From Nitrospira sp. (lineage in GTDB: Bacteria > Nitrospirota > Nitrospiria > Nitrospirales > Nitrospiraceae), in contig BQWY01000001.1 in the NCBI GenBank assembly GCA_036984305.1, forward strand, positions 3,989,501 to 4,053,500: 64,000 nt of DNA, read 5' to 3'. The position numbers were made by a program, and so were the translations under genes. The notes under the pieces are model-generated. The model searched no databases and was not told the DNA's origin. It saw only the letters and a program-made list of their open reading frames with translations. This document shows, one piece after another, positions 1 to 64,000 of the stretch; position 1 is the stretch's first letter, and every line of letters begins with the position of its first letter.

Positions 1-136
1 AGTAATCGCCGTGGACCACCTGCCCCGCAGGAAGCACGGCCCGCTTCTGGAAACGCCCCTCAACCGACTCCTCGTCGGCCCAGACCGTCGTTGACGTCGC
101 CACCACGCTCACGAGCAGCAGGATGAAAATGTTCAT
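1..136 (-). CDS. secreted protein, N-terminal 45 residues only (runs off window)
   Basis: Partial gene whose first 45 codons are visible. The ATG at 136 overlaps the TGA of the upstream permease as ATGA, and an AGGAGG ribosome site lies at 145-150. The protein starts MNIFILLLVSVVATSTTVWA, a clear signal peptide with probable cleavage after TVWA, so it is exported. The visible mature part ends around LPAGQVVHGDY, which faintly resembles the start of bactofilin-like or adhesin-like beta-repeat proteins, but that is a guess from ten residues. Being the last gene in the exporter operon suggests an envelope role. Confidence 0.75.
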   Translation of the reverse strand, partial: MNIFILLLVSVVATSTTVWADEESVEGRFQKRAVLPAGQVVHGDY

Positions 137-1317
137 TGGAATTGCCTCCTGAATCTCCAGAGGCCGAGTCCGAAAAGGACCCCGCCCAAGCCGGCCATGG
201 CCGCGACGGAAGGCCACAAGAGGTTGAGTCCCACCCCCTTCAACAGAATCCCATGCGTGACGTCAATGTAGTACCGGAGGGGCGACAAGGCCATGATGGC
301 ACGGACCCAACCCGGCATCGCTTCGAAGGGAGTCGTGATGCCGGACAACAGGAGCATGGGCGCCACGATGAGCAGCGAAAACATTCCAACCTGCGCTTGA
401 TTTCGGGTCACGGTGGCGACAAACAAACCGAGCCCCGCAGTCGTCAAGCAATACAACGCCGTAAGCACAAAAAATAATGGCGCGCTGCCCCGCATCGGGA
501 CGTCAAAGGCCGGCCTGAGTACGCTCACGAACGCGAATCCAGTCAACAGTACAATGACCAACGTCATCGCCAGCACCTTAGAGAGCATAATCTGCAGCGG
601 CGTCACCGGAGCCACCAACAACTGCTCGACCGTCCCCCGCTCCTTCTCCCGGACCAGGGCCGCCGCCGGCAGCAAGACCGCGAACAGCGTGATCATGCGC
701 AGAATATGCGAGATCGACTGAAACCACGTTTCGTTCTGATCCTGATTGAACCACACGCGATGGGCACTTGACACGACCGGAAACCAAGCCGTGCCGTCCG
801 CGGCGTCGGTCCCTCTCATTGTGGTACGCTCCAAGGCAAATGCCGATACGATGCGCGCGGCGTACCCTGCGGCCGACAGACCTTGCGGGGCGTTGGTCGT
901 ATCGACTTGAAGTTGGACTGCGGCCGGCTCACCGCGCGAGATCCTCTCGTGGAATCGTGGCGGAATATCCAGCACCGCCATGGCCTCCCCGCGATCGAGG
1001 CTTCGCACTCCGTCATCGGGGTCCTGCACTTCCCCGTCGAATCGAAAATAAGGCGGCTGGAACCGATGGATCAGTTCGCGCGAGGACCGGCTGTGGTCGC
1101 CGTCATGGACCAGCAGCCTTGCATTATTCAGCTGCATCGTAATCCCCGCGCCGCTGATATAGACGGACAGAGAAAACGAATAGAAGAGGAATAGGAGGAG
1201 CGGGATATCCCGACCAAGCTGTAACAACTCCTTCCGCGTCATGACGAACAATCGCCGTCCCCACAATCGGCCCGCTCCGGTTCCGATCTCGCCAATCGCT
1301 CCGCCTCTTCCATCCAC
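133..1317 (-). CDS. ABC-2 type transporter permease (YbhR/YbhS-like), second copy
   Basis: 394 residues starting at GTG. It has the ABC-2 permease layout: one membrane segment near residues 35-55, a large extracytoplasmic domain (about 60-200), then five hydrophobic segments from about 210 to 385. The family signature ALVREKERGTVEQLLVAP precedes the transmembrane core. It lies 44 bases downstream of a second, similar permease, so the two probably form a heterodimeric channel. The energy source would be the fused double ATPase at 3236-5230, in the arrangement of E. coli ybhG-F-S-R. The substrate cannot be read from sequence; YbhFSR-type systems export drugs or cations. Confidence 0.9.
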   Translation of the reverse strand: MDGRGGAIGEIGTGAGRLWGRRLFVMTRKELLQLGRDIPLLLFLFYSFSLSVYISGAGITMQLNNARLLVHDGDHSRSSRELIHRFQPPYFRFDGEVQDPDDGVRSLDRGEAMAVLDIPPRFHERISRGEPAAVQLQVDTTNAPQGLSAAGYAARIVSAFALERTTMRGTDAADGTAWFPVVSSAHRVWFNQDQNETWFQSISHILRMITLFAVLLPAAALVREKERGTVEQLLVAPVTPLQIMLSKVLAMTLVIVLLTGFAFVSVLRPAFDVPMRGSAPLFFVLTALYCLTTAGLGLFVATVTRNQAQVGMFSLLIVAPMLLLSGITTPFEAMPGWVRAIMALSPLRYYIDVTHGILLKGVGLNLLWPSVAAMAGLGGVLFGLGLWRFRRQFQ

Positions 1318-1328
1318 CCGCTTCCCCC

Positions 1329-1349
1329 CTTACCTTTTACCGTTCACCG
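1329..1349. repeat. short 7-bp periodic repeat between permease genes
   Basis: Three consecutive heptads read CTTACCT, TTTACCG and TTCACCG in the 44-base gap between the two permease genes. The same YTYACNN heptad style recurs at 5240-5295 and 8765-8785. See the finding on heptad arrays. Confidence 0.5.
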
Positions 1350-1361
1350 ACAGGGCGGGCG

Positions 1362-2516
1362 TCACACCTTCGGGCGCTTCGTGAACAACCCATATGCGAT
1401 CACCCGAAGCACCGCTGCGATAAGCGCCAGCGCCGCCAGATCCGTCCACATCGCATGGATACCCAACTGCTTTAGAAAACTCCCTCGCACCACGTTGGTG
1501 TAATACATTCCCGGGAAGAGATGCGCTTGCCATCGTGCACCCGCGCTCAAGGACGACACCGGGACGAGGAGGCCGGAAAACAAAATGGTGGGAAGCATCG
1601 CGATGACGATCGTAATAATCAGCGCCGCCATCTGCGTTCGGACCATGAGGGAAACCAGAAGGCCGATTCCTGTCGCGCAGAGGACGAACAGCAGCGAGCC
1701 GAGGAAGAAAACCGCGAACGAACCTTTGAATGGCACCCTGAACAGACCGATCGCCATCGTCCAGAGGACCACGACGTTGATAGACGAAATGACGAAATAT
1801 GGCAGCAATTTGCCGACCAGAAATTCGGCCCGGCTCACGGTTGCACTGTAGATGTTGTAAATGGATCCTGTCTCTTTTTCTCGGACGACGCCCAATGCGG
1901 TCAACAGCGGCGCGGAGACCATGAGCGTAAACATGATGAGCGCCGGAACCATCGACCAGGTGCTACGGACTTCTTCGTTGTACAGATACCGGGTTTCCAG
2001 ATACACCGGCCGCACGAGGCGGCCTGCGGCGTCCGGTGACAGTCCGCGTGTCCGGCCAAGATATTCGGCCAGACGTTCCTGTGTGAACGCGGCATTGATG
2101 GCAATGACGTAGCCTTTGGTAATATCGACGTAGAGCGGAAACGTACCGTCGAGAACCGTTTGCACGGAGACGGGCTTGCCGGCGGCGAGCCGCTCTCCGA
2201 ACCGATCCGGGATCACGATCGCCACCCGCACCGCGGTCTCGCCCAACAGGCGGTCGATCTCCTCCTCGTCACTTACCGATCCTCGGAAGTCGAAGTAACG
2301 GGATTCTATGAATCGGTACAGATAGTCCCGACTCAATGCAGACCGATCCCGATCCAGGACGGCGAACGGGACGCGTTCCACGTCCAGCACCAGCCCATAT
2401 CCGAAGACCACCATCCACAGCGCAGGCAACAGGAAGGCCATGAGCAGGAAAATGCGGTCTCGGATCGTTTCCCGCCATTCCTTGGACGCCACCGCTTTCA
2501 CACGAATGAGGTTCAT
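1362..2516 (-). CDS. ABC-2 type transporter permease (YbhS/YbhR-like), first copy
   Basis: 384 residues from the ATG at 2516. AGGA sits nine bases upstream; an in-frame GTG one codon earlier is the alternative start. An N-terminal membrane anchor (about 25-45) is followed by an extracytoplasmic domain and a five-helix core with the family motif GVVREKETGSIYNIY. It pairs with the permease at 133-1317 and is fed by the fused ATPase at 3236-5230. The operon also supplies an HlyD adaptor and a TolC-type channel, so the assembled machine should span both membranes. Confidence 0.9.
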   Translation of the reverse strand: MNLIRVKAVASKEWRETIRDRIFLLMAFLLPALWMVVFGYGLVLDVERVPFAVLDRDRSALSRDYLYRFIESRYFDFRGSVSDEEEIDRLLGETAVRVAIVIPDRFGERLAAGKPVSVQTVLDGTFPLYVDITKGYVIAINAAFTQERLAEYLGRTRGLSPDAAGRLVRPVYLETRYLYNEEVRSTWSMVPALIMFTLMVSAPLLTALGVVREKETGSIYNIYSATVSRAEFLVGKLLPYFVISSINVVVLWTMAIGLFRVPFKGSFAVFFLGSLLFVLCATGIGLLVSLMVRTQMAALIITIVIAMLPTILFSGLLVPVSSLSAGARWQAHLFPGMYYTNVVRGSFLKQLGIHAMWTDLAALALIAAVLRVIAYGLFTKRPKV

Positions 2517-2635
2517 CACGAACCATCCTGGACTGAGACCGCTGCATTCACGAGACTGAGTGGAAGGACTGACACCCTTCTTCGCGGTTGCGCGTGGTGT
2601 CTACCCCCGTCCTGAGCACCTCGGATTGGGTGTGC

Positions 2636-2728
2636 TTACCGCTTCTTCTTCCATCCCTTTAACAGGAGCACCACGCCGATCACCCCAATCACGATGGCCA
2701 AAACTCCTACCCACGCCAACGGATCCAC
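2636..2728 (-). CDS. 30-residue single-pass membrane peptide
   Basis: A tiny open frame starts at GTG with GGGAGG seven bases upstream. The peptide is VDPLAWVGVLAIVIGVIGVV followed by LLLKGWKKKR: one hydrophobic helix of about 20 residues, then a strongly basic tail, which predicts N-out/C-in topology. It lies between the DUF2231 gene and the first permease on the same strand. It could be a small accessory subunit of the exporter, but no family is recognised. A similar-sized membrane peptide is at 40163-40264, beside another exporter operon. Confidence 0.6.
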   Translation of the reverse strand: MDPLAWVGVLAIVIGVIGVVLLLKGWKKKR

Positions 2729-2770
2729 CGCCTGCCTCCCTTCCGTATTGCCCGCTCTCCCAGCGATATC

Positions 2771-3205
2771 TTATCGGGTGGTGAGCGCCAACACCCCCGC
2801 ACCGTAGCCGTACACGAGATCGCCGCCAAAGTAACTGGCCGCCAGCAGCACCATGACACCCGCTATACCCAGCGTGAGCGTGAGGATGTGCTTGTCACGG
2901 ATCACTCCGACGTGGACCGCCAGCCGCAGTGCGAGGACAATCGCGAAGACCCAAAACGTGGCGAAGCCCAGCATTTCGTGAATCTCCAGCGCCCGCTCCG
3001 GAATCCCGCCGTGTTCGACCGCCTCCTCCTCGACATGTCCCGTGACGATGGCGAGACCCGCGGACAGGAGCCCGAGCACCAGCAGGGAGAAAGCGGTTTC
3101 TCGAAATCTTTCGGAACGCCACCACAGGGCGACGAAGTCGAATGCCACACTGGTAATGAGCAAGGCAATGGGAAAATGGACGATCATGGGGTGGATGGGG
3201 TGCAT
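2771..3205 (-). CDS. DUF2231 family membrane protein
   Basis: 144 residues when started at the ATG at 3205. In-frame TTG (3217) and GTG (3214) codons are alternatives, and none has a strong ribosome site. The start MHPIHPMIVHFPIALL is the typical opening of DUF2231 proteins. Four hydrophobic helices follow, with conserved His in the first two and a GH at the end of the second. Relatives often sit near haem or copper proteins, and a haem role has been proposed for the family. Here it is embedded in an exporter operon between the ATPase and permease genes, which is unusual. Confidence 0.85.
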   Translation of the reverse strand: MHPIHPMIVHFPIALLITSVAFDFVALWWRSERFRETAFSLLVLGLLSAGLAIVTGHVEEEAVEHGGIPERALEIHEMLGFATFWVFAIVLALRLAVHVGVIRDKHILTLTLGIAGVMVLLAASYFGGDLVYGYGAGVLALTTR

Positions 3206-3235
3206 CGTGATCACCAACCCGACGTTCTGCCCGCG

Positions 3236-5230
3236 CTACGCCGGGCTCGATTCTCGCTCCAACGTCATGACCCGGTAGACGAAGACATCCTCCAGACTCA
3301 GCGGGCGGCCGACCATATTCGTGACCTGGACCCGACCTGCCGCGAGCGCACGCGTGGCACGATCGGAGTCGACTGCGGGATCGCGTGAAAAGAAATGGAT
3401 CCGCGCGCCGAACAGTGAGGCGTCGGAGAATCCCTCCCGTTGCAATAGACGGAGCGCGTCACCGGGACGGTCGGTCACGACCTCCCATAACTGGCCCGCC
3501 TCGGCCTCGACCTGACGTTTCATCTCGCTCGGAGCGCCTTCTGCCACAATCCGGCCCGCGTACATGATGGCGAGATGATCACAGTGTTCCGCTTCGCTCA
3601 TATGGTGGGTGGTGATCAAAATTCCGACCCCTTCCTCTCGCGCCAACCGCGACAGAATGTCCCAAAATTGACGCCGACCGACCGGGTCGACTCCCGAGGT
3701 CGGCTCGTCGAGAAAGAGTACGTGTGGACGATGTACGAGCGCACAACCGAGCGCCAGTCGCTGCCTGACCCCCATCGGCAAACGCCCGGTCAACTCGGCC
3801 TCAAATCCTCCCAAGCCGGCCATCCCCACGATCCAATGGAATCGCTCAGTGGACTGTTTGCGATCGAGGCCGTAAATGCCGGCAAACAGCCGAATGTTTT
3901 CCTCCACGGTCAGATCCAGATACAGCGAGAACGCCTGTGACATGTAACCGATCCGCTCCTTGATGGTGTCGCCCGCCGCGGTCATGTCTGCCCCCGCGAC
4001 CCACCCCGCACCGCCGCTGGGCCGGAGAATGCCGTTGAGCATCTTGATGACCGTCGTCTTGCCGGCCCCGTTGGCCCCCAACAGACCGAAGATTTCTCCG
4101 GCTTCCACCTGGAAACTGACCGAGTCAACCGCTCGAAAAGCACCGAAGTCCCGAACGAGACTCCTAGCCTCGATCGCCAATCGGCGCTCGTCCGGAACCG
4201 AGGCCTTCGGTGCGGTCGCTGCCGGCGTCGGCGCGGCCTGCCGACGCAGCAATAGCGCAACAAACACATCCTCCAATTCCGGCTCTTCCAGGCGGAGGTC
4301 GTGTGGTTCGAGGTCGCCGAGCTTCGAGTGGAGTTCGACTTTGGCAGCCTCGTGATCTGTCTGCTCGGCGAACACGTGCAGCCGCGGACCCAGAGGCTCG
4401 ACCTGGCGATACGCTCCCTTGAGCCTATTCAGGGCATCGAGCTGGGGTGTGGCCTGAAAGGTCATCATCGTTCCTGGGACCAAGGTGCGCACGTGCGAAG
4501 GCGTCCCCTGGGCCAACACGGTGCCGTTCGAGAGAAACGACAATCGATGGAATCGCTCGGCTTCATCCATGTAGGCCGTGGACACGAGGGCCGTCATGCC
4601 CTTCTCCTCCGACCATTCCGCAAGAATCGCCCAGAAGTCCCGGCGCGACACGGGATCGACTCCCGTCGTCGGTTCGTCCAGAATCGCCAGTTCCGGCTCA
4701 TGAATCAGTGTGCAGATGAGCCCCAGCTTCTGTTTCATGCCGCCCGAAAGATGCTTCATGGCGCGATCTCGGAATCCGTTCAGCCTGGTCATGGACAGCA
4801 AGCGGCTCTTGCGTTCGGTCAGCGCGTGTTCGGGCACGAGCCGTAAGCGTGCGAAGAAATCGACGTTCTCTTCGACCGAAAGCTCGGGGTAGAGACTCAG
4901 GCCGAGTCCCTGCGGCAAGAACCCAATCCGATGTTTCACGTGCTCCGCAGCTCGCTCAGAATCGATCTCGGTCCCGAACACCTGCGCCGTTCCCGCGTCA
5001 TAGGTGAGCACACCGGCGATCGCTTTCATCAGACTGCTCTTGCCCGCCCCATCGGGACCGATGAGCCCGTAGATTTCGCCTCGGCCAACTTCTAAATCGA
5101 CCCCGCTGAGGGCCTCGTGCCGCTTGTACCGCTTCACCAATGCGGACACCCGCACCACGTTGTCGGAATGCTGAGCGTTGAGTGCTGAGTGCTGGGGCGA
5201 TGCTGGCTCCATGATGTCTGCGCGCGTCAC
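3236..5230 (-). CDS. fused double ABC ATPase (YbhF-like)
   Basis: 664 residues with two complete nucleotide-binding domains in one chain. Domain 1 has Walker A GPDGAGKSS, signature LSGGMKQ and Walker B LAILDEPTTGVDP. Domain 2 has Walker A GANGAGKTT and Walker B VLFLDEPTSGVDP, but its signature reads LPMGVRQ instead of LSGGQ, so that site is probably weak or degenerate. The start is GTG at 5230, with an ATG six codons later as the alternative. The first 20 residues partly encode a heptad DNA repeat. It energises the two ABC-2 permeases downstream, with the HlyD adaptor immediately upstream. Confidence 0.93.
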   Translation of the reverse strand: MTRADIMEPASPQHSALNAQHSDNVVRVSALVKRYKRHEALSGVDLEVGRGEIYGLIGPDGAGKSSLMKAIAGVLTYDAGTAQVFGTEIDSERAAEHVKHRIGFLPQGLGLSLYPELSVEENVDFFARLRLVPEHALTERKSRLLSMTRLNGFRDRAMKHLSGGMKQKLGLICTLIHEPELAILDEPTTGVDPVSRRDFWAILAEWSEEKGMTALVSTAYMDEAERFHRLSFLSNGTVLAQGTPSHVRTLVPGTMMTFQATPQLDALNRLKGAYRQVEPLGPRLHVFAEQTDHEAAKVELHSKLGDLEPHDLRLEEPELEDVFVALLLRRQAAPTPAATAPKASVPDERRLAIEARSLVRDFGAFRAVDSVSFQVEAGEIFGLLGANGAGKTTVIKMLNGILRPSGGAGWVAGADMTAAGDTIKERIGYMSQAFSLYLDLTVEENIRLFAGIYGLDRKQSTERFHWIVGMAGLGGFEAELTGRLPMGVRQRLALGCALVHRPHVLFLDEPTSGVDPVGRRQFWDILSRLAREEGVGILITTHHMSEAEHCDHLAIMYAGRIVAEGAPSEMKRQVEAEAGQLWEVVTDRPGDALRLLQREGFSDASLFGARIHFFSRDPAVDSDRATRALAAGRVQVTNMVGRPLSLEDVFVYRVMTLERESSPA
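5169..5196. repeat. four 7-bp repeats inside the ATPase gene start
   Basis: Four heptads on the plus strand read TGCTGAG, CGTTGAG, TGCTGAG and TGCTGGG; on the minus strand they read as CTCAGCA-type units. They lie inside the first codons of the ATPase gene and encode its odd PQHSALNAQHSD stretch. Confidence 0.6.
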
Positions 5231-5239
5231 CTTCTACGG

Positions 5240-5295
5240 TTTACGCTTCACTTCTCACCCTTCACTCCTCAGTCCTTACTTCTCTCCGCTCAGGT
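5240..5295. repeat. eight 7-bp YTCACYY-type tandem repeats
   Basis: Eight consecutive degenerate heptads occupy the 59-base gap between the HlyD and ATPase genes and touch the end of the HlyD gene: TTTACGC, TTCACTT, CTCACCC, TTCACTC, CTCAGTC, CTTACTT, CTCTCCG and CTCAGGT. The period is exactly seven bases. They face the inverted heptads at 5169-5196 across the ATPase start codon. Confidence 0.65.
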
Positions 5296-6399
5296 CCTTG
5301 GTTTCGCCCAGGCGACGTCGTCTTTCCAACGGATGATCGCGTCCGCCGGCAACCCCGGCGTCAGTCGATGATCCGGGTTCTCGGCCAGGTACAGCTTGAC
5401 CGCATAGATCAGCTTCACCCGCTCATCGGACGTCTGCACTTCCTTCGGCGTGAATTCGGCAGTCGAGGCAATGTAGCGCACGGTCGCGTCGACCGGCTGG
5501 TCGGGAAATGCATCGGTATGCACCCGAGCCGGCAGGCCCAGTCGCACCTTGCCGATTTGCCTTTCCGGCACGAACACTTTGAGGTACAGCCGATCGAGAT
5601 CGACCAACTCGAACAACGGCGCCCCAGCCATCACCACCTCGCCGACATCGACCATCCGCGTTGTGATCGTTCCGGCGATGGGGGCGGTGATCGTCAAATC
5701 AGTCAACACGCTCTCGGCTTCGTTCAACGTGGCTTCGGCCTGATCCCGCTGTCGTTCCAGGGCCGCAATCTCTTCTTCCTTGGCGCGAATCCGTTTCCAT
5801 CCCAGTTCCGCTTGGGCCAACTCCTTGCTCGCCTTCACCAGGGCCGACTCCGCTGCCGAGACGTCATTGGTCGCCACTGTCAGTCGCGCCCGCGCCTGAT
5901 CGTATTGTTGTCGGGCAACGGCTTGTTCGGGAAGCAAATTACGGAGCCGCCGTTCATCCAATCGGGCTTCGTGCTCAACTGCCTTCGCTTTCTGCAGCTC
6001 GGCCCTCGCTTGATCCAGGTGGGACTGAGCCGATTCGATGGCCAACGGCACCTCCAGATTCAGCACCGACAACGTCGTATGCGCCGCCTGCACCTGTGCC
6101 TCCACCGACGCCCAGGCCTGCCGCGTCTGCTCGACCCTCGCCTGCGTTTGAACGTCATCCAGCTGCACCAGCACATCGTTGGTGTGCACGACGTCGCCTT
6201 CGCGCACCAGCATTCGAACGATGCGCCCCGGGAACTTGCTCGCGACCATGACATGGTCGCCTTCGATCCTCCCGTTGGCTTGGATCAGCCCCTCGGGCAA
6301 GGGCGCATGCAGCCAGATGCGAGTGATCGTGAGCACACCCGCGACGAGAAGCAACCCGATCGCGCCCATGAGGATCCCGGTCGATTTCTTGAACGCCAT
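5290..6399 (-). CDS. HlyD/YbhG-like periplasmic adaptor protein
   Basis: 369 residues. An N-terminal membrane anchor (about 9-28) precedes a biotinyl-lipoyl half-domain with the family's NGRIEGDHVMVASKFPGRI region. A long coiled-coil hairpin follows (about 90-225, rich in Ala, Gln and Glu). Then come the second lipoyl half (DLTITAPIAGTITTRMVDVG) and beta-barrel domains. This is the adaptor that bridges an inner-membrane ABC transporter to a TolC-type channel. It lies between exactly those partners: TolC 40 bases upstream and the double ATPase 59 bases downstream. Confidence 0.93.
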   Translation of the reverse strand: MAFKKSTGILMGAIGLLLVAGVLTITRIWLHAPLPEGLIQANGRIEGDHVMVASKFPGRIVRMLVREGDVVHTNDVLVQLDDVQTQARVEQTRQAWASVEAQVQAAHTTLSVLNLEVPLAIESAQSHLDQARAELQKAKAVEHEARLDERRLRNLLPEQAVARQQYDQARARLTVATNDVSAAESALVKASKELAQAELGWKRIRAKEEEIAALERQRDQAEATLNEAESVLTDLTITAPIAGTITTRMVDVGEVVMAGAPLFELVDLDRLYLKVFVPERQIGKVRLGLPARVHTDAFPDQPVDATVRYIASTAEFTPKEVQTSDERVKLIYAVKLYLAENPDHRLTPGLPADAIIRWKDDVAWAKPRT

Positions 6400-6439
6400 G
6401 CCTCACGCGCCTGACCTGACGAGAGCCCCGCCGGCTCCT

Positions 6440-7831
6440 TCAGTAGATCTGCTCCAGTTGACCCTGCGCTCGCGCCAGATTGATGCGCGACGCGTTGTAC
6501 CGAAACAACGCTTCCACCAGATTGTCACGTCCTCTCGCCAGGGCGGCCTGGGCATTGGTGACGTCGATGTTCGTCGTCAGCCCTGCGGAGAAGCGGTCCC
6601 GGGCAAAGGTCAACTCTTTCTGCGCGAGCGCCAGACCCTTTTGCGCCACCGTCACCTGTTGCCGGGTAGACGTGAGCGTCAGCAAGGCATTGCGGACCTC
6701 CAGGGTCACCTGATCGGACACGTCCTTCATGCGGATCGCTTCTTGGCGCACTCGGCTTCTGGTTTCCGAGATGCGACTCTCACGTTGCCCCCCGTCGAAA
6801 ATGGGGACGGACAGCGTCACGCCGACCGTATGAGTCCCAACAGCCTCGTCCGGCTTGAGCCCAATCCATCCATAATCCCCATTGAAGGACAGCGACGGTA
6901 CTCGCTCACTGCTGACCGAACTCAGGGAGAGCGAGGCCAGCTTGTGTCGCGATTCCTGCGCCCTCAATTCCAATCGATGCTGATGGGCGACCGACAGCGC
7001 TTCATCGGGACCCTGTGTGGGAGTGTCCACCAACTTCAACTCGTCCGTCAGCACCACTCGGACACCGAAGTTGATGCCGAGGGTGCGGGTTAAATTGAGT
7101 TTTGCCGTTTCCACGTCGTTTTCCGCGATCAACAGTTGTTGTCGCTCGTTTTCGAGCTGGACTTCCTCGCGCGTGACGTCCAATCCCGTCGCGACGCCTG
7201 CCGCCTTTCGGTCGCTGGCCAACTTGAGGAGTTCCTGAGCCAGCGTCAGGTTTGCCTGCTTGGCCTTGACGGCCGCCTCGGCCCGGAGCGCTTCGACATA
7301 CAGCAACCCGACCGTCGCCGTCGTATCCCGCTTGGTAATCTCGGCTTCCAACCCCGCCACTTCGACTCCGGCCTTGGCGGCGCGCCACCGCTGAATCAGA
7401 GAGAGACTGAAGATGTTCTGTACGAGATTACCCCGCGCGTCAAAGACGTTGAACGGGTCAGTCTTGACTCCCTGGATCCCGAGCAGGGGAATGCTGCTGG
7501 GGGGGATGCCGAACGTCGCCAAGTTCACCGTTTGATTGCGCCCATTCACAAACCCCGACAGGTTGGGCATTAGAGCCCCAAAACTATGGTCGGCAGCCGC
7601 CTGAGCTGCGGCGATGCGCTCCTTGAGCAAGCGTACGATGCTGTTATTGTCGAGCGCGGCCTGGATCGCGTCCCTGAGACTCAACCGAAGCTCGGGCTCC
7701 GACGGCATGGCCTCCCCGGCCGATGCCGCTCCCCGCCCCGCTGTTCCCCACAGGACGAACACGAGGGCACCTGCCAACATCCAGGCGAATGCGGTTGCTC
7801 GTCCTCGAAACTGGCACCGGTATGAATTCAT
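6440..7831 (-). CDS. TolC-type outer membrane efflux protein
   Basis: 463 residues from the ATG at 7831; a GTG at 7885 is in frame but would place 18 residues before the signal peptide. A basic start is followed by a hydrophobic stretch (ATAFAWMLAGALVFVLWG). The mature protein has two internally similar halves with long helices beginning LSLRDAIQAALDNN and ELRAQESRHKLASL, typical of the TolC duplicated fold. It is the first gene of the exporter operon and provides the outer-membrane duct for the HlyD/ABC complex. Confidence 0.92.
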   Translation of the reverse strand: MNSYRCQFRGRATAFAWMLAGALVFVLWGTAGRGAASAGEAMPSEPELRLSLRDAIQAALDNNSIVRLLKERIAAAQAAADHSFGALMPNLSGFVNGRNQTVNLATFGIPPSSIPLLGIQGVKTDPFNVFDARGNLVQNIFSLSLIQRWRAAKAGVEVAGLEAEITKRDTTATVGLLYVEALRAEAAVKAKQANLTLAQELLKLASDRKAAGVATGLDVTREEVQLENERQQLLIAENDVETAKLNLTRTLGINFGVRVVLTDELKLVDTPTQGPDEALSVAHQHRLELRAQESRHKLASLSLSSVSSERVPSLSFNGDYGWIGLKPDEAVGTHTVGVTLSVPIFDGGQRESRISETRSRVRQEAIRMKDVSDQVTLEVRNALLTLTSTRQQVTVAQKGLALAQKELTFARDRFSAGLTTNIDVTNAQAALARGRDNLVEALFRYNASRINLARAQGQLEQIY

Positions 7832-8058
7832 GTGGGCAATGGACTTGGACCCTTCCGGAAAAAGCGACTGCAAGTGCGGCACCACCGGAGAAAGAAAGAG
7901 AAATTCATTGGGATTTCGTTATCTTGGCGGGGTTGGTTGCAGGCTGAAAATGAAGGAGAGGGTTGTGTCGCTACAACCGAGTCACGCGGCAATGTGGAAA
8001 AAAGCGACAGTCTTGTCGGTCGCGATACCATTCAGGCTTTGGGAAACCATACAGTTGA

Positions 8059-8748
8059 ATGCGCGGCATCCCTTATGCTCCTTCCAATAAGGTGGTGAAA
8101 TTGGCTTCGTATGAGCATGTGGTCACGATCCCGGTCGGATCAGTGCGTCTGGAAGGAATCCTTGCACTTCCTCAGGATCCAATCGGACTGGTACTGTTTG
8201 CGCATGGGAGCGGCAGCGGCCGCTTCAGCCCGCGGAATAATTTCGTGGCACGGCAACTCCATCAGGGACGAGTTGCGACGCTTCTGCTGGATTTGCTGGA
8301 GGAGCACGAGGCCGACGATCGATACCGGGTGTTCGACATCCCTCTACTGACCCAACGCGTGTATGGCGCCACACTATGGATTGCTGACCAACCTGCAACC
8401 CGTCATCTGCCAAGGGGATACTTCGGCGCAAGCACTGGAGCCGCTGCGGCCTTGCAGGCCGCTGCCCAACATCCGGATGTAGTGGCTGCGGTCGTATCCC
8501 GTGGCGGACGCCCGGACCTCGCCAATTCTTACCTTCCTCACGTAACCGCCCCTACCCTCCTGATCGTCGGGGGCAACGATGAACCGGTCATCGAATTGAA
8601 TCAGTCGGCGCTGTTACGCCTCCGTTGCGAGAAGCGGCTCGAGATCGTACCCGGCGCTACACATCTGTTCGAAGAACCTGGAACACTCGAAACCGTGGCG
8701 TCGCTGGCCCGGGGCTGGTTCGAAACCCATCTCCCGCATTCCAGCTAA
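8059..8748 (+). CDS. alpha/beta hydrolase, dienelactone-hydrolase-like
   Basis: 229 residues. The fold's nucleophile elbow is GASTGAAAA (Ser near residue 124), the acid is in GGNDEPV and the catalytic His in GATHLFEEPG, so the triad is complete. The oxyanion region is LFAHGSGSGR. The protein ends soon after the His, as in short YdeN/DLH-like hydrolases. Start choice is uncertain: ATG 8059 has no clear ribosome site, whereas TTG 8101 has AAGG eight bases before it. It is divergent from the TolC operon and separated from the next gene by about 230 bases. The substrate is unknown. Confidence 0.85.
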   Translation: MRGIPYAPSNKVVKLASYEHVVTIPVGSVRLEGILALPQDPIGLVLFAHGSGSGRFSPRNNFVARQLHQGRVATLLLDLLEEHEADDRYRVFDIPLLTQRVYGATLWIADQPATRHLPRGYFGASTGAAAALQAAAQHPDVVAAVVSRGGRPDLANSYLPHVTAPTLLIVGGNDEPVIELNQSALLRLRCEKRLEIVPGATHLFEEPGTLETVASLARGWFETHLPHSS

Positions 8749-8764
8749 CTGGGGGCTCCTCCCG

Positions 8765-8785
8765 TCTCACCTTTCACGTTGCACG
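8765..8785. repeat. 7-bp periodic repeat downstream of hydrolase gene
   Basis: Three heptads read TCTCACC, TTTCACG and TTGCACG just after the hydrolase stop codon. They are of the same type as at 1329 and 5240. Confidence 0.5.
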
Positions 8786-8977
8786 GCTCCAAGACTGTCC
8801 CGTCACGCCGCTGGGTCTCGACGTCCTGGTGGGGAGAAATTCCTCATCCAGTAAGGCACCCTAGTCCGGTACACGGAATCTCCTACGGTCTCCGCCCACA
8901 TGCCGGCACCATGGCCGCGGCACCTGTCTTGCGAGGAATTATGCCGTGATAGACAGCGTCAACGATTCCACCGAGTC

Positions 8978-10300
8978 ATGGAATCTATGAATCCAGACCC
9001 AGATTCAACGTCCAGACCTCCCTCCCCCGCTGATCGGGAACCGCCGTCCCGCTCGGAGTGGCTTCCGTCGGCCGCGAGGGTTCCATCGCGAGATCGCCGT
9101 CCACGTGGACTGGCGGAGCGAGAAGCGCCGCGCCGAACGTGGCGATGGGGGCTTGTAGCGATCCTTGTGCTGAGCGCGGCGGCGCTCATTTGGTATTGGC
9201 TCGTCCCTTCCGCCGGACCGGTGCCGTACAAGACCAGCATCGTCGATCGCGGACCGATCACTGCCATCGTCACGGCGACGGGGACGCTCAACCCTGTCGT
9301 CACCGTCCAAGTCGGAAGCCAGGTCTCAGGCAAGATCAAGGCGCTCATGGCCGACTACAATTCGGACGTCACGGAGGGACAATTGGTCGCCCAAATCGAT
9401 CCCGCTCCATTCAAGGCCAAGGTAGTACAGGCCCGGGCAGCGCTCAAGACTGCAAAAAGCAATCGTGTCAAAGCGGAAACCGCGCTGGCGCAACGACAAC
9501 TCGAATTGAACCGAGCCACGAAACTCAGGGCCGACCAGTATATTCCGCAAGCGGATTTGGACTTGGCCCGTACGAGTTATCGGGATGCGGCTGCACAGGT
9601 CGATGTGGCAATCGCGCAAATCGAGCAGGCCGAGGCGGCATTAGCATCGGCCGAGCTGGAACTGTCCATGACGAGCATCTACTCGCCGGTTGACGGGGTG
9701 GTGATTTCCCGCGACGTGGAAGTGGGGCAAACCGTCGCCGCGGCGTTTCAGACTCCTCGATTCTTCGTGATCGCCCAGGACCTGACCAAGATGCAGGTGA
9801 ATGCCAGTGTGAGCGAAGCCGACATCGGCGGCATCACCGAAGGCTCCGATGCGGAATTTCTCGTGGATACCTATCCTAACGAGCCCTTTCGCGGCATCGT
9901 GACGCAAGTGCGCAACGCCCCGATCACTGTCCAGAACGTGGTCACCTATGACGTGATCATTCGAGTAGACAACCCCGACCTCACATTAAAGCCCGGGATG
10001 ACGGCCAACGTATCGATCGTGCGTGCCAAGCGAGACGATGTCTTACGAGTACCCAATACCGCCCTCCGCTTTCGGATGCCGAATCAGACCACTGACCTGA
10101 AGACGACCCAAGTCTGGGTCGTCTCGGATTCCGCCATGGCACAACCGGTCGAGATCGTCCCCGGCGTGGCCGATGCCGTGTACACTGAAGTCAGCCGGGG
10201 GGACCTGCAGGAAGGCGACGCCGTCATCATCGGGCTGACAGATGAGGCAGCCCTCGATTCGAAGAGTCTTCCACCGGGTTTCCTGCCTCGCATGCGATGA
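8978..10300 (+). CDS. MacA-like RND/ABC efflux adaptor protein
   Basis: 440 residues from the ATG at 8978; the frame opens at 8900, and another ATG lies at 8987. A long Pro/Arg-rich cytoplasmic start precedes one membrane segment (WGLVAILVLSAAALIWYWLV). Then come the lipoyl half (GTLNPVVTVQVGSQVSGKI), a helical hairpin, the second lipoyl half (TSIYSPVDGVVISRDVEVGQ) and a MacA-type beta-barrel (FVIAQDLTKMQVNASVSEADI). It partners the MacB-like permease that starts 31 bases downstream. No ATPase gene lies between them. Confidence 0.92.
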   Translation: MESMNPDPDSTSRPPSPADREPPSRSEWLPSAARVPSRDRRPRGLAEREAPRRTWRWGLVAILVLSAAALIWYWLVPSAGPVPYKTSIVDRGPITAIVTATGTLNPVVTVQVGSQVSGKIKALMADYNSDVTEGQLVAQIDPAPFKAKVVQARAALKTAKSNRVKAETALAQRQLELNRATKLRADQYIPQADLDLARTSYRDAAAQVDVAIAQIEQAEAALASAELELSMTSIYSPVDGVVISRDVEVGQTVAAAFQTPRFFVIAQDLTKMQVNASVSEADIGGITEGSDAEFLVDTYPNEPFRGIVTQVRNAPITVQNVVTYDVIIRVDNPDLTLKPGMTANVSIVRAKRDDVLRVPNTALRFRMPNQTTDLKTTQVWVVSDSAMAQPVEIVPGVADAVYTEVSRGDLQEGDAVIIGLTDEAALDSKSLPPGFLPRMR

Positions 10301-10331
10301 CTCCCGCCCAACAACCAAGGAGGTCCGCGAC

Positions 10332-11576
10332 ATGATCTCCGGCCTCGGGGCCTGGCTGATGACCGCGCATTTAGCGCTGCGGGTGCTGGGACGCAATCCG
10401 CTGCGGACCGGCCTCACGATGCTCGGCATCGTCATCGGTATCGGGGCGGTAGTGACGATGGTCAGCGTCGGGCAGGGTGCCAGCGCATCCATTCAAACCG
10501 AACTATCCAGCCTCGGCCTCAATGCGTTGATCATCGTGCCGGGAGCGACCAGCGTCGGCGGAGTGCGCTCCGGTCTCGGCGGCGCCTCCACGCTCACGGT
10601 CCAAGACGCCCGCGAAATTGAACTCCGCGTCCCCGGCGTGTCCCTTTTGACCTACGCCACTCGGGGGGTGCTTCAGGTCGTCCATGAAAACAAGAACTGG
10701 AACACGGTCGTGACCGGGGTCACGTCGGCTCTGCCGAACATCCGCGATTGGCCGATTGCACAAGGCACGTTCTTCTCGGATTCGGATGACGCGGTGGCCG
10801 CGAAGGTCGCAGTCCTGGGGAAGACGGTCGTCGACAACCTGTATGAACGCGGCGAAACCGTCTTGGGATCGCACATTCGCATCAAGAACGTGCCGCTCCG
10901 GGTCCTCGGCGTGTTAAAAGCAAAGGGGCAATCCCTCACGGGACAGGACCAGGATGACATCATCTTCATTCCGTTTTCGACGGCGGAGCGCCGTGTCGTG
11001 GGTACCAACATCCTCGGGACCGTCGGCGTGATCTTCATTCGCGCGACACCCGATGCCTCGGCGGGCCGACTGGTCGCCGACATTCGTCAACTGCTCCGTA
11101 CCCGCCACCGCCTGCATCAGTCGGAGGACGACGATTTCACTATTCGGACGATGGAGGATATCGCCAAGATGTCGGCCGGGGCAGGCCGCACCATGATGCT
11201 GTTGCTTCTCAGCGTCGCGTCGATCGCCTTGCTCGTGGGGGGCATCGGGATCATGAATATCCTGCTGGTCTCGGTAACTGAACGGACCCGCGAAATCGGC
11301 ATCCGGATGGCCCTCGGCGCGAAACGAAAAGACATTCTGATGCAATTCTTGGTCGAGGCGATCATCCTAAGTTCGGTCGGTGGCATCATCGGCGTGCTGA
11401 TCGGAATAAGCGGGGCCTGGGCGCTCACTGCACTGGCCGGGTGGCCCGTGACCATTTCGTTCGAGGCGGTCCTCGTCGCGGTGGGCTTTTCTCTCGCAGT
11501 CGGTGTCTTCTTCGGTCTCTATCCAGCCAACCGAGCCTCCCGTCTCAACCCGATCGATGCGCTACGCTACGAATAA
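10332..11576 (+). CDS. MacB-like ABC permease without ATPase domain
   Basis: 414 residues. The start is ATG 10332 with AAGGAGG nine bases upstream; an upstream in-frame ATG at 10242 is inside the previous gene and is rejected. MacB-type layout: first membrane helix at about 20-45 (LTMLGIVIGIGAVVTMVSVG), a large periplasmic domain (about 50-280), then three C-terminal helices with FtsX signatures (TREIGIRMALGAKRKDI). True MacB is about 650 residues with an N-terminal ATPase; this is only the membrane half. The ATPase must come from elsewhere in the genome. Confidence 0.92.
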   Translation: MISGLGAWLMTAHLALRVLGRNPLRTGLTMLGIVIGIGAVVTMVSVGQGASASIQTELSSLGLNALIIVPGATSVGGVRSGLGGASTLTVQDAREIELRVPGVSLLTYATRGVLQVVHENKNWNTVVTGVTSALPNIRDWPIAQGTFFSDSDDAVAAKVAVLGKTVVDNLYERGETVLGSHIRIKNVPLRVLGVLKAKGQSLTGQDQDDIIFIPFSTAERRVVGTNILGTVGVIFIRATPDASAGRLVADIRQLLRTRHRLHQSEDDDFTIRTMEDIAKMSAGAGRTMMLLLLSVASIALLVGGIGIMNILLVSVTERTREIGIRMALGAKRKDILMQFLVEAIILSSVGGIIGVLIGISGAWALTALAGWPVTISFEAVLVAVGFSLAVGVFFGLYPANRASRLNPIDALRYE

Positions 11577-11975
11577 CGGCGTCATAATCGGTGAGCGCGA
11601 GCAGCCATGTCGATGCCGAATCACTCACACCGATTGGACATTGTGTCTTTTTGACTCGCCTCTCCAGTCCACTCTGTCGCAATTCAGTACGGCCGTCAGT
11701 CATCCTCCTCACGGATCCTGTGCCGCATTTCGCCACGGTCGGTGCAGGAACGCTTTACAATTGAGCAGTTCGGTCCGTTTGACAAGTGATCGACTCGATC
11801 CTTGCCTGGCACGCTTGATGCTGGATATTTTGGAAGCAAGGGCCAGGGAATAAGCTCTCAGTGCGGTCGTCTGGCTGGAGGCCTCTTTTCACCGTGCACT
11901 TGCACAGGCATCCTACCTCCTGCGCATGGAAAATAGGTGTCGTCCTGAATTCCTGAGACCCTGAGAAAGGTCGCC
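11577..11975. other. 399-base intergenic region, no gene seen
   Basis: No open frame here has a ribosome site or a recognisable product. Only the GAAAGG just before the cytochrome c start looks functional. Confidence 0.5.
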
Positions 11976-12359
11976 ATGGCGCGAAAGATCCACCGCCTTT
12001 GTTGGTTGTTCGTGCTGTTGCTGCTCGCCTTTGCCACCTTCGTTCCCGTCGCGCTCGAAGCGGGCGCGCAAAAGGCTGCATCGGAAATCATGGCCGGAAA
12101 GGCGATCTATGAGCAGCATTGCGCCAAGTGCCATGGGATCGCGGGGTGGGGAGACGGCCCGATGGCCGAGTCGTTGCGCGTCGCGCCAAGGAATTTCCAT
12201 GACGTCATCACAGATTTGAAGCCCGACGAACACCTACGCATGAGTGTCGCCTACGGGGTCATGACCACTCCCATGCACGCGTGGCGCGGCACCTTGAGCG
12301 ATCAGGAGATCACTGACGTCGTCTCCTACATTCGTCTCCTGTCGAATCGGGTCCGATGA
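11976..12359 (+). CDS. small periplasmic class I cytochrome c
   Basis: 127 residues. The signal peptide runs to about residue 30 (basic start, LFVLLLLAFATFVPVALEAGA). The haem-binding site is CAKCH (about 50-54) and a downstream Met (GVMTTPMHAW) could be the axial ligand. The tail DQEITDVVSYIRLLS is the classic last helix of cytochrome c. It is a mono-haem electron carrier in the periplasm. It lies about 4 kb from the copper oxidase block and could shuttle electrons for it, but nothing in the sequence proves that. GAAAGG lies upstream of the ATG. Confidence 0.93.
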   Translation: MARKIHRLCWLFVLLLLAFATFVPVALEAGAQKAASEIMAGKAIYEQHCAKCHGIAGWGDGPMAESLRVAPRNFHDVITDLKPDEHLRMSVAYGVMTTPMHAWRGTLSDQEITDVVSYIRLLSNRVR

Positions 12360-12480
12360 CGGAGTCATTGGAAACATGCCGGGTCGGGAAGCACGAGAAA
12401 ATCAGACGAACGGGTTGATTCCGTTCGCGTAGACCATCGGAGGTGGGGACGGCTCAGAGAGTTGGCGAGGGAGGGGAACC

Positions 12481-12711
12481 ATGACTCTGCATAAACTTCT
12501 GGAAGGGGCAACAGAGCGGCTTACCGAGGCTGCCACTCGCATCGAGCGAATTCAAGACGGTCCGCTCGATGCCGAACGAACGAAACTGTGGCTTGAGGCG
12601 CTCACGCAGTATGTCACCGCTCTCGGTGAAATCCAGACTATCAACAATGAGTCGGTCCATGAGAAGCTGCACGAGTTGGCTGGGCGAGCGGGGCTGAAGC
12701 GCTTCCCGTGA
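12481..12711 (+). CDS. small helical hypothetical protein (76 aa)
   Basis: 76 residues with a strong ribosome site (GAGGGAGGGG just before ATG). The protein is soluble, charged and fully helical in character, with heptad-like spacing (LLEGATERLTEAATRIERI; LWLEALTQYVTALGEIQTI), so it may be a short coiled-coil or helical hairpin. No family is recognised. It lies alone between a cytochrome c and a converging universal stress protein. In size and helix pattern it loosely recalls the small proteins at 42773-42970 and 50946-51260, but direct similarity is weak. Confidence 0.75.
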   Translation: MTLHKLLEGATERLTEAATRIERIQDGPLDAERTKLWLEALTQYVTALGEIQTINNESVHEKLHELAGRAGLKRFP

Positions 12712-12744
12712 GGACCATTGGTCTCCGCCAAGCCCACCGAGCGC

Positions 12745-13641
12745 TTATCGCGCGAGGGGACGTTTCACCACCAAAACGGGACAGCCGGACCGCTGCGCGA
12801 CCGTCGAGGAAACGCTGCCCAATACATCCGCCAGCCGACCCGTCAAACCGCGCGACCCCATGACCAAGAGATCGCAACGCCTGCGCCTTGCTTCTCGAGA
12901 CAGGACCTCGGCCGGCGTTCCGACCAGCACTCTGGCTGCGACCGCCGCACGAGATTTCTTCAGCACCGCCTGCGTATGTGTGAGTGCCAGGTGACCGGCA
13001 TCCCGACGGAGGCGTCTCAACTGCTCCCGCACTGAGGCGGGACTTTGCCCGGTCTCGGTACGGTAGAGTTCCATTTCGCGCTTGTCGACAGCTCGGACCA
13101 CCGAAACCAATTCGATGTGCTTGATACGGGGGAACGCCGCCACCACCTCGGCCGCACGCTTGGCACCACGCGAACCGTCGGTCGCGAGTAAGACATGCAT
13201 CGGAGTGTGTGGCCTCGCGCTGGCGGGAATCAGCAACATCGAACAGGGCGCATAGCTGAGCAGCCGTTGGGAGACGCTGCCCAGCACCACCCCCCGCGCC
13301 GCCTGCAGCCCACGCGTTCCCGTCACCACAATGTCCGGTTGCTGCTCCCGGATAAGACACAACAGCTCATAAATCGGCGAACCTTGCCGCAACGAGCACT
13401 TGATCTCTCCATATCGCTTCCGTAACGCGACGGTCGCCCGCTCCAATACCGCCTGCGCCTCATTGGCCCGACGCCGTTCGACCCGTGACCGAGGTTCCCC
13501 CGGCAGCGTGTCCAACACGTCGAAGGGCTCGATGACATGGGCCAGGGTCAACCGCGTGTCAGGGGCATGAGGGAACTCCCGCATCCACTTGATGACCGCA
13601 GCGGCATAGGAAGATTCGTCGATCGCGACGAGAATATGCAT
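12745..13641 (-). CDS. tandem universal stress protein (two UspA domains)
   Basis: 298 residues from the ATG at 13641, with GAAAGGA upstream. Two UspA folds: domain 1 (about 1-140) begins MHILVAIDESSYAAAVIKW and has the ATP-binding motif GTRGLQ-x8-GSVSQ. Domain 2 (about 150-295) begins MHVLLATDGSRGAKRAAEVV and has GSRGLTG-x6-GSVSS. Both keep the G-x2-G-x9-G(S) nucleotide signature. Such proteins act in stress survival, often under respiratory or redox stress. It is followed upstream on the same strand by the phosphoribosyltransferase-like gene. Confidence 0.93.
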   Translation of the reverse strand: MHILVAIDESSYAAAVIKWMREFPHAPDTRLTLAHVIEPFDVLDTLPGEPRSRVERRRANEAQAVLERATVALRKRYGEIKCSLRQGSPIYELLCLIREQQPDIVVTGTRGLQAARGVVLGSVSQRLLSYAPCSMLLIPASARPHTPMHVLLATDGSRGAKRAAEVVAAFPRIKHIELVSVVRAVDKREMELYRTETGQSPASVREQLRRLRRDAGHLALTHTQAVLKKSRAAVAARVLVGTPAEVLSREARRRRCDLLVMGSRGLTGRLADVLGSVSSTVAQRSGCPVLVVKRPLAR

Positions 13642-13706
13642 GACGTTCCTTTCGTGATTGGCTCGGTCCATGGCTTGGCGCCCAGCTCCCTGGATCGCGA
13701 CACGGA

Positions 13707-14399
13707 CTATCCACGCGGGGGTCCGGCTGGCTTCTCCTTCAGCGCGTGCTTCACCTCGTCGAGGCAGCGCAGAACCTCTTCATCCGTCACTTGAGTGAAA
13801 TTGTCATAAAATTGTCCAATGCCGTAGAACGTGTCTGGTGTCTGCAGGAGGACCATCTCGTCCACCTTCCCCTGCAGTTCGTCTCGTTCTCGTTGCGGAG
13901 CGACCGGAACCGCCGCCACGAGGTGCGCGACCCGTCGATCCCGCAAGGCAGCCAGTGAGGCATAAAACGTGGCGCCCGTGGCAATACCATCGTCCACGAG
14001 AACGACCGTCCAGCCTTCCAGCGAGGGCAACCCGCGTCCCTGGCGATACCGCTCCACCCGTCGCTGGATTTCCTGTTGTTGCCGTGTGATCTCGTCCTCA
14101 AGCTCGCCGGGAGAGATGCCGTACGCCTCGAGAATCTCCTGATTGAGATGACGATACCCGGTTTCCGCCAATGCCCCCATGGCCAACTCCGGGTTGCCCG
14201 GCGTGCCCAGTTTGCGCGTGACGAGCACGTCTAGCGGCGCGCGCAACACGAGAGCGATCTCGCAACCCACGACGACCCCGCCTCGCGGGAGCCCCAGCAC
14301 GATGGTTCGAGGGACGTTCCGAAATCGTTCCAGCCCGCGGGCGAGTTGACGGCCGGCGTCCCGACGATCCTCGAACGTGAACTCACGGCTCCACTTCAT
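13707..14399 (-). CDS. phosphoribosyltransferase-domain protein
   Basis: 230 residues from the ATG at 14399, preceded by GGGGAG at six bases; earlier in-frame starts exist up to 14558. The PRPP-binding loop is VVLVDDGIATGAT (about 125-137), and an early PRGGVVVG stretch matches the family. Proteins of this type (often annotated as putative phosphoribosyltransferase) commonly accompany Usp, dienelactone-hydrolase and stress genes. Here the Usp gene lies 65 bases downstream on the same strand. The true substrate is unknown; it is unlikely to be a classic purine or pyrimidine salvage enzyme. Confidence 0.88.
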   Translation of the reverse strand: MKWSREFTFEDRRDAGRQLARGLERFRNVPRTIVLGLPRGGVVVGCEIALVLRAPLDVLVTRKLGTPGNPELAMGALAETGYRHLNQEILEAYGISPGELEDEITRQQQEIQRRVERYRQGRGLPSLEGWTVVLVDDGIATGATFYASLAALRDRRVAHLVAAVPVAPQRERDELQGKVDEMVLLQTPDTFYGIGQFYDNFTQVTDEEVLRCLDEVKHALKEKPAGPPRG

Positions 14400-14678
14400 G
14401 CAACTCCCCATGCCTCTGATGTATCGGCTCGGTATTGACCCGTTCACGCGCCGGATCGCTTCCCGCACGGCCTGACGCTCCCGAATCCAGGCCTCCCCAA
14501 TCCTGTAAGCAAGAGCAGCACCATTCTGCTGGGTGAACCGGACTATCCCAAGGGGCACAACCTATTGATTCCAATTCCATATCTTGCCCAATGAATGGGT
14601 CGGACTAGAAAATTAACCACAATCAGAGTGACTGCCCTGTAGCAAATTGTCCCGGAGAGCGATACGTGACGGAACCGA

Positions 14679-15155
14679 TCAGGAGCGCGCCAGTGAAACG
14701 GCCGCATAGGCAACGGCCACAGCCAACAGAAGCGTGCTCCGAGCAAGGAGTGGGGACCAGCGGACAAGACGGACTTCCGCCATGGTTCGCTCCGGCAGGG
14801 GCTTGCGAGCGATCTGGGAGACGCGCGGACCGACGATCAGATCATGCCCCACGGAAAGTACCATGAGGATCAGAACCAGACCGAGTTTGAGTTGAAGCAC
14901 CACTGGCCAGGCCAGAGGATCGGAGAGGTTGATTCCTCGAAAGACCGCAAGGAGTGGCCCGGTCGAAAGTAGGATGGCCATGGAGATCCAGGCGATCATT
15001 CGAAATCGGCGCGCGAGCGGAGCAAAGAGCAGTCCCCGATGCGAGGCTACCGCAGGCTGCTTGAGCACCGGGACGACGACCAGGGACAAGAACATCATTC
15101 CGCCGATCCAACTCATCGAAGCCAGAAGATGCACCCAGGTGAGCAATGCAATCAT
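14679..15155 (-). CDS. CopD-like four-helix membrane protein
   Basis: 158 residues with four hydrophobic segments (about 5-25, 50-72, 85-105, 135-155). The start MIALLTWVHLLASMSWIGGM has the His-Leu and WIGG pattern of the CopD/DUF2269-like fold, where the His may bind haem or copper. Its stop is 279 bases upstream of the phosphoribosyltransferase start, a gap with no gene. It is probably an inner-membrane haem/copper-associated protein. The exact role is unknown. Confidence 0.75.
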   Translation of the reverse strand: MIALLTWVHLLASMSWIGGMMFLSLVVVPVLKQPAVASHRGLLFAPLARRFRMIAWISMAILLSTGPLLAVFRGINLSDPLAWPVVLQLKLGLVLILMVLSVGHDLIVGPRVSQIARKPLPERTMAEVRLVRWSPLLARSTLLLAVAVAYAAVSLARS

Positions 15156-15270
15156 GCCCGGACTCGGCAGAAGCGACCGAGCATCGGTGCCTTCCTGAAC
15201 AGGCCATCCAAGGCGGGGCTCGCGTTGACTTCACCTCTTGGGACGGACAGCCGAAGGAGTGGTGGTGCCA

Positions 15271-16032
15271 TCACGGTCCCTCTTGACGGGCACCGGGGCT
15301 CACCCAACTGTTCTTCATGAACACCGCGGGACCGAAATAGGCAAAGGCATCCTTCATATTCGAGAAGAGCCGATTGATCGGGCCGATCGCTTGATCCGTC
15401 ACATATTGGAGCGCCAGCACGATCCGCTCTTCTCCATCCCACAACGGCGTGACTCCATGCCAGAGCCGATCTCCGTTGAACAGCACGACATTGCCCGGAG
15501 ACAGTGGAATGCGGATCTCGCGAATCTCCTGACCGGTGTGATCCGTGCACACGCGCGCCACCAAGCGACAATGGACCGACTGCTCGACCAGCCCGACGAA
15601 GACCGAATAACGACGTCCTCGATAATAGGACCGGTCGTAGTGAAACCCGATGTGGTCGCCGGGGCGTGTGTAATAGTACAGCGCGCAGGCGTGTGGGTCA
15701 TCTTCCGGACAGAGCAGCAGATCCGATTCGACAATGCGGCTCAGAAACCACCGGAGTGCGGGCGACCGATACAGCGACATGATCACCGGCGCCCGTCCCC
15801 GGAGCGTGTAGTATCCGACACTGCCCCCCTTCTTGTACCCGGGGATGCGGCTGCGGTGCAGAGCAGACTCGACCTGACGGGCCTCCGTCACAAGTTCCCC
15901 AACAAGCGAAGCCGGCAGCATCTGCTCCAATGTGACGAACTCGTTCTGCAGCCAATACTGGCTGTGCACGATTCTGAGATCCAACTCTTGCCGCAGACGC
16001 TCCAACTGCGGTTCGAGATCGACCTCCTTCAC
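15271..16032 (-). CDS. 2-oxoglutarate/Fe(II)-dependent dioxygenase
   Basis: 253 residues from GTG 16032, which has AGGGGAG six bases upstream; a GTG at 16071 would add 13 residues. The iron site is visible: HYD in GFHYDRSYYRG gives the HxD pair, and the distal His is in GDRLWHGVTPL. The 2-oxoglutarate-binding Arg is in EERIVLALQYV. This is the prolyl-4-hydroxylase/PHM7-like jelly-roll family. The substrate is unknown. It is a single gene between the CopD-like gene and the cupredoxin gene on the same strand, with gaps of about 115 and 130 bases. Confidence 0.87.
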   Translation of the reverse strand: MKEVDLEPQLERLRQELDLRIVHSQYWLQNEFVTLEQMLPASLVGELVTEARQVESALHRSRIPGYKKGGSVGYYTLRGRAPVIMSLYRSPALRWFLSRIVESDLLLCPEDDPHACALYYYTRPGDHIGFHYDRSYYRGRRYSVFVGLVEQSVHCRLVARVCTDHTGQEIREIRIPLSPGNVVLFNGDRLWHGVTPLWDGEERIVLALQYVTDQAIGPINRLFSNMKDAFAYFGPAVFMKNSWVSPGARQEGP

Positions 16033-16164
16033 ATGCCACTCCCCTGCGCGACGCTTCTGATTTCTGACCACACTCGCGCGCCGGGACCCAGAACGAGGCC
16101 CGACGTCAATCTGTGCCGTGGTCAGGCCACGGGCGTGATCATCTGGATCCTGGCACGCTCGCGC

Positions 16165-17100
16165 TCAGTGGTGTTGCTTCTTTAGCAACGGGTCGATTTC
16201 CTTTTGCTGGTCCGGCGTCACTTCGAATCGACTGTACGGATGATCCAGAACCTCATTGGCATACAGCCGTCCGGTGGGAGCCTCCACCACGATATTCTGC
16301 TCCGTCGTCTCCTTCGGACTGATGGTCACCGTGTGCTCGATCTTCGTCCGCACATAGGGATGCCAGACCACCAGCTTGTAGGTGCCCGGCGGCACGTTGG
16401 TCATGGTAAAGCGCCCCTGTTCGTCGGTTTTCGCGAAGTAGGGATTGCGAACGGCGACGCCCCAACTCTCCATATACGCATGAAAGCCACACTGCATCAC
16501 GAACACGTGCCGTCCTCGGCTGAGATTCACCAACTGCTTCATCGGCGCCCCGGCCATATGCTTGTGGTACAGGGCCGCGTCGCTGCGATCCTTGAAATTG
16601 CGCGGGTGTTGGGGATTCATCGGCAGGGGGACGTTGAACAAGACGCGCGGACCCAGATGCGACGTTTCGTACGCCTGTATGTCGTGCATGACCGGATCCA
16701 TGTTGACCACGGTCACGGTCTGATCGTCGCGCACGACCGTCGTGAAGGGGACGAACAGACAATCCTTCGCCTCGATTTGCGGCACGCCGCCTCCCTCGAA
16801 CGGCTTCCCCTTCTCGACGTCCTCGAGATAGACGACGACATCCCGGAATTCGCCGCCCGGCCCAACCTGGAACGGTTGGAGAATCCGCCAGCCTTGCCCA
16901 TCCGAGATGCGCCCGCAGTAATACGGGTCCGGCAACGTCGTCAGGTTGTATCCTTTTGGTTTGGGCACCGTTCCGTTCAGGGTGACCGCTCCGGTGAGCG
17001 TTCCTCCATCGGCCACCGTGATTTCCTCATAGGCCTGCGCGGGACCGCTCGCACGAGCGGCCAACACGGCGACCACCATCATGTACATCAGATGTTTCAC
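16165..17100 (-). CDS. exported cupredoxin protein with carboxypeptidase-regulatory-like domain
   Basis: 311 residues from GTG 17100, preceded by GGAGGGAGG. The signal peptide ends PAQA before YEEIT. An amicyanin-style copper site is suggested by His in NMDPVMHDIQAYE (about 149) and the loop CGFHAYM (C-x2-H-x2-M, about 219-225). A carnitine-transthyretin-like repeat follows (GRFTMTNVPPGTYKLVVWHP). The protein is periplasmic. It lies 208 bases downstream of the giant multicopper oxidase on the same strand, separated by a strong hairpin. It is a good candidate for the redox partner or copper donor of that oxidase. Confidence 0.85.
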   Translation of the reverse strand: MKHLMYMMVVAVLAARASGPAQAYEEITVADGGTLTGAVTLNGTVPKPKGYNLTTLPDPYYCGRISDGQGWRILQPFQVGPGGEFRDVVVYLEDVEKGKPFEGGGVPQIEAKDCLFVPFTTVVRDDQTVTVVNMDPVMHDIQAYETSHLGPRVLFNVPLPMNPQHPRNFKDRSDAALYHKHMAGAPMKQLVNLSRGRHVFVMQCGFHAYMESWGVAVRNPYFAKTDEQGRFTMTNVPPGTYKLVVWHPYVRTKIEHTVTISPKETTEQNIVVEAPTGRLYANEVLDHPYSRFEVTPDQQKEIDPLLKKQHH

Positions 17101-17216
17101 TCCGGCCTCCCTCCTGAAGAACTGGTTGAGTGTATGAGTGACGTGTAAAAGTAAGGTTACCTCCCCGACCGTTCCTTCCTCAACCCCACCGCACCGGCGC
17201 TTCAGGCTGGAACACG

Positions 17217-17251
17217 AAGGGGAGCCACATGTGGACCACGCGGCTCCCCTT
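17217..17251. terminator. strong hairpin between oxidase and cupredoxin genes
   Basis: Perfect 10-bp arms (AAGGGGAGCC and GGCTCCCCTT) enclose a 15-base loop that can itself pair in part (GTGG with CCAC). No U-tract follows on either strand. It may therefore act as an mRNA stabiliser or partial terminator that sets the ratio of oxidase to cupredoxin, rather than as a full intrinsic terminator. Confidence 0.55.
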
Positions 17252-17308
17252 TGCAGTGCTGCTCGCGGAGGACCGAACGGGCGTTCGATCCTCACGCCAG
17301 ATCGACCA

Positions 17309-20300
17309 CTACCTCATGGACATGGGCAGCGCCTGGGCCTGCTCCAGTTGGTGCGGCGTGTCTTCAGCCGTCTTCATGGGCGCCTTCGCCCCTCCCAACG
17401 GCTTGATCCGCTGATCACCAACCGGAAGCACCCGGAGGTACCCCCACTGGCCCGCCTGCAGATAGTTCAGGCGTGCATTGGCCCAAATATAGTCTCCAGG
17501 AAGTGCATACGGTCCGCCTGCCCCTTGGCGCAGGAACACGTCCAGCACTTCGGAGCCGGCGAATTCCACCACGCTGATCATATCGGCACCCGGCATGTAC
17601 GGCTCGATCGGCCACTCATGGCCTTCGACCTGGAACATCCCGTTCTGTTCGCTATTCGCGCCGATCACGTGGATCCGCACCGGATCGCCGGCATGGACCT
17701 CGATCAACGGCGTCACCGGATCTTCCGGCTTGTCCACGACACACGGCTGGAAGATTTTGTCCAGCGAACACCCCTGGTCCTCGCGGTACTTCTCCGGTTC
17801 GGCGCGGTAGTTCACCGCGGTCAAGCCGGCGACGTTCTGCACGTAGGGCATGAAGCTGGTCCCGATAATGTTGTCTTCGTCCTGGAAGAACAACGCCACG
17901 TCACGATAGTTCCGCTTGCCCATATTTTCAGGCAAGCTGCGGTCGACGAGGACGTCCGCACGCCAGGTGTTCTTTTGAGACACGTCTTCGCCGGTCACGG
18001 GGTCGCGGTACTGCGACCCGCGGGGTCCGACGACGACCGCCCCGAACAATCCGTTGCGCGGATTGGTGACGATGTTGCCGCCGTCCCACACCAACGACGT
18101 CGTCTCCTTGTTGTCCGGATGCGCGTAGTAGGTGTAGGTACGCGATCCGCCCGGAGCCACGGTCTGATCACCGGGGTTGTTGCCCACGTTCAGGCCCTGG
18201 GAATCCCGCGGATCGTAGGCCAGCCCAGGCGCAAAGAACGACGCCCGGCTGTCCTTCAGTTTGTTCTTCAGATTCACTTTGACACAGTCGCCCAGGTTGA
18301 CGCGCAACGTCAGCGGGCTCGGCATGATGTTGCCCGACACCTTCGTGACCTCGTCCTCGAGCGCAAAGATTTTTCCATCTGGAACGGTCATTTCAATCTT
18401 ACGCTCGAAGTCGACCTCGATCGGTTCAGACACCTTCGGGTGAAGCTGCAACGGGCGATCCATCGCCACCACGTTGAAGTTCTTCACCGGCGCGTCCGCC
18501 GGACAGACCGACTTCGGAACCTCCGGAATACCGATCGGATTGGTACCCTTGGGTAACGGCTGCAAATCCGCCACCGGCTTGTCCAATACGCGGATGATGC
18601 CCCATCCACCTTCGGCGAAGTGCGAGCTTCTCCCGTTGAAGTGGATGTAATCCCCCGGCATCCCCTGGAAGCCTCCGGCCTTGGTCACGAGGTCATACCG
18701 CTCGGCGATCCCGACGTGAATCGAGTTCTTCCGATTGGCGTCACCTGCATACCGTTCCGTGAGAAACGTATGACCGCCGATGGTCCAGACGTGCGATTCG
18801 TTCATCAACTGGTGCAACAGACGGAACACCATGGTGTCGCCGACGTACGCGCGCAACAGCGGCGTGTCGGGATCTCCGTGGATGGCGCTGCTGAACAACT
18901 TGGACGTGTCCGGGTTGTTCGCCAGACGCTGCGCAAACGGCTCGGCGCGGAAATTAAATCCGCTGCCCGTCGTATGCGTCCCGCCGTTGATGTACGGATT
19001 CGGTGCATTCAGGATTTTCTCCGGCATCTGGAAGGACACGGTCTTCCCGGCCTCCAGCGCCACTTCCACCGGCTGCCCCGGCGGATTACCCGCTTGGATG
19101 ACGTTCACGGTATGGGGCACCGTGTCATGGATGGACACCATGAGTTCACGGAAGCTCCCGTTCACGCCGTAGCCGATCGGCTCGTTCCCGCGGATGTCCG
19201 CGATCGGGCCGCTGTACACGAGCTTGCCGTTCTTCGGATCGTGATACGTCGACCCATACGGCTCCACGATCGTGGCGCCGAAGCCGCCGTGTGGCCACGT
19301 CGTCGCCCCGAACGCGTGATCGTGCCAGAACACGGTCCCGTAGTCCGCATCCACCCAGTACCGGTACCGGACGAATTCCGGTGTGACGATATCGCTGGCC
19401 GGATGGTTGTGTTTCAACCCGGTGAAGAAGGTGATCGTATCGCCCTTGATCTCCTTGATCCGGGCGATTTCTGAGCAGCTCTTATCGCGTTTCAACGACG
19501 CGGTCGCGTCGTTGTCCTTCTCCAGACAATCCGCACCGACCATCAATTCGGTGTTGGGGTGATACTTCGTCGCCCCCTGCGCCATCTTGACCTTGATCGT
19601 TTTGGCGCCCTTCTTCACGGCCTCCGTCAGCTTGCTGTTCATCGGAACGGGCAAGCCATGCTTTTTCGGCTTGGAGAACATCGTGAACGGACGCACGGAC
19701 ATCTCCCACTCGAACGCCGAGATCACGCCGTCGCTGTTCCCGGTATCGAATTGGAAGAAGTGGGGATGGATGTTGATCTTCGACGCCTGGAAATTCGTGA
19801 AGTCATCATCGTCCCACTCACTGGTCAGAATCGTATCCACGCAGTCATACACGTTGGCGCGCAGCACCGCCGGATACTTCAAATCATCATTGCCTCTCGT
19901 GAGCCGCTCTTCCTCGTGCAGGACATAGATCAAACCATCCTTGTCCACGATCGGCGGCTGATTGCCCTGCTTCTTGGACAAGGCAATGGGAAGGCGGATG
20001 AAGTGGATGTTGTTGATCGGCGGTACGTTGGCGTTGTCCGGACAGAGCGACCACCGTCCCTGTTCGCCCGGCTTGGCCGGTTCGGAGGTCCGATTGCCGT
20101 TCTCGTCCTGATGGATCGGCTCCAACCAGGGAGCGCCGCTGTGGTTCGCGGAGAACGGCACGCGCTTGCCGAAGTGCGGTTTCAACACGGGCCAGCTGAT
20201 CTTGCCCGTCGTCGGATCGAACAGGATCACCGGTCGCGTGCTGTCGTCCCACTTCTCGGCCGCGGGGTATTTCGGGTTTTTGGCGGTGCTTTCCCGTTCC

Positions 20301-22279
20301 CCTTTCGCCACGTTGCCGTCCCATTTCCAATCCCACACGGTGGCGTCGTAAGCCATGATCTGGCCCTTCTCGTCGTCCGTGTGACCGGGCTTGCCCATGG
20401 CGGGAATCCACATCTCGACCCAATCCTTGACACTCACAACCGCCGGATTGGATTTCCAGTTGGTCTTCTGGTTCTTGTCGACGATCTTGAAGGTCTTGCC
20501 GAACCAGTCGACCGTCGTGCCGATCAACTTGTCCGAACCGACTCCCTGCTTGACCCGCCCCTCGCGATCCGGCAGCTCTCGCAGGTCCGGCATCGTATCG
20601 GTGTGGGCCCTTCCGACCTGCAGCGTGTTGTAAACACGCCCGTACCCCCACATCCCCGCCACATAGTGGTGCGCCACGTGGCAATGGAACAGGAAGTCGC
20701 CCGCCAAGTGCTGGCAGCCTCCACCGCCGCACTCCGGCTCAAGATCCAGCGCCTCGGACGGACCGATCACCTCGACGTCGACCCGGTCCGACTTGGTGCG
20801 GACGATCGGGTACTTCACAGGTCCGTCCTTGCCGGCCGCCCACAGTTGATTGGGTTCGGTACCTGGGCTGCGCTGCCACCGGATCGTACCGCTGTGCGGA
20901 TGGTGGGAGTGGAACACTTCGGAGCCGCCGTGCACCAAGCGATACTTGGTGGGATCCCCGAGGTAGGCGCGCGGCAGCGTCGTCGGAATCTCGCCGAACG
21001 TGTAGGCGCTGTACGCCAACGACTCGTCCTCGAAGCCGAAGTATTCGTGTTGCAAGTGCATCTCATCGATCCCAAACGGCTCGCTGCGATAGTTCAACGC
21101 GCGACCGCCGGGGCGATACGCGTCCGTGAGCGGATCGCGTTGTGGCAAGAAGTCGCCCTTCTTGTTGACCGGACGAAACGCTTCGTCGCCGATCTCGTGG
21201 TAGAAGATCACGAACTCGCGAAAGTCCGGACCGGACCCATTGTCGATCATCGCCTGCCACCCGCTCTTCATATCGGGGGCGGACCCGGTGCCGAGCGGAT
21301 CAAGATACTTGGAGCCCGTCGGCTCGACGATCAGCGCGCCGAAGAGACCCATCACGGTCAACTCGCGCGCATGGCTGTAGGAATGGAATCGCCGCACGCC
21401 CTCCTGCGTGGACGGATGGATGTACCATTCCATGTCCACGGTCTTGCCCGGTTCGATGATCGCATCGGAATTGGTGGTGGTCGCCGCCTTGCCGGTCGAC
21501 GAGATCACCATGCTCCCACCGTTGATGTGCAAACTGCCGCTCTCCGCGTCCATCTTGTTACGCAAGGTGATCTTCAAACAGTCACCTTGGTTGGCGCGAA
21601 TCACGAGCGGTTGAATGTAGTCCCCCTGTAAACCCGTGCTGACCGCCCCGGGATCGAAGCCGTCTGACTCGCGTGCCTCCTCGTTCCTGGCCTCCTCGGC
21701 GCGGACTTTGTCCAAGTTTCCTGTCAAGGTGTACATGTAGCCAGGATAGAAATCGAGCCAACGATTGAGGGTGATCTCCACGTTGACCATGGAAATGTCG
21801 TACTGCTTCGTCGGCACGCCGGCCGGGCACTTGGCACCTCCTCCCCCGGCCAAGTCAGCCTGAGCGTCGACGGCCAGCAGGAAGCTCGAGCCATCCTGCC
21901 CCATGTACTGGTGCATCATCGACGTATTGTTGAAGGCACCCGAGGTGTTTTGCGCCTGGGCATCTTTCTGGGCCTGCTCTTCCAGCCGGCGCATCAGACG
22001 ATGATGCTGCATCTCGATCTTCTCGGAGCGCTCTCCACGGCCTTCGATGCTGTCCTCGACAACCGTTTGCCCCTTCAGTGTCTGCTGCCAGCCCGGTAAC
22101 GAACCGGACATGCTGACCGGTGAGGCATGGCCCTCATGTCCCTCGACCGGAGGGCCTCCGTCTTGTGCGGCAAACAGCCCTGGCACTGCCACCAGACTGC
22201 CCGCCAACACCATCGCCTGAATGGGCTTCCACCCGCGTCGACGGTGCCTCCGTTTATGATGAGAATACTCGCGCGTCAT
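17309..22279 (-). CDS. giant multicopper oxidase, MofA/MnxG (manganese oxidase) type
   Basis: 1656 residues, close to the size I recall for Leptothrix MofA. AGGAGG precedes the ATG. The signal peptide (about 1-38) has an unusual His/Arg-rich start. Several cupredoxin domains follow. One complete copper set is visible: HSHHPH at 457-462 (H-x2-H-x-H), HCHVAHHYVAGM at 532-543 (type 1 Cys533, His538, Met543), HPH at 838-840 and HDH at 986-988. These supply the four HxH pairs of a trinuclear centre, but in permuted order, with the C-terminal-type motifs first. Residues 1260-1656 form cupredoxin-like domains without Cys ligands. It probably oxidises Mn(II) or another metal in the periplasm or outside the cell. 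Confidence 0.92.
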   Translation of the reverse strand: MTREYSHHKRRHRRRGWKPIQAMVLAGSLVAVPGLFAAQDGGPPVEGHEGHASPVSMSGSLPGWQQTLKGQTVVEDSIEGRGERSEKIEMQHHRLMRRLEEQAQKDAQAQNTSGAFNNTSMMHQYMGQDGSSFLLAVDAQADLAGGGGAKCPAGVPTKQYDISMVNVEITLNRWLDFYPGYMYTLTGNLDKVRAEEARNEEARESDGFDPGAVSTGLQGDYIQPLVIRANQGDCLKITLRNKMDAESGSLHINGGSMVISSTGKAATTTNSDAIIEPGKTVDMEWYIHPSTQEGVRRFHSYSHARELTVMGLFGALIVEPTGSKYLDPLGTGSAPDMKSGWQAMIDNGSGPDFREFVIFYHEIGDEAFRPVNKKGDFLPQRDPLTDAYRPGGRALNYRSEPFGIDEMHLQHEYFGFEDESLAYSAYTFGEIPTTLPRAYLGDPTKYRLVHGGSEVFHSHHPHSGTIRWQRSPGTEPNQLWAAGKDGPVKYPIVRTKSDRVDVEVIGPSEALDLEPECGGGGCQHLAGDFLFHCHVAHHYVAGMWGYGRVYNTLQVGRAHTDTMPDLRELPDREGRVKQGVGSDKLIGTTVDWFGKTFKIVDKNQKTNWKSNPAVVSVKDWVEMWIPAMGKPGHTDDEKGQIMAYDATVWDWKWDGNVAKGERESTAKNPKYPAAEKWDDSTRPVILFDPTTGKISWPVLKPHFGKRVPFSANHSGAPWLEPIHQDENGNRTSEPAKPGEQGRWSLCPDNANVPPINNIHFIRLPIALSKKQGNQPPIVDKDGLIYVLHEEERLTRGNDDLKYPAVLRANVYDCVDTILTSEWDDDDFTNFQASKINIHPHFFQFDTGNSDGVISAFEWEMSVRPFTMFSKPKKHGLPVPMNSKLTEAVKKGAKTIKVKMAQGATKYHPNTELMVGADCLEKDNDATASLKRDKSCSEIARIKEIKGDTITFFTGLKHNHPASDIVTPEFVRYRYWVDADYGTVFWHDHAFGATTWPHGGFGATIVEPYGSTYHDPKNGKLVYSGPIADIRGNEPIGYGVNGSFRELMVSIHDTVPHTVNVIQAGNPPGQPVEVALEAGKTVSFQMPEKILNAPNPYINGGTHTTGSGFNFRAEPFAQRLANNPDTSKLFSSAIHGDPDTPLLRAYVGDTMVFRLLHQLMNESHVWTIGGHTFLTERYAGDANRKNSIHVGIAERYDLVTKAGGFQGMPGDYIHFNGRSSHFAEGGWGIIRVLDKPVADLQPLPKGTNPIGIPEVPKSVCPADAPVKNFNVVAMDRPLQLHPKVSEPIEVDFERKIEMTVPDGKIFALEDEVTKVSGNIMPSPLTLRVNLGDCVKVNLKNKLKDSRASFFAPGLAYDPRDSQGLNVGNNPGDQTVAPGGSRTYTYYAHPDNKETTSLVWDGGNIVTNPRNGLFGAVVVGPRGSQYRDPVTGEDVSQKNTWRADVLVDRSLPENMGKRNYRDVALFFQDEDNIIGTSFMPYVQNVAGLTAVNYRAEPEKYREDQGCSLDKIFQPCVVDKPEDPVTPLIEVHAGDPVRIHVIGANSEQNGMFQVEGHEWPIEPYMPGADMISVVEFAGSEVLDVFLRQGAGGPYALPGDYIWANARLNYLQAGQWGYLRVLPVGDQRIKPLGGAKAPMKTAEDTPHQLEQAQALPMSMR

Positions 22280-22512
22280 ACGACGGCCTCCTCTAGTGAA
22301 TCCCGCCTTGAGCGACGGGTGGTTGAACTATTTCCCCTGCTGTTCTGTCTGCACCGCTCCTGAGACGACATCGCCCGCTTCCGGTGGGACGCGATGCTCG
22401 AAATCCTTCCGGCCAGACCGTTAGAGCTGGTGGGGTCCCATCTCACGATGGAATGGGTCATTCGGAGGCCGGTCCTAATTACCCACACCCCCACCAGCAA
22501 GGATGCCCTAGC

Positions 22513-22526
22513 GCAACTCCCATGCC
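22513..22526 (-). promoter_or_regulatory. sigma-54 promoter for the multicopper oxidase
   Basis: The minus strand reads GGCATG-GGAG-TTGC, against the sigma-54 consensus GGCACG-N4-TTGC: nine of ten defined bases match, and the GG-to-GC spacing is exact. The start of transcription would be near 22501, giving a leader of about 220 bases before the oxidase ATG. A sigma-54 activator gene ends only 210 bases upstream. Confidence 0.7.
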
Positions 22527-22622
22527 TTCACTCACGAAGCGGCGACAAAATGCCAAACAGCGCCACAGTAGCGGTGATTGAGCCATCGCCCTGCTGACGC
22601 GGGCAAATTTCGTGGAAGGTTA

Positions 22623-22642
22623 TTTTCCAGCGCATTGGACAA
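22623..22642. promoter_or_regulatory. degenerate second enhancer-like site
   Basis: The right half TTGGACAA matches the dyad at 22689-22708, while the left half TTTTCCAG matches at five of eight positions, with the same 4-base spacer. It is centred 66 bases from the better site, about six helical turns. Confidence 0.35.
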
Positions 22643-22688
22643 CTACGAAGGGTGATGGGCTGAGTGGACGGAAAATCAAGACGTTACG

Positions 22689-22708
22689 CTGTCTAACTGA
22701 TTGGACAG
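22689..22708. promoter_or_regulatory. enhancer-like dyad upstream of oxidase promoter
   Basis: The palindrome CTGTCTAA-CTGA-TTGGACAG has 7 of 8 bases matched between arms. It lies about 190-205 bases upstream of the predicted transcription start of the oxidase, in the usual range for NtrC-family activator sites. Confidence 0.6.
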
Positions 22709-22736
22709 ATTTCGAGAAAAGTGTCGCGGAAACGGA

Positions 22737-24134
22737 CTAGTGAGACTCAATCTGGTGGGTACGGAGCTTATTATAGAGACCAGCCCGGCTGATCCCTAAC
22801 AACCTGGCGGCCTTTACACGGTTTCCGCCTGCCCGTTGCAGAGCCTCGAGAATCTTGAGACGCTCGGCTTGCGCGGTCGCATCGCGCACGGCCGCATGAA
22901 GGTCGAGGTCGACGGGCACCGGAGGAGAGTCCGGCTCGCCGAAGAAGTCGATGGCGCTCAGCACGGACCCTTGCGCGGTGACCACCACTCGCTCGATCAG
23001 ATTGAGCAACTCCCGGACGTTTCCCGGCCAGTGATAGCTCAGTAAGGCCTGCATCGCGTCGGGGTCAACCGTGCGCATGGGACGGCGATGGCGACGGCTG
23101 GACCGTTCGATAAAATGCGAGACCAAGACGGGTACATCCTCAGTACGCTCCCGTAGCGGCGGCATGAAGAGCGGCAGCACCGCGAGTCGATAATAAAGAT
23201 CCTCTCTGAACTGCTTGGCCTTGACGAGGTCGAACAGATCTTTGTTCGTTGCGGAAATCACCCTCACGTCCACGCGACTCGATCGGCTGCTTCCGACTGG
23301 TTTGATCTCCCCTTCCTGCAACACTCGTAACAGCTTGGCCTGGAACGACGGCGACGTATCCGCGATTTCGTCGAGAAGGATCGTGCCGCCGTCCGCCTCC
23401 TCGAAAAGGCCACGACGTGAAGTGACGGCGCCGGTGAATGCACCTTTGACATGGCCGAACAGCTCGCTTTCCAGCAACGTCTCGGGCAGTGAACTGCACT
23501 CCACGACGACTAACCGTCCCTTCCGGCGCGAGCTCAATCGATGGATCGTGCGAGCAACCAGTTCCTTCCCGGTCCCGCTTTCGCCCTGGATGAGCACGGT
23601 CGCCTGGCTGTCGGCGATCAACCGCACCATCTCGAACAGACGCTGCATCGAGGGACTGATGCCCAGCATCTCGTCGAGCCCTTCGCTGATCGTATCGACC
23701 GGCTGCGTCTCCGGATATGCCGTTTCCTTTGTTCGCTCGGACCCGTTCCGAAACAGTACAAGCACCGAGTCGGTCTGCCCCGCGCCGGATTTCAACGGAT
23801 GAACCTGGGAAATCCCACAGGCGTGACCGTCCCCGCCGGAGGAACAGGCGAACGATTTCACTTCTCCGGAAGCAAAGACTTCCATTGCCGGGCAGGTTCC
23901 ACAGGGGTCGTTCCGCTGAAGCACGGCCTGGTAGCACTTGGCCGGCCTGGCAGGCACCAGCGGTTGGGGATCGTCCGGCCATGCCGTCCGATTGGCGTAG
24001 ATAACAGTCTGATCCGGCCCGATGACCATGACCCGTTCGGTTTGGTGTTCGGCCAATACGCGGATCGCCTCGAGGCGCGCCTCAAGCACAGGATCATGAG
24101 CGGTGTGTGGCAACTGTGGGGCTCGGCCGGCCAT
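22737..24134 (-). CDS. sigma-54 activator with cysteine-rich PAS sensor domain
   Basis: 465 residues from the ATG at 24134 (GGGGG four bases upstream; a GTG at 24152 is the alternative). There is no receiver domain. Residues about 15-125 are a PAS-like sensor with five Cys at 67, 78, 81, 97 and 106 (pattern C-x10-C-x2-C-x15-C-x8-C). The AAA+ core has Walker A GESGTGKE (184-191), an intact GAFTGA loop (231-236) and Walker B GGTILLDEIAD. The Fis-type HTH is NRVKAARLLGISRAGLYNKL. It binds DNA and drives sigma-54 polymerase in response to a signal, possibly redox or metal. The oxidase is the next gene downstream. Confidence 0.92.
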   Translation of the reverse strand: MAGRAPQLPHTAHDPVLEARLEAIRVLAEHQTERVMVIGPDQTVIYANRTAWPDDPQPLVPARPAKCYQAVLQRNDPCGTCPAMEVFASGEVKSFACSSGGDGHACGISQVHPLKSGAGQTDSVLVLFRNGSERTKETAYPETQPVDTISEGLDEMLGISPSMQRLFEMVRLIADSQATVLIQGESGTGKELVARTIHRLSSRRKGRLVVVECSSLPETLLESELFGHVKGAFTGAVTSRRGLFEEADGGTILLDEIADTSPSFQAKLLRVLQEGEIKPVGSSRSSRVDVRVISATNKDLFDLVKAKQFREDLYYRLAVLPLFMPPLRERTEDVPVLVSHFIERSSRRHRRPMRTVDPDAMQALLSYHWPGNVRELLNLIERVVVTAQGSVLSAIDFFGEPDSPPVPVDLDLHAAVRDATAQAERLKILEALQRAGGNRVKAARLLGISRAGLYNKLRTHQIESH

Positions 24135-24173
24135 CGTGCCCCCATTAAACACTAGTTGATGTTCGAAAATCAG

Positions 24174-24572
24174 CTACTTGCCAACTTGCCCATCTATCGA
24201 GGGGGCCAACAGCTCCGTGAGCTTTGCCCGCAACTCGGCCAATCGTAACGGCTTGTCGAAATATGCCGACACCCCCGTGGCCAAGACGTCGGCCTTGGTC
24301 TTGGCATCGCCAAACGACGTCATCACAACGATGGGAACCGTCGGCGCGAAGGCGCGCAAGCGTGCCAGATAGTCCAAGCCGCCTGCCGGCATGCGTAAGT
24401 CCGTCACCACTGCATCCGGCGGCGCGTCGAGCACGGTCTGAAGCGCCATGTCTCCATCTTCTGCTTCGCGGATCAGAACGCCAAGAGAGCACAAATCGTC
24501 TCGGAGCAAGCTGCGCATTTCCCGATCATCTTCGACGATCAACAGGACTACCGGCTTGCCATCCCGTGTCAT
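24174..24572 (-). CDS. stand-alone response regulator receiver domain
   Basis: 132 residues, receiver only. Acidic pocket VEDD (14-16), phospho-acceptor Asp58 in VVTDLRMP, the conserved MTSF Thr/Ser switch and Lys in FDKPLR. No output domain, so it works by protein contact, perhaps passing phosphate between the multi-PAS kinase upstream and another regulator. It ends 39 bases before the activator's ATG and is likely co-transcribed with it. Confidence 0.92.
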   Translation of the reverse strand: MTRDGKPVVLLIVEDDREMRSLLRDDLCSLGVLIREAEDGDMALQTVLDAPPDAVVTDLRMPAGGLDYLARLRAFAPTVPIVVMTSFGDAKTKADVLATGVSAYFDKPLRLAELRAKLTELLAPSIDGQVGK

Positions 24573-24646
24573 GCGGCCCCTCTCTTGGTCCTACCCACTT
24601 CGGTCATGTTCAATCTGACGCGCAACTGTCGCCTACACAGAGTGAT

Positions 24647-24660
24647 GCAATCATAATTCC
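24647..24660 (-). promoter_or_regulatory. possible sigma-54 promoter before receiver gene
   Basis: The minus strand reads GGAATT-ATGA-TTGC followed by A. The -12 box is perfect and its ATGATTGC is identical to the promoter at 29302, but the -24 box keeps only GG and one further base. A leader of about 60 bases would result. It is a weak candidate. Confidence 0.3.
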
Positions 24661-24849
24661 CGAGCGATCCCATGAGTGCCTAGGGAATTTCCCCTCTCGC
24701 TACGATCTAAGCCCTTGATACGGTGACGAACACTTGGGGACATTTTTCCCCGTTGCCGATCGCACGGGGGCAATTCGACTGCTCTGTCGCATAACGCGCC
24801 AATCCGCGTCATACGCCTGTCCCGGTCTGGTACCAAAGCTGGAACATCC

Positions 24850-27630
24850 CTAGGCGGGCTCGATCGGCGCTGGGTCGAGCGGAAGGAGGACGGTCACAGT
24901 GGTACCGTGATGCGCCGAGCTTGAGACGGTAATCTGTCCGGCATGCTCTTCGACGATACCTTTGACCACGGTCAGCCCCAATCCCGTGCCCTCTCCGGTC
25001 TCCTTGGTCGTGAAAAATGGGTCGAAGATTTTCGTTACCACGTCCGAAGCGATCCCGTGGCCGGAATCGCTCACCTGCATCTGCACGTGACGATCTATCC
25101 GTGCCGCACGCACGTGCAGCGTCCCCCCATCGACCATGGCATGCATGCTGTTCACGATGAGATTGATCAGGACCTGGGTCATTTGATCTGGATCTGCCTG
25201 GATCATCGGCAGCGAGGGATCCAGCGTCGTTTCAACCAGGATGTGCTTTTGGGTGAATCGTTCCCGGAACATTTCCAGACTATCCTCGATCGTGTGACGG
25301 AGGTCGACCGCCCTTCGCTCCGGCGGCCGGCGGCGCGCGAAAGCCAGCAGTTGATTCATGACTTTCGTAATCCGCTCGACCTGCGCGACGATCGTCCGCA
25401 GTCCCTTGGTCAAGACCTGATCATCTGTGCGCTGCAGGAGATATTCGGCGCGACCGAGAATGACGTTCATCGGTGTACCGATCTCGTGAGCCATGCCGGA
25501 GGCCAAGGTTCCCAATTCAGCGACGCGCTCGGTCCGGCGCAGTTGGTCTTCCAGACGCTTGCGCTCCGTGATGTCAACCACCGATGCCAACACGCCCTGT
25601 CCGTCGGGTGTCGTAATCGGGCTCAAGCCAATTTCAACCGGAAATTCCGTTCCGTCCTTGCGAAGGCCGTGCAGGTCTCGGCCACGTCCCATGGGCCGGG
25701 TCTCCGGGCGGTTGAGAAAACAAGCTCGATGCCCGGGATGTTGGATTCGCACCGAAGCCGGAACGAGTTGTTCCACGGGACGGCCGAGCAGTTCGTCGCG
25801 CGCATATCCGAACTGTTCTTCGACCTTTCGATTGACCAAACGAATAATGCCGACCTGGTCGACGAGCAACATCCCGCTGGGCGCCGATTCCACGACCTGA
25901 CTGAACCGCAGTTCCGCCGCCCGTCGGTCGAGGACCTCCCGCTCGAGCCTCGCATTGACGTGTGACAACGTCGCGGTCCTCTCCCGGACCTTGATATCCA
26001 GTTCTTCCCTGGCCCGCTCGACGGCCTGCTCCGCCCTCGTCCGCTCGGTGATGTCGCGGCCCTCCGCCACCAACATCACGACCGCCCCCCTTTCATCTCG
26101 GACCGGTTTCAGGGAAAAATCGAATACGGCGAGCGCACCGTCCCGGGCGCGATGCGTGGTCTCGAATCGAACAAACTCTCCCTTGGCTGCGGCCTCCACC
26201 GATTGGCGCCCACGCGCCTGAATCTCGGCTGAATGGTTCCACCATGGCGTCTCCCAGAGTGGCCTGCCCATGACGTCGCCGGCGGGCATTCCGATGAAGT
26301 CGAGCGAGGATTGATTCGCCTCGAGGAGTATGCCTCCGGGGGACAGCAACCCAATGAATTGATAGGTGGCATCGAAAATCGCGCGAAAGCGCCGCGAACC
26401 TTCGCGCAGCTCCTGATTGGTGTTGGCCAATTCCTGGGTTCGTGCCCGGACTCGTTCCTCCAGTTCGACGTTGAGCTGAGCCAGGGCGATCTCAGCCTGC
26501 TTCCGATCGGTCACGTCATGGTACGTACCGACTGCCCGGAAAGGGTTGCCCTGGGCGTCGCGCTCCACGACCCGTCCGCTATCCATGATCCATTTCCAGG
26601 CACCGCTCTTCGTTCGAAGCCGATATTCCGCTCGATAGACCGCCGTCCGCCCCTCCAGATGGCTCTGCAGCGCCTCCATGACCTGTGGAAGATCGTCGGG
26701 ATGAACCAACTGTTCCCAGGCACGCACGTGCGGTTCAATTTCTTCACACGTGAATCCGAGCATGCCGGCCCATCGCTCGTCGCAGTAAACCGACCCAGTC
26801 TGAATGTTCCAGTCCCACAACCCTTGGTCTGCACCAATGAGGGCCAACTCGAGTCGTTGTTGACTTTCCCGTAGAGCACGTTCGGCTCTCCGCCGCTCGC
26901 TCACCTCATTGGAGAGCACGAACATACCCTCTGGCACAGGCTGAATGCCGATCTCGAAGAGACCGGTCGATCCATCGGGGAAGGTGAAGTCCATTTCGAG
27001 ATGCGCAGGCGTACGCTCCTTCAAACACCGTTGTAGCGCCTCGAAGACCGCGCTCTGCTCGAGGCCTGGGTACGCCTCCATCATCGTTCGGCCGAGCAGC
27101 TGTGACACGGTACTCCGACCGTGTCTCGCTCCGGCCTCGTTGATATACTTAATGCGCCAATCGAACCCGATGATCTGACATCCCTCCAACAGATTGTCGA
27201 ACGTCCCTCGGAGACGCGCCTCGCTTTCCGACAACTGCATTTCCATCGATCGACGTGCCACGGCATCACGGCCGGCGGGCGCGCGGAGCTGTCTGCGACT
27301 CAATAAGAGCCAGGCGAATCCCCACAGGATGATTACCGTCACGACCCGATTGACAGCGGTGTCGGTTGGGTGGAGGATCGAAGAGGACAGCCACACACCG
27401 ACCGCAGTCAGCGCGGTGAATGCAGCGGCCAATTCCAGAGAGAGCTGGCGCCTGGGCAGTTCATAGCTCAGAGATAACGGCAGGAGATACAGAATAGGAA
27501 CGACCCACTCGGCCGGTGTGAAGACATCGAGCAGAAACACCGCAGCACCCGTACACGCAATCCCCCACGGGGTACCAATTCGGTGAAGAAGCGGGGCGCG
27601 GGTGACCTGAGCCACGAGTCGCGAATCCAA
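24850..27630 (-). CDS. membrane multi-PAS sensor histidine kinase
   Basis: 926 residues. Three or four membrane helices occupy about 15-110. At least four PAS domains follow (about 140-255, 260-385 with the PAS_3-type [12 protein letters not shown], 415-530, 565-690), partly joined by coiled coils. The H-box is [11 protein letters not shown], the N-box is [11 protein letters not shown], and the G-boxes are DSGHGI and GEGTGLGL. This is an NtrB/ZraS-like kinase. It begins 14 bases after the NtrC-type regulator, so the two are cognate and co-transcribed. The several PAS domains imply integration of more than one signal. Confidence 0.93.
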
Positions 27631-27644
27631 AAAGGACGAGCCGC

Positions 27645-29069
27645 CTAGCGCTGCGCCTTCTCTTCCTCGATCTCCCCTAATTTGCGATAGAGGGTTTTGC
27701 GGTCGATGCCGAGGATATGGGCCGCCTGATACTTGTTGCCGCCCGTCTTGTCCAGGATTCGAAGAATGTATTCCATTTCGACATGATGCAGCGGCAACGT
27801 ACGCTCCGCTGCCTCGTCGATGACGCGCCGCTCCCCTCGTGCACCTTGGATGGCCGGGGGTAAATCAACAGCCACTATTTTTTCGCTGCGCGACAATGTA
27901 ACGGCCCGCTCAATGACGTTCTCCAATTCCCGCACGTTGCCCGGCCACGGATAGTCGATCAAGAGGGCTAACGCGCTTTCCGCAATACCGCGCACCGGTT
28001 TGTGCGCCAGGCGCGCACACTTCTCCAAGAAGGATTCCACCAGGAGTGGAATATCTTCCCGTCGTTCTCGTAAGGGCGGCAGACGTATTTCGATGACATT
28101 CAGCCGATAAAAGAGATCTTCTCGAAATCGTTTGGCCTTCGCCTCTTCCGCCAAATTGACATTGGTCGCCGCAATGATCCGCACATCGACCGAAATGGGA
28201 CGAGCCGACCCGACGCGACGGATTTCCTTCTCCTGGATCGCACGGAGCAACTTGGCCTGTAACATGACGGGCAGTTCGCTGATCTCATCGAGGAACAGCG
28301 TCCCCTTCTCGGCCTCCTCGAACAGTCCCCGCTTATCCATCTTGGCATCCGTGAACGCCCCTCGAACGTGTCCGAACAATTCGCTTTCCAACAACGTTTC
28401 CGGAATCGCCGCGCAATTGACCGGGATGAACGGAGCCTGCTTCCGTTCACTGTTGAAATGAATGGCCTTGGCGACCAATTCTTTGCCGGTCCCGCTTTCG
28501 CCGCTGAGCAAAATGTTCGTGGGGCTATCGGCCACGCGCTGAATCAAATCGAATACGTCGCGCATGGCCTTGCTCTTGCCGATAATCTGGTGAAAGCTGT
28601 ACTCACGCCCAACGGCACGCCGGAGCTGGGAGACTTCGCGTCTCAGTTTCGCCTCGCGGATCGCGCGTTCGATAGTATGAATCAGTTCCTCACTCTTGAC
28701 GGGCTTGGTCAGGTAGTCATACGCGCCGTGTTTCATCGCCTCTACGGCCGTTTCGACCGATCCGAACGCGGTCATCAAAATCACATTGACCGCCGGGTGG
28801 CCGCGCTTGATCTCTGTGAGCAATTCCAGCCCTTGTATCCCTTTCATGCGCAAATCTGTCAGGACGACGTCGATGTCCGTTTGGCTCAGCTCCTTCAGGG
28901 CTTCGGCCCCACTGGCTGCCGTCACGACGCGATGTCCGCGATCAGACAACAAATCGTGGACCACTTCGCGCATCGCGGTATCGTCATCCACGACAAGCAC
29001 CGTCCCATGGTCTGCATGCACCGCTGTCGATTGCTCGCATGTCATGGACGAGGTCTGGGGGTTTTCCAT
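27645..29069 (-). CDS. NtrC-family response regulator with GAFTDA loop
   Basis: 474 residues, with GAGGATGAC before the ATG. Receiver: acidic pocket VDDD, phospho-acceptor Asp72 in VLTDLRMKG, Lys122. The AAA+ core has Walker A GESGTGKE (190-197) and Walker B GTLFLDEISE. The sigma-54 contact loop reads GAFTDA (237-242) in place of GAFTGA. The Fis-type HTH is GNKYQAAHILGIDRKTLYRKL. It is cognate to the multi-PAS kinase downstream. A near-perfect sigma-54 promoter about 220 bases upstream suggests autoregulation. Confidence 0.93.
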   Translation of the reverse strand: MENPQTSSMTCEQSTAVHADHGTVLVVDDDTAMREVVHDLLSDRGHRVVTAASGAEALKELSQTDIDVVLTDLRMKGIQGLELLTEIKRGHPAVNVILMTAFGSVETAVEAMKHGAYDYLTKPVKSEELIHTIERAIREAKLRREVSQLRRAVGREYSFHQIIGKSKAMRDVFDLIQRVADSPTNILLSGESGTGKELVAKAIHFNSERKQAPFIPVNCAAIPETLLESELFGHVRGAFTDAKMDKRGLFEEAEKGTLFLDEISELPVMLQAKLLRAIQEKEIRRVGSARPISVDVRIIAATNVNLAEEAKAKRFREDLFYRLNVIEIRLPPLRERREDIPLLVESFLEKCARLAHKPVRGIAESALALLIDYPWPGNVRELENVIERAVTLSRSEKIVAVDLPPAIQGARGERRVIDEAAERTLPLHHVEMEYILRILDKTGGNKYQAAHILGIDRKTLYRKLGEIEEEKAQR

Positions 29070-29301
29070 GTCATCCTCACGATCATAAATGGTAGTAACC
29101 CAGTATGGTCTTATGGAACACGTCGAACTGCGTCAACTCTCCCCAATTGTTGCATTTTTCTACAGTGACCTTCCTCTCATCTGGGGCGGAATACCACTGC
29201 CAGATCGACACCGGCCCGGCATTAATATGGCCTGAATCCTTCTAGGACGAAGACTTCTGACGCCTGGGTCGCCCAGCTTTTCCTGCCGGCACTACCATAC
29301 C

Positions 29302-29315
29302 GCAATCATCGTGCC
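29302..29315 (-). promoter_or_regulatory. near-perfect sigma-54 promoter for NtrC/kinase operon
   Basis: The minus strand reads GGCACG-ATGA-TTGC, matching all ten core bases of the sigma-54 consensus with exact spacing. The transcript would start near 29290 and reach the regulator ATG at 29069 after about 220 bases. It overlaps the upstream extension of the divergent kinase frame, which supports the later start chosen for that gene. Confidence 0.8.
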
Positions 29316-29424
29316 CCGAGAAAGTGATCGGCTGCCACCTCCGAGCGCGCTTGCATACCCACTGAAGCCAGCGGATAATTTTGCATTTCGCCAACGGGCT
29401 CTCGGATTGAAGGTCAATTCCTCG

Positions 29425-30570
29425 ATGATCGACCCTCGGCGCCTCGCCTTGATCATTGCCCTCACCTTGGTGCTGTTCGTGCTGGACTATTCCCTCCCCC
29501 TGGGTGTCGCGACGGGCATGCTGTACGCCTGTCTCCTGTTTCTGACGGCTCCCTCCACGTCTCAACGGTTCCTGCTGATAGCGGCGAGCACGGCGTCCGT
29601 GCTGATCGTGATCGGGGGGACGGGGCACATTGTGAGCAGCATTCCGCTCTGGATGGGGCTGACGAATCGGACGCTGAGTATCGCGGTGGTATGGGGAACG
29701 TTGTTCTTCATGCTCCAGCGACGTCGCGCGGAGGCCGCCCTGCAGGAAGCGCGCGACAGCCTCGACCTTCGGGTGCAGCAACGAACTGCGGAGTTGGCTC
29801 AGGTGAACAAAGCCCTCGTCGCGGAGATTACGGAGCGGATCGAGACGGAGGAGTCGCTCCGCAACAGTGAGAAAGCCCTCGAATCCAGCCGTTTGGCGTT
29901 AAAGCTTAGCCAGGATGAACTTCGGGCCTTGACCGCGCGATTGCTCACGGCCCAGGAGGAGGAGCGGCGGCGGGTTTCCCGCGACCTTCACGACGACATC
30001 AACCAACGCCTGGCGATGCTCGTCGTCGAACTCGAAGGAGTGAATCAAGCCCATCCCGACCTTCCGGCGGGTGCGGGTTCGCGGCTCCGCTCGCTGCAGG
30101 ACAATGCCGCCGAACTTTCAGAAGATATTCGTCACCTCGCCTATCAGTACCACCCCTCCGTCTTGGACGATCTAGGTCTGATCGTGGCCCTTCAGCGACT
30201 GGTCGAGGATTTTTCTCTGCGTACGGGAGTTTCCTGCTCCTTTTGCCATGAGACGGTGCCAGAGTCCGTCCCCTCAAGCGTCGCCACCTGCCTGTATCGG
30301 CTTTCGCAGGAAAGTCTCAATAATGCCGCCAAGCACGCACAGGCGAGTCAGATTAGTGTAGTATTGCGAGGCGTTGATGAGATGCTCGCGCTGACGATCA
30401 CGGACAACGGCGTAGGATTCGATCCAGGCCAATGCGGGGGCTCTATGACCGGACTTGGGCTGGTCAGCATGAAGGAGCGCACGTACCTGGCACGAGGCGA
30501 ACTATCCATCGATGCCGCGCCGGGACGCGGCACATCGATCCGTATCCGCATTCCGCTCGCAGTGAGGTAG
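29425..30570 (+). CDS. NarX/LiaS-type membrane histidine kinase
   Basis: 381 residues from ATG 29425. The frame opens at 29311, but that extension overlaps the sigma-54 promoter and precedes the first helix. Three or four membrane helices (about 5-100) carry no large periplasmic loop. A coiled coil (about 105-175) leads to a HisKA_3 H-box (SRDLHDDINQRLAML). The ATPase domain has the N-box ESLNNAAKHA and G-box DNGVGFDP. It is cognate to the NarL-like regulator that starts three bases after its stop. Membrane or redox-state sensing is likely. Confidence 0.9.
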   Translation: MIDPRRLALIIALTLVLFVLDYSLPLGVATGMLYACLLFLTAPSTSQRFLLIAASTASVLIVIGGTGHIVSSIPLWMGLTNRTLSIAVVWGTLFFMLQRRRAEAALQEARDSLDLRVQQRTAELAQVNKALVAEITERIETEESLRNSEKALESSRLALKLSQDELRALTARLLTAQEEERRRVSRDLHDDINQRLAMLVVELEGVNQAHPDLPAGAGSRLRSLQDNAAELSEDIRHLAYQYHPSVLDDLGLIVALQRLVEDFSLRTGVSCSFCHETVPESVPSSVATCLYRLSQESLNNAAKHAQASQISVVLRGVDEMLALTITDNGVGFDPGQCGGSMTGLGLVSMKERTYLARGELSIDAAPGRGTSIRIRIPLAVR

Positions 30571-30573
30571 CCC

Positions 30574-31218
30574 ATGAGTCGGCCGCGCACACTCCTGGCT
30601 GATGATCACTCCCTCGTTTTGGAGGGGTTCAAGAAACTGCTCGAAGACCGTTACGACGTCGTTGGGATGGTAGAAGACGGGCGGGCCCTCGTAGAAACTG
30701 CCAGCCGTCTGGCCCCAGACATCATCCTCATGGACATTTCGATGCCGTTGCTTAACGGCATCGATGCGACCAGACAGATCAAGCGGATGTTGCCGAACGT
30801 CAAAATTATCATCGTGACCATGCACGCCGATTCGGCCTACCTCAATGAGGCATTCAAGGCCGGCGCGTCCGGCTATCTCCTCAAGCGGTCGGCGGGCTCC
30901 GAATTGCATCAAGCGATGGAATCGGTTCTCGGAGGGAACTTTTACGTGACCCCTCTGCTTACAAAGGGGCTTATTGACACGGCGTTAGGCGGCACACCAC
31001 CGCCCACGACCAAACAAAGCAGCCTCACGCCACGCCAGCGCGAAGTGCTCCAACTCGTGGCGGAAGGGAAGGCCGTGAAGGAGATCGCGCAACTCCTGAA
31101 CATCTCGCCGCGGACGGTGGAATTCCACAAAGCCCAAATTATGGAACAGCTGTCGCTTCGGACCACGGCCGAACTGACCAAGTATGCCCTCGCCCATGGC
31201 CTGACCTCGTCCGTATAG
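30574..31218 (+). CDS. NarL/FixJ-type response regulator
   Basis: 214 residues. Receiver with acidic pocket ADDH, Asp54 in ILMDISMP and Lys in LLKRS. The LuxR-type HTH is LTPRQREVLQLVAEG followed by VKEIAQLLNISPRTVEFHK. It activates or represses sigma-70 promoters after phosphorylation by the adjacent kinase. The gene follows that kinase by three bases, so the pair is co-expressed. Confidence 0.95.
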   Translation: MSRPRTLLADDHSLVLEGFKKLLEDRYDVVGMVEDGRALVETASRLAPDIILMDISMPLLNGIDATRQIKRMLPNVKIIIVTMHADSAYLNEAFKAGASGYLLKRSAGSELHQAMESVLGGNFYVTPLLTKGLIDTALGGTPPPTTKQSSLTPRQREVLQLVAEGKAVKEIAQLLNISPRTVEFHKAQIMEQLSLRTTAELTKYALAHGLTSSV

Positions 31219-31388
31219 TCCCAACTCAGCGTCCTTTGGAGTACTCCCGCCTTCTGGACCGGATGCATCAGACCCTGGGGACTTTTTCATACCCTCCTCG
31301 GTACACACCGAGTTGGCGAGCCCCCGCAATCGCAGTACTCGTGAACATCGCGATTAAGGTTCGTGCACCCGGTCACTCCAAGCTATAG

Positions 31389-31412
31389 CGCGACTCTTGA
31401 CGCGACTCTTGA
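31389..31412. repeat. perfect 12-bp tandem duplication
   Basis: CGCGACTCTTGA occurs twice in immediate succession, 17 bases before the zinc-ribbon start codon. It is probably a recent slippage or duplication. Confidence 0.6.
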
Positions 31413-31428
31413 AATTGGAGCACATGAC

Positions 31429-31647
31429 ATGCAGTGTTTACGATGTCACAGCACCATGATTGCGGAGCTGTTCGAAGATCGTGCTCGCGACAGTGGACCC
31501 GGAACCTTCCTGGGGTGGCACTGTATCGCATGTGGCGCGATCGTCGACCCATTGATTCTCGCCCATCAACGCCGGAGGCCGGAACCCCGCAGGCAGGGCC
31601 CGCGGGTTTCAAGAACCCGTGCCTGGCGCGCTGCGAGGCCACGTTAG
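31429..31647 (+). CDS. small zinc-ribbon protein (two CxxC pairs)
   Basis: 72 residues from the ATG at 31429, with GGAG eight bases upstream; an earlier ATG at 31363 lacks a ribosome site. Residues 3-6 (CLRC) and about 33-36 (CIAC) form a four-Cys zinc ribbon, as in many small proteins of unknown function. The C-terminal third is Arg/Pro-rich and its DNA contains a hairpin (CGGGTT...AACCCG), so that tail may be degenerate. It sits between two response-regulator genes. A second CxxC protein is at 33461-33715. Confidence 0.7.
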   Translation: MQCLRCHSTMIAELFEDRARDSGPGTFLGWHCIACGAIVDPLILAHQRRRPEPRRQGPRVSRTRAWRAARPR

Positions 31648-31674
31648 AACCCCCGCGTCGCGGTTGGACTTGCC

Positions 31675-32103
31675 ATGAACTCTGCTCAAGGCCCTAGTGC
31701 GACGTGCTCACCCGGCCGCGTTCTCGTGGTGGACGATCACGCGGAAAGTCGAGGGATTGTCACGACGCAACTCTCCCACCTCGGTTTTCAGGTCATCGAA
31801 GCCGACAGCGCAGAGGGATGTCTCACGCTGATCGACGGGGCAGAGAATCCCCGTGTGGAGGGGGTGGTCTTGGATTTGCAGCTAGCCATGCCCGACGGCC
31901 ACAACTTGCTCTCGGACTTACGACGTCGGCACGCGGGGATTCCGGTCATCGTCGTCTCCGAATTGACCGACGTGGGGCGGGCCCGTGAGGCTATCCGATT
32001 GGGCGCGCAGGAATATCTTGTCAAACCGTTCGACCTCGAATTGCTGCGCTCGAAATGCTTGCGGGTCTTCATGCGGCGCATCGAACAGAACTGTCCATGC
32101 TGA
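31675..32103 (+). CDS. stand-alone response regulator receiver
   Basis: 142 residues, receiver only. The start MNSAQGPSATCSPG is followed by VLVVDDHAES, phospho-acceptor Asp67 in VVLDLQLAMPDG, the switch Ser in VVSELT and Lys in YLVKPFD. The tail has two Cys (NCPC). The stop codon overlaps the start of the next gene by seven bases, so it is translationally coupled to a cupredoxin-like lipoprotein, an unusual pairing. Confidence 0.9.
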   Translation: MNSAQGPSATCSPGRVLVVDDHAESRGIVTTQLSHLGFQVIEADSAEGCLTLIDGAENPRVEGVVLDLQLAMPDGHNLLSDLRRRHAGIPVIVVSELTDVGRAREAIRLGAQEYLVKPFDLELLRSKCLRVFMRRIEQNCPC

Positions 32104-32564
32104 ACCGGAGACGAGACGGAGCGGCAATCCGAGGCCCGAAGCCGTCGAGAATGTTGGTGTCCTGCTCCGGGGCCCTGCTGCTGGGTGCACTGTTCGCATG
32201 GAGCCTGAGTGGATGCCAATCCCCGACACCGTCGGACACGACTATCGCCGTCCATGACATCCAGATCCGAGACGGGGTGTCACCCCTCTCACTTTTCGCC
32301 GGAGTGGGAGACGAAATACGCTGGCGGAACGACCAGGAGGAACCCGTCTTGCTCGTCCTTCTAGAGACTCGCGGCGCGACCGATCTGTCGTGTAATAAAG
32401 GGTTCAGCTGGTTTGGCCAGTTCACCGAGCACGTCACGATCGAACCGCATAAATCCGTCAGCTTGTGCTTCTCCAAGCCGGGAACCATTCGATACAATGT
32501 GTGGCTCGACGTCGAAGATCAACATCACTCGATGTCGCCGACGGGGCATGTTCGGATCCAGTAG
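32097..32564 (+). CDS. cupredoxin-like lipoprotein lacking copper ligands
   Basis: 155 residues from ATG 32097 (overlap ATGCTGA with the receiver gene); ATG 32151 is the alternative. The lipobox LSGC has Cys40 as the lipidation site. The mature part follows the cupredoxin beta-sandwich pattern (IQIRDGVSPLSLFAGVGDEI then RWRNDQEEPVLL; KPGTIRYNVWLD). However, the usual first His is replaced (EEPVLLVLLE) and no C-x2-4-H loop is present. It is probably a membrane-anchored, non-copper cupredoxin-fold protein or a sensor. The pairing with the receiver gene hints at signalling. Confidence 0.75.
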   Translation: MLNRRRDGAAIRGPKPSRMLVSCSGALLLGALFAWSLSGCQSPTPSDTTIAVHDIQIRDGVSPLSLFAGVGDEIRWRNDQEEPVLLVLLETRGATDLSCNKGFSWFGQFTEHVTIEPHKSVSLCFSKPGTIRYNVWLDVEDQHHSMSPTGHVRIQ

Positions 32565-32585
32565 ACTGGAACCGATCTCAAAATT

Positions 32586-32603
32586 GTGTCTGGCGCCTGA
32601 CAC
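32586..32603. repeat. 18-bp palindrome GTGTCTGGCGCCTGACAC
   Basis: An almost perfect inverted repeat (one mismatched pair), 22 bases after the lipoprotein stop. It resembles REP-type extragenic palindromes. Confidence 0.5.
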
Positions 32604-32695
32604 CGTGACGGAAGACTCCGAGCGGGGACAAGCTTTCGAGCGGTGTGTCCCGCCCCCCTCTCCTCACTTCTACAGCTGGAGGGGATGAGTCCGCC

Positions 32696-32747
32696 AGCCT
32701 TCGCCATGGCGGAGGCTGAGGCCCGCAGGCCAGACCCGCTGCGGGTC
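32696..32747. repeat. cluster of two REP-like hairpins
   Basis: AGCCTTCGCCA/TGGCGGAGGCT (11-bp arms, one mismatch, 32696-32717) is followed by GACCCGC-T-GCGGGTC (32733-32747), with a GGCC-CGCA-GGCC element between them. The cluster is probably a repetitive extragenic element. Confidence 0.5.
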
Positions 32748-32962
32748 GACGATCCGACCTGCTCCTGGAGGTGACCAACCAAGCCGAGCACGTCAGCCGG
32801 CGTGCCCAACATCAACGTATCAGGGCGAGGCTGGCGCGGCTCACCACTCGCCAGCCGGCCGAGTTCCACGAACACCCTCCCACCACTGTTGCTGTAACAA
32901 TTTTGAGATAGGTTCTAGTAGTTATACTCCTGACGAACGTAGCCAGTGATAAGAAGTGTCCG

Positions 32963-32987
32963 CGGGTCAAATCCTGGCGTTGACCCG
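32963..32987. other. strong isolated hairpin
   Basis: Arms CGGGTCAA and TTGACCCG are perfectly matched around the 9-base loop ATCCTGGCG, extendable by a G-T and a C-G pair. No T-run follows, so it is not a standard terminator. Its role is unknown. Confidence 0.5.
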
Positions 32988-33460
32988 TGGATGTCTATCT
33001 CCAACTACCGACAGCGTGCCGTAACAATAGACCTTAGACCTTCGTCCCAGCGGACTCTTGCCGCAGGGACGAGGGAGCGGCGCGCCACGCTACTGAGTCG
33101 ACCGAACTCTCCTCGTTCCCGCAGGTCCCCGGTGTTTTTTTGGTGGTTCCCCAGGGTCCTTGCCCCAATACCTCGTGACATCCCGAGTAGAAAAATTGTT
33201 GCGGAGGCAGATACTGGCACTCGAATGGTCCTGTTTTTGAGCGTATCGCGCCGATGCATGAGCGATTTCCAATGGGAAGTGCCCAATGGACACTTACGCG
33301 GTGTTCGTCCGTGAGAGTGAGAGAGATCCTGATGCCGAGAGCGCATGCTGTCCATCGGCGTTGAGGAGCACGCGAGTTCGGCGGACATCACTGACACGGA
33401 CTACGGTCAAACTCCAGGGCCGTATCCGTGCGTTACCCCCGTCGCGAGGAGATTCCATCG

Positions 33461-33715
33461 ATGACTCCGAATAAGCCTGTTGTGGTCGTCTGTGACGGAT
33501 GCTGGAGCGCTTGGGACAAGGCTCAGCCTGGTCGGGTTATATCGGAGGGCTCAGGTTCACTCGATGCACTGCTCACCCAGGGCAGCCGTGGACCGGACGA
33601 TTATGAACTCTCCTATAGTTACTGTCCCAAGTGTGCCGCCGCTCTGGTTCAAGTGATGCACATGCACCATGCGGCATTTGAAGCGCCTTCAGACGCTCCG
33701 TCGATACACGCTTAA
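33461..33715 (+). CDS. small CxxC zinc-ribbon protein
   Basis: 84 residues from ATG 33461, with GAGGAG eight bases upstream. CDGC (about 12-15) and CPKC (about 55-58) form a four-Cys zinc-binding pair, and a His-rich stretch (HMHH) follows. Unlike the protein at 31429, a 39-residue acidic loop separates the pairs. No function is recognised; the family resemblance is only to small CxxC proteins. It stands alone between two gene-poor stretches. Confidence 0.75.
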   Translation: MTPNKPVVVVCDGCWSAWDKAQPGRVISEGSGSLDALLTQGSRGPDDYELSYSYCPKCAAALVQVMHMHHAAFEAPSDAPSIHA

Positions 33716-34430
33716 CCTCCAGCCTGTTCTCGATTCTGCTGACAACCCTACCCACGTAGAACAGGCAATCCCCGTCAGACCGACCAGAACGATCGATGCC
33801 AGACACTCTCACGCTTGCGTCATGTGATCGACATCGCGGCCTCCGCTCTTGCTTGATCGCGATCCAAAACAGAGGCCCGTTAGCGGTCCGTCGTGGGTAC
33901 CAATGATCGTGCCACACAATGTCATCCCGGAATGTTGGAATAACGTGATCCACATCGTTGCGACCGTGTTTCTCGGTAGGTTCAATGGGATGTGACCGAT
34001 CCGACACCGCAGTTCGGCTCCCTTGGGTCCTCTGACGCGGATCCTGGCACGGCGATCCGATCTAGAAGCCTCCTTCACATACCGCGTGACGGTTGCGTGT
34101 GGCCGGCGCGCTCCGCGCCGTGCGCACCGTGCGAATACACACGACTTCGGCTGCGGTAAGTCCTCTCCCATGTAATTTCGTGCCTGCACCCGGCATCCTT
34201 CACGTGGCACTTCGCTTGCTAGTTTCAATACTTAGTTACCCGATGCGACAGATGAGCCGCGATATTTCACGATTTCAGCGAACGTTACCGCCTCTTGGGA
34301 CAGCCCGATGCCGCAACCGCGTCGCTCTCGTCGGAGTTCCAGGCGGCCTGACAACAAAGGTCTGGGCTCTGGCCGATGGAGCCTACCCGGAGACACATCG
34401 GAAGAACGCTCGCCCCGAAGGAGAAGAGCG
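33716..34430. other. 715-base intergenic region, no gene seen
   Basis: No frame with a ribosome site and a plausible protein was found. A GC-rich hairpin (CGGCGCG-CTC-CGCGCCG, 34104-34120) is present without a T-tract. Confidence 0.5.
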
Positions 34431-35302
34431 ATGGACTATGTCAAACCACAGGGTGTGACCGAACGAATGCTTCAGGGTGGAGTCTATGAATCCCAGCTGT
34501 CGTCCCGACAACAAGTCCTGCGTGGCATGCTCGCGGGGCCTACCTCGGCATCAGCACGAGCATGGCCGCCACCGTAGCCATTGAGACGGGCTACTGGACC
34601 GCAGGGGCGATATTGTTCCCCATTGGTCTCGCGATGGCCATTCTGCTCGGGACTGAAATCATTACGGGGAGTTTCGCCTTGCTTCCCTGTGCAGCGGCCG
34701 ATGGTCGCCCGCCTGTTCGAGTCAGGCGAATTCTCACGTCCTGGGGATGGGTCTTCCTGGGCAATTTGCTGGGGTCCCTCCTCTATGCGGGCCTGTTTGC
34801 GATTGCACTGACGACCGCAGGGGATGCGCCCGTTCCGCCTGTGGGCGCGAAACTGGTCGCCATTGCGGAAGCCAAAACCAACTACTATGCCGCCCACGGT
34901 TGGTCGGGTCTCTTCGCCGTATTCACGAAAGCCGTGCTGTGCAACTGGATGGTCGGACTTGCCGTGGTCGCGGCCTTCATGTCGACCTCCTTGGCAGGCA
35001 AGTGTCTCGCCATCTGGGGTCCGACATTTCTGTTTTTCTCCCAAGGATTCGAGCACGCTGTGGTGAATATGTTTCTGATTCCCGTGGGAATCTTGCTTGG
35101 CGCCGACGTGACCGTGTCGTCCTGGCGGCTGTGGAATCAGATTCCGGTCACGTTGGGGAATTTGGTGGGGGGTATGGTCTTCACCGGACTGGCCGTCTAT
35201 GCCGCGCATCGGACGGCACCGTCGTCCTCCCAGGACCGCTCTCCTGTTGCAACCATACGGGCCAGCGCCGGCCCCAGACCTGACGGCTTGTCGTCGTTCT
35301 GA
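34431..35302 (+). pseudogene. FNT-family formate/nitrite transporter, frameshifted
   Basis: Translation from ATG 34431 (ribosome site GGAG) gives an FNT-like start, MDYVKPQGVTERMLQGGVYE through VLRGMLAG, then leaves frame at the G4 run 34535-34538. One extra G would restore GAYLGISTSMAATVAIETGY and the rest of the transporter, which is intact to 35302 (IGLAMAILLGTEIITGSFAL; LGADVTVSSW). Six membrane helices would result, about 290 residues. FNT proteins move nitrite, formate or related anions. This is either a real inactivating deletion or a sequencing error in the G run. Confidence 0.8.
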
Positions 35303-35321
35303 TTCGTGGAGCACGAGCGAT

Positions 35322-36920
35322 ATGACGGGACAGTTTCCACGGAGGTTGCATGGGTGGCGCTTCGTTCTGTTCAACGTGGTCCTCGGCCTGTCTCACATCG
35401 TCGTACTGTTCAATGCCGGCTCCTATATCGCGTTGCTTCCCCACGTCGCGGGCGATCTGGGCGGAGTATTGCCGAGCTTCCTGACGTGGGCCCAGACGGA
35501 CTTCATGATCGGGTTGGCCCTGGGCTTTCCGTTGGCCCGATATTTTTCCGGCCGTATCGGCGACTACCGTCTGTTGATCGCGGCGTTCCTGGTCTATAGC
35601 GGAGCCTCGTACCTCTGCGGTGCCAGCGAGACCCTGGCGCAGTTTGTCCCGGCGCGCATTGTGCAGGGTATCTCCGGCGGTCTGACACTTCCCGTTGCCC
35701 AGTTGATGCTGCTCAAGGAGTATCCGAGGCGACTACAGACTCTGGCCCTCAGCGTGTGGGGCCTGTTCAGCATCACCCCGTTTACCGTCGGCATGCCCGT
35801 TGGGGGCTACATTGCGCAATTACTCGGCTGGCGGTTTCTTTTCTATCTCGACTTTGTTCTGACCCTGATCATTGTGGGGACGGTAGGTGCACTGCTCTAC
35901 GGCCGGGGGTTTCAACGCCGGTACGGCCGATTCGACGCGGTGGGTTTCGCCCTTCTGGTGGGCTTACTGTTGGGCCTTCAAACGCTGCTCAATATGGGCA
36001 ACGACTTCGATTGGTTCGACGAGCCGATTCTCCAAGCCATAGGCATCTTGCTGCTGATCGCGCTTCCCTGCTTTGTGATTTGGGAACTCGGTACACGTCA
36101 GCCCGTTGTGGACGTTCGACTGTTTCGGCATCGCAACTTTCTGATCGGAGCCGCAATTCTGGCAATCGGCTTCTTTTCGATCCAAGGTCTTCTGTCGCTG
36201 CTCATTGTGCAGATTCAGCTCCTGCTGGGGTATAGCTCCACGCTCGCCGGACTGGCCCTGCTGCCGATGATCGTGCTGGGAGCACCGGTGATCGCAGTCA
36301 TGCACGTGCTCTGCAAGTACGTGGACGCGCGATGGCTGATCTGTCTGAACAGCCTCGGGTTCGCATGGACCTTCTACTGGATCGGTCTCTACGACGATCC
36401 GCATTCTTATCAGGAACTGTTTTGGCCGATGGTCGTGGAAGGACTCTTCCTCGGATCGTTCTTCACCCCCGTGGTCACACTGACCCTCCACGGACTCTCT
36501 GGCCCGCTCGTCCTCCGGGCCGCCGAAATCGCCAATTTGCTACGGGTCGCCGCGGGGGCCCTCGGGATCACGTTCCAAAGCATCGTGCTGTTCCGGCGCG
36601 CGCATTTCCACCAATTGCATCTCGCCGATCATTTCGGTGGACGGCAATCCTTTGCCTACGATCCGCTGCAACAGTTGATCGCCAAGTTGCAGGCGGCCGG
36701 GGTGAGTGTCGAGGCCATTCCAGGCAAGCTTCAGGCCCTCATGCGGCAACAGGCGGCGCTGCTCAGCGTGAGCGATGCGTTTTTACTCGCCAGCGCGCTT
36801 TCGCTGGGGCTGGGCATGTTGGTGTGGTGTGCCGCCTCCACAAAAACTCCCGCGACCGCATCCCGGGAGGACGAGGTCCGTCTCTTGCGGGCGGAAAACC
36901 TAGCAGAGGAACTGCCGTGA
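35322..36920 (+). CDS. MFS multidrug exporter, EmrB/DHA2 (14-helix) family
   Basis: 532 residues from ATG 35322 (GGAG ten bases upstream; the frame opens at 35199 inside the FNT gene). About 14 hydrophobic helices. The segments YLCGASETLAQFVPARIVQG and GMPVGGYIAQLLGWRFLF match DHA2-family motifs A and C. Its stop overlaps the GTG of the NodT-like gene (GTGA), and an EmrA-like adaptor follows, so this is a complete EmrAB-TolC-type efflux operon. The substrate is probably hydrophobic toxins. Confidence 0.92.
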   Translation: MTGQFPRRLHGWRFVLFNVVLGLSHIVVLFNAGSYIALLPHVAGDLGGVLPSFLTWAQTDFMIGLALGFPLARYFSGRIGDYRLLIAAFLVYSGASYLCGASETLAQFVPARIVQGISGGLTLPVAQLMLLKEYPRRLQTLALSVWGLFSITPFTVGMPVGGYIAQLLGWRFLFYLDFVLTLIIVGTVGALLYGRGFQRRYGRFDAVGFALLVGLLLGLQTLLNMGNDFDWFDEPILQAIGILLLIALPCFVIWELGTRQPVVDVRLFRHRNFLIGAAILAIGFFSIQGLLSLLIVQIQLLLGYSSTLAGLALLPMIVLGAPVIAVMHVLCKYVDARWLICLNSLGFAWTFYWIGLYDDPHSYQELFWPMVVEGLFLGSFFTPVVTLTLHGLSGPLVLRAAEIANLLRVAAGALGITFQSIVLFRRAHFHQLHLADHFGGRQSFAYDPLQQLIAKLQAAGVSVEAIPGKLQALMRQQAALLSVSDAFLLASALSLGLGMLVWCAASTKTPATASREDEVRLLRAENLAEELP

Positions 36921-38422
36921 CAATTGGACCTCGACGACGGATATGGCTATCAGCCGCCGCCCTTTGTTGCGCGATTCTGACCGTCAGCTGCGCCTGGATA
37001 CCTGCAGGCGACCCCCCTGCCGAGTATCTCGAGCCGCCTGAGATGAAGGAAACTCTGGCCGAGGTGAGTCATCGCCTCGAGCAGTGGCCGGAGGACCGCT
37101 GGTGGGAGCAGTTCGGTATTCCCGAGCTGACGGCGTTGATCGACACGGCGCTGGCCGACCACCCCGGGCTCAAGCACACCTCGGCGCGTTTGCGCGAAGC
37201 ACAGGCCTTGGTCAAGGTGGAAGGCGCACGCCTGCTGCCGTTTCTCGAGGCCGACGCATCCCTCACCTACGAGCGGATCTCGCAGCACGGGGTCTTCGCG
37301 GCACTCAACCCGAAAGTAGCGGGCGACAAGATCCTGCTGGGCATCGTGAACCCGCTGAGCTTCCGCTATGAGTTTGATTTTTGGGGAAAGAATCGGGCGA
37401 TTCTCGAGTCCGCCCTTGGGCAGGCGGCCGCCGAAGAAGCGGAACGGGCGGAGGTACGATTGCGCATCACGACCGGCATCGCGCGGGCCTATTTCCGAGG
37501 TCATGCCTATCAACAACAGCTGGCCATCGTCACGTCGATCGTTGATATCCGCCGCGCCCTTCGCGATCTCGCCCGGACACGGCATCGCCTGGGGCTGGAC
37601 AACGACCAGCCCGTCAAACTCGCCGTCGCCGAATACGAAGCGGCCTTTCAACGGCACGCACGCATCCGCGACCTCTTGGACGTGCAACGTCATCTACTCG
37701 CGCGACTGGCCGGCAAAGGCCCCGATCAGGCCGCGCACATCTTGGGGCCATCGCCTCCCGCCATTCCCCCGCAGATACCGGCACCGCAGCACCTCTCCAT
37801 GGGTCTGCTGGTCCATCGGCCCGACCTCGCCGCGGCCCTCTACCGGGCGCACGCCGCCGCGCGGCTGGTGAAGGTCGCTAAGACGCAATTCTATCCGACC
37901 ATCGATCTTACCGCCTTTGTCGGCTTCAACGCGTTGACCCTGGCCAAAGGGGGCGACAAGCTGGCCAACTTGTTGTTTCGAGGACAGAGTTTTTCCTACG
38001 GCGTGGCGCCGGGACTGCGCCTGCCCTGGTTCGAAGGAGGTCGATTACGGGGAGAACTCGCTGCGCAGCGCGCCGAATACGATGCGGCCGTCGAACTCTA
38101 CAATGACACGCTGCTCGACGCGATGCGCGAGGTGGCGGATAGTTTGAGTGCCTGGCACACGACCCGACAGCTCGTGGAATCGCACCATCGCCTCCTGGCC
38201 TCCTTGGGACAAGATTGGCGGTTGGCCAAGGTCCGGCTGACCACCGGCCTGGACGATGCACGCGAAGAGTTGCAACATCGGCACCCCATGCTCGAGCAGG
38301 AGTACGTATTACGCGGGCTGGAAAGCGACCAACTCGTCGCCGCCGTCGACTTGATCGAGGCGTTGGGCGGCGGCTATCACAATCCCGATATCGAGAATCG
38401 TCCACCACATGGATCAAGCTGA
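36917..38422 (+). CDS. NodT-family outer membrane efflux lipoprotein
   Basis: 501 residues from GTG 36917, coupled by GTGA to the MFS gene and preceded by GAGGA. The lipobox is LTVSC (Cys about 25). The mature protein has the family start DRWWEQFGIPELTALIDTAL and the duplicated TolC-like helical barrel, with the RPDLAAALYRAHAAARLVKV segment at the second repeat. It forms the outer-membrane exit duct for the EmrAB-like pump. The next gene starts 14 bases before its stop. Confidence 0.93.
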   Translation: MTIGPRRRIWLSAAALCCAILTVSCAWIPAGDPPAEYLEPPEMKETLAEVSHRLEQWPEDRWWEQFGIPELTALIDTALADHPGLKHTSARLREAQALVKVEGARLLPFLEADASLTYERISQHGVFAALNPKVAGDKILLGIVNPLSFRYEFDFWGKNRAILESALGQAAAEEAERAEVRLRITTGIARAYFRGHAYQQQLAIVTSIVDIRRALRDLARTRHRLGLDNDQPVKLAVAEYEAAFQRHARIRDLLDVQRHLLARLAGKGPDQAAHILGPSPPAIPPQIPAPQHLSMGLLVHRPDLAAALYRAHAAARLVKVAKTQFYPTIDLTAFVGFNALTLAKGGDKLANLLFRGQSFSYGVAPGLRLPWFEGGRLRGELAAQRAEYDAAVELYNDTLLDAMREVADSLSAWHTTRQLVESHHRLLASLGQDWRLAKVRLTTGLDDAREELQHRHPMLEQEYVLRGLESDQLVAAVDLIEALGGGYHNPDIENRPPHGSS

Positions 38423-39956
38423 CAGCATGACTGATACCGTCATTTCACACACGTTGCCGCCGAAGCCCAACCACCGTCCGTTTCGGCTGCATCCCAAGGC
38501 CATCCGAGCCCGCCGAAACCGGCGTCTCTTGATCGTGGCCATTCTGGTCTTGCTGTCTTCGCTCGGCTATCTCGTCTTCTGGCTCAGCTATGACCGGTAT
38601 TGGGTTCGTACGGATAATGCCTACGTGACCGGGAACCTGGTCCCTGTCGCGGCGCAGGCGTCCGGCATCATCACGCAGGTGCTGGCCGAGGAGACCCAGT
38701 TCGTCACGCGCGGCGATGTGATGATCAAACTCGACGAACATCTGGCCTATGCGGCACTGGGGCGTGCGCGGGGGAAGTTGGGCGAGGAAGTGCGCCGCAT
38801 CGCGGCCTTGTTCATGACTCGGAAGCAACGGGCCGAGCGGGTGGCCTCGCGGGCAGCCCGGCTCAGCTTGGCACAACACGATATGGAGCGGTACCGAGCA
38901 GCCGAGCCGTCCGGCGCAGTCGCTCGGCAGATCGTCCAGAACACCGCCGACACACTACTCTCGCTGGAGGCTGACGTGCGAGAGTCTCAGGCCGAACTCG
39001 ACACCCTCGACGCACAGATCGGCGGCACCAACGTCAAGACACATCCTGCCATCGAACTGGCCAGGCATCAGTTGATCGATGCCTACCTGGAATATACCCG
39101 CCAGCACATGCGCGCCCCCGTATCGGGGTACGTCGCGAAGCGTAAGGCACAAGTCGGCGACCGCGTTGAACCCGGTGCCCCGCTCATGACCATCGTCCCC
39201 CTGGATCACCTCTGGGTGGAGGCGAATCTGCGGGAGACTGAGCTCGAACACGTACGGCCGGGGCAGCCTGCGCTCATTCATGTGAGCCTGTACGGATCGA
39301 AAACGACATTTCACGGAACGGTGGAGGGACTCGTGCCCGGCAGCGGCAGCCCATTCGCCTTGCTGCCACCCGACAATTCTACTGGGAATTTCATCCACAT
39401 CGTCGAACGGGTTCCGGTGCGGATTGCGCTTTCGGAGGAAGAACTCAGGGAACATCCCATTCGACCGGGTTTGTCGACCATAACCAAGATTAATATCAGC
39501 GAATCGGAGCACTCAGTCTGGTCCTCGCTCGCCACCCCCTCGACCGCGGAATACGAAACCGATGTCTATGCGGACGAGTTGCCCGCAGCGGAAGCACTGG
39601 CTGACTCCGTGATCGCGGCCAATTTCGTCGTCGACTCATTGTTTGCGGGTGAACCTGGTGGGATCGCTGAAGTCGGTACACTCGCTCCACGATCGACCCT
39701 CGAACGTGGCAAGGGGACGCGTCCCGAGCGCCCACGCACAGGATTTGCCAGATCACCCGACGCCCCCAACTCGTCCCCTCGCCCCGCGATGCCCCGTCGG
39801 AGCCCCGATTTGGGCCACTCATTCTTCCCGTTGAGCCCAGCCATCGGCCCTGGGTCGGGCCTCATGGGCCCGGAAGGAGGGCATAACCCATCGCGTCTTC
39901 GTTCAGAACCGAATGAACTCAACATCCGGCAAGCTCCTGCGACCGGGATGCGATGA
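38409..39956 (+). CDS. EmrA/HlyD-type adaptor with long C-terminal tail
   Basis: 515 residues from ATG 38409, overlapping the NodT gene; ATG 38427 is also possible. One membrane helix (about 34-55) precedes the EmrA start YWVRTDNAYVTGNLVPVAAQ. Then come a coiled coil, the lipoyl half MRAPVSGYVAKRKAQVGDRV and a barrel domain (PLDHLWVEANLRETELEHVR). The adaptor fold should end near residue 390. The last 120 or so residues are Pro/Arg/Ser-rich and low-complexity, not seen in ordinary EmrA. Confidence 0.9.
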   Translation: MDQADSMTDTVISHTLPPKPNHRPFRLHPKAIRARRNRRLLIVAILVLLSSLGYLVFWLSYDRYWVRTDNAYVTGNLVPVAAQASGIITQVLAEETQFVTRGDVMIKLDEHLAYAALGRARGKLGEEVRRIAALFMTRKQRAERVASRAARLSLAQHDMERYRAAEPSGAVARQIVQNTADTLLSLEADVRESQAELDTLDAQIGGTNVKTHPAIELARHQLIDAYLEYTRQHMRAPVSGYVAKRKAQVGDRVEPGAPLMTIVPLDHLWVEANLRETELEHVRPGQPALIHVSLYGSKTTFHGTVEGLVPGSGSPFALLPPDNSTGNFIHIVERVPVRIALSEEELREHPIRPGLSTITKINISESEHSVWSSLATPSTAEYETDVYADELPAAEALADSVIAANFVVDSLFAGEPGGIAEVGTLAPRSTLERGKGTRPERPRTGFARSPDAPNSSPRPAMPRRSPDLGHSFFPLSPAIGPGSGLMGPEGGHNPSRLRSEPNELNIRQAPATGMR

Positions 39957-40162
39957 TTGCAGAAACATGACGATGGACCGCGCCATTTCGCGATCGAGTT
40001 CCTCAGGTGGCAATTCGCACGATCGTCACAGCACATGATCGCTTACCTCCTTCATCAAGGCGTAGAAGCTGCCAGCAGACATAGAGACTCCTCCGGCATC
40101 GTGCTTGCCGACTCTGCAACCATAGAATCGGGCGAGCCCATACAACTAGCGAGAGGGATCCG

Positions 40163-40264
40163 ATGAATCGCATTGTCAAAGCTATTGGAGAGCGTGAGTT
40201 GGCCTGGATCGTGCTCGCACTTGCAGCCGTGACGGCTTGGAGCACCTGGGGCGTGGTTTCCTAA
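40163..40264 (+). CDS. 33-residue single-pass membrane peptide
   Basis: MNRIVKAIGERELAWIVLAL then AAVTAWSTWGVVS: a short basic/amphipathic start and one helix. The ribosome site GAGAGGG precedes the ATG. No family is recognised. Its position after the EmrA-like gene on the same strand, like the 30-residue peptide at 2636-2728 in the other exporter operon, makes an accessory role with the pump possible. Confidence 0.6.
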   Translation: MNRIVKAIGERELAWIVLALAAVTAWSTWGVVS

Positions 40265-40614
40265 CGGAGAGGGCCCCAAGGAACAGAGCGGGCTCGCATC
40301 AACCGCATTCCTACGGAGGCCTGCTCGCAGGGACCAGACACGCCAAGCAATTCTTCCGCAGGACACTTTTCGACTTGGGCCACTTCGGCAGCCGGCGGTC
40401 AGACAGTCATGGGAAAGCCGACCGTCATCGCCCTCCACTAGACCACTTTCCCACGTAAGCACCGAGTCTCTCACTCTCGCGCTGTTGATCCACGGCCGGC
40501 ATCGCGAGAGTTCACCCGCTCCTCTTTCCACACGGACACGAGCCCTTCGATCGGGGGACTCCTTGACCGCTGGAGAGAAACACCTCACCATACGCCCCCG
40601 CACAAGGGGCCACG
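40265..40614. other. 350-base intergenic region with inverted repeat
   Basis: No gene was found. It contains a perfect 8-bp inverted repeat CTCTCGCG/CGCGAGAG (40474-40481 and 40503-40510) around a 21-base loop. Confidence 0.45.
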
Positions 40615-40950
40615 GTGACACCTGAAGAACTCCGCGTTGGTCAATTCGTGCAGGTATCAGCCGATCGATGGGGCGTCCCTGTGGGGACGCTCGCCCGAAT
40701 ACGCACGATTGGACGTGTCGCCAACCGATGGTGTTTCACGGTCGAGTGGCTCACACGCACTTCTCCGATACGTCGTCTCTTCAGTCTCAATCTCTTCGTG
40801 GAGGATCTGGCCGGCTTCGAAACGTATGCCGGGCCGGTGTCCTCGTCTCCGCTCCTCTCACGATCTCGCCGCGAGTCCGTCACCAAGCAGGCGAGGCCTC
40901 CGCAGCTCCTCCTACCCTTCGTTGACGATCACCCACCTGTGACGGCCTAA
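40615..40950 (+). CDS. hypothetical protein with SH3/KOW-like start (111 aa)
   Basis: 111 residues from GTG 40615, with AAGGGG five bases upstream. The N-terminal 70 residues look like a small beta-barrel (VGQFVQVSADRWGVPVGTLA then VANRWCFTVEWL), as in KOW/SH3-like RNA or protein binding domains. The tail is Ser/Arg/Pro-rich. The stop is one base before the DUF72 start codon, so the two are co-translated. The function is unknown. Confidence 0.7.
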   Translation: MTPEELRVGQFVQVSADRWGVPVGTLARIRTIGRVANRWCFTVEWLTRTSPIRRLFSLNLFVEDLAGFETYAGPVSSSPLLSRSRRESVTKQARPPQLLLPFVDDHPPVTA

Positions 40951-40951
40951 C

Positions 40952-41842
40952 ATGCCTCTCTCTCCGCTCATCCGCCTGGGCACCTCGACCTGGACCTATG
41001 CGGGCTGGCAAGGCCAGGTGTACACGCGCGCCTATCCGAAGTCGAAGTTTTCCCAACTGTGCCTGGAGGAGTACGCACAATATACCTACCAGGGTGACAC
41101 GCTCTTTCACTGTGTGGGAAATGATTCGACGTTTTACCGGCCGCCGACGGTCAATCAGCTGCGGCGCTATGCCGCTCAGGTCCCCGAGGATTTTGAGATG
41201 TGCTGTAAGGTGTGGGAGGAGATCACCATTCCGGCCTTTGCCAGGCATGAGCGGTACGGCAGTAAGGCCGGCCATCCCAACCCTCGATTTCTCGACGCGG
41301 AGTTGTTCAAGAATTTTGTCTTGGCCCCCTATCGCGACGCCCAGTTTGAAAGGCACAGCGGCCCGTTTATCTTCGAGTTTCAACGGCACAGCATACCAGC
41401 CGAGCAATTTCTCTCTCGGTTGCACGACTTTTTTGCACAGTTGCCTTCAGATTTTCGGTACGCCGTGGAGATCCGTAATAGCGGACTCCTGGGGCCGCGG
41501 TACCACGACATCCTGGCCACGCACGGTGTCGCCCACGTCTACAATCACTGGAGCTACATGCCTCGCCTGGTTGAGCAGCACGTACGCATGGGAGGCTTTA
41601 CGGCTCCCTTCACGGTTCTCCGGCTCCTCACGCCGCTGGACCTCAGCTATGAGGCGGCGAAGAAGCGAGCGGAGCCCTACACCGCGATTGTGGGGGAACT
41701 CCCTGAAATGAGAGCAGACACGGCGGCGCTTGTGCGCCAGGCCATTGGGGAGAACCGGAAAGCCTATGTACTGGTGAACAATCGTGCGGAAGGAAACGCA
41801 CCCTTGACGGTGCAGGGGCTGGTCGCCCTACTGCGGACCTAG
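40952..41842 (+). CDS. DUF72 (YecE-like) TIM-barrel protein
   Basis: 296 residues. The start IRLGTSTWTYAGWQGQVYTR is the DUF72 signature (GTSGW.Y..W.G.FYP). Later conserved blocks are FEMCCKVWEEIT, FIFEFQRHS, YAVEIRNSG and KAYVLVNNRAEGNAPLTVQG. DUF72 proteins are TIM barrels of unknown chemistry, sometimes linked to Fe-S or nucleic acid processes. It is co-transcribed with the preceding small protein. Its 3' end overlaps the converging HAD gene by 15 bases. Confidence 0.93.
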   Translation: MPLSPLIRLGTSTWTYAGWQGQVYTRAYPKSKFSQLCLEEYAQYTYQGDTLFHCVGNDSTFYRPPTVNQLRRYAAQVPEDFEMCCKVWEEITIPAFARHERYGSKAGHPNPRFLDAELFKNFVLAPYRDAQFERHSGPFIFEFQRHSIPAEQFLSRLHDFFAQLPSDFRYAVEIRNSGLLGPRYHDILATHGVAHVYNHWSYMPRLVEQHVRMGGFTAPFTVLRLLTPLDLSYEAAKKRAEPYTAIVGELPEMRADTAALVRQAIGENRKAYVLVNNRAEGNAPLTVQGLVALLRT

Positions 41843-42544
41843 CGTCCCTGCGGGGCTGCCATGGTCAGGCTTCGTGCCCCCAGCGATGAGCCGGCCCAGA
41901 TCGTACTTCAACAGATCGCCGATTCGGTCAATCGTAAGGTCCGGCGCAGGAAAGTCTGCCCGGGCCTCGGCCTCCCGAGCATAATGACCCTGGCGCGGGA
42001 AGACGGTCGTCACGCGAGCACCCCAGTTGCTCTTAATGCTGGTCAGAATCCGAACCTTGTCGTCCACCAACACATAGCGATCCGCCGGGTAACGCAGTTC
42101 GACGTCGTCCAGAGCCTGCTCCTTGTGGATATAGATCAAGGCACGCCCGTCCACGGCGTCCAAGAGACCGGACCTCTCAATCTTCCTTGGTTGGAAGACG
42201 ACATCGCCGTCCGACAGGATGACGGGCTGCCCCCACTGTTTGACGTGGGCGACGACGTCGAGCGCTTGGGAAAATAACCGCTCCGCGAACGGATAATTGA
42301 TCAGAAACCGCGAAACGGTGAGCACGCGCGGATCGTGCGGATATTCCAACCGGTAGCGCTGCAGTGCTCCCAAGTAGTCGGCGTAGCCCAATTCGCCGCG
42401 GATTCGCTCGAAGATGGTCCAATAGCCTTGTTCCCCTGCTGACCCGACTACGTGCTGCAAGTGCTGCCTCAAATCGGCAATGACTTGGTCGTTGTCCAGC
42501 AGCGTGTTGTCGACATCGAACAGAAAGACGACTGTAGGCGCCAT
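41828..42544 (-). CDS. HAD-superfamily hydrolase
   Basis: 238 residues from ATG 42544, with AAAGGA upstream; an earlier start at 42577 is possible. HAD motif I FLFDVDNTLLDND, motif II ILSDGD, Lys of motif III in HKEQAL and motif IV VDDKVRIL are all present. A helical cap lies between motifs I and II (about 20-95), placing it in the C1-cap group with phosphoglycolate phosphatase-like enzymes. The substrate is unknown. It converges on and overlaps the DUF72 gene. Confidence 0.9.
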   Translation of the reverse strand: MAPTVVFLFDVDNTLLDNDQVIADLRQHLQHVVGSAGEQGYWTIFERIRGELGYADYLGALQRYRLEYPHDPRVLTVSRFLINYPFAERLFSQALDVVAHVKQWGQPVILSDGDVVFQPRKIERSGLLDAVDGRALIYIHKEQALDDVELRYPADRYVLVDDKVRILTSIKSNWGARVTTVFPRQGHYAREAEARADFPAPDLTIDRIGDLLKYDLGRLIAGGTKPDHGSPAGTLGPQ

Positions 42545-42772
42545 TGACAGTCCTTTCTGGCTGGTGAACGCGGGCAATCCGTCAGACGAACCGAAGCAAA
42601 TCGTATCGGGCAGGACACCAGAGTCTCATTCTCCGAGGCCGTGTCATACCTTCTTGCTGAGGTCCGGAGATCTAAGACCCGAGGGTGAGTGTAGCGAGAG
42701 GCCAGCGGTGGATCAACCAGGATCGGGACTCGACCTCGACCGGGGCGCTTACCCGACGGCAACCCCGGGGGG

Positions 42773-42970
42773 TCATGTCGACCCTGAAGCCCTGGACTGC
42801 CTTTCAGGCTCCTCTGCTTCTTGCGCTAGAAAACGATCCGACAGTGCTTTTACATAGTAGCTGAGGAGCCCAAATTCGCTGGCACTAAATTGAGCGGTCC
42901 GTTTCTCCTTGGCTAGGAGGTGCTCACATGCAGAGGCGAACCCGCTGATATCAGCATGAATCGTTTCCAT
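42773..42970 (-). CDS. small helical protein, paralogue of 50946-51260
   Basis: 65 residues, with an AAAGGAGG-rich leader. The core FSASEFGLLSYYVKALSDRF aligns without gaps to LTDDEHALLAYYLELIATKF of the protein at 50946-51260, with shared LL, YY and FL positions. It is soluble and all-helical, with one Cys. No known family is recognised. It is separated by 228 bases from the HAD gene on the same strand. Confidence 0.65.
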   Translation of the reverse strand: METIHADISGFASACEHLLAKEKRTAQFSASEFGLLSYYVKALSDRFLAQEAEEPERQSRASGST

Positions 42971-43345
42971 AGTCGTGTGTGCCTTTCCCTCCTTTTACCA
43001 ACGAGTCATCATCCGGAATCAATGACGCCCCTGAGAGCAAGGAGAACTCGGATGTATACCCTGTGAAGAGAAAGCGCAACGCCCTCAGAAGGTTTGGGCG
43101 GTTTGTGTGAGGCAATGTACCCCATGACCGCCGCCCCACGCGAATCGGAGGAAGCCAGCGGGATATCGGCCTTTTGTGCGTCGCTGCAACGGTCTGAACG
43201 CCTGCGTCGGCGTGGAGCGTTACGGTGCGTCGTCGTTGATGGGACGCTATGTTGTGGATCTAGTGGGCGGGGGGATGGGCGTGAAGACCAGAGGCGACAA
43301 CCAGTGAGACGCGTGTCGGATGGTGCCTATTTTGTAGCTCGTCCC
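42971..43345. other. 375-base intergenic region, no gene seen
   Basis: Only short overlapping frames without ribosome sites occur. Apart from the leader of the small helical protein, nothing was recognised. Confidence 0.45.
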
Positions 43346-44446
43346 CTATAGAGCGAGCTGAGATAGGAAGCTCTCCAGCTTTTCCGAATGTCGTTCGACA
43401 GTGAATTGTGCACGTACACCCTCCGATGCTGTTTGGGTGGCGAGTCGATCAGCCTGAGATGAGTTGAGGAAGGAAGCCCAATCCGAAGCATGGTCTATGA
43501 TCACCAATCCGTCGCCGGATGCGCAATCGAGGCCACGGAGGGCCTGGGAGGTTGCAAGAACCGGCATTCGATTATACAGGCTCTCTGCAAGCTTGATATT
43601 CACGCCGGCACCCGTGCGGATAGGACAAATCATGAAATCGACCTCATTCCAGACCGCTCGAAGTTCGCGGACGAACCCGTGGGCGACCACTCCCTCGCGC
43701 GCCGGCATCCGATCGCTCTGGCGCCCGAAAAGGTGAACCGTGAGAGGACGATCCACCTTCGTGAGTACTTCATTGACCAGCCACCTCCAACCGATGCGAT
43801 TGGGCCACCAGGCGAAATCAGCGAGGAACCCGAGGCGAAGCGGCCCGCTGGGCTGGCGCGTACGTGGAAGTGCAGGATCCGGAAACAACGGCGGTACATG
43901 GAGGGCTCGTAAGCCCGGAACCTGGCTACAACCCCAAGCCATATCAGTCGTGGAAAGGAAAATGACTCCCCGTGCGTGACGAAAGCCCTCGATCTCGTAC
44001 TGACGCTGCTTGTTGATTTCGCGTGTGAATATCTTGGACAACAACCGCGAGTTGCCCACCTGCTGAGCCAACACCTGGTGTTCCAGGTTATGGGCGATGA
44101 GCACCGTGGGGAGATTCGGCGGTAGGGCGTCGAGAGCCCACAGCATGTCGCCGCCGTTAATCAGCGCGGCATTGTAGTGCTGGGAGCGCGAGGCTTCGCG
44201 GATTCTCAGTTCAAATTCGTTCTGACGGGCAAAGAGGACTTTCGCTGGAAGCTTTGAACCGCACGATCGAACCAACGATATCAGCTGTCGCGACCGGTGC
44301 CAGGGACCGGGAGGAGCGTGAAGAGGGCCAACTAAATCTACCGCGTGCGCTTTCCTCAGGGCTGCAACCAGTCCTCGCGTATAGGTCCCCGCGCCGCCAG
44401 GGTGCGTCGTAGGGTCTACGAGAGATGCCATGAGCAACCGTGCCAC
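43346..44446 (-). CDS. glycosyltransferase, GT4/GT1-like
   Basis: 366 residues from GTG 44446, five bases after the preceding gene's stop; ATG 44431 is the alternative. The start MASLVDPTTHPGGAGTYTRG is the usual GT-B N-terminal strand and Gly-rich loop. The C-terminal half has LRLGFLADFAWWPNRIGWRW and the donor-site region CPIRTGAGVNIKLAESLYNR. It is a cytoplasmic enzyme that adds a sugar to a surface glycan. It is the last gene of a three-glycosyltransferase operon. Confidence 0.88.
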   Translation of the reverse strand: MARLLMASLVDPTTHPGGAGTYTRGLVAALRKAHAVDLVGPLHAPPGPWHRSRQLISLVRSCGSKLPAKVLFARQNEFELRIREASRSQHYNAALINGGDMLWALDALPPNLPTVLIAHNLEHQVLAQQVGNSRLLSKIFTREINKQRQYEIEGFRHARGVIFLSTTDMAWGCSQVPGLRALHVPPLFPDPALPRTRQPSGPLRLGFLADFAWWPNRIGWRWLVNEVLTKVDRPLTVHLFGRQSDRMPAREGVVAHGFVRELRAVWNEVDFMICPIRTGAGVNIKLAESLYNRMPVLATSQALRGLDCASGDGLVIIDHASDWASFLNSSQADRLATQTASEGVRAQFTVERHSEKLESFLSQLAL

Positions 44447-44451
44447 GATGA

Positions 44452-45420
44452 TCAGCGGTATTGTGTCTGCTCCACGGACTGATGCCGGAAGGCCAACAAC
44501 ATTCCTCTGATCTCGAGATAGTGAATCCAAAACGTCAGCACGATCGCGACGGGGTAGTCCGTTAGCCGTAGACCGTAATACCGGCCTACCCGTACACAGG
44601 TTCCTAGGCTCTCGATGACTCGACCGAAATAGAACAGAGGAACAGAGCCCTGTCCGAGCCGAAGGAGCCAACTGAATCGCAATTCAGGGTTGAGCTGCCG
44701 TATGCGGATCGTCGCCCAACCGATGTGGCACCGGATATCGCGTTCCATCGACCATCCTTCGAATTCGTGTACCACCGTCATGGCGGGCTGAAAGAGAAAG
44801 CGCCCGCCGCTCTGCCAGATAGCCGCGGATTGCAGTTGTGCGGCATACGGGCCTTCCTGCTCAGGGAGCGGAAAGCGCTCCCAAACCTTTCGTAGAATGC
44901 CCGCGTTGTTGTTCGAGATGTACCGGTTCGGTGCTTTTTTCCCTGGATCAAGGTAGCCTCGCGTCAAAACCGAGAGACTGCGCTCGCTGGCTGTCCTACC
45001 CTCGTAGATTGTCCGACCGCTGACGGCAACATATTGCGAATTGGATCGGAATGTGTCGATCAACGACTGCAGCCATCCGGAAACCGGGAGACAGTCGGCA
45101 TCCAGAAGCGCGACGATCTCACCCCGAGCGGCCCTGGCCCCGGCGTTTTTGCGTTCATAGCTCCCATCATGGGGGACCCCGAGCACTCGTAGGCCCGGGA
45201 GGCTGGCGATCACATCGTCAGGCAGCTTCCCAGCACGCCCTTCCTCCTCGACGAGCAGAAACTCAACGGGCTCGTCTACCTTTTGAGCAGCGAGGGCTCG
45301 GAGACAACTACGGAGATCTTCGAGGTCGGCATGTCGCGCCGTGTCGTGGTCCGCCGCGATGATCACACTGACCGATGGCTGAACCTCCTGGGTTGTCTCG
45401 ACGGGCTGCTCCGTATGCAT
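44452..45420 (-). CDS. glycosyltransferase family 2
   Basis: 322 residues from ATG 45420 (GAGG upstream; longer in-frame starts are rejected because they run into the preceding gene). GT-A fold: VSVIIAADHDTARHADLEDL, acceptor loop YERKNAGARAARGEIVALL and DxD-type motif LLDADCLP. The C-terminus has hydrophobic or amphipathic segments (RLGQGSVPLFYFGRVIESLG; IVLTFWIHYLEIRGMLLAF), so it is membrane-associated. It lies 22 bases after the upstream glycosyltransferase. It probably extends a polysaccharide or lipid-linked glycan. Confidence 0.88.
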   Translation of the reverse strand: MHTEQPVETTQEVQPSVSVIIAADHDTARHADLEDLRSCLRALAAQKVDEPVEFLLVEEEGRAGKLPDDVIASLPGLRVLGVPHDGSYERKNAGARAARGEIVALLDADCLPVSGWLQSLIDTFRSNSQYVAVSGRTIYEGRTASERSLSVLTRGYLDPGKKAPNRYISNNNAGILRKVWERFPLPEQEGPYAAQLQSAAIWQSGGRFLFQPAMTVVHEFEGWSMERDIRCHIGWATIRIRQLNPELRFSWLLRLGQGSVPLFYFGRVIESLGTCVRVGRYYGLRLTDYPVAIVLTFWIHYLEIRGMLLAFRHQSVEQTQYR

Positions 45421-45442
45421 GGTTACACCTCGAAATTCGTGG

Positions 45443-46615
45443 TTACGAGAGATCGGTGGCTGAATGCGGAAGAGTGTGTTTAACAAGACGCAGATAGAGG
45501 CTCGCGTGCCGACCGGCACTTTGTCGCGTCGTATATCGTGGTAACACGTCTGCTCGGGCATCCTTCACCTTGGCCAGTGCCGGAGCCGGATCGTTGATGA
45601 TCTGGATAACAGCCTTGGCCCAGACGTCCGGATCGGATGGATCGACCAAAGTCCCGTATTTTCCATGTTCAAGAATTTCTGGAAATGCACCGCTGCAACT
45701 TCCCACCAACGGGAGGCCGGCCGCAATTGACTCCAACACCACCAAACCGAATGCCTCGTTGCGCGACGGAATCATCAACAGATCCAGATTCGACATGACG
45801 TCGAACATCTCGGTACGGTGCCCGGTGAACTCGACGTTGTCCGACAGCTTCAGCGCGATCACTTGATCCCTGAGTTCCGATTCCAAGCTGCCGGCACCGA
45901 CGATCTTGAGTTGAGCTCCCGGCACGGCGTCGACAATTTTCCGCATGGCCGCGATCGCGACTCTATGACCTTTTTCATATTCCAGCCTTCCGACGATTCC
46001 GAGTCGCGGGCGGGCAGGGTTTCTTAACCCCCGGAGCGCCGGTAAATCCGTGCGACCTGCGAGGAAACGGTCCAGATCGAAAAACTGGTAAATGATCTCG
46101 GCGCGATCCCATTCGGAGGGCGACAACTGATCTTTCACCAAGTGTTTGGCCACACAGACATAGGCATCGGTACTGGTGGCCAACCACCGATGCACGGTTC
46201 GCATAATCGGCTTGAGAAACCATCGCGGTTTCGGCCCTCCGCCAAAATTGAGCGTCGCAACGATCACGGGGACACGCGCCAGTTTGGCGGCCAGACGAGC
46301 CCACACGTTGCAAAATGGTGATTGCGTGTGCACGATATCCGGACGCAGTCTGCGGAATGTCCTGTAAAACGCATGGATCACCTTGATCATTTTGATCGGT
46401 TCCGTCACACGAGGAATATCCAGACCGAGTTCGTGAATCGGGCACCCCGTTGCTCGTACTGCCAAACCGATTCTGGAGGTTGTCGGCATCACGGTGACGA
46501 TCTCAAAGTTGAAGCGTTCTCGATCAAGTTCTTGAGCAAGTTCCAACGGAGTGTGTTCCCCTCCGGCATCGCGGTAAAACCCAAGATAGACATAGAGGAT
46601 CTTTACGGCCTTCAT
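45443..46615 (-). CDS. glycosyltransferase family 4
   Basis: 390 residues. GT-B enzyme: N-terminal ILYVYLGFYRDAGGEHTPLE, the central PRLGIVGRLEYEKGHRVAIA that begins the nucleotide-sugar domain, and the E-x7-E donor motif in SRNEAFGLVVLESIAAGLPL. It is the first gene of the glycosyltransferase operon, transcribed away from the TylF-like methyltransferase. An imperfect palindrome (46941-46960) lies between these divergent genes and may control one or both. Confidence 0.93.
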   Translation of the reverse strand: MKAVKILYVYLGFYRDAGGEHTPLELAQELDRERFNFEIVTVMPTTSRIGLAVRATGCPIHELGLDIPRVTEPIKMIKVIHAFYRTFRRLRPDIVHTQSPFCNVWARLAAKLARVPVIVATLNFGGGPKPRWFLKPIMRTVHRWLATSTDAYVCVAKHLVKDQLSPSEWDRAEIIYQFFDLDRFLAGRTDLPALRGLRNPARPRLGIVGRLEYEKGHRVAIAAMRKIVDAVPGAQLKIVGAGSLESELRDQVIALKLSDNVEFTGHRTEMFDVMSNLDLLMIPSRNEAFGLVVLESIAAGLPLVGSCSGAFPEILEHGKYGTLVDPSDPDVWAKAVIQIINDPAPALAKVKDARADVLPRYTTRQSAGRHASLYLRLVKHTLPHSATDLS

Positions 46616-47006
46616 TCTCGCCCCAACTATGGGGAAGATTTCGGGTCAACTGCACCACAGAATACCATTAAGCAAAGGAAATCGAGCGAGTCAAAACATT
46701 ATTTTTGGTACCCGAATTGAGAGCAGCGCGGTGTCCTCAACAAGGGTACTCCACGTGTGCATCGCTGGCGATGCAACATGTATCTCCGGCCTCAACCGCT
46801 CTATGCTGCGGACGGATCGTGGGCTCTGTCAATGAATGCGTGCCGTGGCGATATCGGACAGAGCCGAATGACTTTGGGGAGCGATTATAGTAACGTTCCT
46901 CAACGTGTAAGGTAACTCCAATCTAGGCTGGATAGACGGATGTTTTCACACGTGAGAACACTACACGTCGTCAATGGCTGAACACGGGCGAATGGACGGT
47001 TGACTG
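46616..47006. other. 391-base divergent intergenic region, AT-richer
   Basis: No gene was found. It contains the operator-like palindrome at 46941-46960 and separates divergent surface-glycan genes. Confidence 0.5.
46941..46960. promoter_or_regulatory. operator-like palindrome TGTTNTCACNNGTGANAACA
   Basis: Ten-base arms TGTTTTCACA and CGTGAGAACA match at eight positions after inversion. It lies 47 bases before the methyltransferase start codon. It is a plausible repressor or activator site; no protein can be assigned. Confidence 0.45.
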
Positions 47007-47864
47007 ATGTTGAGGTATCTGCTGCGAAGCCTCCGAGAACCCGACACCCTCCGGCACATTTTCGTGGAACGTTTAACGGAACCGATTCACCTGAATCTCC
47101 TTTCGGGTCTTGTCGCGCTCTTCGGAACTTTGAGAGCCAAAATCGAATTCGATTTGATCGAACGCCGATATCATGCGTTCGGCTTACTCAAGGCTGCCGA
47201 CTATGCAAGAGAAATAAACGTTGATCGTCTTACGGTCATTGAATTTGGAGTCGCCAATGGTTCGGGCTTACTCAACCTGTGCCACCTCGGCAAGAAAATC
47301 ACCGACCTCACGGGAGTGCATTTCGACTTCGTGGGATTCGATACCGGCGAGGGTTTGCCTTCCGCAAAAGACTTTCGTGATCATCCGGAGTACTACAGTC
47401 AGGGGGATTTTATTCTTCAGGATAAGGAACGGCTGCTACGAAAACTACCTCGGAATGCCCGCATCGAGTTTGGCAATCTCGAGCATACGATCGGAGGATT
47501 CTTGGGAACGGTCCAAGCTCCGATAGGCTTTATCTCCGTGGATGTCGACTACTACAGTAGTACCGTGAATGCCTTGACTATATTTGATGGACCGTCCGAA
47601 TCGTACCTTCCATCGGTGGTCATGTATTTTGACGATGTCAAGCGTGAGCTACACAATCCGTTTTGCGGGGAATACCTGGCCATCGAGGAGTTCAACGAAC
47701 GGCATGAGATGAGGAAAATTTGCAAATTCAATTTTCTCAATAAGAGACGAGTTTTTCGCAACGCCGTGTGGATCGAACAAATGTATCACTGCCACATCTT
47801 TGATCACGCCAGTCGTGATAACGCGCTAAGCGCTAAGCGTGGAATGATACTGACTCGGCCGTAA
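47007..47864 (+). CDS. TylF/macrocin-like methyltransferase-fold protein
   Basis: 285 residues. The SAM-fold pattern is visible: VIEFGVANGSGLLNLCHLGK (motif I), FVGFDTGEGLP (motif II) and the acidic block GFISVDVDYYSSTVNAL that resembles the metal/substrate site of TylF-type O-methyltransferases. It may methylate a sugar or lipid of the surface glycan. Base composition is more AT-rich than its surroundings, which suggests horizontal origin. The specific reaction is unknown. Confidence 0.75.
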   Translation: MLRYLLRSLREPDTLRHIFVERLTEPIHLNLLSGLVALFGTLRAKIEFDLIERRYHAFGLLKAADYAREINVDRLTVIEFGVANGSGLLNLCHLGKKITDLTGVHFDFVGFDTGEGLPSAKDFRDHPEYYSQGDFILQDKERLLRKLPRNARIEFGNLEHTIGGFLGTVQAPIGFISVDVDYYSSTVNALTIFDGPSESYLPSVVMYFDDVKRELHNPFCGEYLAIEEFNERHEMRKICKFNFLNKRRVFRNAVWIEQMYHCHIFDHASRDNALSAKRGMILTRP

Positions 47865-47966
47865 CTCCACCGAACTGTCGAGACCTCGGCGCATATCAGA
47901 AGATACCACCAAACGGATATGTCACGGAGACGGTCGATGTCGCCAGGTACAGATGCAATCGTGTGC

Positions 47967-49472
47967 TCAACCATATGCGAGCAGTGACTGGCCGGGGAGA
48001 TCGTCATGGGGGACCCCGACCGCCGCACAGACCGTCGCACTGAGATCGACCAGATGAGGATTCCGGCCCTTGATCCTGCGGTACGTTCCCGATCGTGGGA
48101 CGATAATCGCGCGCGAGCCCGGGACGTGGTTTCCCGACCTTCCTGACCCCGCCCCCCCCCGGAACACGGTGCCATATATCGGTGAGGTCACGCCCCGCAG
48201 GTTGACAGCTTGTTCGCCGCTCCAGCGTATAACAAGGTCGGGCAGCCAATTCAGTTTGCCGCCGGGAGGTACCTGGTCCTGGGGACGTTCAATGCCCGTA
48301 ATGCACGCCTTGCCATCGATGTCCTGAAACGTTTGGAGCCCCTCGGCGATTTCCTTGCACAACGCGTGGACGGTTGATTCGGCGACGACTCCGTTGCGTT
48401 CTCGGCCGCGGACGTTGAGCCGGACCAACCCAGGTCCGTCCGAAGGAAGCGAAAAGGCTCGCACCGTTTCCCAGTCTTTTCCAATCGTCGCCAGGTAGGC
48501 GGTGAGCTTGAGCGAAAGCGAATCCGGCAGTGCATCGGCGACCTTGGAGCGGAGTGACGCGGGGACGAGACTACGCAGCCTGGTCAAATTGTCATTGCCC
48601 GATGATTCGCGCGGGTGGGGGCCAGGATTGAGAATCCGCTCCAGCATCTCGGGGAGAAGATCAGACCTGCACGTTTCCACGCCCATCCCCTTAGGCCAGA
48701 ACAGAATAAGGTCTGCGTCGTCGGGCAGGACCGCACGTATTCGTCCAAGTGCTGCGTCCGCTGCGCGGTATACATCGGCCAATGAGTCCTTCAGAAGACC
48801 CACCCCGGCCGGAGTCCGACCAATGAGATCGACGGATGTGGGGTCAAAAAACTGGTGGCCCGCTATATGGATCGCAGCCATGCCCAACCACAGCACATCG
48901 GTGTCTTTTCCTTTGAGCAGTCGTTCGACTGCGCCGGCAAGGCGACCGGGGGCCTGGGTGAGTACGTGCCTGAGTTGGAGCAGATGGCGCTGTGACGGCT
49001 GGCCGAAGGTCTCCTCGCTTCGTGGAACTTGACCAAGATGTTTCGAGAGTTCCCCGGTCAAGCGGTTGGGCCGCGACCAGCTGGCCAAGTGAACACGTGA
49101 TCGAAACTGGCATCCACTGACCACGGCACCGTTGGCCAACTCTTGCACCGGATGCTCCGGCGGGTCGATGGCAAGGACTCGTTTGCCGGCTCGATCCAGC
49201 TTGCGAAATAACGTGTCATCCGGCGTCAGTTCATAGGATAACCGGAGTTTCTGCTCGGGAGCGGACCACGTAAACAAGGAGTAGATGCCATGTTCCGAAA
49301 CATGTCGACCCGTATAGAGGGTTGCGTACACGGCACCATCAAGAAAAGGGGGATCGAGTTCGACGAGTTCCCCCTGTCGTCGAAGCGACGCGAGATTCGG
49401 AAGACGATCCTCGTTGATCAATTGATCGACGAGGGGAAGCGATGGAGCCTCCAATGAGATGATCGCTATCAC
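47967..49472 (-). CDS. alkaline-phosphatase-fold protein with altered active site
   Basis: 501 residues. Overall it matches type I phosphodiesterase/phosphomutase-like AP-superfamily proteins (DRLPNLASLRRQGELVELDP; TLYTGRHVSEHGIYSLF; C-terminal RIKGRNPHLVDLSATVCAAV). Several metal and nucleophile positions look changed: Glu8 where the first Asp is usual, no Ser/Thr nucleophile in DGAVYATLYTG, and WPKGMG (259-264) where SDHGMG is expected. It may be a pseudo-enzyme or bind something other than phosphate esters. A run of nine C (48152-48160) lies in the C-terminal coding part. Confidence 0.75.
   Translation of the reverse strand: MIAIISLEAPSLPLVDQLINEDRLPNLASLRRQGELVELDPPFLDGAVYATLYTGRHVSEHGIYSLFTWSAPEQKLRLSYELTPDDTLFRKLDRAGKRVLAIDPPEHPVQELANGAVVSGCQFRSRVHLASWSRPNRLTGELSKHLGQVPRSEETFGQPSQRHLLQLRHVLTQAPGRLAGAVERLLKGKDTDVLWLGMAAIHIAGHQFFDPTSVDLIGRTPAGVGLLKDSLADVYRAADAALGRIRAVLPDDADLILFWPKGMGVETCRSDLLPEMLERILNPGPHPRESSGNDNLTRLRSLVPASLRSKVADALPDSLSLKLTAYLATIGKDWETVRAFSLPSDGPGLVRLNVRGRERNGVVAESTVHALCKEIAEGLQTFQDIDGKACITGIERPQDQVPPGGKLNWLPDLVIRWSGEQAVNLRGVTSPIYGTVFRGGAGSGRSGNHVPGSRAIIVPRSGTYRRIKGRNPHLVDLSATVCAAVGVPHDDLPGQSLLAYG
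48152..48160. repeat. C9 homopolymer inside coding sequence
   Basis: Nine consecutive C (poly-G in the coding strand) encode part of FRGGAGSG. Such a tract can slip and switch the gene out of frame. The gene is in frame in this assembly. Confidence 0.6.
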
Positions 49473-49894
49473 GACGTGAACTCTATGGCCTTCGCGCTAG
49501 AGCCCGTAGGACCACAAGACATCGCCAATAGGGACATCTGTAACAAGCTTGACGATTCGCCGTCGCAGGTTGAAGGTATTTTTTGACCGCTCAAGGCATT
49601 AACACGCTTTTAAAACTATGGCAGCCAAGGCCCGCAAAAAGCAATTTGTTTGTATGGTGGTGTCTTCGGGGGCGAGATGGACAGTCAAAATCTACATGGA
49701 GCTAGCCTAGCTGTCCATTCGATCTTGTTGCAATTGGAAAGCGGCTCTCACGCACTGTGTCTACTCGCAGTCTGGCAATAGCCTCGCCTTGCATATGGCA
49801 ATATGATTTTTTACGACCTCGGGAATGCCTCGGAACCTCATCGGTGCTCCCGCAATATGCATCTCGGGGCGTGACTTCTTATTCTGCCACGCCG
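49473..49894. other. 422-base AT-richer intergenic region with nested inverted repeats
   Basis: No gene was found. Nested inverted repeats at 49677-49718 are the only clear structure. Confidence 0.5.
49677..49718. repeat. nested inverted repeats
   Basis: ATGGACAG (49677-49684) and CTGTCCAT (49711-49718) form perfect 8-bp arms. An inner AGCTAG-C-CTAGCT palindrome (49700-49712) overlaps the right arm. The two structures are mutually exclusive, so this could be a switch or a protein-binding site. Confidence 0.45.
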
Positions 49895-50146
49895 CTACTC
49901 CCGGAAGTCCATGGATTCCTTCACAAGACGCGCATGTTCCATCCTTCCCGCCTCCGTTACGCTGTAATGTCCGCTCCCGGCGTCGCGCTGTATGTAGCCA
50001 AGGGCCAGCAGCTTGCCCAAATGCTGGTCCAGGCGAAGAATACCGGAATCCATGAGGACCGTCTCATCTTCGCTAAGGGTGCCTCCGCGACGAACCATAA
50101 ACTGCAATAGTCGCAATCGGACCCACTCCTCTGGTGTCAGCGGCAT
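49895..50146 (-). CDS. small winged-helix-like protein
   Basis: 83 residues from ATG 50146, with AAAGG seven bases upstream. Three helices (LTPEEWVRLRLLQFMV; DQHLGKLLALGYI) and a beta-wing (IQRDAGSGHYSVTEAGR) resemble the winged-helix fold of small transcription regulators. No family is certain. It stands alone in an AT-richer, gene-poor stretch and may regulate the surface-glycan genes or belong to an acquired element. Confidence 0.65.
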   Translation of the reverse strand: MPLTPEEWVRLRLLQFMVRRGGTLSEDETVLMDSGILRLDQHLGKLLALGYIQRDAGSGHYSVTEAGRMEHARLVKESMDFRE

Positions 50147-50945
50147 TCTCCGGCCTTTGCTTGGTGAGATCCAGTGGGCTCAGATTGTCGGCTATACCGC
50201 AGGACGCTCGCTGGTAGTCACCATCCCTCAGAGCAATGGTTCCCGGCGAATCATAGGGAATAGCTAGGCTGAAACGGTGAGCCTAAAACTGAGGTTTACC
50301 ATTTAGGGTTATAGTATTAGTATATCATGTCTTGCTATGCGGTCCATGCAGGCCAATTGCACGCAACACTTCGTGCCGACTAGGCCCATATGGCGTTAGT
50401 ACGATATAAACTATGCGGAGCGATTCGCGGTTTTCTCCGTATCTAATCACCGGAAGTACACCCAGGCAGGAATAGCGAGTAGGACGGCAGGATTCATTCA
50501 TAACCCTGGCTGCGCGTAAGAGACGCGCCCGAAGAGCGGCATGAGGCAATAGGTTCATTCACACATCCACCGCCGAGTCCCGGTTCACGGGACCGCACTG
50601 TAAATGGGCGATGATGTCGTAGGCCCAGGTCACAGCCCTCAATCTCTCGATGATCGGGGTGCATCTAACAGGTGCTTACCCCGTGTTCCCCAAAGCGCGA
50701 CTGAGTTTTCACCTTCACCTCGGCGATGACGCTACCTACGTACGGGTTTCGAACACGGCCGTGCGCTACACGACCAGACATGAATGTGTGTTAGGCAGAT
50801 CTCCTGTCCGAGAATGCACGGTGTCGGCTATTAGCAAGACTCGCTTTGGGAATGCTGCGGGGAGACGGATACGGGTGGAGTCAAATTATCGATATAGCGC
50901 CGACTGGACGGATTAATCACACGGCCGGAGAATACGGCCCACAAT
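50147..50945. other. 799-base AT-richer intergenic region, no gene seen
   Basis: Only short frames lacking ribosome sites and recognisable features occur. An AT-rich patch is at 50305-50330. It may be the remains of acquired DNA. Confidence 0.5.
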
Positions 50946-51260
50946 CTACACTCCCTTCCTCAAAAATTTTGTGGCGATCAATTCAAGGTAATACGCGAGC
51001 AATGCATGCTCGTCGTCCGTAAGCTTCGCTTGTTCGATATCGATGCTGAGCACGGATTCAGCGGCCGAGGAGAGGTCGGCAATCTCCTTGCGAACAAAGC
51101 GGTGGAGGGGTTTGGGGCGATCGGCCGGAGGGGGAGTATGCGGAGACATCACGCGATCGATTATGCCACCGTCGTTTCGATTGGCAAGTGGGCGTTTTGT
51201 GGGGGAAGCCTCTAGGTCCGTTCGCTGCTGGGTCGTCTCCTGGCCTCCAGTTATACTCAC
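50946..51260 (-). CDS. small helical protein, paralogue of 42773-42970
   Basis: 104 residues from GTG 51260, or about 67 from ATG 51149; the ribosome sites are weak. The C-terminal part (EQAKLTDDEHALLAYYLELI) aligns to the 65-residue protein at 42773-42970 over about 35 positions with identical LL, YY and FL. It is soluble and helical. The N-terminal third is polar and may not be translated. No known family is recognised. Confidence 0.6.
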   Translation of the reverse strand: MSITGGQETTQQRTDLEASPTKRPLANRNDGGIIDRVMSPHTPPPADRPKPLHRFVRKEIADLSSAAESVLSIDIEQAKLTDDEHALLAYYLELIATKFLRKGV

Positions 51261-51450
51261 AAAATTGGACCATTACGGCCGCTTTGTCAGCGTCTCGCGC
51301 GTTCTATCCACTCTCAGTTGCTGGAATCTGATCCCGTGGTCTCTGCCTCCGAACGGAACTCTCAGGAGCAACGATTTCGCGCCTTCGCTCTACTATGTAA
51401 TTTCATTAGATTGCTTCTAGCGGATAAACGGGAGTTGTGAAGGGAGTAAG

Positions 51451-51527
51451 TGGGGTGGATGACGGGTGTCGAACCCGCGACCTCCGGATCCACAATCCGG
51501 CGCTCTAACCAACTGAGCTACATCCAC
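51451..51527 (-). tRNA. tRNA-His (anticodon GTG)
   Basis: A complete cloverleaf on the minus strand. The acceptor GTGGATG pairs with CATCCAC, the D-arm is AGCTCAGTTGGTTAGAGC, the anticodon stem-loop CCGGATTGTGGATCCGG has GTG in the loop, and the T-arm is CGGGTTCGACACCCG. The discriminator is C and CCA is encoded. The base before the 5' end is G (51528), as expected for the histidine identity G-1:C73 pair. Confidence 0.97.
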
Positions 51528-51688
51528 CACCCCGAGCCATTACGTGGGAGAGGCAAACACGCGAATGAGCATCGTACACAAACTCATGGGAGAGTGGCAA
51601 GATGGGATGATTTGCGGGGAAACGAAGCCCATTGTGATTTAAGAACGCTACATCACGGAGCACTCGGAGCTCCGCACCGACCGGCGGT

Positions 51689-52420
51689 CTACGACGCCCG
51701 CGAGAGGAACGCTTGTCGCATCTCGTCTAAAATCTGCTCCGCCGCAGCCCGCGGGTTGACTGCATCGCGAATCGGCCGGCCTACGACCAAGTAATCGGAT
51801 CCGGCTCCAATCGCCCGAGCCGGCGTGGTTGCCCGCGCATGATCGCCGATCTCGGTGCCGGCCGGCCGAATTCCCGGCGTCACAACGACCAACTTGCTCC
51901 CAACACGCTGCCGAATCGCCTGCGGTTCCTCTCCGGAGGCCACGACCCCGTCGCAACCCACCTCCGCCGCCAGGGCCGCTCTGGCCGACACCAATTCGGC
52001 GACCGAGAGTTGAATTCCCATGTCGCGCAGGTCCTGCGAGTCATAGTTGGTCAAGACCGTCACCGCCAGGATCTTGAGGGAGGAGTTGGGCACCTGGCTG
52101 CGACCTTTGACGGCTGCGTTCAGCGCTTTCCGATTTGCATGGACCGTGAGAAAGTCGACACCCATCATCGCGACCTGGGACGTCGCGCGTCGGACCGTTT
52201 CTTCGATATCCAGAAACTTGAGATCGAGAAACACCCGCTTTTTGAGGTCCCGCAGGCGCTGGACGAATTCGGGACCCGCGGCCGTGAAGAGTTCCAGCCC
52301 CACCTTGACGAAGGTGACGGCGTCCCCAGCCTGCTCCAATAGCCGGAAGGCGGCCTCCGCGGAGGGTACGTCCAAGGCCAGAATCAATCGTTCCCGCATG
52401 TCGACCGGTACCGTTGTCAT
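51689..52420 (-). CDS. pyrF: orotidine 5'-phosphate decarboxylase
   Basis: 243 residues from ATG 52420; an earlier in-frame start at 52456 is less likely. It makes UMP from OMP, the last step of pyrimidine synthesis. The TIM-barrel signatures are all present: LILALDVPSAEAAFRLLEQ, FVKVGLELF, catalytic FLDLKFLDIEET (D-x-K-x2-D retained), VTVLTNYDS, VVTPGIRPAG and phosphate-binding DYLVVGRPI. The usual His in DLKFHDIPNT is Leu here. It is divergent from rpsT. Confidence 0.95.
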   Translation of the reverse strand: MTTVPVDMRERLILALDVPSAEAAFRLLEQAGDAVTFVKVGLELFTAAGPEFVQRLRDLKKRVFLDLKFLDIEETVRRATSQVAMMGVDFLTVHANRKALNAAVKGRSQVPNSSLKILAVTVLTNYDSQDLRDMGIQLSVAELVSARAALAAEVGCDGVVASGEEPQAIRQRVGSKLVVVTPGIRPAGTEIGDHARATTPARAIGAGSDYLVVGRPIRDAVNPRAAAEQILDEMRQAFLSRAS

Positions 52421-52442
52421 GCTAATCGATCCCCACCCTTTC

Positions 52443-52471
52443 TTGACCGTTACCAAAAACCTGTGTTACAA
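52443..52471 (+). promoter_or_regulatory. possible sigma-70 promoter for rpsT
   Basis: TTGACC (52443-52448) is a good -35 box. Seventeen bases later TTACAA (52466-52471) is a poor -10 box. Its position 33 bases before the start codon fits a short leader. It is a weak candidate. Confidence 0.3.
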
Positions 52472-52503
52472 GAAGTGCTTCTTGTCAAAGGAGCATACGC
52501 ACT

Positions 52504-52779
52504 ATGCCGGTCATTCACAAGTCCACGATCAAGCGCGCACGCCAGGCCGAAGTACGGCGGGCTCGTAACCGCGCTACCCTCAACAACGTCCGCGCCCTCA
52601 TCAAAAAGACGCTCGCCGCCGTTCAGCAGAAACAGGCGGAGGAAGCTTCGGCTGCGCTACGCAAGGCCGCTTCGGCCCTGTCCAAGGCGGCCACGAAGGG
52701 GGTGCTGAAGCGCAACACGGCATCACGCCGGATCTCGCGGCTGACTCTCCGCGTCAACGCGCTGTCCGCCTCAAGCTAG
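52504..52779 (+). CDS. rpsT: 30S ribosomal protein S20
   Basis: 91 residues, with AAAGGAG before ATG. It has typical S20 features: a basic, Ala/Lys/Arg-rich, all-helical chain beginning MPVIHKSTIKRARQAEVRRA, with the conserved NNVRALIKKTLAAV and the C-terminal KGVLKRNTASRRISRLTLRV segment. It binds 16S rRNA in the small subunit. A single gene, divergent from pyrF and converging on holA. Confidence 0.97.
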   Translation: MPVIHKSTIKRARQAEVRRARNRATLNNVRALIKKTLAAVQQKQAEEASAALRKAASALSKAATKGVLKRNTASRRISRLTLRVNALSASS

Positions 52780-52885
52780 TCTCCCACGAGCTGACCGTTA
52801 TACAATCGATCCCGAAGCGTACACCTTGCCGCAGGCTTGTCCGCTTCGTTCAACACTCGGACGAGTGCGTTGTTCATCTTCCGAG

Positions 52886-53878
52886 TTAGGCTTCGCACAG
52901 GGATAGCAGCACGGTCTCCAGCACCTTTCGTCCCGACCCGGCACCGGCACCTTTCAGCTTGGAATCCGAGTCGAGGAAGAGTTCGAACGCCAGGCCCATG
53001 TGTGGCTCGGTAAATCGCCCGAGGAATGACCGGACCTTGTAGGGATCGATTCGCAGCGTGCGCGCCACTTCGCCCTCCCGTCGGCCTTGCGCGAGCAGCT
53101 CCTTCATTTTCCACAAGCGGCGGTACTGCCACACCAACGCGCCCAATACGCGCAGAGGCGCCTCGCCCGATTCGAGATTTCGTGCCAAAATCGTGAGCGC
53201 CTGCCGTCGATCCTTGGCTCCGATGGCCGCTGTCAGATCGAAGACCGACGCGCCCGGTTCGACCCCCCGCAGCGCTTCCACCTGGGCCGCATTGGCAGAG
53301 TCACCAGCGGGGGTTACCAGGGCCAACTTTTCGAGTTCTCGTCGCACCATCGCGAGGGAATGACCGGCGGCCTCCCGCAGGGCGTGCACCGCATCGTTTG
53401 TAAGACGAACGCCCACCTGGCCAGCCTCCTCCCGAATCCACGTCGACAACGCCGCATCCGGCAACGCACTACAATCGACAATGAGCGGCTGCTTGAGCAG
53501 TGCTTGTGAGAGCTTGAGCCGCTTGTCGAACTTGGCGGCCACAAACACGACCGTGGCGGCGACGTTGGGATCGGCCAGATACGCGAGCCAGGCTTCGCTG
53601 TCGCGCGAGCCGATTTTTTCGGCCCGTCGAATCACCACCATACGACGCGATGCGAACACGGGAAGTTCAAGCGCGCTGTTCAGGATCGTGGCCGTTCCAT
53701 GCTCATCGGCGTAGAACACGTCGCAATTGAACGCCGCATCGGCCTCGTCCCCCAAGACCCAGTTGGCGAGAGCAGCCTGCGCGCGAGCGCGTAACTCGTC
53801 CTCATCCCCTTCGACGACGCACACGGAGGGGACGGACAGCGAGCGAAGTGCGGCTGTCAGCGCCGTCGCTTTGACGAT
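52886..53878 (-). CDS. holA: DNA polymerase III delta subunit
   Basis: 330 residues from ATG 53878 (GGGG upstream); a GTG at 53947 is in frame and would overlap the lptE gene. It belongs to the HolA family of clamp-loader subunits: a RecA-like N-terminal domain without Walker A (VPSVCVVEGDEDELRARAQA; the RRMVVIRRAEKI region), a lid and the C-terminal collar helices (GALVWQYRRLWKMKELLAQG; MGLAFELFLDSDSKLKGAGA). It loads the sliding clamp during replication. It follows lptE in the same operon. Confidence 0.92.
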   Translation of the reverse strand: MVKATALTAALRSLSVPSVCVVEGDEDELRARAQAALANWVLGDEADAAFNCDVFYADEHGTATILNSALELPVFASRRMVVIRRAEKIGSRDSEAWLAYLADPNVAATVVFVAAKFDKRLKLSQALLKQPLIVDCSALPDAALSTWIREEAGQVGVRLTNDAVHALREAAGHSLAMVRRELEKLALVTPAGDSANAAQVEALRGVEPGASVFDLTAAIGAKDRRQALTILARNLESGEAPLRVLGALVWQYRRLWKMKELLAQGRREGEVARTLRIDPYKVRSFLGRFTEPHMGLAFELFLDSDSKLKGAGAGSGRKVLETVLLSLCEA

Positions 53879-53933
53879 CATGTCGAGCCCCGTGGAGCGT
53901 AGAGTGTCACCGCGCGACGCGCCGTCGCCGTCA

Positions 53934-54599
53934 TTATCGTCCCGCACCTGGAAGCGTCGGTACGACGTGTCCGCCCGGGAGATTCACGGCTGGCGTCTTG
54001 CCCTCGCGGACCTCGTCCAGAAACAGGGAGAACCGCGAAGACAGATCATTCGCCACGTACCGGCCAGCCTGTTCCAATGCGCGATTCTGCAGCACTCGAT
54101 TGAACTGCAAATCGCTCGTGACGAAAAACTCGGACATGCCTTTCGACGTTTGCGCCCAGACGATCTTCTTCTTACGTACGTCCTCAGCCTGTACCAGCAC
54201 GATGGCTTCCACACGGCTTTCCAGCGTCTGAAACTGCGTAAAGCTGAGGGTTGGAATCAGGATCGAGACAATCGACCCCTTCAGCACATAGTCGGCCGCG
54301 TCGTTGGCACCCACGAGCTCCGCTCCGCTGCTGGTGCTGAACTCATGCCGCAGATAATTTGAAAACTTGATCTCCAGATTAGGCTCGAACGTGTGGTTGA
54401 CGAGATTGACGATGCTGATGCGCGGAGGATGCTCCCCGAATTTGGCTTTGGTGTCAGTCGGGGCGCCTCCCACAGTGGGACCTGGCCCCTCTACCCCAAA
54501 CTGGTAGCCGCATCCAGTCGCAAGCATCGCCAACAGTACTACCAGGATGCGGACGACCGGAATCGACGTTGGCGTGTGGCGAACCGAGTGCCAAATCAT
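53934..54599 (-). CDS. lptE: LPS-assembly lipoprotein LptE-like
   Basis: 221 residues. A signal with lipobox LATGC (Cys30) precedes CGYQF, the hallmark of LptE. A beta-rich domain follows ([20 protein letters not shown]), then the C-terminal helix ([20 protein letters not shown]). It plugs the LptD barrel that inserts lipopolysaccharide into the outer membrane. Its ATG overlaps the leuS stop as ATGA and holA follows, an order (leuS-lptE-holA) common in Gram-negative bacteria. Confidence 0.93.
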
Positions 54600-57037
54600 A
54601 CGACGAAGTTGATCATCTTCTTCTCGACGTAGATGATTTTTTTCGGCTCCTTGCCCTGCAGCAATTCCTGGATTTTGGTGTCTTTTCGCGCCAGCTCCAG
54701 TATATCTTCGCGGCCGGCCTCGCCCGATACCTCAATCTTCCCGCGTAACTTTCCGTTGATTTGAATCGGGATTTCCACTCGATCGCTGATCGTCAACGAC
54801 AGATCGTAACGAGGCCAGTCTTGTTGGCCGACACTCGGTGGCTGGCCCAGTCGTTCCCACAATTCTTCGGCGACGTGCGGGGCAAACGGCGCCAGGAGCT
54901 TCAGGAATGGCTCGAGCACCGCGCGTGGCCGGTCCTCCAGCTTCGTCATCTCGTTGGTAAAGACCATCATTTGCGAGATCGCCGTATTGAACCGCAGCGC
55001 CTCGATATCGTCGCTGACCTTCTTGATGGTCTGGTGGAGCACCCGTTGGGCTTCCGGCGTGGGTGCCTCCTCGACCACCGCCGGGCTCAGGCTTCCGTCC
55101 TCGGCCACGATCAAGCGCCACACCCGATCCAAAAATCGCGTCACTCCTTCCACACCCCGAGTACTCCAAGGCTTCATCGCTTCCAGGGGCCCCATGAACA
55201 TTTCATAGAGCCGCACGGCATCGGCTCCGAATCGTTCGATCATCTCGTCCGGATTCACGACGTTGCCGCGCGACTTGGACATTTTCTGATTGTCCTCACC
55301 GAGGACGATGCCCTGGTGCACGAGTTTTTTGAACGGCTCGGGCGTACTGACCACCCCGATATCGAACAGCACTTTATGCCAGAAGCGTGAGTACAGCAGG
55401 TGCAGGACCGCATGCTCGCTCCCCCCCACATACAGATCCACCGGCATCCAGTACCGCTCCATGGCCGGATCGATCAAACAAGTCGAGTTCTTCGGATCGA
55501 TGAACCGCAGAAAATACCAACACGAACCCGCCCATTGCGGCATGGTGTTCGTCTCGCGGCGCGCAGGGGCTCCCGTCGCCGGATCGGTCGTCTCCAGCCA
55601 GGCCTTGAGATTGCCTAGGGGGCTTTCTCCGGTTCCGGAAGGCTTGAAATTGTCAGTTTCCGGCAGGACTAGCGGCAGTTGCTGCTCCGACAGCGGCCGA
55701 TGTTCTCCATCGACCCATACGATCGGAAACGGCTCCCCCCAATAGCGCTGCCGGGCAAACAGCCAATCCCGCAACTTATAGTTGATCGTCTTCCTGCCTT
55801 TGCCGCGGTGCTCGAGCCAATCGGTGATTGTGGGGATGGCCGCCGAGGGCGTGAGCCCATCGATGCTGAAGGACCCATCGGGCGAGGACGAATTGACGAT
55901 GGTACCGCGGTCGATCTCGACAAAGGCCTCTTTGTCCACGTTCCCACCTGACACCACCTCTCGGATCGGCAGCCCAAATTGACGCGCGAACGCCCAGTCC
56001 CGCGCGTCGTGACCGGGCACCGCCATGATCGCGCCGGTGCCGTAACTCATCAGCACATAGTCCGCAATCCAAATCGGCAGCCGCTCGCCATTGACCGGAT
56101 TGACGGCGTGCCCGCCGGTAAAGACCCCGGTTTTGTCCTTGTCCAGTTCCTGCCGTTGAAGGTCGCTCTTACGCGCCGTCTCCTCTCGATACGCCGCCAC
56201 GTCGGCTTTTCGGTCCGGGGTGGTCACGACGTCGACGAGTTCGTGTTCCGGAGCCAATACCATATACGTCGCGCCGAACAAGGTATCCGGTCGCGTGGTA
56301 AAAATCCGCAAGTTGCCGTTCATGCCCTCGAGCGCGAAATCGACCTCGGCGCCGATCGAGCGCCCGATCCAGTTTCTCTGCATCTCGAGCGTCGACGCCG
56401 GCCATTCCACCAATTTCAAATCTTCCAGCAGCCGATCCGCATACGCGGTAATCCTCAACATCCACTGTCGCATCGGCTTTCTAATGACGTCGAAGCCGCC
56501 GACTTCGCTTTTGCCGTCGATCACTTCCTCGTTCGCAAGCACGGTGCCCAGCGCCGGACACCAGTTGACGGGCACTTCAGCCACATAGGCCAGGCCGCGC
56601 TCGTACAATTTGAGAAAGATCCATTGCGTCCAGCGGTAGTAGTCGGGATCGGTCGTGCTGAGTTCGCGGGTCCAGTCGTATGACAGGCCGACGCGCTTCA
56701 TCTGGCGTTTGAAGGTCGCGATGTTTTGGGCGGTCGTCATGGCAGGATGGATGCCGGTCTTGACCGCATACTGTTCGGCCGGCAGACCGAACGCGTCCCA
56801 TCCCATCGGATGCAGTACGTTGAAGCCGCGCATGCGCTTGTAGCGCGTGACGATATCGGTCGCCGTGTATCCCTCCAGATGACCGACATGGAGCCCCGAG
56901 CCGGATGGATAGGGAAACATGTCGAGACAATAAAACTTGGGCTTGGCTGGATCGTCGGAGACCGCGAAGAGACGACGTTCCTCCCAATAGGCTTGCCACT
57001 TGGCTTCGATGGATTGAACGTCGTACGGTCGACTCAT
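54596..57037 (-). CDS. leuS: leucyl-tRNA synthetase
   Basis: 813 residues from ATG 57037 ([20 protein letters not shown]); an in-frame start 12 codons earlier is possible. It is a class I synthetase with the HIGH-like motif HVGH (residues 50-53), KMSKS in [11 protein letters not shown] and the CP1 editing domain ([20 protein letters not shown]). The LeuRS-specific regions [18 protein letters not shown] and [14 protein letters not shown] are present. It charges tRNA-Leu. First gene of the leuS-lptE-holA operon. Confidence 0.97.
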
Positions 57038-57158
57038 GGAATTATCGAGGACTGCCGTTCTAGTGGGCCACACTGTAAACAGGAAAATTTAGCATAGACA
57101 CCGTACCCTCTCAAGGTAACACCGGCCCATCGGTCTGTTTGGTATACTCGCCGGCGTC

Positions 57159-57773
57159 ATGGGAGTGTACGCCCAACACATCTTCCCGCGCGTCATGGAT
57201 TGGGCGATGCAGCGCCCCGCCTTCCAGGCGGAACGGCGACAGGTTCTCGCGCCCTCATACGGACACGTGCTGGAACTCGGATTCGGGACAGGCTTGAACC
57301 TGCCCTACTACCCAGCCGCGGTCAGGAAGGTGACCACGGTCGATCCGGCGAACAACCTGCCCGGACGAGTCATCTCGCGCATTCGCGCTGTTCCGTTCCC
57401 GGTCGAGACCGTGTATCGGAGTGCGGAGACCCTGCCGTTCGACGCAGGCCGATTCGATTGCGTCGTGAGCACCTGGACGCTTTGTACGATTCCAGATCCC
57501 GTATCTGCCCTGCGCGAGGTCGGGCGCGTTCTCAAGCCGGGTGGACGGTTCGTGTTCAGCGAGCACGGGCGAAGCGACATTCCGCTCGTCGCCTGGTGGC
57601 AGGATCGATTCAACCCGATTCAGAATCTCGTTGCCTGCGGCTGTAATCTCAATCGTCGAATCGACCGCCTGGTGGCCGAGGCAGGATTGACCATTGTCAC
57701 ACTGGACCGATTCGTGCTCCCGGGCACGCCCCGCCTGTTCGGCGAGATGTATCGGGGGCAGGCGACGAATTGA
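57159..57773 (+). CDS. class I SAM-dependent methyltransferase
   Basis: 204 residues. Motif I is VLELGFGTGLNLPYYP, motif II VTTVDPANN, motif IV DCVVSTWTLCTIPDP and post-motif GGRFVFSEHG. This is the UbiE/Coq5-like group often found as a stand-alone enzyme acting on small molecules or lipids. A TATACT box 16 bases before the ATG could be a -10 element and would give a nearly leaderless mRNA. It is divergent from leuS and converges on the HAD gene. Confidence 0.92.
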   Translation: MGVYAQHIFPRVMDWAMQRPAFQAERRQVLAPSYGHVLELGFGTGLNLPYYPAAVRKVTTVDPANNLPGRVISRIRAVPFPVETVYRSAETLPFDAGRFDCVVSTWTLCTIPDPVSALREVGRVLKPGGRFVFSEHGRSDIPLVAWWQDRFNPIQNLVACGCNLNRRIDRLVAEAGLTIVTLDRFVLPGTPRLFGEMYRGQATN

Positions 57774-57787
57774 CCCGTGGCGCTCCC

Positions 57788-58468
57788 TTACATGAGCACA
57801 TGGAACCGCTCGATGGATGGAAACATGGCGGATGGGGCGGGTGGCAGTTGCGAACTCGACTTGGATCGGTGGAAGAGGTGGGCCACCCCGAACCCGCGAG
57901 CCGCGGTCAAACACGCTTCATCATCATCAATATACAATGATCGATCCGGATCGAACCCCACCAAGCGCTGGCAGTTCGGCCAATACTCCGGCCGCATCTT
58001 GAGAAAGCCGACTTGAAACGCATCGACGATGCGATGCACATAGCGGTTGAGTCCCGTTTTCGCACACTTCACGTCCACCCCGCTGGCATGCGCGTTGGTC
58101 ACGATCGTGACACGCTTGCCTCGGGTCCGGAGCGATTCCAAAAAAGGCACCGCGTCCGGGAGGAAGGCGACGAGATGGTCCAGCTCCTTGTGCATCTTCA
58201 CCACGTCAATCCCCACTTGCTGACTCCAATAGTTCAGGTCGGTCCAGGCCAATTCGCCCTCCACCGAACGATACATGGCCATTAGTCGCTCGCGAGCTGT
58301 CTCAAGCGACAGGTCATGCCGTGACGCGTAGCGCCTGGGTAGTTCCTCTTCGAAAAAGTAATTGTCGAAATGCCGGTCGAGGAGCGTGCCATCCATGTCG
58401 AGCAGCACGTCTTCGATACGATCCCATTTCACGATCTGCGTTGTGCCGAGCCCAGCATGCTGAGTCAT
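57788..58468 (-). CDS. HAD-family hydrolase, YrfG-like nucleotidase
   Basis: 226 residues from ATG 58468. HAD motif I LLDMDGTLLD, motif II IVTNAH, motif III Lys in FLKMRPEYW and motif IV YIDDDEACLTAA are intact. The order and cap (FFEEELPRRYASRHDLSLET; GELAWTDLNYWSQQVGIDV) match GMP/IMP nucleotidase YrfG-type enzymes. It probably dephosphorylates purine nucleotides, though other HAD substrates are possible. The converging methyltransferase ends 14 bases away. Confidence 0.88.
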   Translation of the reverse strand: MTQHAGLGTTQIVKWDRIEDVLLDMDGTLLDRHFDNYFFEEELPRRYASRHDLSLETARERLMAMYRSVEGELAWTDLNYWSQQVGIDVVKMHKELDHLVAFLPDAVPFLESLRTRGKRVTIVTNAHASGVDVKCAKTGLNRYVHRIVDAFQVGFLKMRPEYWPNCQRLVGFDPDRSLYIDDDEACLTAARGFGVAHLFHRSKSSSQLPPAPSAMFPSIERFHVLM

Positions 58469-58549
58469 CACCAAGAAGTATAGCGGAGGCCGGCATCGGA
58501 TGACGAGCCGCGTTGTGTTTCAGGAAATCTGTATGATACCGTCCGTCGC

Positions 58550-59923
58550 GTGACCCACTCCGAACGCCAGTCTATCCAAACCACGCTCCTGAGCCCGCTG
58601 GTCCACGAAGGGCCCCTCGTGGCGGTCATCGGGCGTCCCAACGTCGGGAAATCCACGCTGTTCAATCGCATTCTCGGTCACCGTTCGGCCATCGTCGACG
58701 ACATTCCCGGAGTCACGCGCGACCGCAACTATGCGGAGGCCTCCTTCCGCGGGAGACCCTTCCGCCTGGTCGATACCGGCGGCCTCGATCCCTCTGCCAA
58801 AGAAGGTATGCTGGCGCTCATTCGGCACCAAACGCAGGTCGCCATTGCGGAGGCCGACATTCTGGTCGTCGTGATGGACGGGCGGACGGGCGTGACGCCG
58901 GTCGATGAGACGGTCGTCCACCTGCTTCGCGCAGTGGACAAGCCCATCGTCTATGCCGTGAACAAGATTGACACGGCGAAATCCGATCCGCTGGTCGCCG
59001 ATTTTTATCGCCTTGGGCTGACGACGCTGTTCCCCATATCGGCCGAGCACGGCATCGGCGTCGACGACCTGTTGGAGGCCATTTATCCTCATCTCCCCGA
59101 AGCGCCGCTCGACGCCACCTCGCACGACATTCCACGGATCGCCGTTGTCGGGCGTCCGAACGTGGGCAAGTCCACGCTGGTCAACGCCCTGCTCGGTCAG
59201 GAGCGGATGGTGGTGAGCGATGTGCCGGGAACGACGCGCGACGCGATCGATTCTCTGGTCACTTATGACGGACGCCGCTATTTGTTCACGGATACCGCGG
59301 GAATCCGCCGGCGCGGCCGGATCGAGCGTGGAGTCGAAGGGTTCAGCATCGCGCGGTCGCTGCGGGCGATGGGCCGGTCCGATCTTGCGATTTTGCTCTT
59401 GGACGGGGTCGAGGGTATCACGGAGCAGGACACCAAAATAGCGGGGCTGGTTGTCCGCCAAGGGCGCGCGTGCATCCTGCTCATCAACAAGTGGGACGTG
59501 CGCGAGCACGAGGCCGGTGCGCGGCAACACTATGAGCGTGATCTGCATCGCCGATTCGCATTTCTGAGCTGGGCGCCAGTGGCCTATGCCGCGGCGATCC
59601 GTCCCGATTCGCTCCAAGCCCTCTTCCCACTCATTGATCGAACGATGGCCGCCTTTGCGGATCGCATTCCGACCGGGCGATTGAATCAGTTTTTACAGGT
59701 CTTGTTGGAGACACATCCGATCCCCGTCAGGAAAGGAAAAATTACCAAGACCTCGCGGTCGGCCTTCATGACGCAAGTAGCCACGCGATCGCCGGTGTTC
59801 GCACTGTTTGTGGGACACCCGGAGAGCATCACACCCGCCTATCTCCGTTTCATTGAAAACCGCCTGCGCGCGGAATTTCCACTGAGCGGCACGCCTATTC
59901 GTATTCTCATCAGAAAAAAATAG
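58550..59923 (+). CDS. der: ribosome assembly GTPase Der (EngA)
   Basis: 457 residues from GTG 58550. Two tandem GTPase domains, each with Walker A GRPNVGKST (about 28 and 198), switch motifs (VDTGGL; TDTAGI) and NKxD boxes (VNKID; INKWD). The C-terminal KH-like domain is present (LLETHPIPVRKGKITKTSRS; SPVFALFVGHPESITPAYLR). Der is essential for maturation of the large ribosomal subunit. Confidence 0.97.
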   Translation: MTHSERQSIQTTLLSPLVHEGPLVAVIGRPNVGKSTLFNRILGHRSAIVDDIPGVTRDRNYAEASFRGRPFRLVDTGGLDPSAKEGMLALIRHQTQVAIAEADILVVVMDGRTGVTPVDETVVHLLRAVDKPIVYAVNKIDTAKSDPLVADFYRLGLTTLFPISAEHGIGVDDLLEAIYPHLPEAPLDATSHDIPRIAVVGRPNVGKSTLVNALLGQERMVVSDVPGTTRDAIDSLVTYDGRRYLFTDTAGIRRRGRIERGVEGFSIARSLRAMGRSDLAILLLDGVEGITEQDTKIAGLVVRQGRACILLINKWDVREHEAGARQHYERDLHRRFAFLSWAPVAYAAAIRPDSLQALFPLIDRTMAAFADRIPTGRLNQFLQVLLETHPIPVRKGKITKTSRSAFMTQVATRSPVFALFVGHPESITPAYLRFIENRLRAEFPLSGTPIRILIRKK

Positions 59924-60249
59924 GACTCTGTTTAATTCCATAGGTTCGGATCTGCGGGACACGCGTTCCTCGTTCAAGAGGTACGACCGACGGCGCAAGG
60001 AGAGGTCCTCGCGTGGCCCAGCCGCCCACGCGGCAGACGCCGGATCAAGACAGCGACAACACCCCTTGGCGTAAATCTTGCTTCCTTCAATGACTGAGGA
60101 CACAGGTGGTGAAACTTCTCCATCTCTCGTCATATTCCAAGCCCGGTCGCTGCACGTTTCTATTTCTGACTAGCACGATGGACCATGGGCGCGTTATGCG
60201 GGTCGTTGAGCGACCAGACACGATTCTTTGAGTGGAGGGCAGAGTGCTC
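59924..60249. other. 326-base intergenic region with possible sigma-54 promoter
   Basis: No gene was found. The candidate promoter at 60067-60082 is the only recognisable feature. Confidence 0.45.
60067..60082 (+). promoter_or_regulatory. possible sigma-54 promoter
   Basis: TGGCGTA-AATC-TTGCT has exact GG-to-GC spacing, TGGC of the -24 box and a full -12 box. It would give a leader of about 155 bases before the PAS-like protein gene. One such match per window is possible by chance. Confidence 0.4.
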
Positions 60250-60738
60250 ATGAGTGAATCCGACGAACTGGCGCCCGATCACGATCGTCCACATGGACCT
60301 GTAGGTGAATCCCTACCCCCACAGAGTCCCCCAGAGCACTCGCGGAGCAGGCCCGGCGATCTGTCAGGGTCGCCCATTCGCACCCTGGAAATTCCCGATC
60401 CCCCGCCCGGCGTCGGTCTCCTCGTTCTTTCGACGCAACACACCGTCCTGCATACCAATGCGGAGGCACCGGCGCTTCTACAACGGCTACGCGTGCTCCA
60501 GACTTCACATGAAGCGATCACAGAGGGCGAGCCCGAGTTGCCAACGACGGTTCAGCTTGTGTGTGACGAAGTCGACCGGACACTCATTGACCGCAGCGAG
60601 CACAACGATTGGCTGCCCTTTGAAATATCCCGTACCGTCGGGGACGCCCGCGAGGCGATCATGGTGCGCGCGTTTGTGTTTCCGTCCCGAGCCTCTCTCT
60701 CACATACGCGAGTTCTCATTACTCTGCATACGCTCTAA
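60250..60738 (+). CDS. PAS-like domain protein, no output domain
   Basis: 162 residues from ATG 60250 (GGAGGG upstream; GTG 60232 and GTG 60244 are alternatives). The first 45 residues are Pro/Ser/Glu-rich and disordered. The remainder (GVGLLVLSTQHTVLHTNAEA to the end) resembles the PAS-like N-terminal part of some LuxR-type regulators, but no DNA-binding helix follows before the stop. It may be a truncated regulator or a separate sensor. No partner gene is adjacent. Confidence 0.65.
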   Translation: MSESDELAPDHDRPHGPVGESLPPQSPPEHSRSRPGDLSGSPIRTLEIPDPPPGVGLLVLSTQHTVLHTNAEAPALLQRLRVLQTSHEAITEGEPELPTTVQLVCDEVDRTLIDRSEHNDWLPFEISRTVGDAREAIMVRAFVFPSRASLSHTRVLITLHTL

Positions 60739-60861
60739 GGCGCTCGCACGCATTGCCGTCATGCCGCCATGACACGCGCCGGCTTTCTGCTTGACACCCC
60801 ACACATCGCGTGTTAATCGCAGAATATTCAGCCGCATCTTTATACATGACGAGGAGTGACT

Positions 60862-61995
60862 GTGTTCCGGACACGAGTGCACATCGACAAGGTATCCCTC
60901 ATGGCGGCGGCCTCAATGGCCGTCTTGCTCTGGAGTTTGCAGACCCATCCCGCCGCAGCAGAAGAAGCGGCGCCCGCGGATGCCCCGGCTGCCGCCGCCT
61001 CGGCGGCGCCGGCTGAATCGGACGTTTCACCCGAGCCCGCCGGGCCGACCGAGACGACTCCCATCGCCGGCGAGTCCACGAATGAGCCCGCGGAGGACAC
61101 CCAACAACCTGACAGGGAGGCATCTCCGTCGGTCGAAGCCAGCGCGCCGCCGGTCACACCCCTTATCCGCATCTCCGGCAATATCTGGAGGATGAATCCA
61201 GGCATCGTGTTTTTGCGTACTCCGATAGGGCTGGTGACACTCTCCTGCAAGACCTGCCTGCGGAACGTGCGGGGCGGGCCCACCGTAACCCTCTTTGTGC
61301 ATGGGTCCCATGGCGCCGTGACCATTACCCCTCGCGGCTCCGGTAGCCCAACGCAGCGATATCTGTGGGGTCCCCTTTCCTATGCGACCCCCGACAAGAA
61401 GGCCTTGCGCCTGTGGACCCCCGACGGCGACGAAGAGTTTCTTATCGATTCCGTGGCGCGCAAGCTCGCTTCGTTCGAAGCCGGCCGGAACGTGACCGTC
61501 GAGGTTGATGCCGCCGGCAAGATACTGGGAATTCACGACTTGCATTACGATCTCCAAGTCAGTCAACTTCCGTCTCATTCGAGCCAGACGGAAATGCAAG
61601 TGACCGGTTCCGTTTCGAAAATCAAGAACGGGTACGTGCATGTTAAAACCAGAGTGGGTATGCTGCCCATCACGGGCAAAACCGGGCTGTGCCGTAAAAA
61701 GAACCAGTGCCAGGTCAAGGTCGGACAGGATCTGACCCTCTGGATCCACGACACCTCCGTCGCCATCGACCTGTACGACTCGGGGTCCACCGCGTTGGCC
61801 ACACGCCTGTTGTCCGGCAAACTCACGTACGACGGGCCGGAGAAGAAAGCGCTGTCGCTGTGGACACCGGATGGAGAAGCATCCATTCCCACCGATCAGG
61901 CAAAGGACTCGCTCTCGTCTCTCAAAGAGGGTACGCCTATCATCGTGGAACTTGACGGGGACGGTGCGGTCCACACGATCCGCAAGGGCAGTTGA
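60862..61995 (+). CDS. exported protein with two tandem copies of an unknown domain
   Basis: 377 residues from GTG 60862 (GAGGAG five bases upstream; GTG 60856 possible). The signal peptide ends near HPAAA. An Ala/Pro/Glu-rich linker (about 35-105) leads to two similar domains of about 120 residues. Paired landmarks: ISGNIWRMNPGIVFLRTPIG with VTGSVSKIKNGYVHVKTRVG; LSCKTCLRNV with GLCRKKNQCQV; KKALRLWTPDGDEEF with KKALSLWTPDGEASI; VTVEVDAAGKILGIH with IIVELDGDGAVHTI. Each copy has a Cys pair. No known family is recognised. It is periplasmic. Confidence 0.8.
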   Translation: MFRTRVHIDKVSLMAAASMAVLLWSLQTHPAAAEEAAPADAPAAAASAAPAESDVSPEPAGPTETTPIAGESTNEPAEDTQQPDREASPSVEASAPPVTPLIRISGNIWRMNPGIVFLRTPIGLVTLSCKTCLRNVRGGPTVTLFVHGSHGAVTITPRGSGSPTQRYLWGPLSYATPDKKALRLWTPDGDEEFLIDSVARKLASFEAGRNVTVEVDAAGKILGIHDLHYDLQVSQLPSHSSQTEMQVTGSVSKIKNGYVHVKTRVGMLPITGKTGLCRKKNQCQVKVGQDLTLWIHDTSVAIDLYDSGSTALATRLLSGKLTYDGPEKKALSLWTPDGEASIPTDQAKDSLSSLKEGTPIIVELDGDGAVHTIRKGS

Positions 61996-62074
61996 TCGAG
62001 CAGTTCTGCTCGCCGCTCGGGGCCGGGCCCTTTCTTGACAGCACGCTCCATGCCTCCGTAGAATTTCGTCTTTC

Positions 62075-62698
62075 ATGGCGCCCCGCTCTACCCGTCCGTC
62101 GCCCGCTATCAGACACCACAGCGATCACACCGTTCACTTCGATCAGCTGTATCAGCAGTACGTCGACCGGGTCTACCGCTACGCCCACCGTCTCTGCGGA
62201 GAAGCCGAAGCAGCCAAGGACCTCGTCCAAGACACCTTTCTCAATGCGTACCGTGGATTGAAGCAGTTTCGGGGCGATGCCCAGGTCTCTACTTGGCTGT
62301 ATACCATTGCTTCGCGGGCATGCCTTCGGATGCGAAGGCGTCGAAAGGGGGAGCCCACGCAGAATCTCTCTTTGGAAAGCTTCATTCCGGCCACTGACGG
62401 CGAGTTGCGTTTGCAGATTCCCGTGGATGGGCTCAGTCCTGAAGAGGCACTCGCGAACAAGCAATTGCGGCAGGCGTTGGACCACGCCATCGCAAAACTG
62501 CCGAATGCCTATCGCATGGTCTTGATTTTGCGCGATATGGAGGGACTGAGCGCCAAGGAGGTGGGGAGCATCATGGGGATCGGTGAGCGGGCCGTCAAAT
62601 CACGTCTCCATCGGGCACGGTTGTTTGTGCGGCGGGAATTGAGCGCGCGCGGTTTGGGCGGCCCTCTTCAACCCCATGTCCACGAGGAGTCCGCATAG
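62075..62698 (+). CDS. ECF-type RNA polymerase sigma factor
   Basis: 207 residues. Region 2 contains YRYAHRLCGEAEAAKDLVQD followed by the -10 recognition segment FRGDAQVSTWLYTIASR. Region 4 contains LPNAYRMVLILRDMEGLSAK followed by the HTH GIGERAVKSRLHRAR. It directs polymerase to envelope or redox stress promoters. A zinc-finger anti-sigma factor gene begins 19 bases after its stop, which fits a membrane-independent, cytoplasmic ZAS-type pair. Confidence 0.95.
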   Translation: MAPRSTRPSPAIRHHSDHTVHFDQLYQQYVDRVYRYAHRLCGEAEAAKDLVQDTFLNAYRGLKQFRGDAQVSTWLYTIASRACLRMRRRRKGEPTQNLSLESFIPATDGELRLQIPVDGLSPEEALANKQLRQALDHAIAKLPNAYRMVLILRDMEGLSAKEVGSIMGIGERAVKSRLHRARLFVRRELSARGLGGPLQPHVHEESA

Positions 62699-62717
62699 GA
62701 TATAGTGGAGTAACCCA

Positions 62718-63017
62718 ATGAAACAGCGGCACCGACAGCTCCGACCTATTCCAGCTCAGCGGCCTCGTGCGAAGGGAAAAGGCCACTGTCTGAACATTCT
62801 CCGACAACTTTCGGATTACCTTGACCAAGAGCTACCGATGAACGTGTGTGCCGAGATTCGGCGCCACCTCGGTACGTGTCCCAACTGTGAAGTGTTCGTG
62901 GACTCTTTGCGTGCAACGGTTTCGCTTTGCCGCCACACGCCGACTCCCTCGCTCTCAACCAGTACCAAAACCGACCTTCGGCGGCGAATCCTGTCCGCCG
63001 CAGGCCGTGTCCGTTAA
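62718..63017 (+). CDS. zinc-binding anti-sigma factor (zf-HC2)
   Basis: 99 residues. The core CLNILRQLSDYLDQELPMNV continues to the ZAS motif HLGTCPNC (H-x3-C-x2-C, about 50-57), which binds zinc together with an upstream Cys/His. No membrane helix is seen, so it is a soluble anti-sigma factor that may sense oxidation or metal at the thiols. It pairs with the ECF sigma factor immediately upstream. Confidence 0.9.
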   Translation: MKQRHRQLRPIPAQRPRAKGKGHCLNILRQLSDYLDQELPMNVCAEIRRHLGTCPNCEVFVDSLRATVSLCRHTPTPSLSTSTKTDLRRRILSAAGRVR

Positions 63018-63093
63018 GCCGCGAAGGTCACTTGTACGTGGCGTGGCCTCGACGAAGACCGGTCTCCTGATGATAGACTGCAGTAGGTTGACA

Positions 63094-63525
63094 ATGCGAG
63101 CGCACGGGGCATCCGACCGAGCACACGGGGTTTGGATAACGGTGTGCCTACTTGCACTGGTGCCCCAGGCCATATGGGCGGAACCTTCGATGATGGCGGT
63201 CGCCGCCCACTCCATCGCCATTGAGCGTCGGATCTTTGATCCGGCGGTCGTCACGGTTCGGGCTGGTGAGCCGGTTCGCTTGAAGTTTCATAATCTCGAT
63301 TCGGAACTGCACGCGGTGGTACCCGAGCGCTGGCTGAAAGGAATCAACGTGGCCGTATCTGGGAACGGGGCCCCCGAATTCGACGGCACCGGCTTGCACC
63401 GTGTCGTGATTCCGTCTGGTGGGCACGCCGAATTGCAGTTCACCCTGTCCCGGGCCGGAATCTATCGATACCAATGTGACATGCCCGGTCATGAGATGCA
63501 GGCCATGATTGAGGTACGAGAATGA
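63094..63525 (+). CDS. exported plastocyanin/azurin-like cupredoxin
   Basis: 143 residues from ATG 63094 (ATG 63070 possible; longer frames run through the anti-sigma gene). The signal peptide ends PQAIWA. The copper site is His in SELHAVV and CDMPGHEMQAM, giving Cys, His and Met ligands with plastocyanin-like C-x4-H-x4-M spacing. It is a periplasmic electron carrier or copper-binding protein. Its stop overlaps the next start as ATGA. It lies in an ECF/anti-sigma cluster, which suggests stress or metal control. Confidence 0.9.
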   Translation: MRAHGASDRAHGVWITVCLLALVPQAIWAEPSMMAVAAHSIAIERRIFDPAVVTVRAGEPVRLKFHNLDSELHAVVPERWLKGINVAVSGNGAPEFDGTGLHRVVIPSGGHAELQFTLSRAGIYRYQCDMPGHEMQAMIEVRE

Positions 63526-64000
63526 CGCAGACCGATTCGGCCGATCAAGAACGGGTCATATGGGAAGGGCGTGCCGGTTGGATGGACCATGCCGTGCTAT
63601 TTGTCTTCCTGTCGGTGGCGTTGGTGCGTGCGATTGTGGCGGGCCGGGCGGGAGATTGGACCACGGTCACCCTGTATGCATTCACCATTGCCGGATTTCT
63701 GGGAATCGCCGCATGGTTTCACTACGGCCGTTTCTATCGCCTGACATCCGTTCGCGTGCTGATCAAATCTGGATGGTCGGATCGCGTACTGCATGAGATG
63801 CCTTTGAGGGATATCACAGACATCAGCATCCGCTATGATCTCCTCAATCGCTGGTTCGACCTCGGCACGGTGGAACTGGCGAGTCGTAGCTCGGAGGAGT
63901 GTTGCACAATTCGAGGAATCCCATACCCCGAAGACGTCAAGGCCCGTCTCGAGCGCTGGATCAGTGCTCAACGAAATCCGTGGGAGAAGCGCTCCGCTCA
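63522..64000 (+). CDS. PH-domain membrane protein (partial at window end)
   Basis: 159 complete codons are visible from ATG 63522, coupled by ATGA to the cupredoxin gene. Two hydrophobic helices (AVLFVFLSVALVRAIVAG; TVTLYAFTIAGFLGIAAW) are followed by a bacterial PH domain (YRLTSVRVLIKSGWSDRVLH; FDLGTVELAS; IRGIPYPEDVKARLERW). The YdbT/bPH2 layout indicates an inner-membrane protein with a cytoplasmic PH domain. The function is unknown; coupling to a cupredoxin is unusual. Confidence 0.85.
   Translation, partial: MTQTDSADQERVIWEGRAGWMDHAVLFVFLSVALVRAIVAGRAGDWTTVTLYAFTIAGFLGIAAWFHYGRFYRLTSVRVLIKSGWSDRVLHEMPLRDITDISIRYDLLNRWFDLGTVELASRSSEECCTIRGIPYPEDVKARLERWISAQRNPWEKRSA

Follow-up and report, generated by a model that had tools for sequence, protein, structure and literature searches.

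The window, a stretch of 64,000 nucleotides of DNA from a Nitrospira sp., encodes a protein that, judged by its sequence, is a real and copper-complete MnxG-like six-domain multicopper oxidase, and its lineage is already known to carry this family. Because the order of its copper motifs is the normal one for the bacterial family that contains MnxG, the protein is a plausible manganese oxidase but no new kind of protein; the interest of the locus lies in a conserved partner gene and in regulation. Our preferred reading, to which we give about an even chance, is that the protein is a periplasmic oxidase of the MnxG superfamily that most likely acts on Mn(II), with a copper site between domains 2 and 3, a cupredoxin partner and a switch consisting of a PAS kinase and sigma-54. 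The features of the locus are collected in Table 1.

Table 1. Features of the oxidase locus, in positions of the window
Feature	Positions	Strand	Remarks
Secreted cupredoxin-type protein (MHDIQ...CGFHAYM) with carboxypeptidase-regulatory-like domain	16165..17295	-	immediately downstream of oxidase
Six-domain multicopper oxidase gene, paralogue A of Nitrospiraceae	17309..22279	-	1656 aa
Domains 4-6 (residues 1056-1640)	17360..19114	-	without copper ligand sets
Domain 3 (residues 741-1055)	19115..20059	-	remaining trinuclear ligands
HDH, residues 986-988	19316..19324	-	trinuclear
HPH, residues 838-840	19760..19768	-	trinuclear
Insert between domains 2 and 3 (residues 566-740)	20060..20584	-	unrelated to cupredoxin domains
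Domain 2 (residues 386-565)	20585..21124	-	type-1 copper ligands and half of the trinuclear ligands
HCHVAHHYVAGM, residues 532-543	20651..20686	-	C533, H538, M543 type 1; H532, H534 trinuclear
HSHHPH, residues 457-462	20894..20911	-	H457 type 1; H460, H462 trinuclear
Domain 1 (residues 145-385)	21125..21847	-	degenerate HxH-pair relic, HIN 251-253 and HSY 299-301
Probable signal peptide, residues 1-38	22166..22279	-	basic and hydrophobic N-terminus; sequence read by eye
Sigma-54-type promoter core GGCATGGGAGTTGC	22513..22526	-	upstream of oxidase gene
Sigma-54 enhancer-binding activator	22737..24152	-
Multi-PAS sensor histidine kinase	24850..27630	-
NtrC/AtoC-type sigma-54 response regulator	27645..29069	-

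One copper ligand set in six cupredoxin domains

The oxidase reading frame begins with ATG behind a good ribosome-binding site (GAGGAGG), and its motifs lie exactly at the residues given for them in the first-pass annotation. Twelve residues make up one complete multicopper-oxidase ligand set. Because these residues are invariant in 26 full-length sequences (paralogues at 52-68% identity and orthologues from relatives), are preserved at every one of 80 named Nitrospira loci and each align with a ligand of MnxG from the mnxEFG operon of Priestia, the motifs are not a product of chance. The same alignment columns hold the 12 ligands in homologues from Streptomyces, the haloarchaeal Halalkalicoccus, Hymenobacter and Indioceanicola, and overall identity to these homologues and to Priestia MnxG is 27-37%. 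That a complete site is kept in the 80 loci and in divergent paralogues makes it very improbable that the protein is a degenerate or structural cupredoxin array devoid of oxidase activity, a reading to which the lack of copper ligand sets in domains 4-6 and the degenerate pair in domain 1 would otherwise lend some weight. An extra HxH motif (HNH, residues 957-959) retains H959 alone in the comparison and is no ligand pair. His459, which lies beside the copper ligands within the HxHHxH stretch (positions 20903-20905), is invariant in Nitrospiria and also found in the Streptomyces and Halalkalicoccus homologues; Phe takes its place in MnxG and in Hymenobacter.

We compared the domains with each other using hhalign between slices of a 12-sequence alignment. 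Domains 1, 3, and 5 are mutually similar (probability 99.0-99.8%), as are domains 2, 4, and 6 (96.8-99.4%), while odd-even pairs stay below 19% and the 175-residue insert matches none of the six domains. Because odd and even domains match separately, the oxidase consists of three two-domain repeats, i.e. six cupredoxin domains. In bacterial six-domain oxidases, type-1 copper is bound in domain 2 and the trinuclear ligands come from domains 2 and 3 (Vasin et al., PMC3600357), and the window protein has the same three published features: 3x2 repeats, a type-1 site in domain 2 alone, and trinuclear ligands in domains 2 and 3. Because the site is split between domains 2 and 3 in those oxidases too, their normal order is the one that the first-pass annotation had called permuted; the order itself was read correctly, its unusual status was not, and we rejected the idea of a permutation peculiar to this protein in view of the published architecture (PMC3600357) and the shared ligand columns of the homologues. 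Likewise, copper-free cupredoxin domains do end the protein, although they extend over ~600 residues (domains 4-6) instead of the ~400 first proposed. In sister-order copies (L038-L050), domain 1 has an intact HIH/HSH pair that has decayed to HIN/HSY in the window protein; this pair is possibly a relic of a second trinuclear site, and domain 6 has no HCH.

AlphaFold models were calculated for residues 143-1250 with 17 sequences (mean pLDDT 48.7) and for residues 384-1016 with 80 sequences (mean pLDDT 60.7). The insert was mostly confident in the latter model, and most of domain 2 was below 40 in both; because domain 2 failed in this way, the geometry of the copper site is taken from homology. 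The oxidase is probably secreted or periplasmic, as suggested by the signal-like N-terminus. No membrane anchor or lipobox was seen in its sequence, so that of the proposed outer-surface or periplasmic location, secretion is supported and the outer surface is not.

Relatives of the oxidase and its distribution

The sole full-length solved relative of the protein is MnxG (PDB 9bxa; phmmer E 4.9e-83, profile E 3.2e-133). The best solved match is therefore a manganese oxidase and not a member of a non-metal-oxidising family; a best match of the latter kind had been named beforehand as one that would speak against the annotation. Together with the aligned ligands and the 3x2 repeats, the match to MnxG bears out the proposed MnxG-type architecture and motif order. 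Distant homologues were collected by a plasmid search with the window protein. Among them, an oxidase of 1228 aa from a Priestia megaterium plasmid (L143) matches the 9bxa MnxG over its full length with 1705 bits and is preceded by two small genes matching MnxE and MnxF of 9bxa. The window protein scores 117.6 bits against the NCBIfam MnxG equivalog NF041487, for which the cut-off is 3100. Because the genuine MnxG of the Priestia mnxEFG operon also falls below this cut-off, with 332.6 bits, we regard the model as narrow.

The suggested Nitrospirota lineage was confirmed by genome searches, which place the DNA in Nitrospirales. The oxidase is present in 59 of 61 genomes searched (its own 4.35-Mb Nitrospirales genome and the nearest relatives), usually in at least two copies. 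In a sample of the phylum, strong matches were confined to the class Nitrospiria, including orders outside Nitrospirales, and three matches outside the class were weak (E 1e-16 to 1e-18). Named carriers in a contig scan, in which the matches listed were all Nitrospirota, include Ca. N. defluvii, N. moscoviensis, and N. lenta. A tree, rooted only at its midpoint, separates paralogue A, to which the window gene belongs and which occurs in Nitrospiraceae and one more family, from paralogue B, which occurs more widely in Nitrospirales; further groups are the sister-order copies and a deep-branching paralogue C. By reading, paralogue B (L031, L019, L140) is accompanied by a HEAT-repeat-like protein, one or two more cupredoxins, and an O-methyltransferase-like gene, with a DUF420-like protein next where the locus is long enough and an APC-permease-like gene opposite.

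The presence of the family in nitrite oxidisers, and proposals of Mn(III)-linked ROS defence or Mn oxidation, are already published. Multicopper oxidases of an MnxG-like kind were reported in nitrite oxidisers in 2013, and a defence against ROS via Mn(III) was proposed, according to the accessible part of PMC3578206. That part, which concerns Ca. N. defluvii and Nitrospina gracilis, mentions copper-based electron carriers in the cluster and does not state which paralogue is meant; Ca. N. defluvii has both an orthologue of the window gene (L067, 79-82% identity) and a B paralogue (L140). A case for Mn oxidation and removal by Nitrospira in sand filters has been built on the MnxG genes of their genomes (PMC12070406). 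In a tunnel biofilm, nearly every nitrifier genome contained putative Mn oxidases, MnxG among them; the same study cautions that these are not demonstrated activities and that none of the nitrifier families it examined has been shown to oxidise Mn (PMC11995701). Finally, Ca. Manganitrophaceae, also of the class Nitrospiria, carry two novel MCOs per genome (PMC9040806), and many of the sister-order genomes that we found likewise have two copies (57-62% identity), suggesting that the Manganitrophaceae MCOs belong to the same family as the window oxidase.

A cupredoxin gene downstream and a sigma-54 promoter core upstream

The gene immediately downstream of the oxidase, with a true start probably near codon 67-70, encodes a protein in which MHDIQ and CGFHAYM form a plastocyanin/amicyanin-like ligand pattern. 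Because the protein shows no sequence resemblance to solved cupredoxins beyond this pattern, its copper site is a prediction. Among the 100 oxidase copies whose flanks are long enough, 85 are followed within 3 kb by such a gene in the same orientation (median gap 123 bp), and CxxHxxM is present in every one of the 85. Because the own genome holds only about six such CxxHxxM genes in 4.35 Mb, this pairing is far above chance. It was seen for paralogues A and B, one C-type copy, and the sister orders, often with two or three cupredoxins per oxidase. Just beyond the cupredoxin, positions 15271-16071 encode a protein resembling 2-oxoglutarate/Fe(II) oxygenases (Pfam halogenase HalD), which L021 alone shares among the other loci compared. 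A further copy of this secreted family of cupredoxins fused to a carboxypeptidase-regulatory-like domain (58%; 18117-19133 of L138) is separated by some 7 kb from what is likely an NXR operon (NxrB-like, 6040-7329; NxrA-like, 7405-11115). By reading, the genome has two very likely NXR copies among its molybdopterin enzymes (L138 and L139), neither of which adjoins either oxidase gene. A search for ammonia monooxygenase in this genome gave no match, although its control was silent too, and comammox is unlikely.

The class-wide pairing, which includes the sister-order paralogues, would suit an electron-conserving metal oxidase in which type-1 electrons pass to the cupredoxin and thence into the respiratory chain, either in place of the trinuclear site or in addition to it; moreover, a part of the Manganitrophaceae MCOs in Mn lithotrophy would require that their electrons arrive at a carrier in the periplasm (PMC9040806). 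We consider this improbable, if worth keeping in mind, because the full trinuclear ligand set is kept everywhere, so that O2 reduction is expected, and because the cupredoxin could be a copper donor instead. It is similarly a long shot that oxidase and CxxHxxM cupredoxin form a Nitrospiria-wide two-part module that passes electrons from Mn(II) to a periplasmic carrier and is sigma-54-inducible in Nitrospiraceae; if it were so, nitrite oxidisers and their Mn-lithotrophic sister lineage would share a route to conserve the energy of manganese.

Upstream of paralogue A, two sigma-54 activators and the PAS kinase are conserved in many relatives. The core GGCA[CT]N5TTGC lies upstream of 36 of 47 loci with >76% identity; because 8 of the 11 core-less loci, judged by clade and by their lower identity, fall outside the true A orthologues, the count becomes 36 of about 39. 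No B locus has the core (0 of 31), and shuffled sequences contain it in about 0.4% of cases. Because it is conserved at A and absent at B, paralogue A is probably inducible and B controlled otherwise. In many relatives, paralogue A is followed by tandem secreted formylglycine-generating-enzyme-like genes (SUMF1/PvdO-like, by reading; L020, L024, L026), which are absent from the window. Neither the sigma-54 site nor the constant cupredoxin pairing is described in the accessible part of PMC3578206, and we found no statement of the pairing or of sigma-54 control in the open literature. Nitrospira are key nitrifiers of filters for drinking water, Fe-Mn deposits are often rich in nitrifiers, and whether these organisms oxidise Mn is a question of applied interest (PMC12070406, PMC11995701). 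Two features of paralogue A, its conserved cupredoxin partner and its sigma-54 control, provide concrete handles for asking whether the oxidase acts on Mn and where the electrons go.

Proposed function and comparison with known oxidases

Judging from its closest relatives, oxidation of Mn(II) is the likeliest function of the oxidase. Two points favour Mn(II) as the substrate: among characterised enzymes MnxG is the nearest, and the genome has distinct genes, away from this locus, for laccase/CueO- and PcoA-like oxidases and for NirK-like proteins (by reading). In the proposed mechanism, a reduced metal ion, most likely Mn(II), would deliver one electron at a time to the type-1 copper of domain 2 (H457, C533, H538, and M543), from which electrons would cross the HCH bridge to a trinuclear centre formed by H460, H462, H532, and H534 of domain 2 and H838, H840, H986, and H988 of domain 3, where O2 would be reduced to water. 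Mn(III) or Mn(IV) would result, serving protection against ROS or metals or arising in an ancillary reaction. The downstream protein would act as a redox or copper-delivery partner, whether by accepting electrons, donating electrons or donating copper, and paralogue A would be switched on via the PAS-kinase/sigma-54 system.

Against manganese stand the unmatched MnxE and MnxF (see below), the low identity to MnxG, and a score under the NF041487 cut-off. That nearly all nitrite oxidisers have the oxidase would fit a housekeeping role just as well. A serious contender, to which we give somewhat less than an even chance, is that the same enzyme with the same copper site acts as a protective periplasmic oxidase on Fe(II), Cu(I), or a reductant linked to nitrogen oxides or ROS: multicopper oxidases are promiscuous enzymes, the D2/D3 site is shared by Fox1, an algal ferroxidase of six domains (PMC3600357), ROS defence has been proposed (accessible part of PMC3578206), copies occur across the class Nitrospiria beyond Mn-rich habitats, and a CopD-like gene lies near the oxidase. 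However, this gene is found at only 4 of the loci compared, the closest characterised sequence is a Mn oxidase, and the CueO/PcoA-like and NirK-like proteins are present separately. Oxidation of Mn(II) thus remains our preferred reading.

MofA of Leptothrix is a giant putative Mn multicopper oxidase. With MnxG of Bacillus and Priestia, the Nitrospira oxidase has in common six cupredoxin domains, type-1 copper ligands in domain 2 only, trinuclear ligands divided between domains 2 and 3, and all 12 ligands in the same order. It differs from MnxG in sequence (identity about 27-33%), in length (1656 aa vs about 1227 aa), in the insert of 175 residues between domains 2 and 3, and in its host, a Gram-negative chemolithotroph, whereas MnxG belongs to the spore. 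Activity of Bacillus MnxG requires MnxE and MnxF (PMC5622069). For these two proteins, no match was obtained at E 0.1 in the own genome and five other Nitrospiria genomes, while a positive control was matched, and no conserved small genes adjoin the oxidase among the loci compared; a cupredoxin-type partner is there instead. Because MnxE and MnxF are unmatched despite the shared site and architecture, the oxidase, as far as its gene and genome tell, shares the copper site and architecture of MnxG but is no Mnx complex. Three-domain oxidases such as CueO, PcoA, and laccase are unlike the window protein, with about 500 aa, the HxH pairs first, and HxxHxH and HCH at the C-terminus; Pfam Cu-oxidase_2 scores below its cut-off on the window protein. 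Ceruloplasmin and hephaestin, in turn, have 3x2 cupredoxin repeats and one trinuclear centre as here, but this centre lies between domains 6 and 1 and is accompanied by three type-1 sites (PMC3600357).
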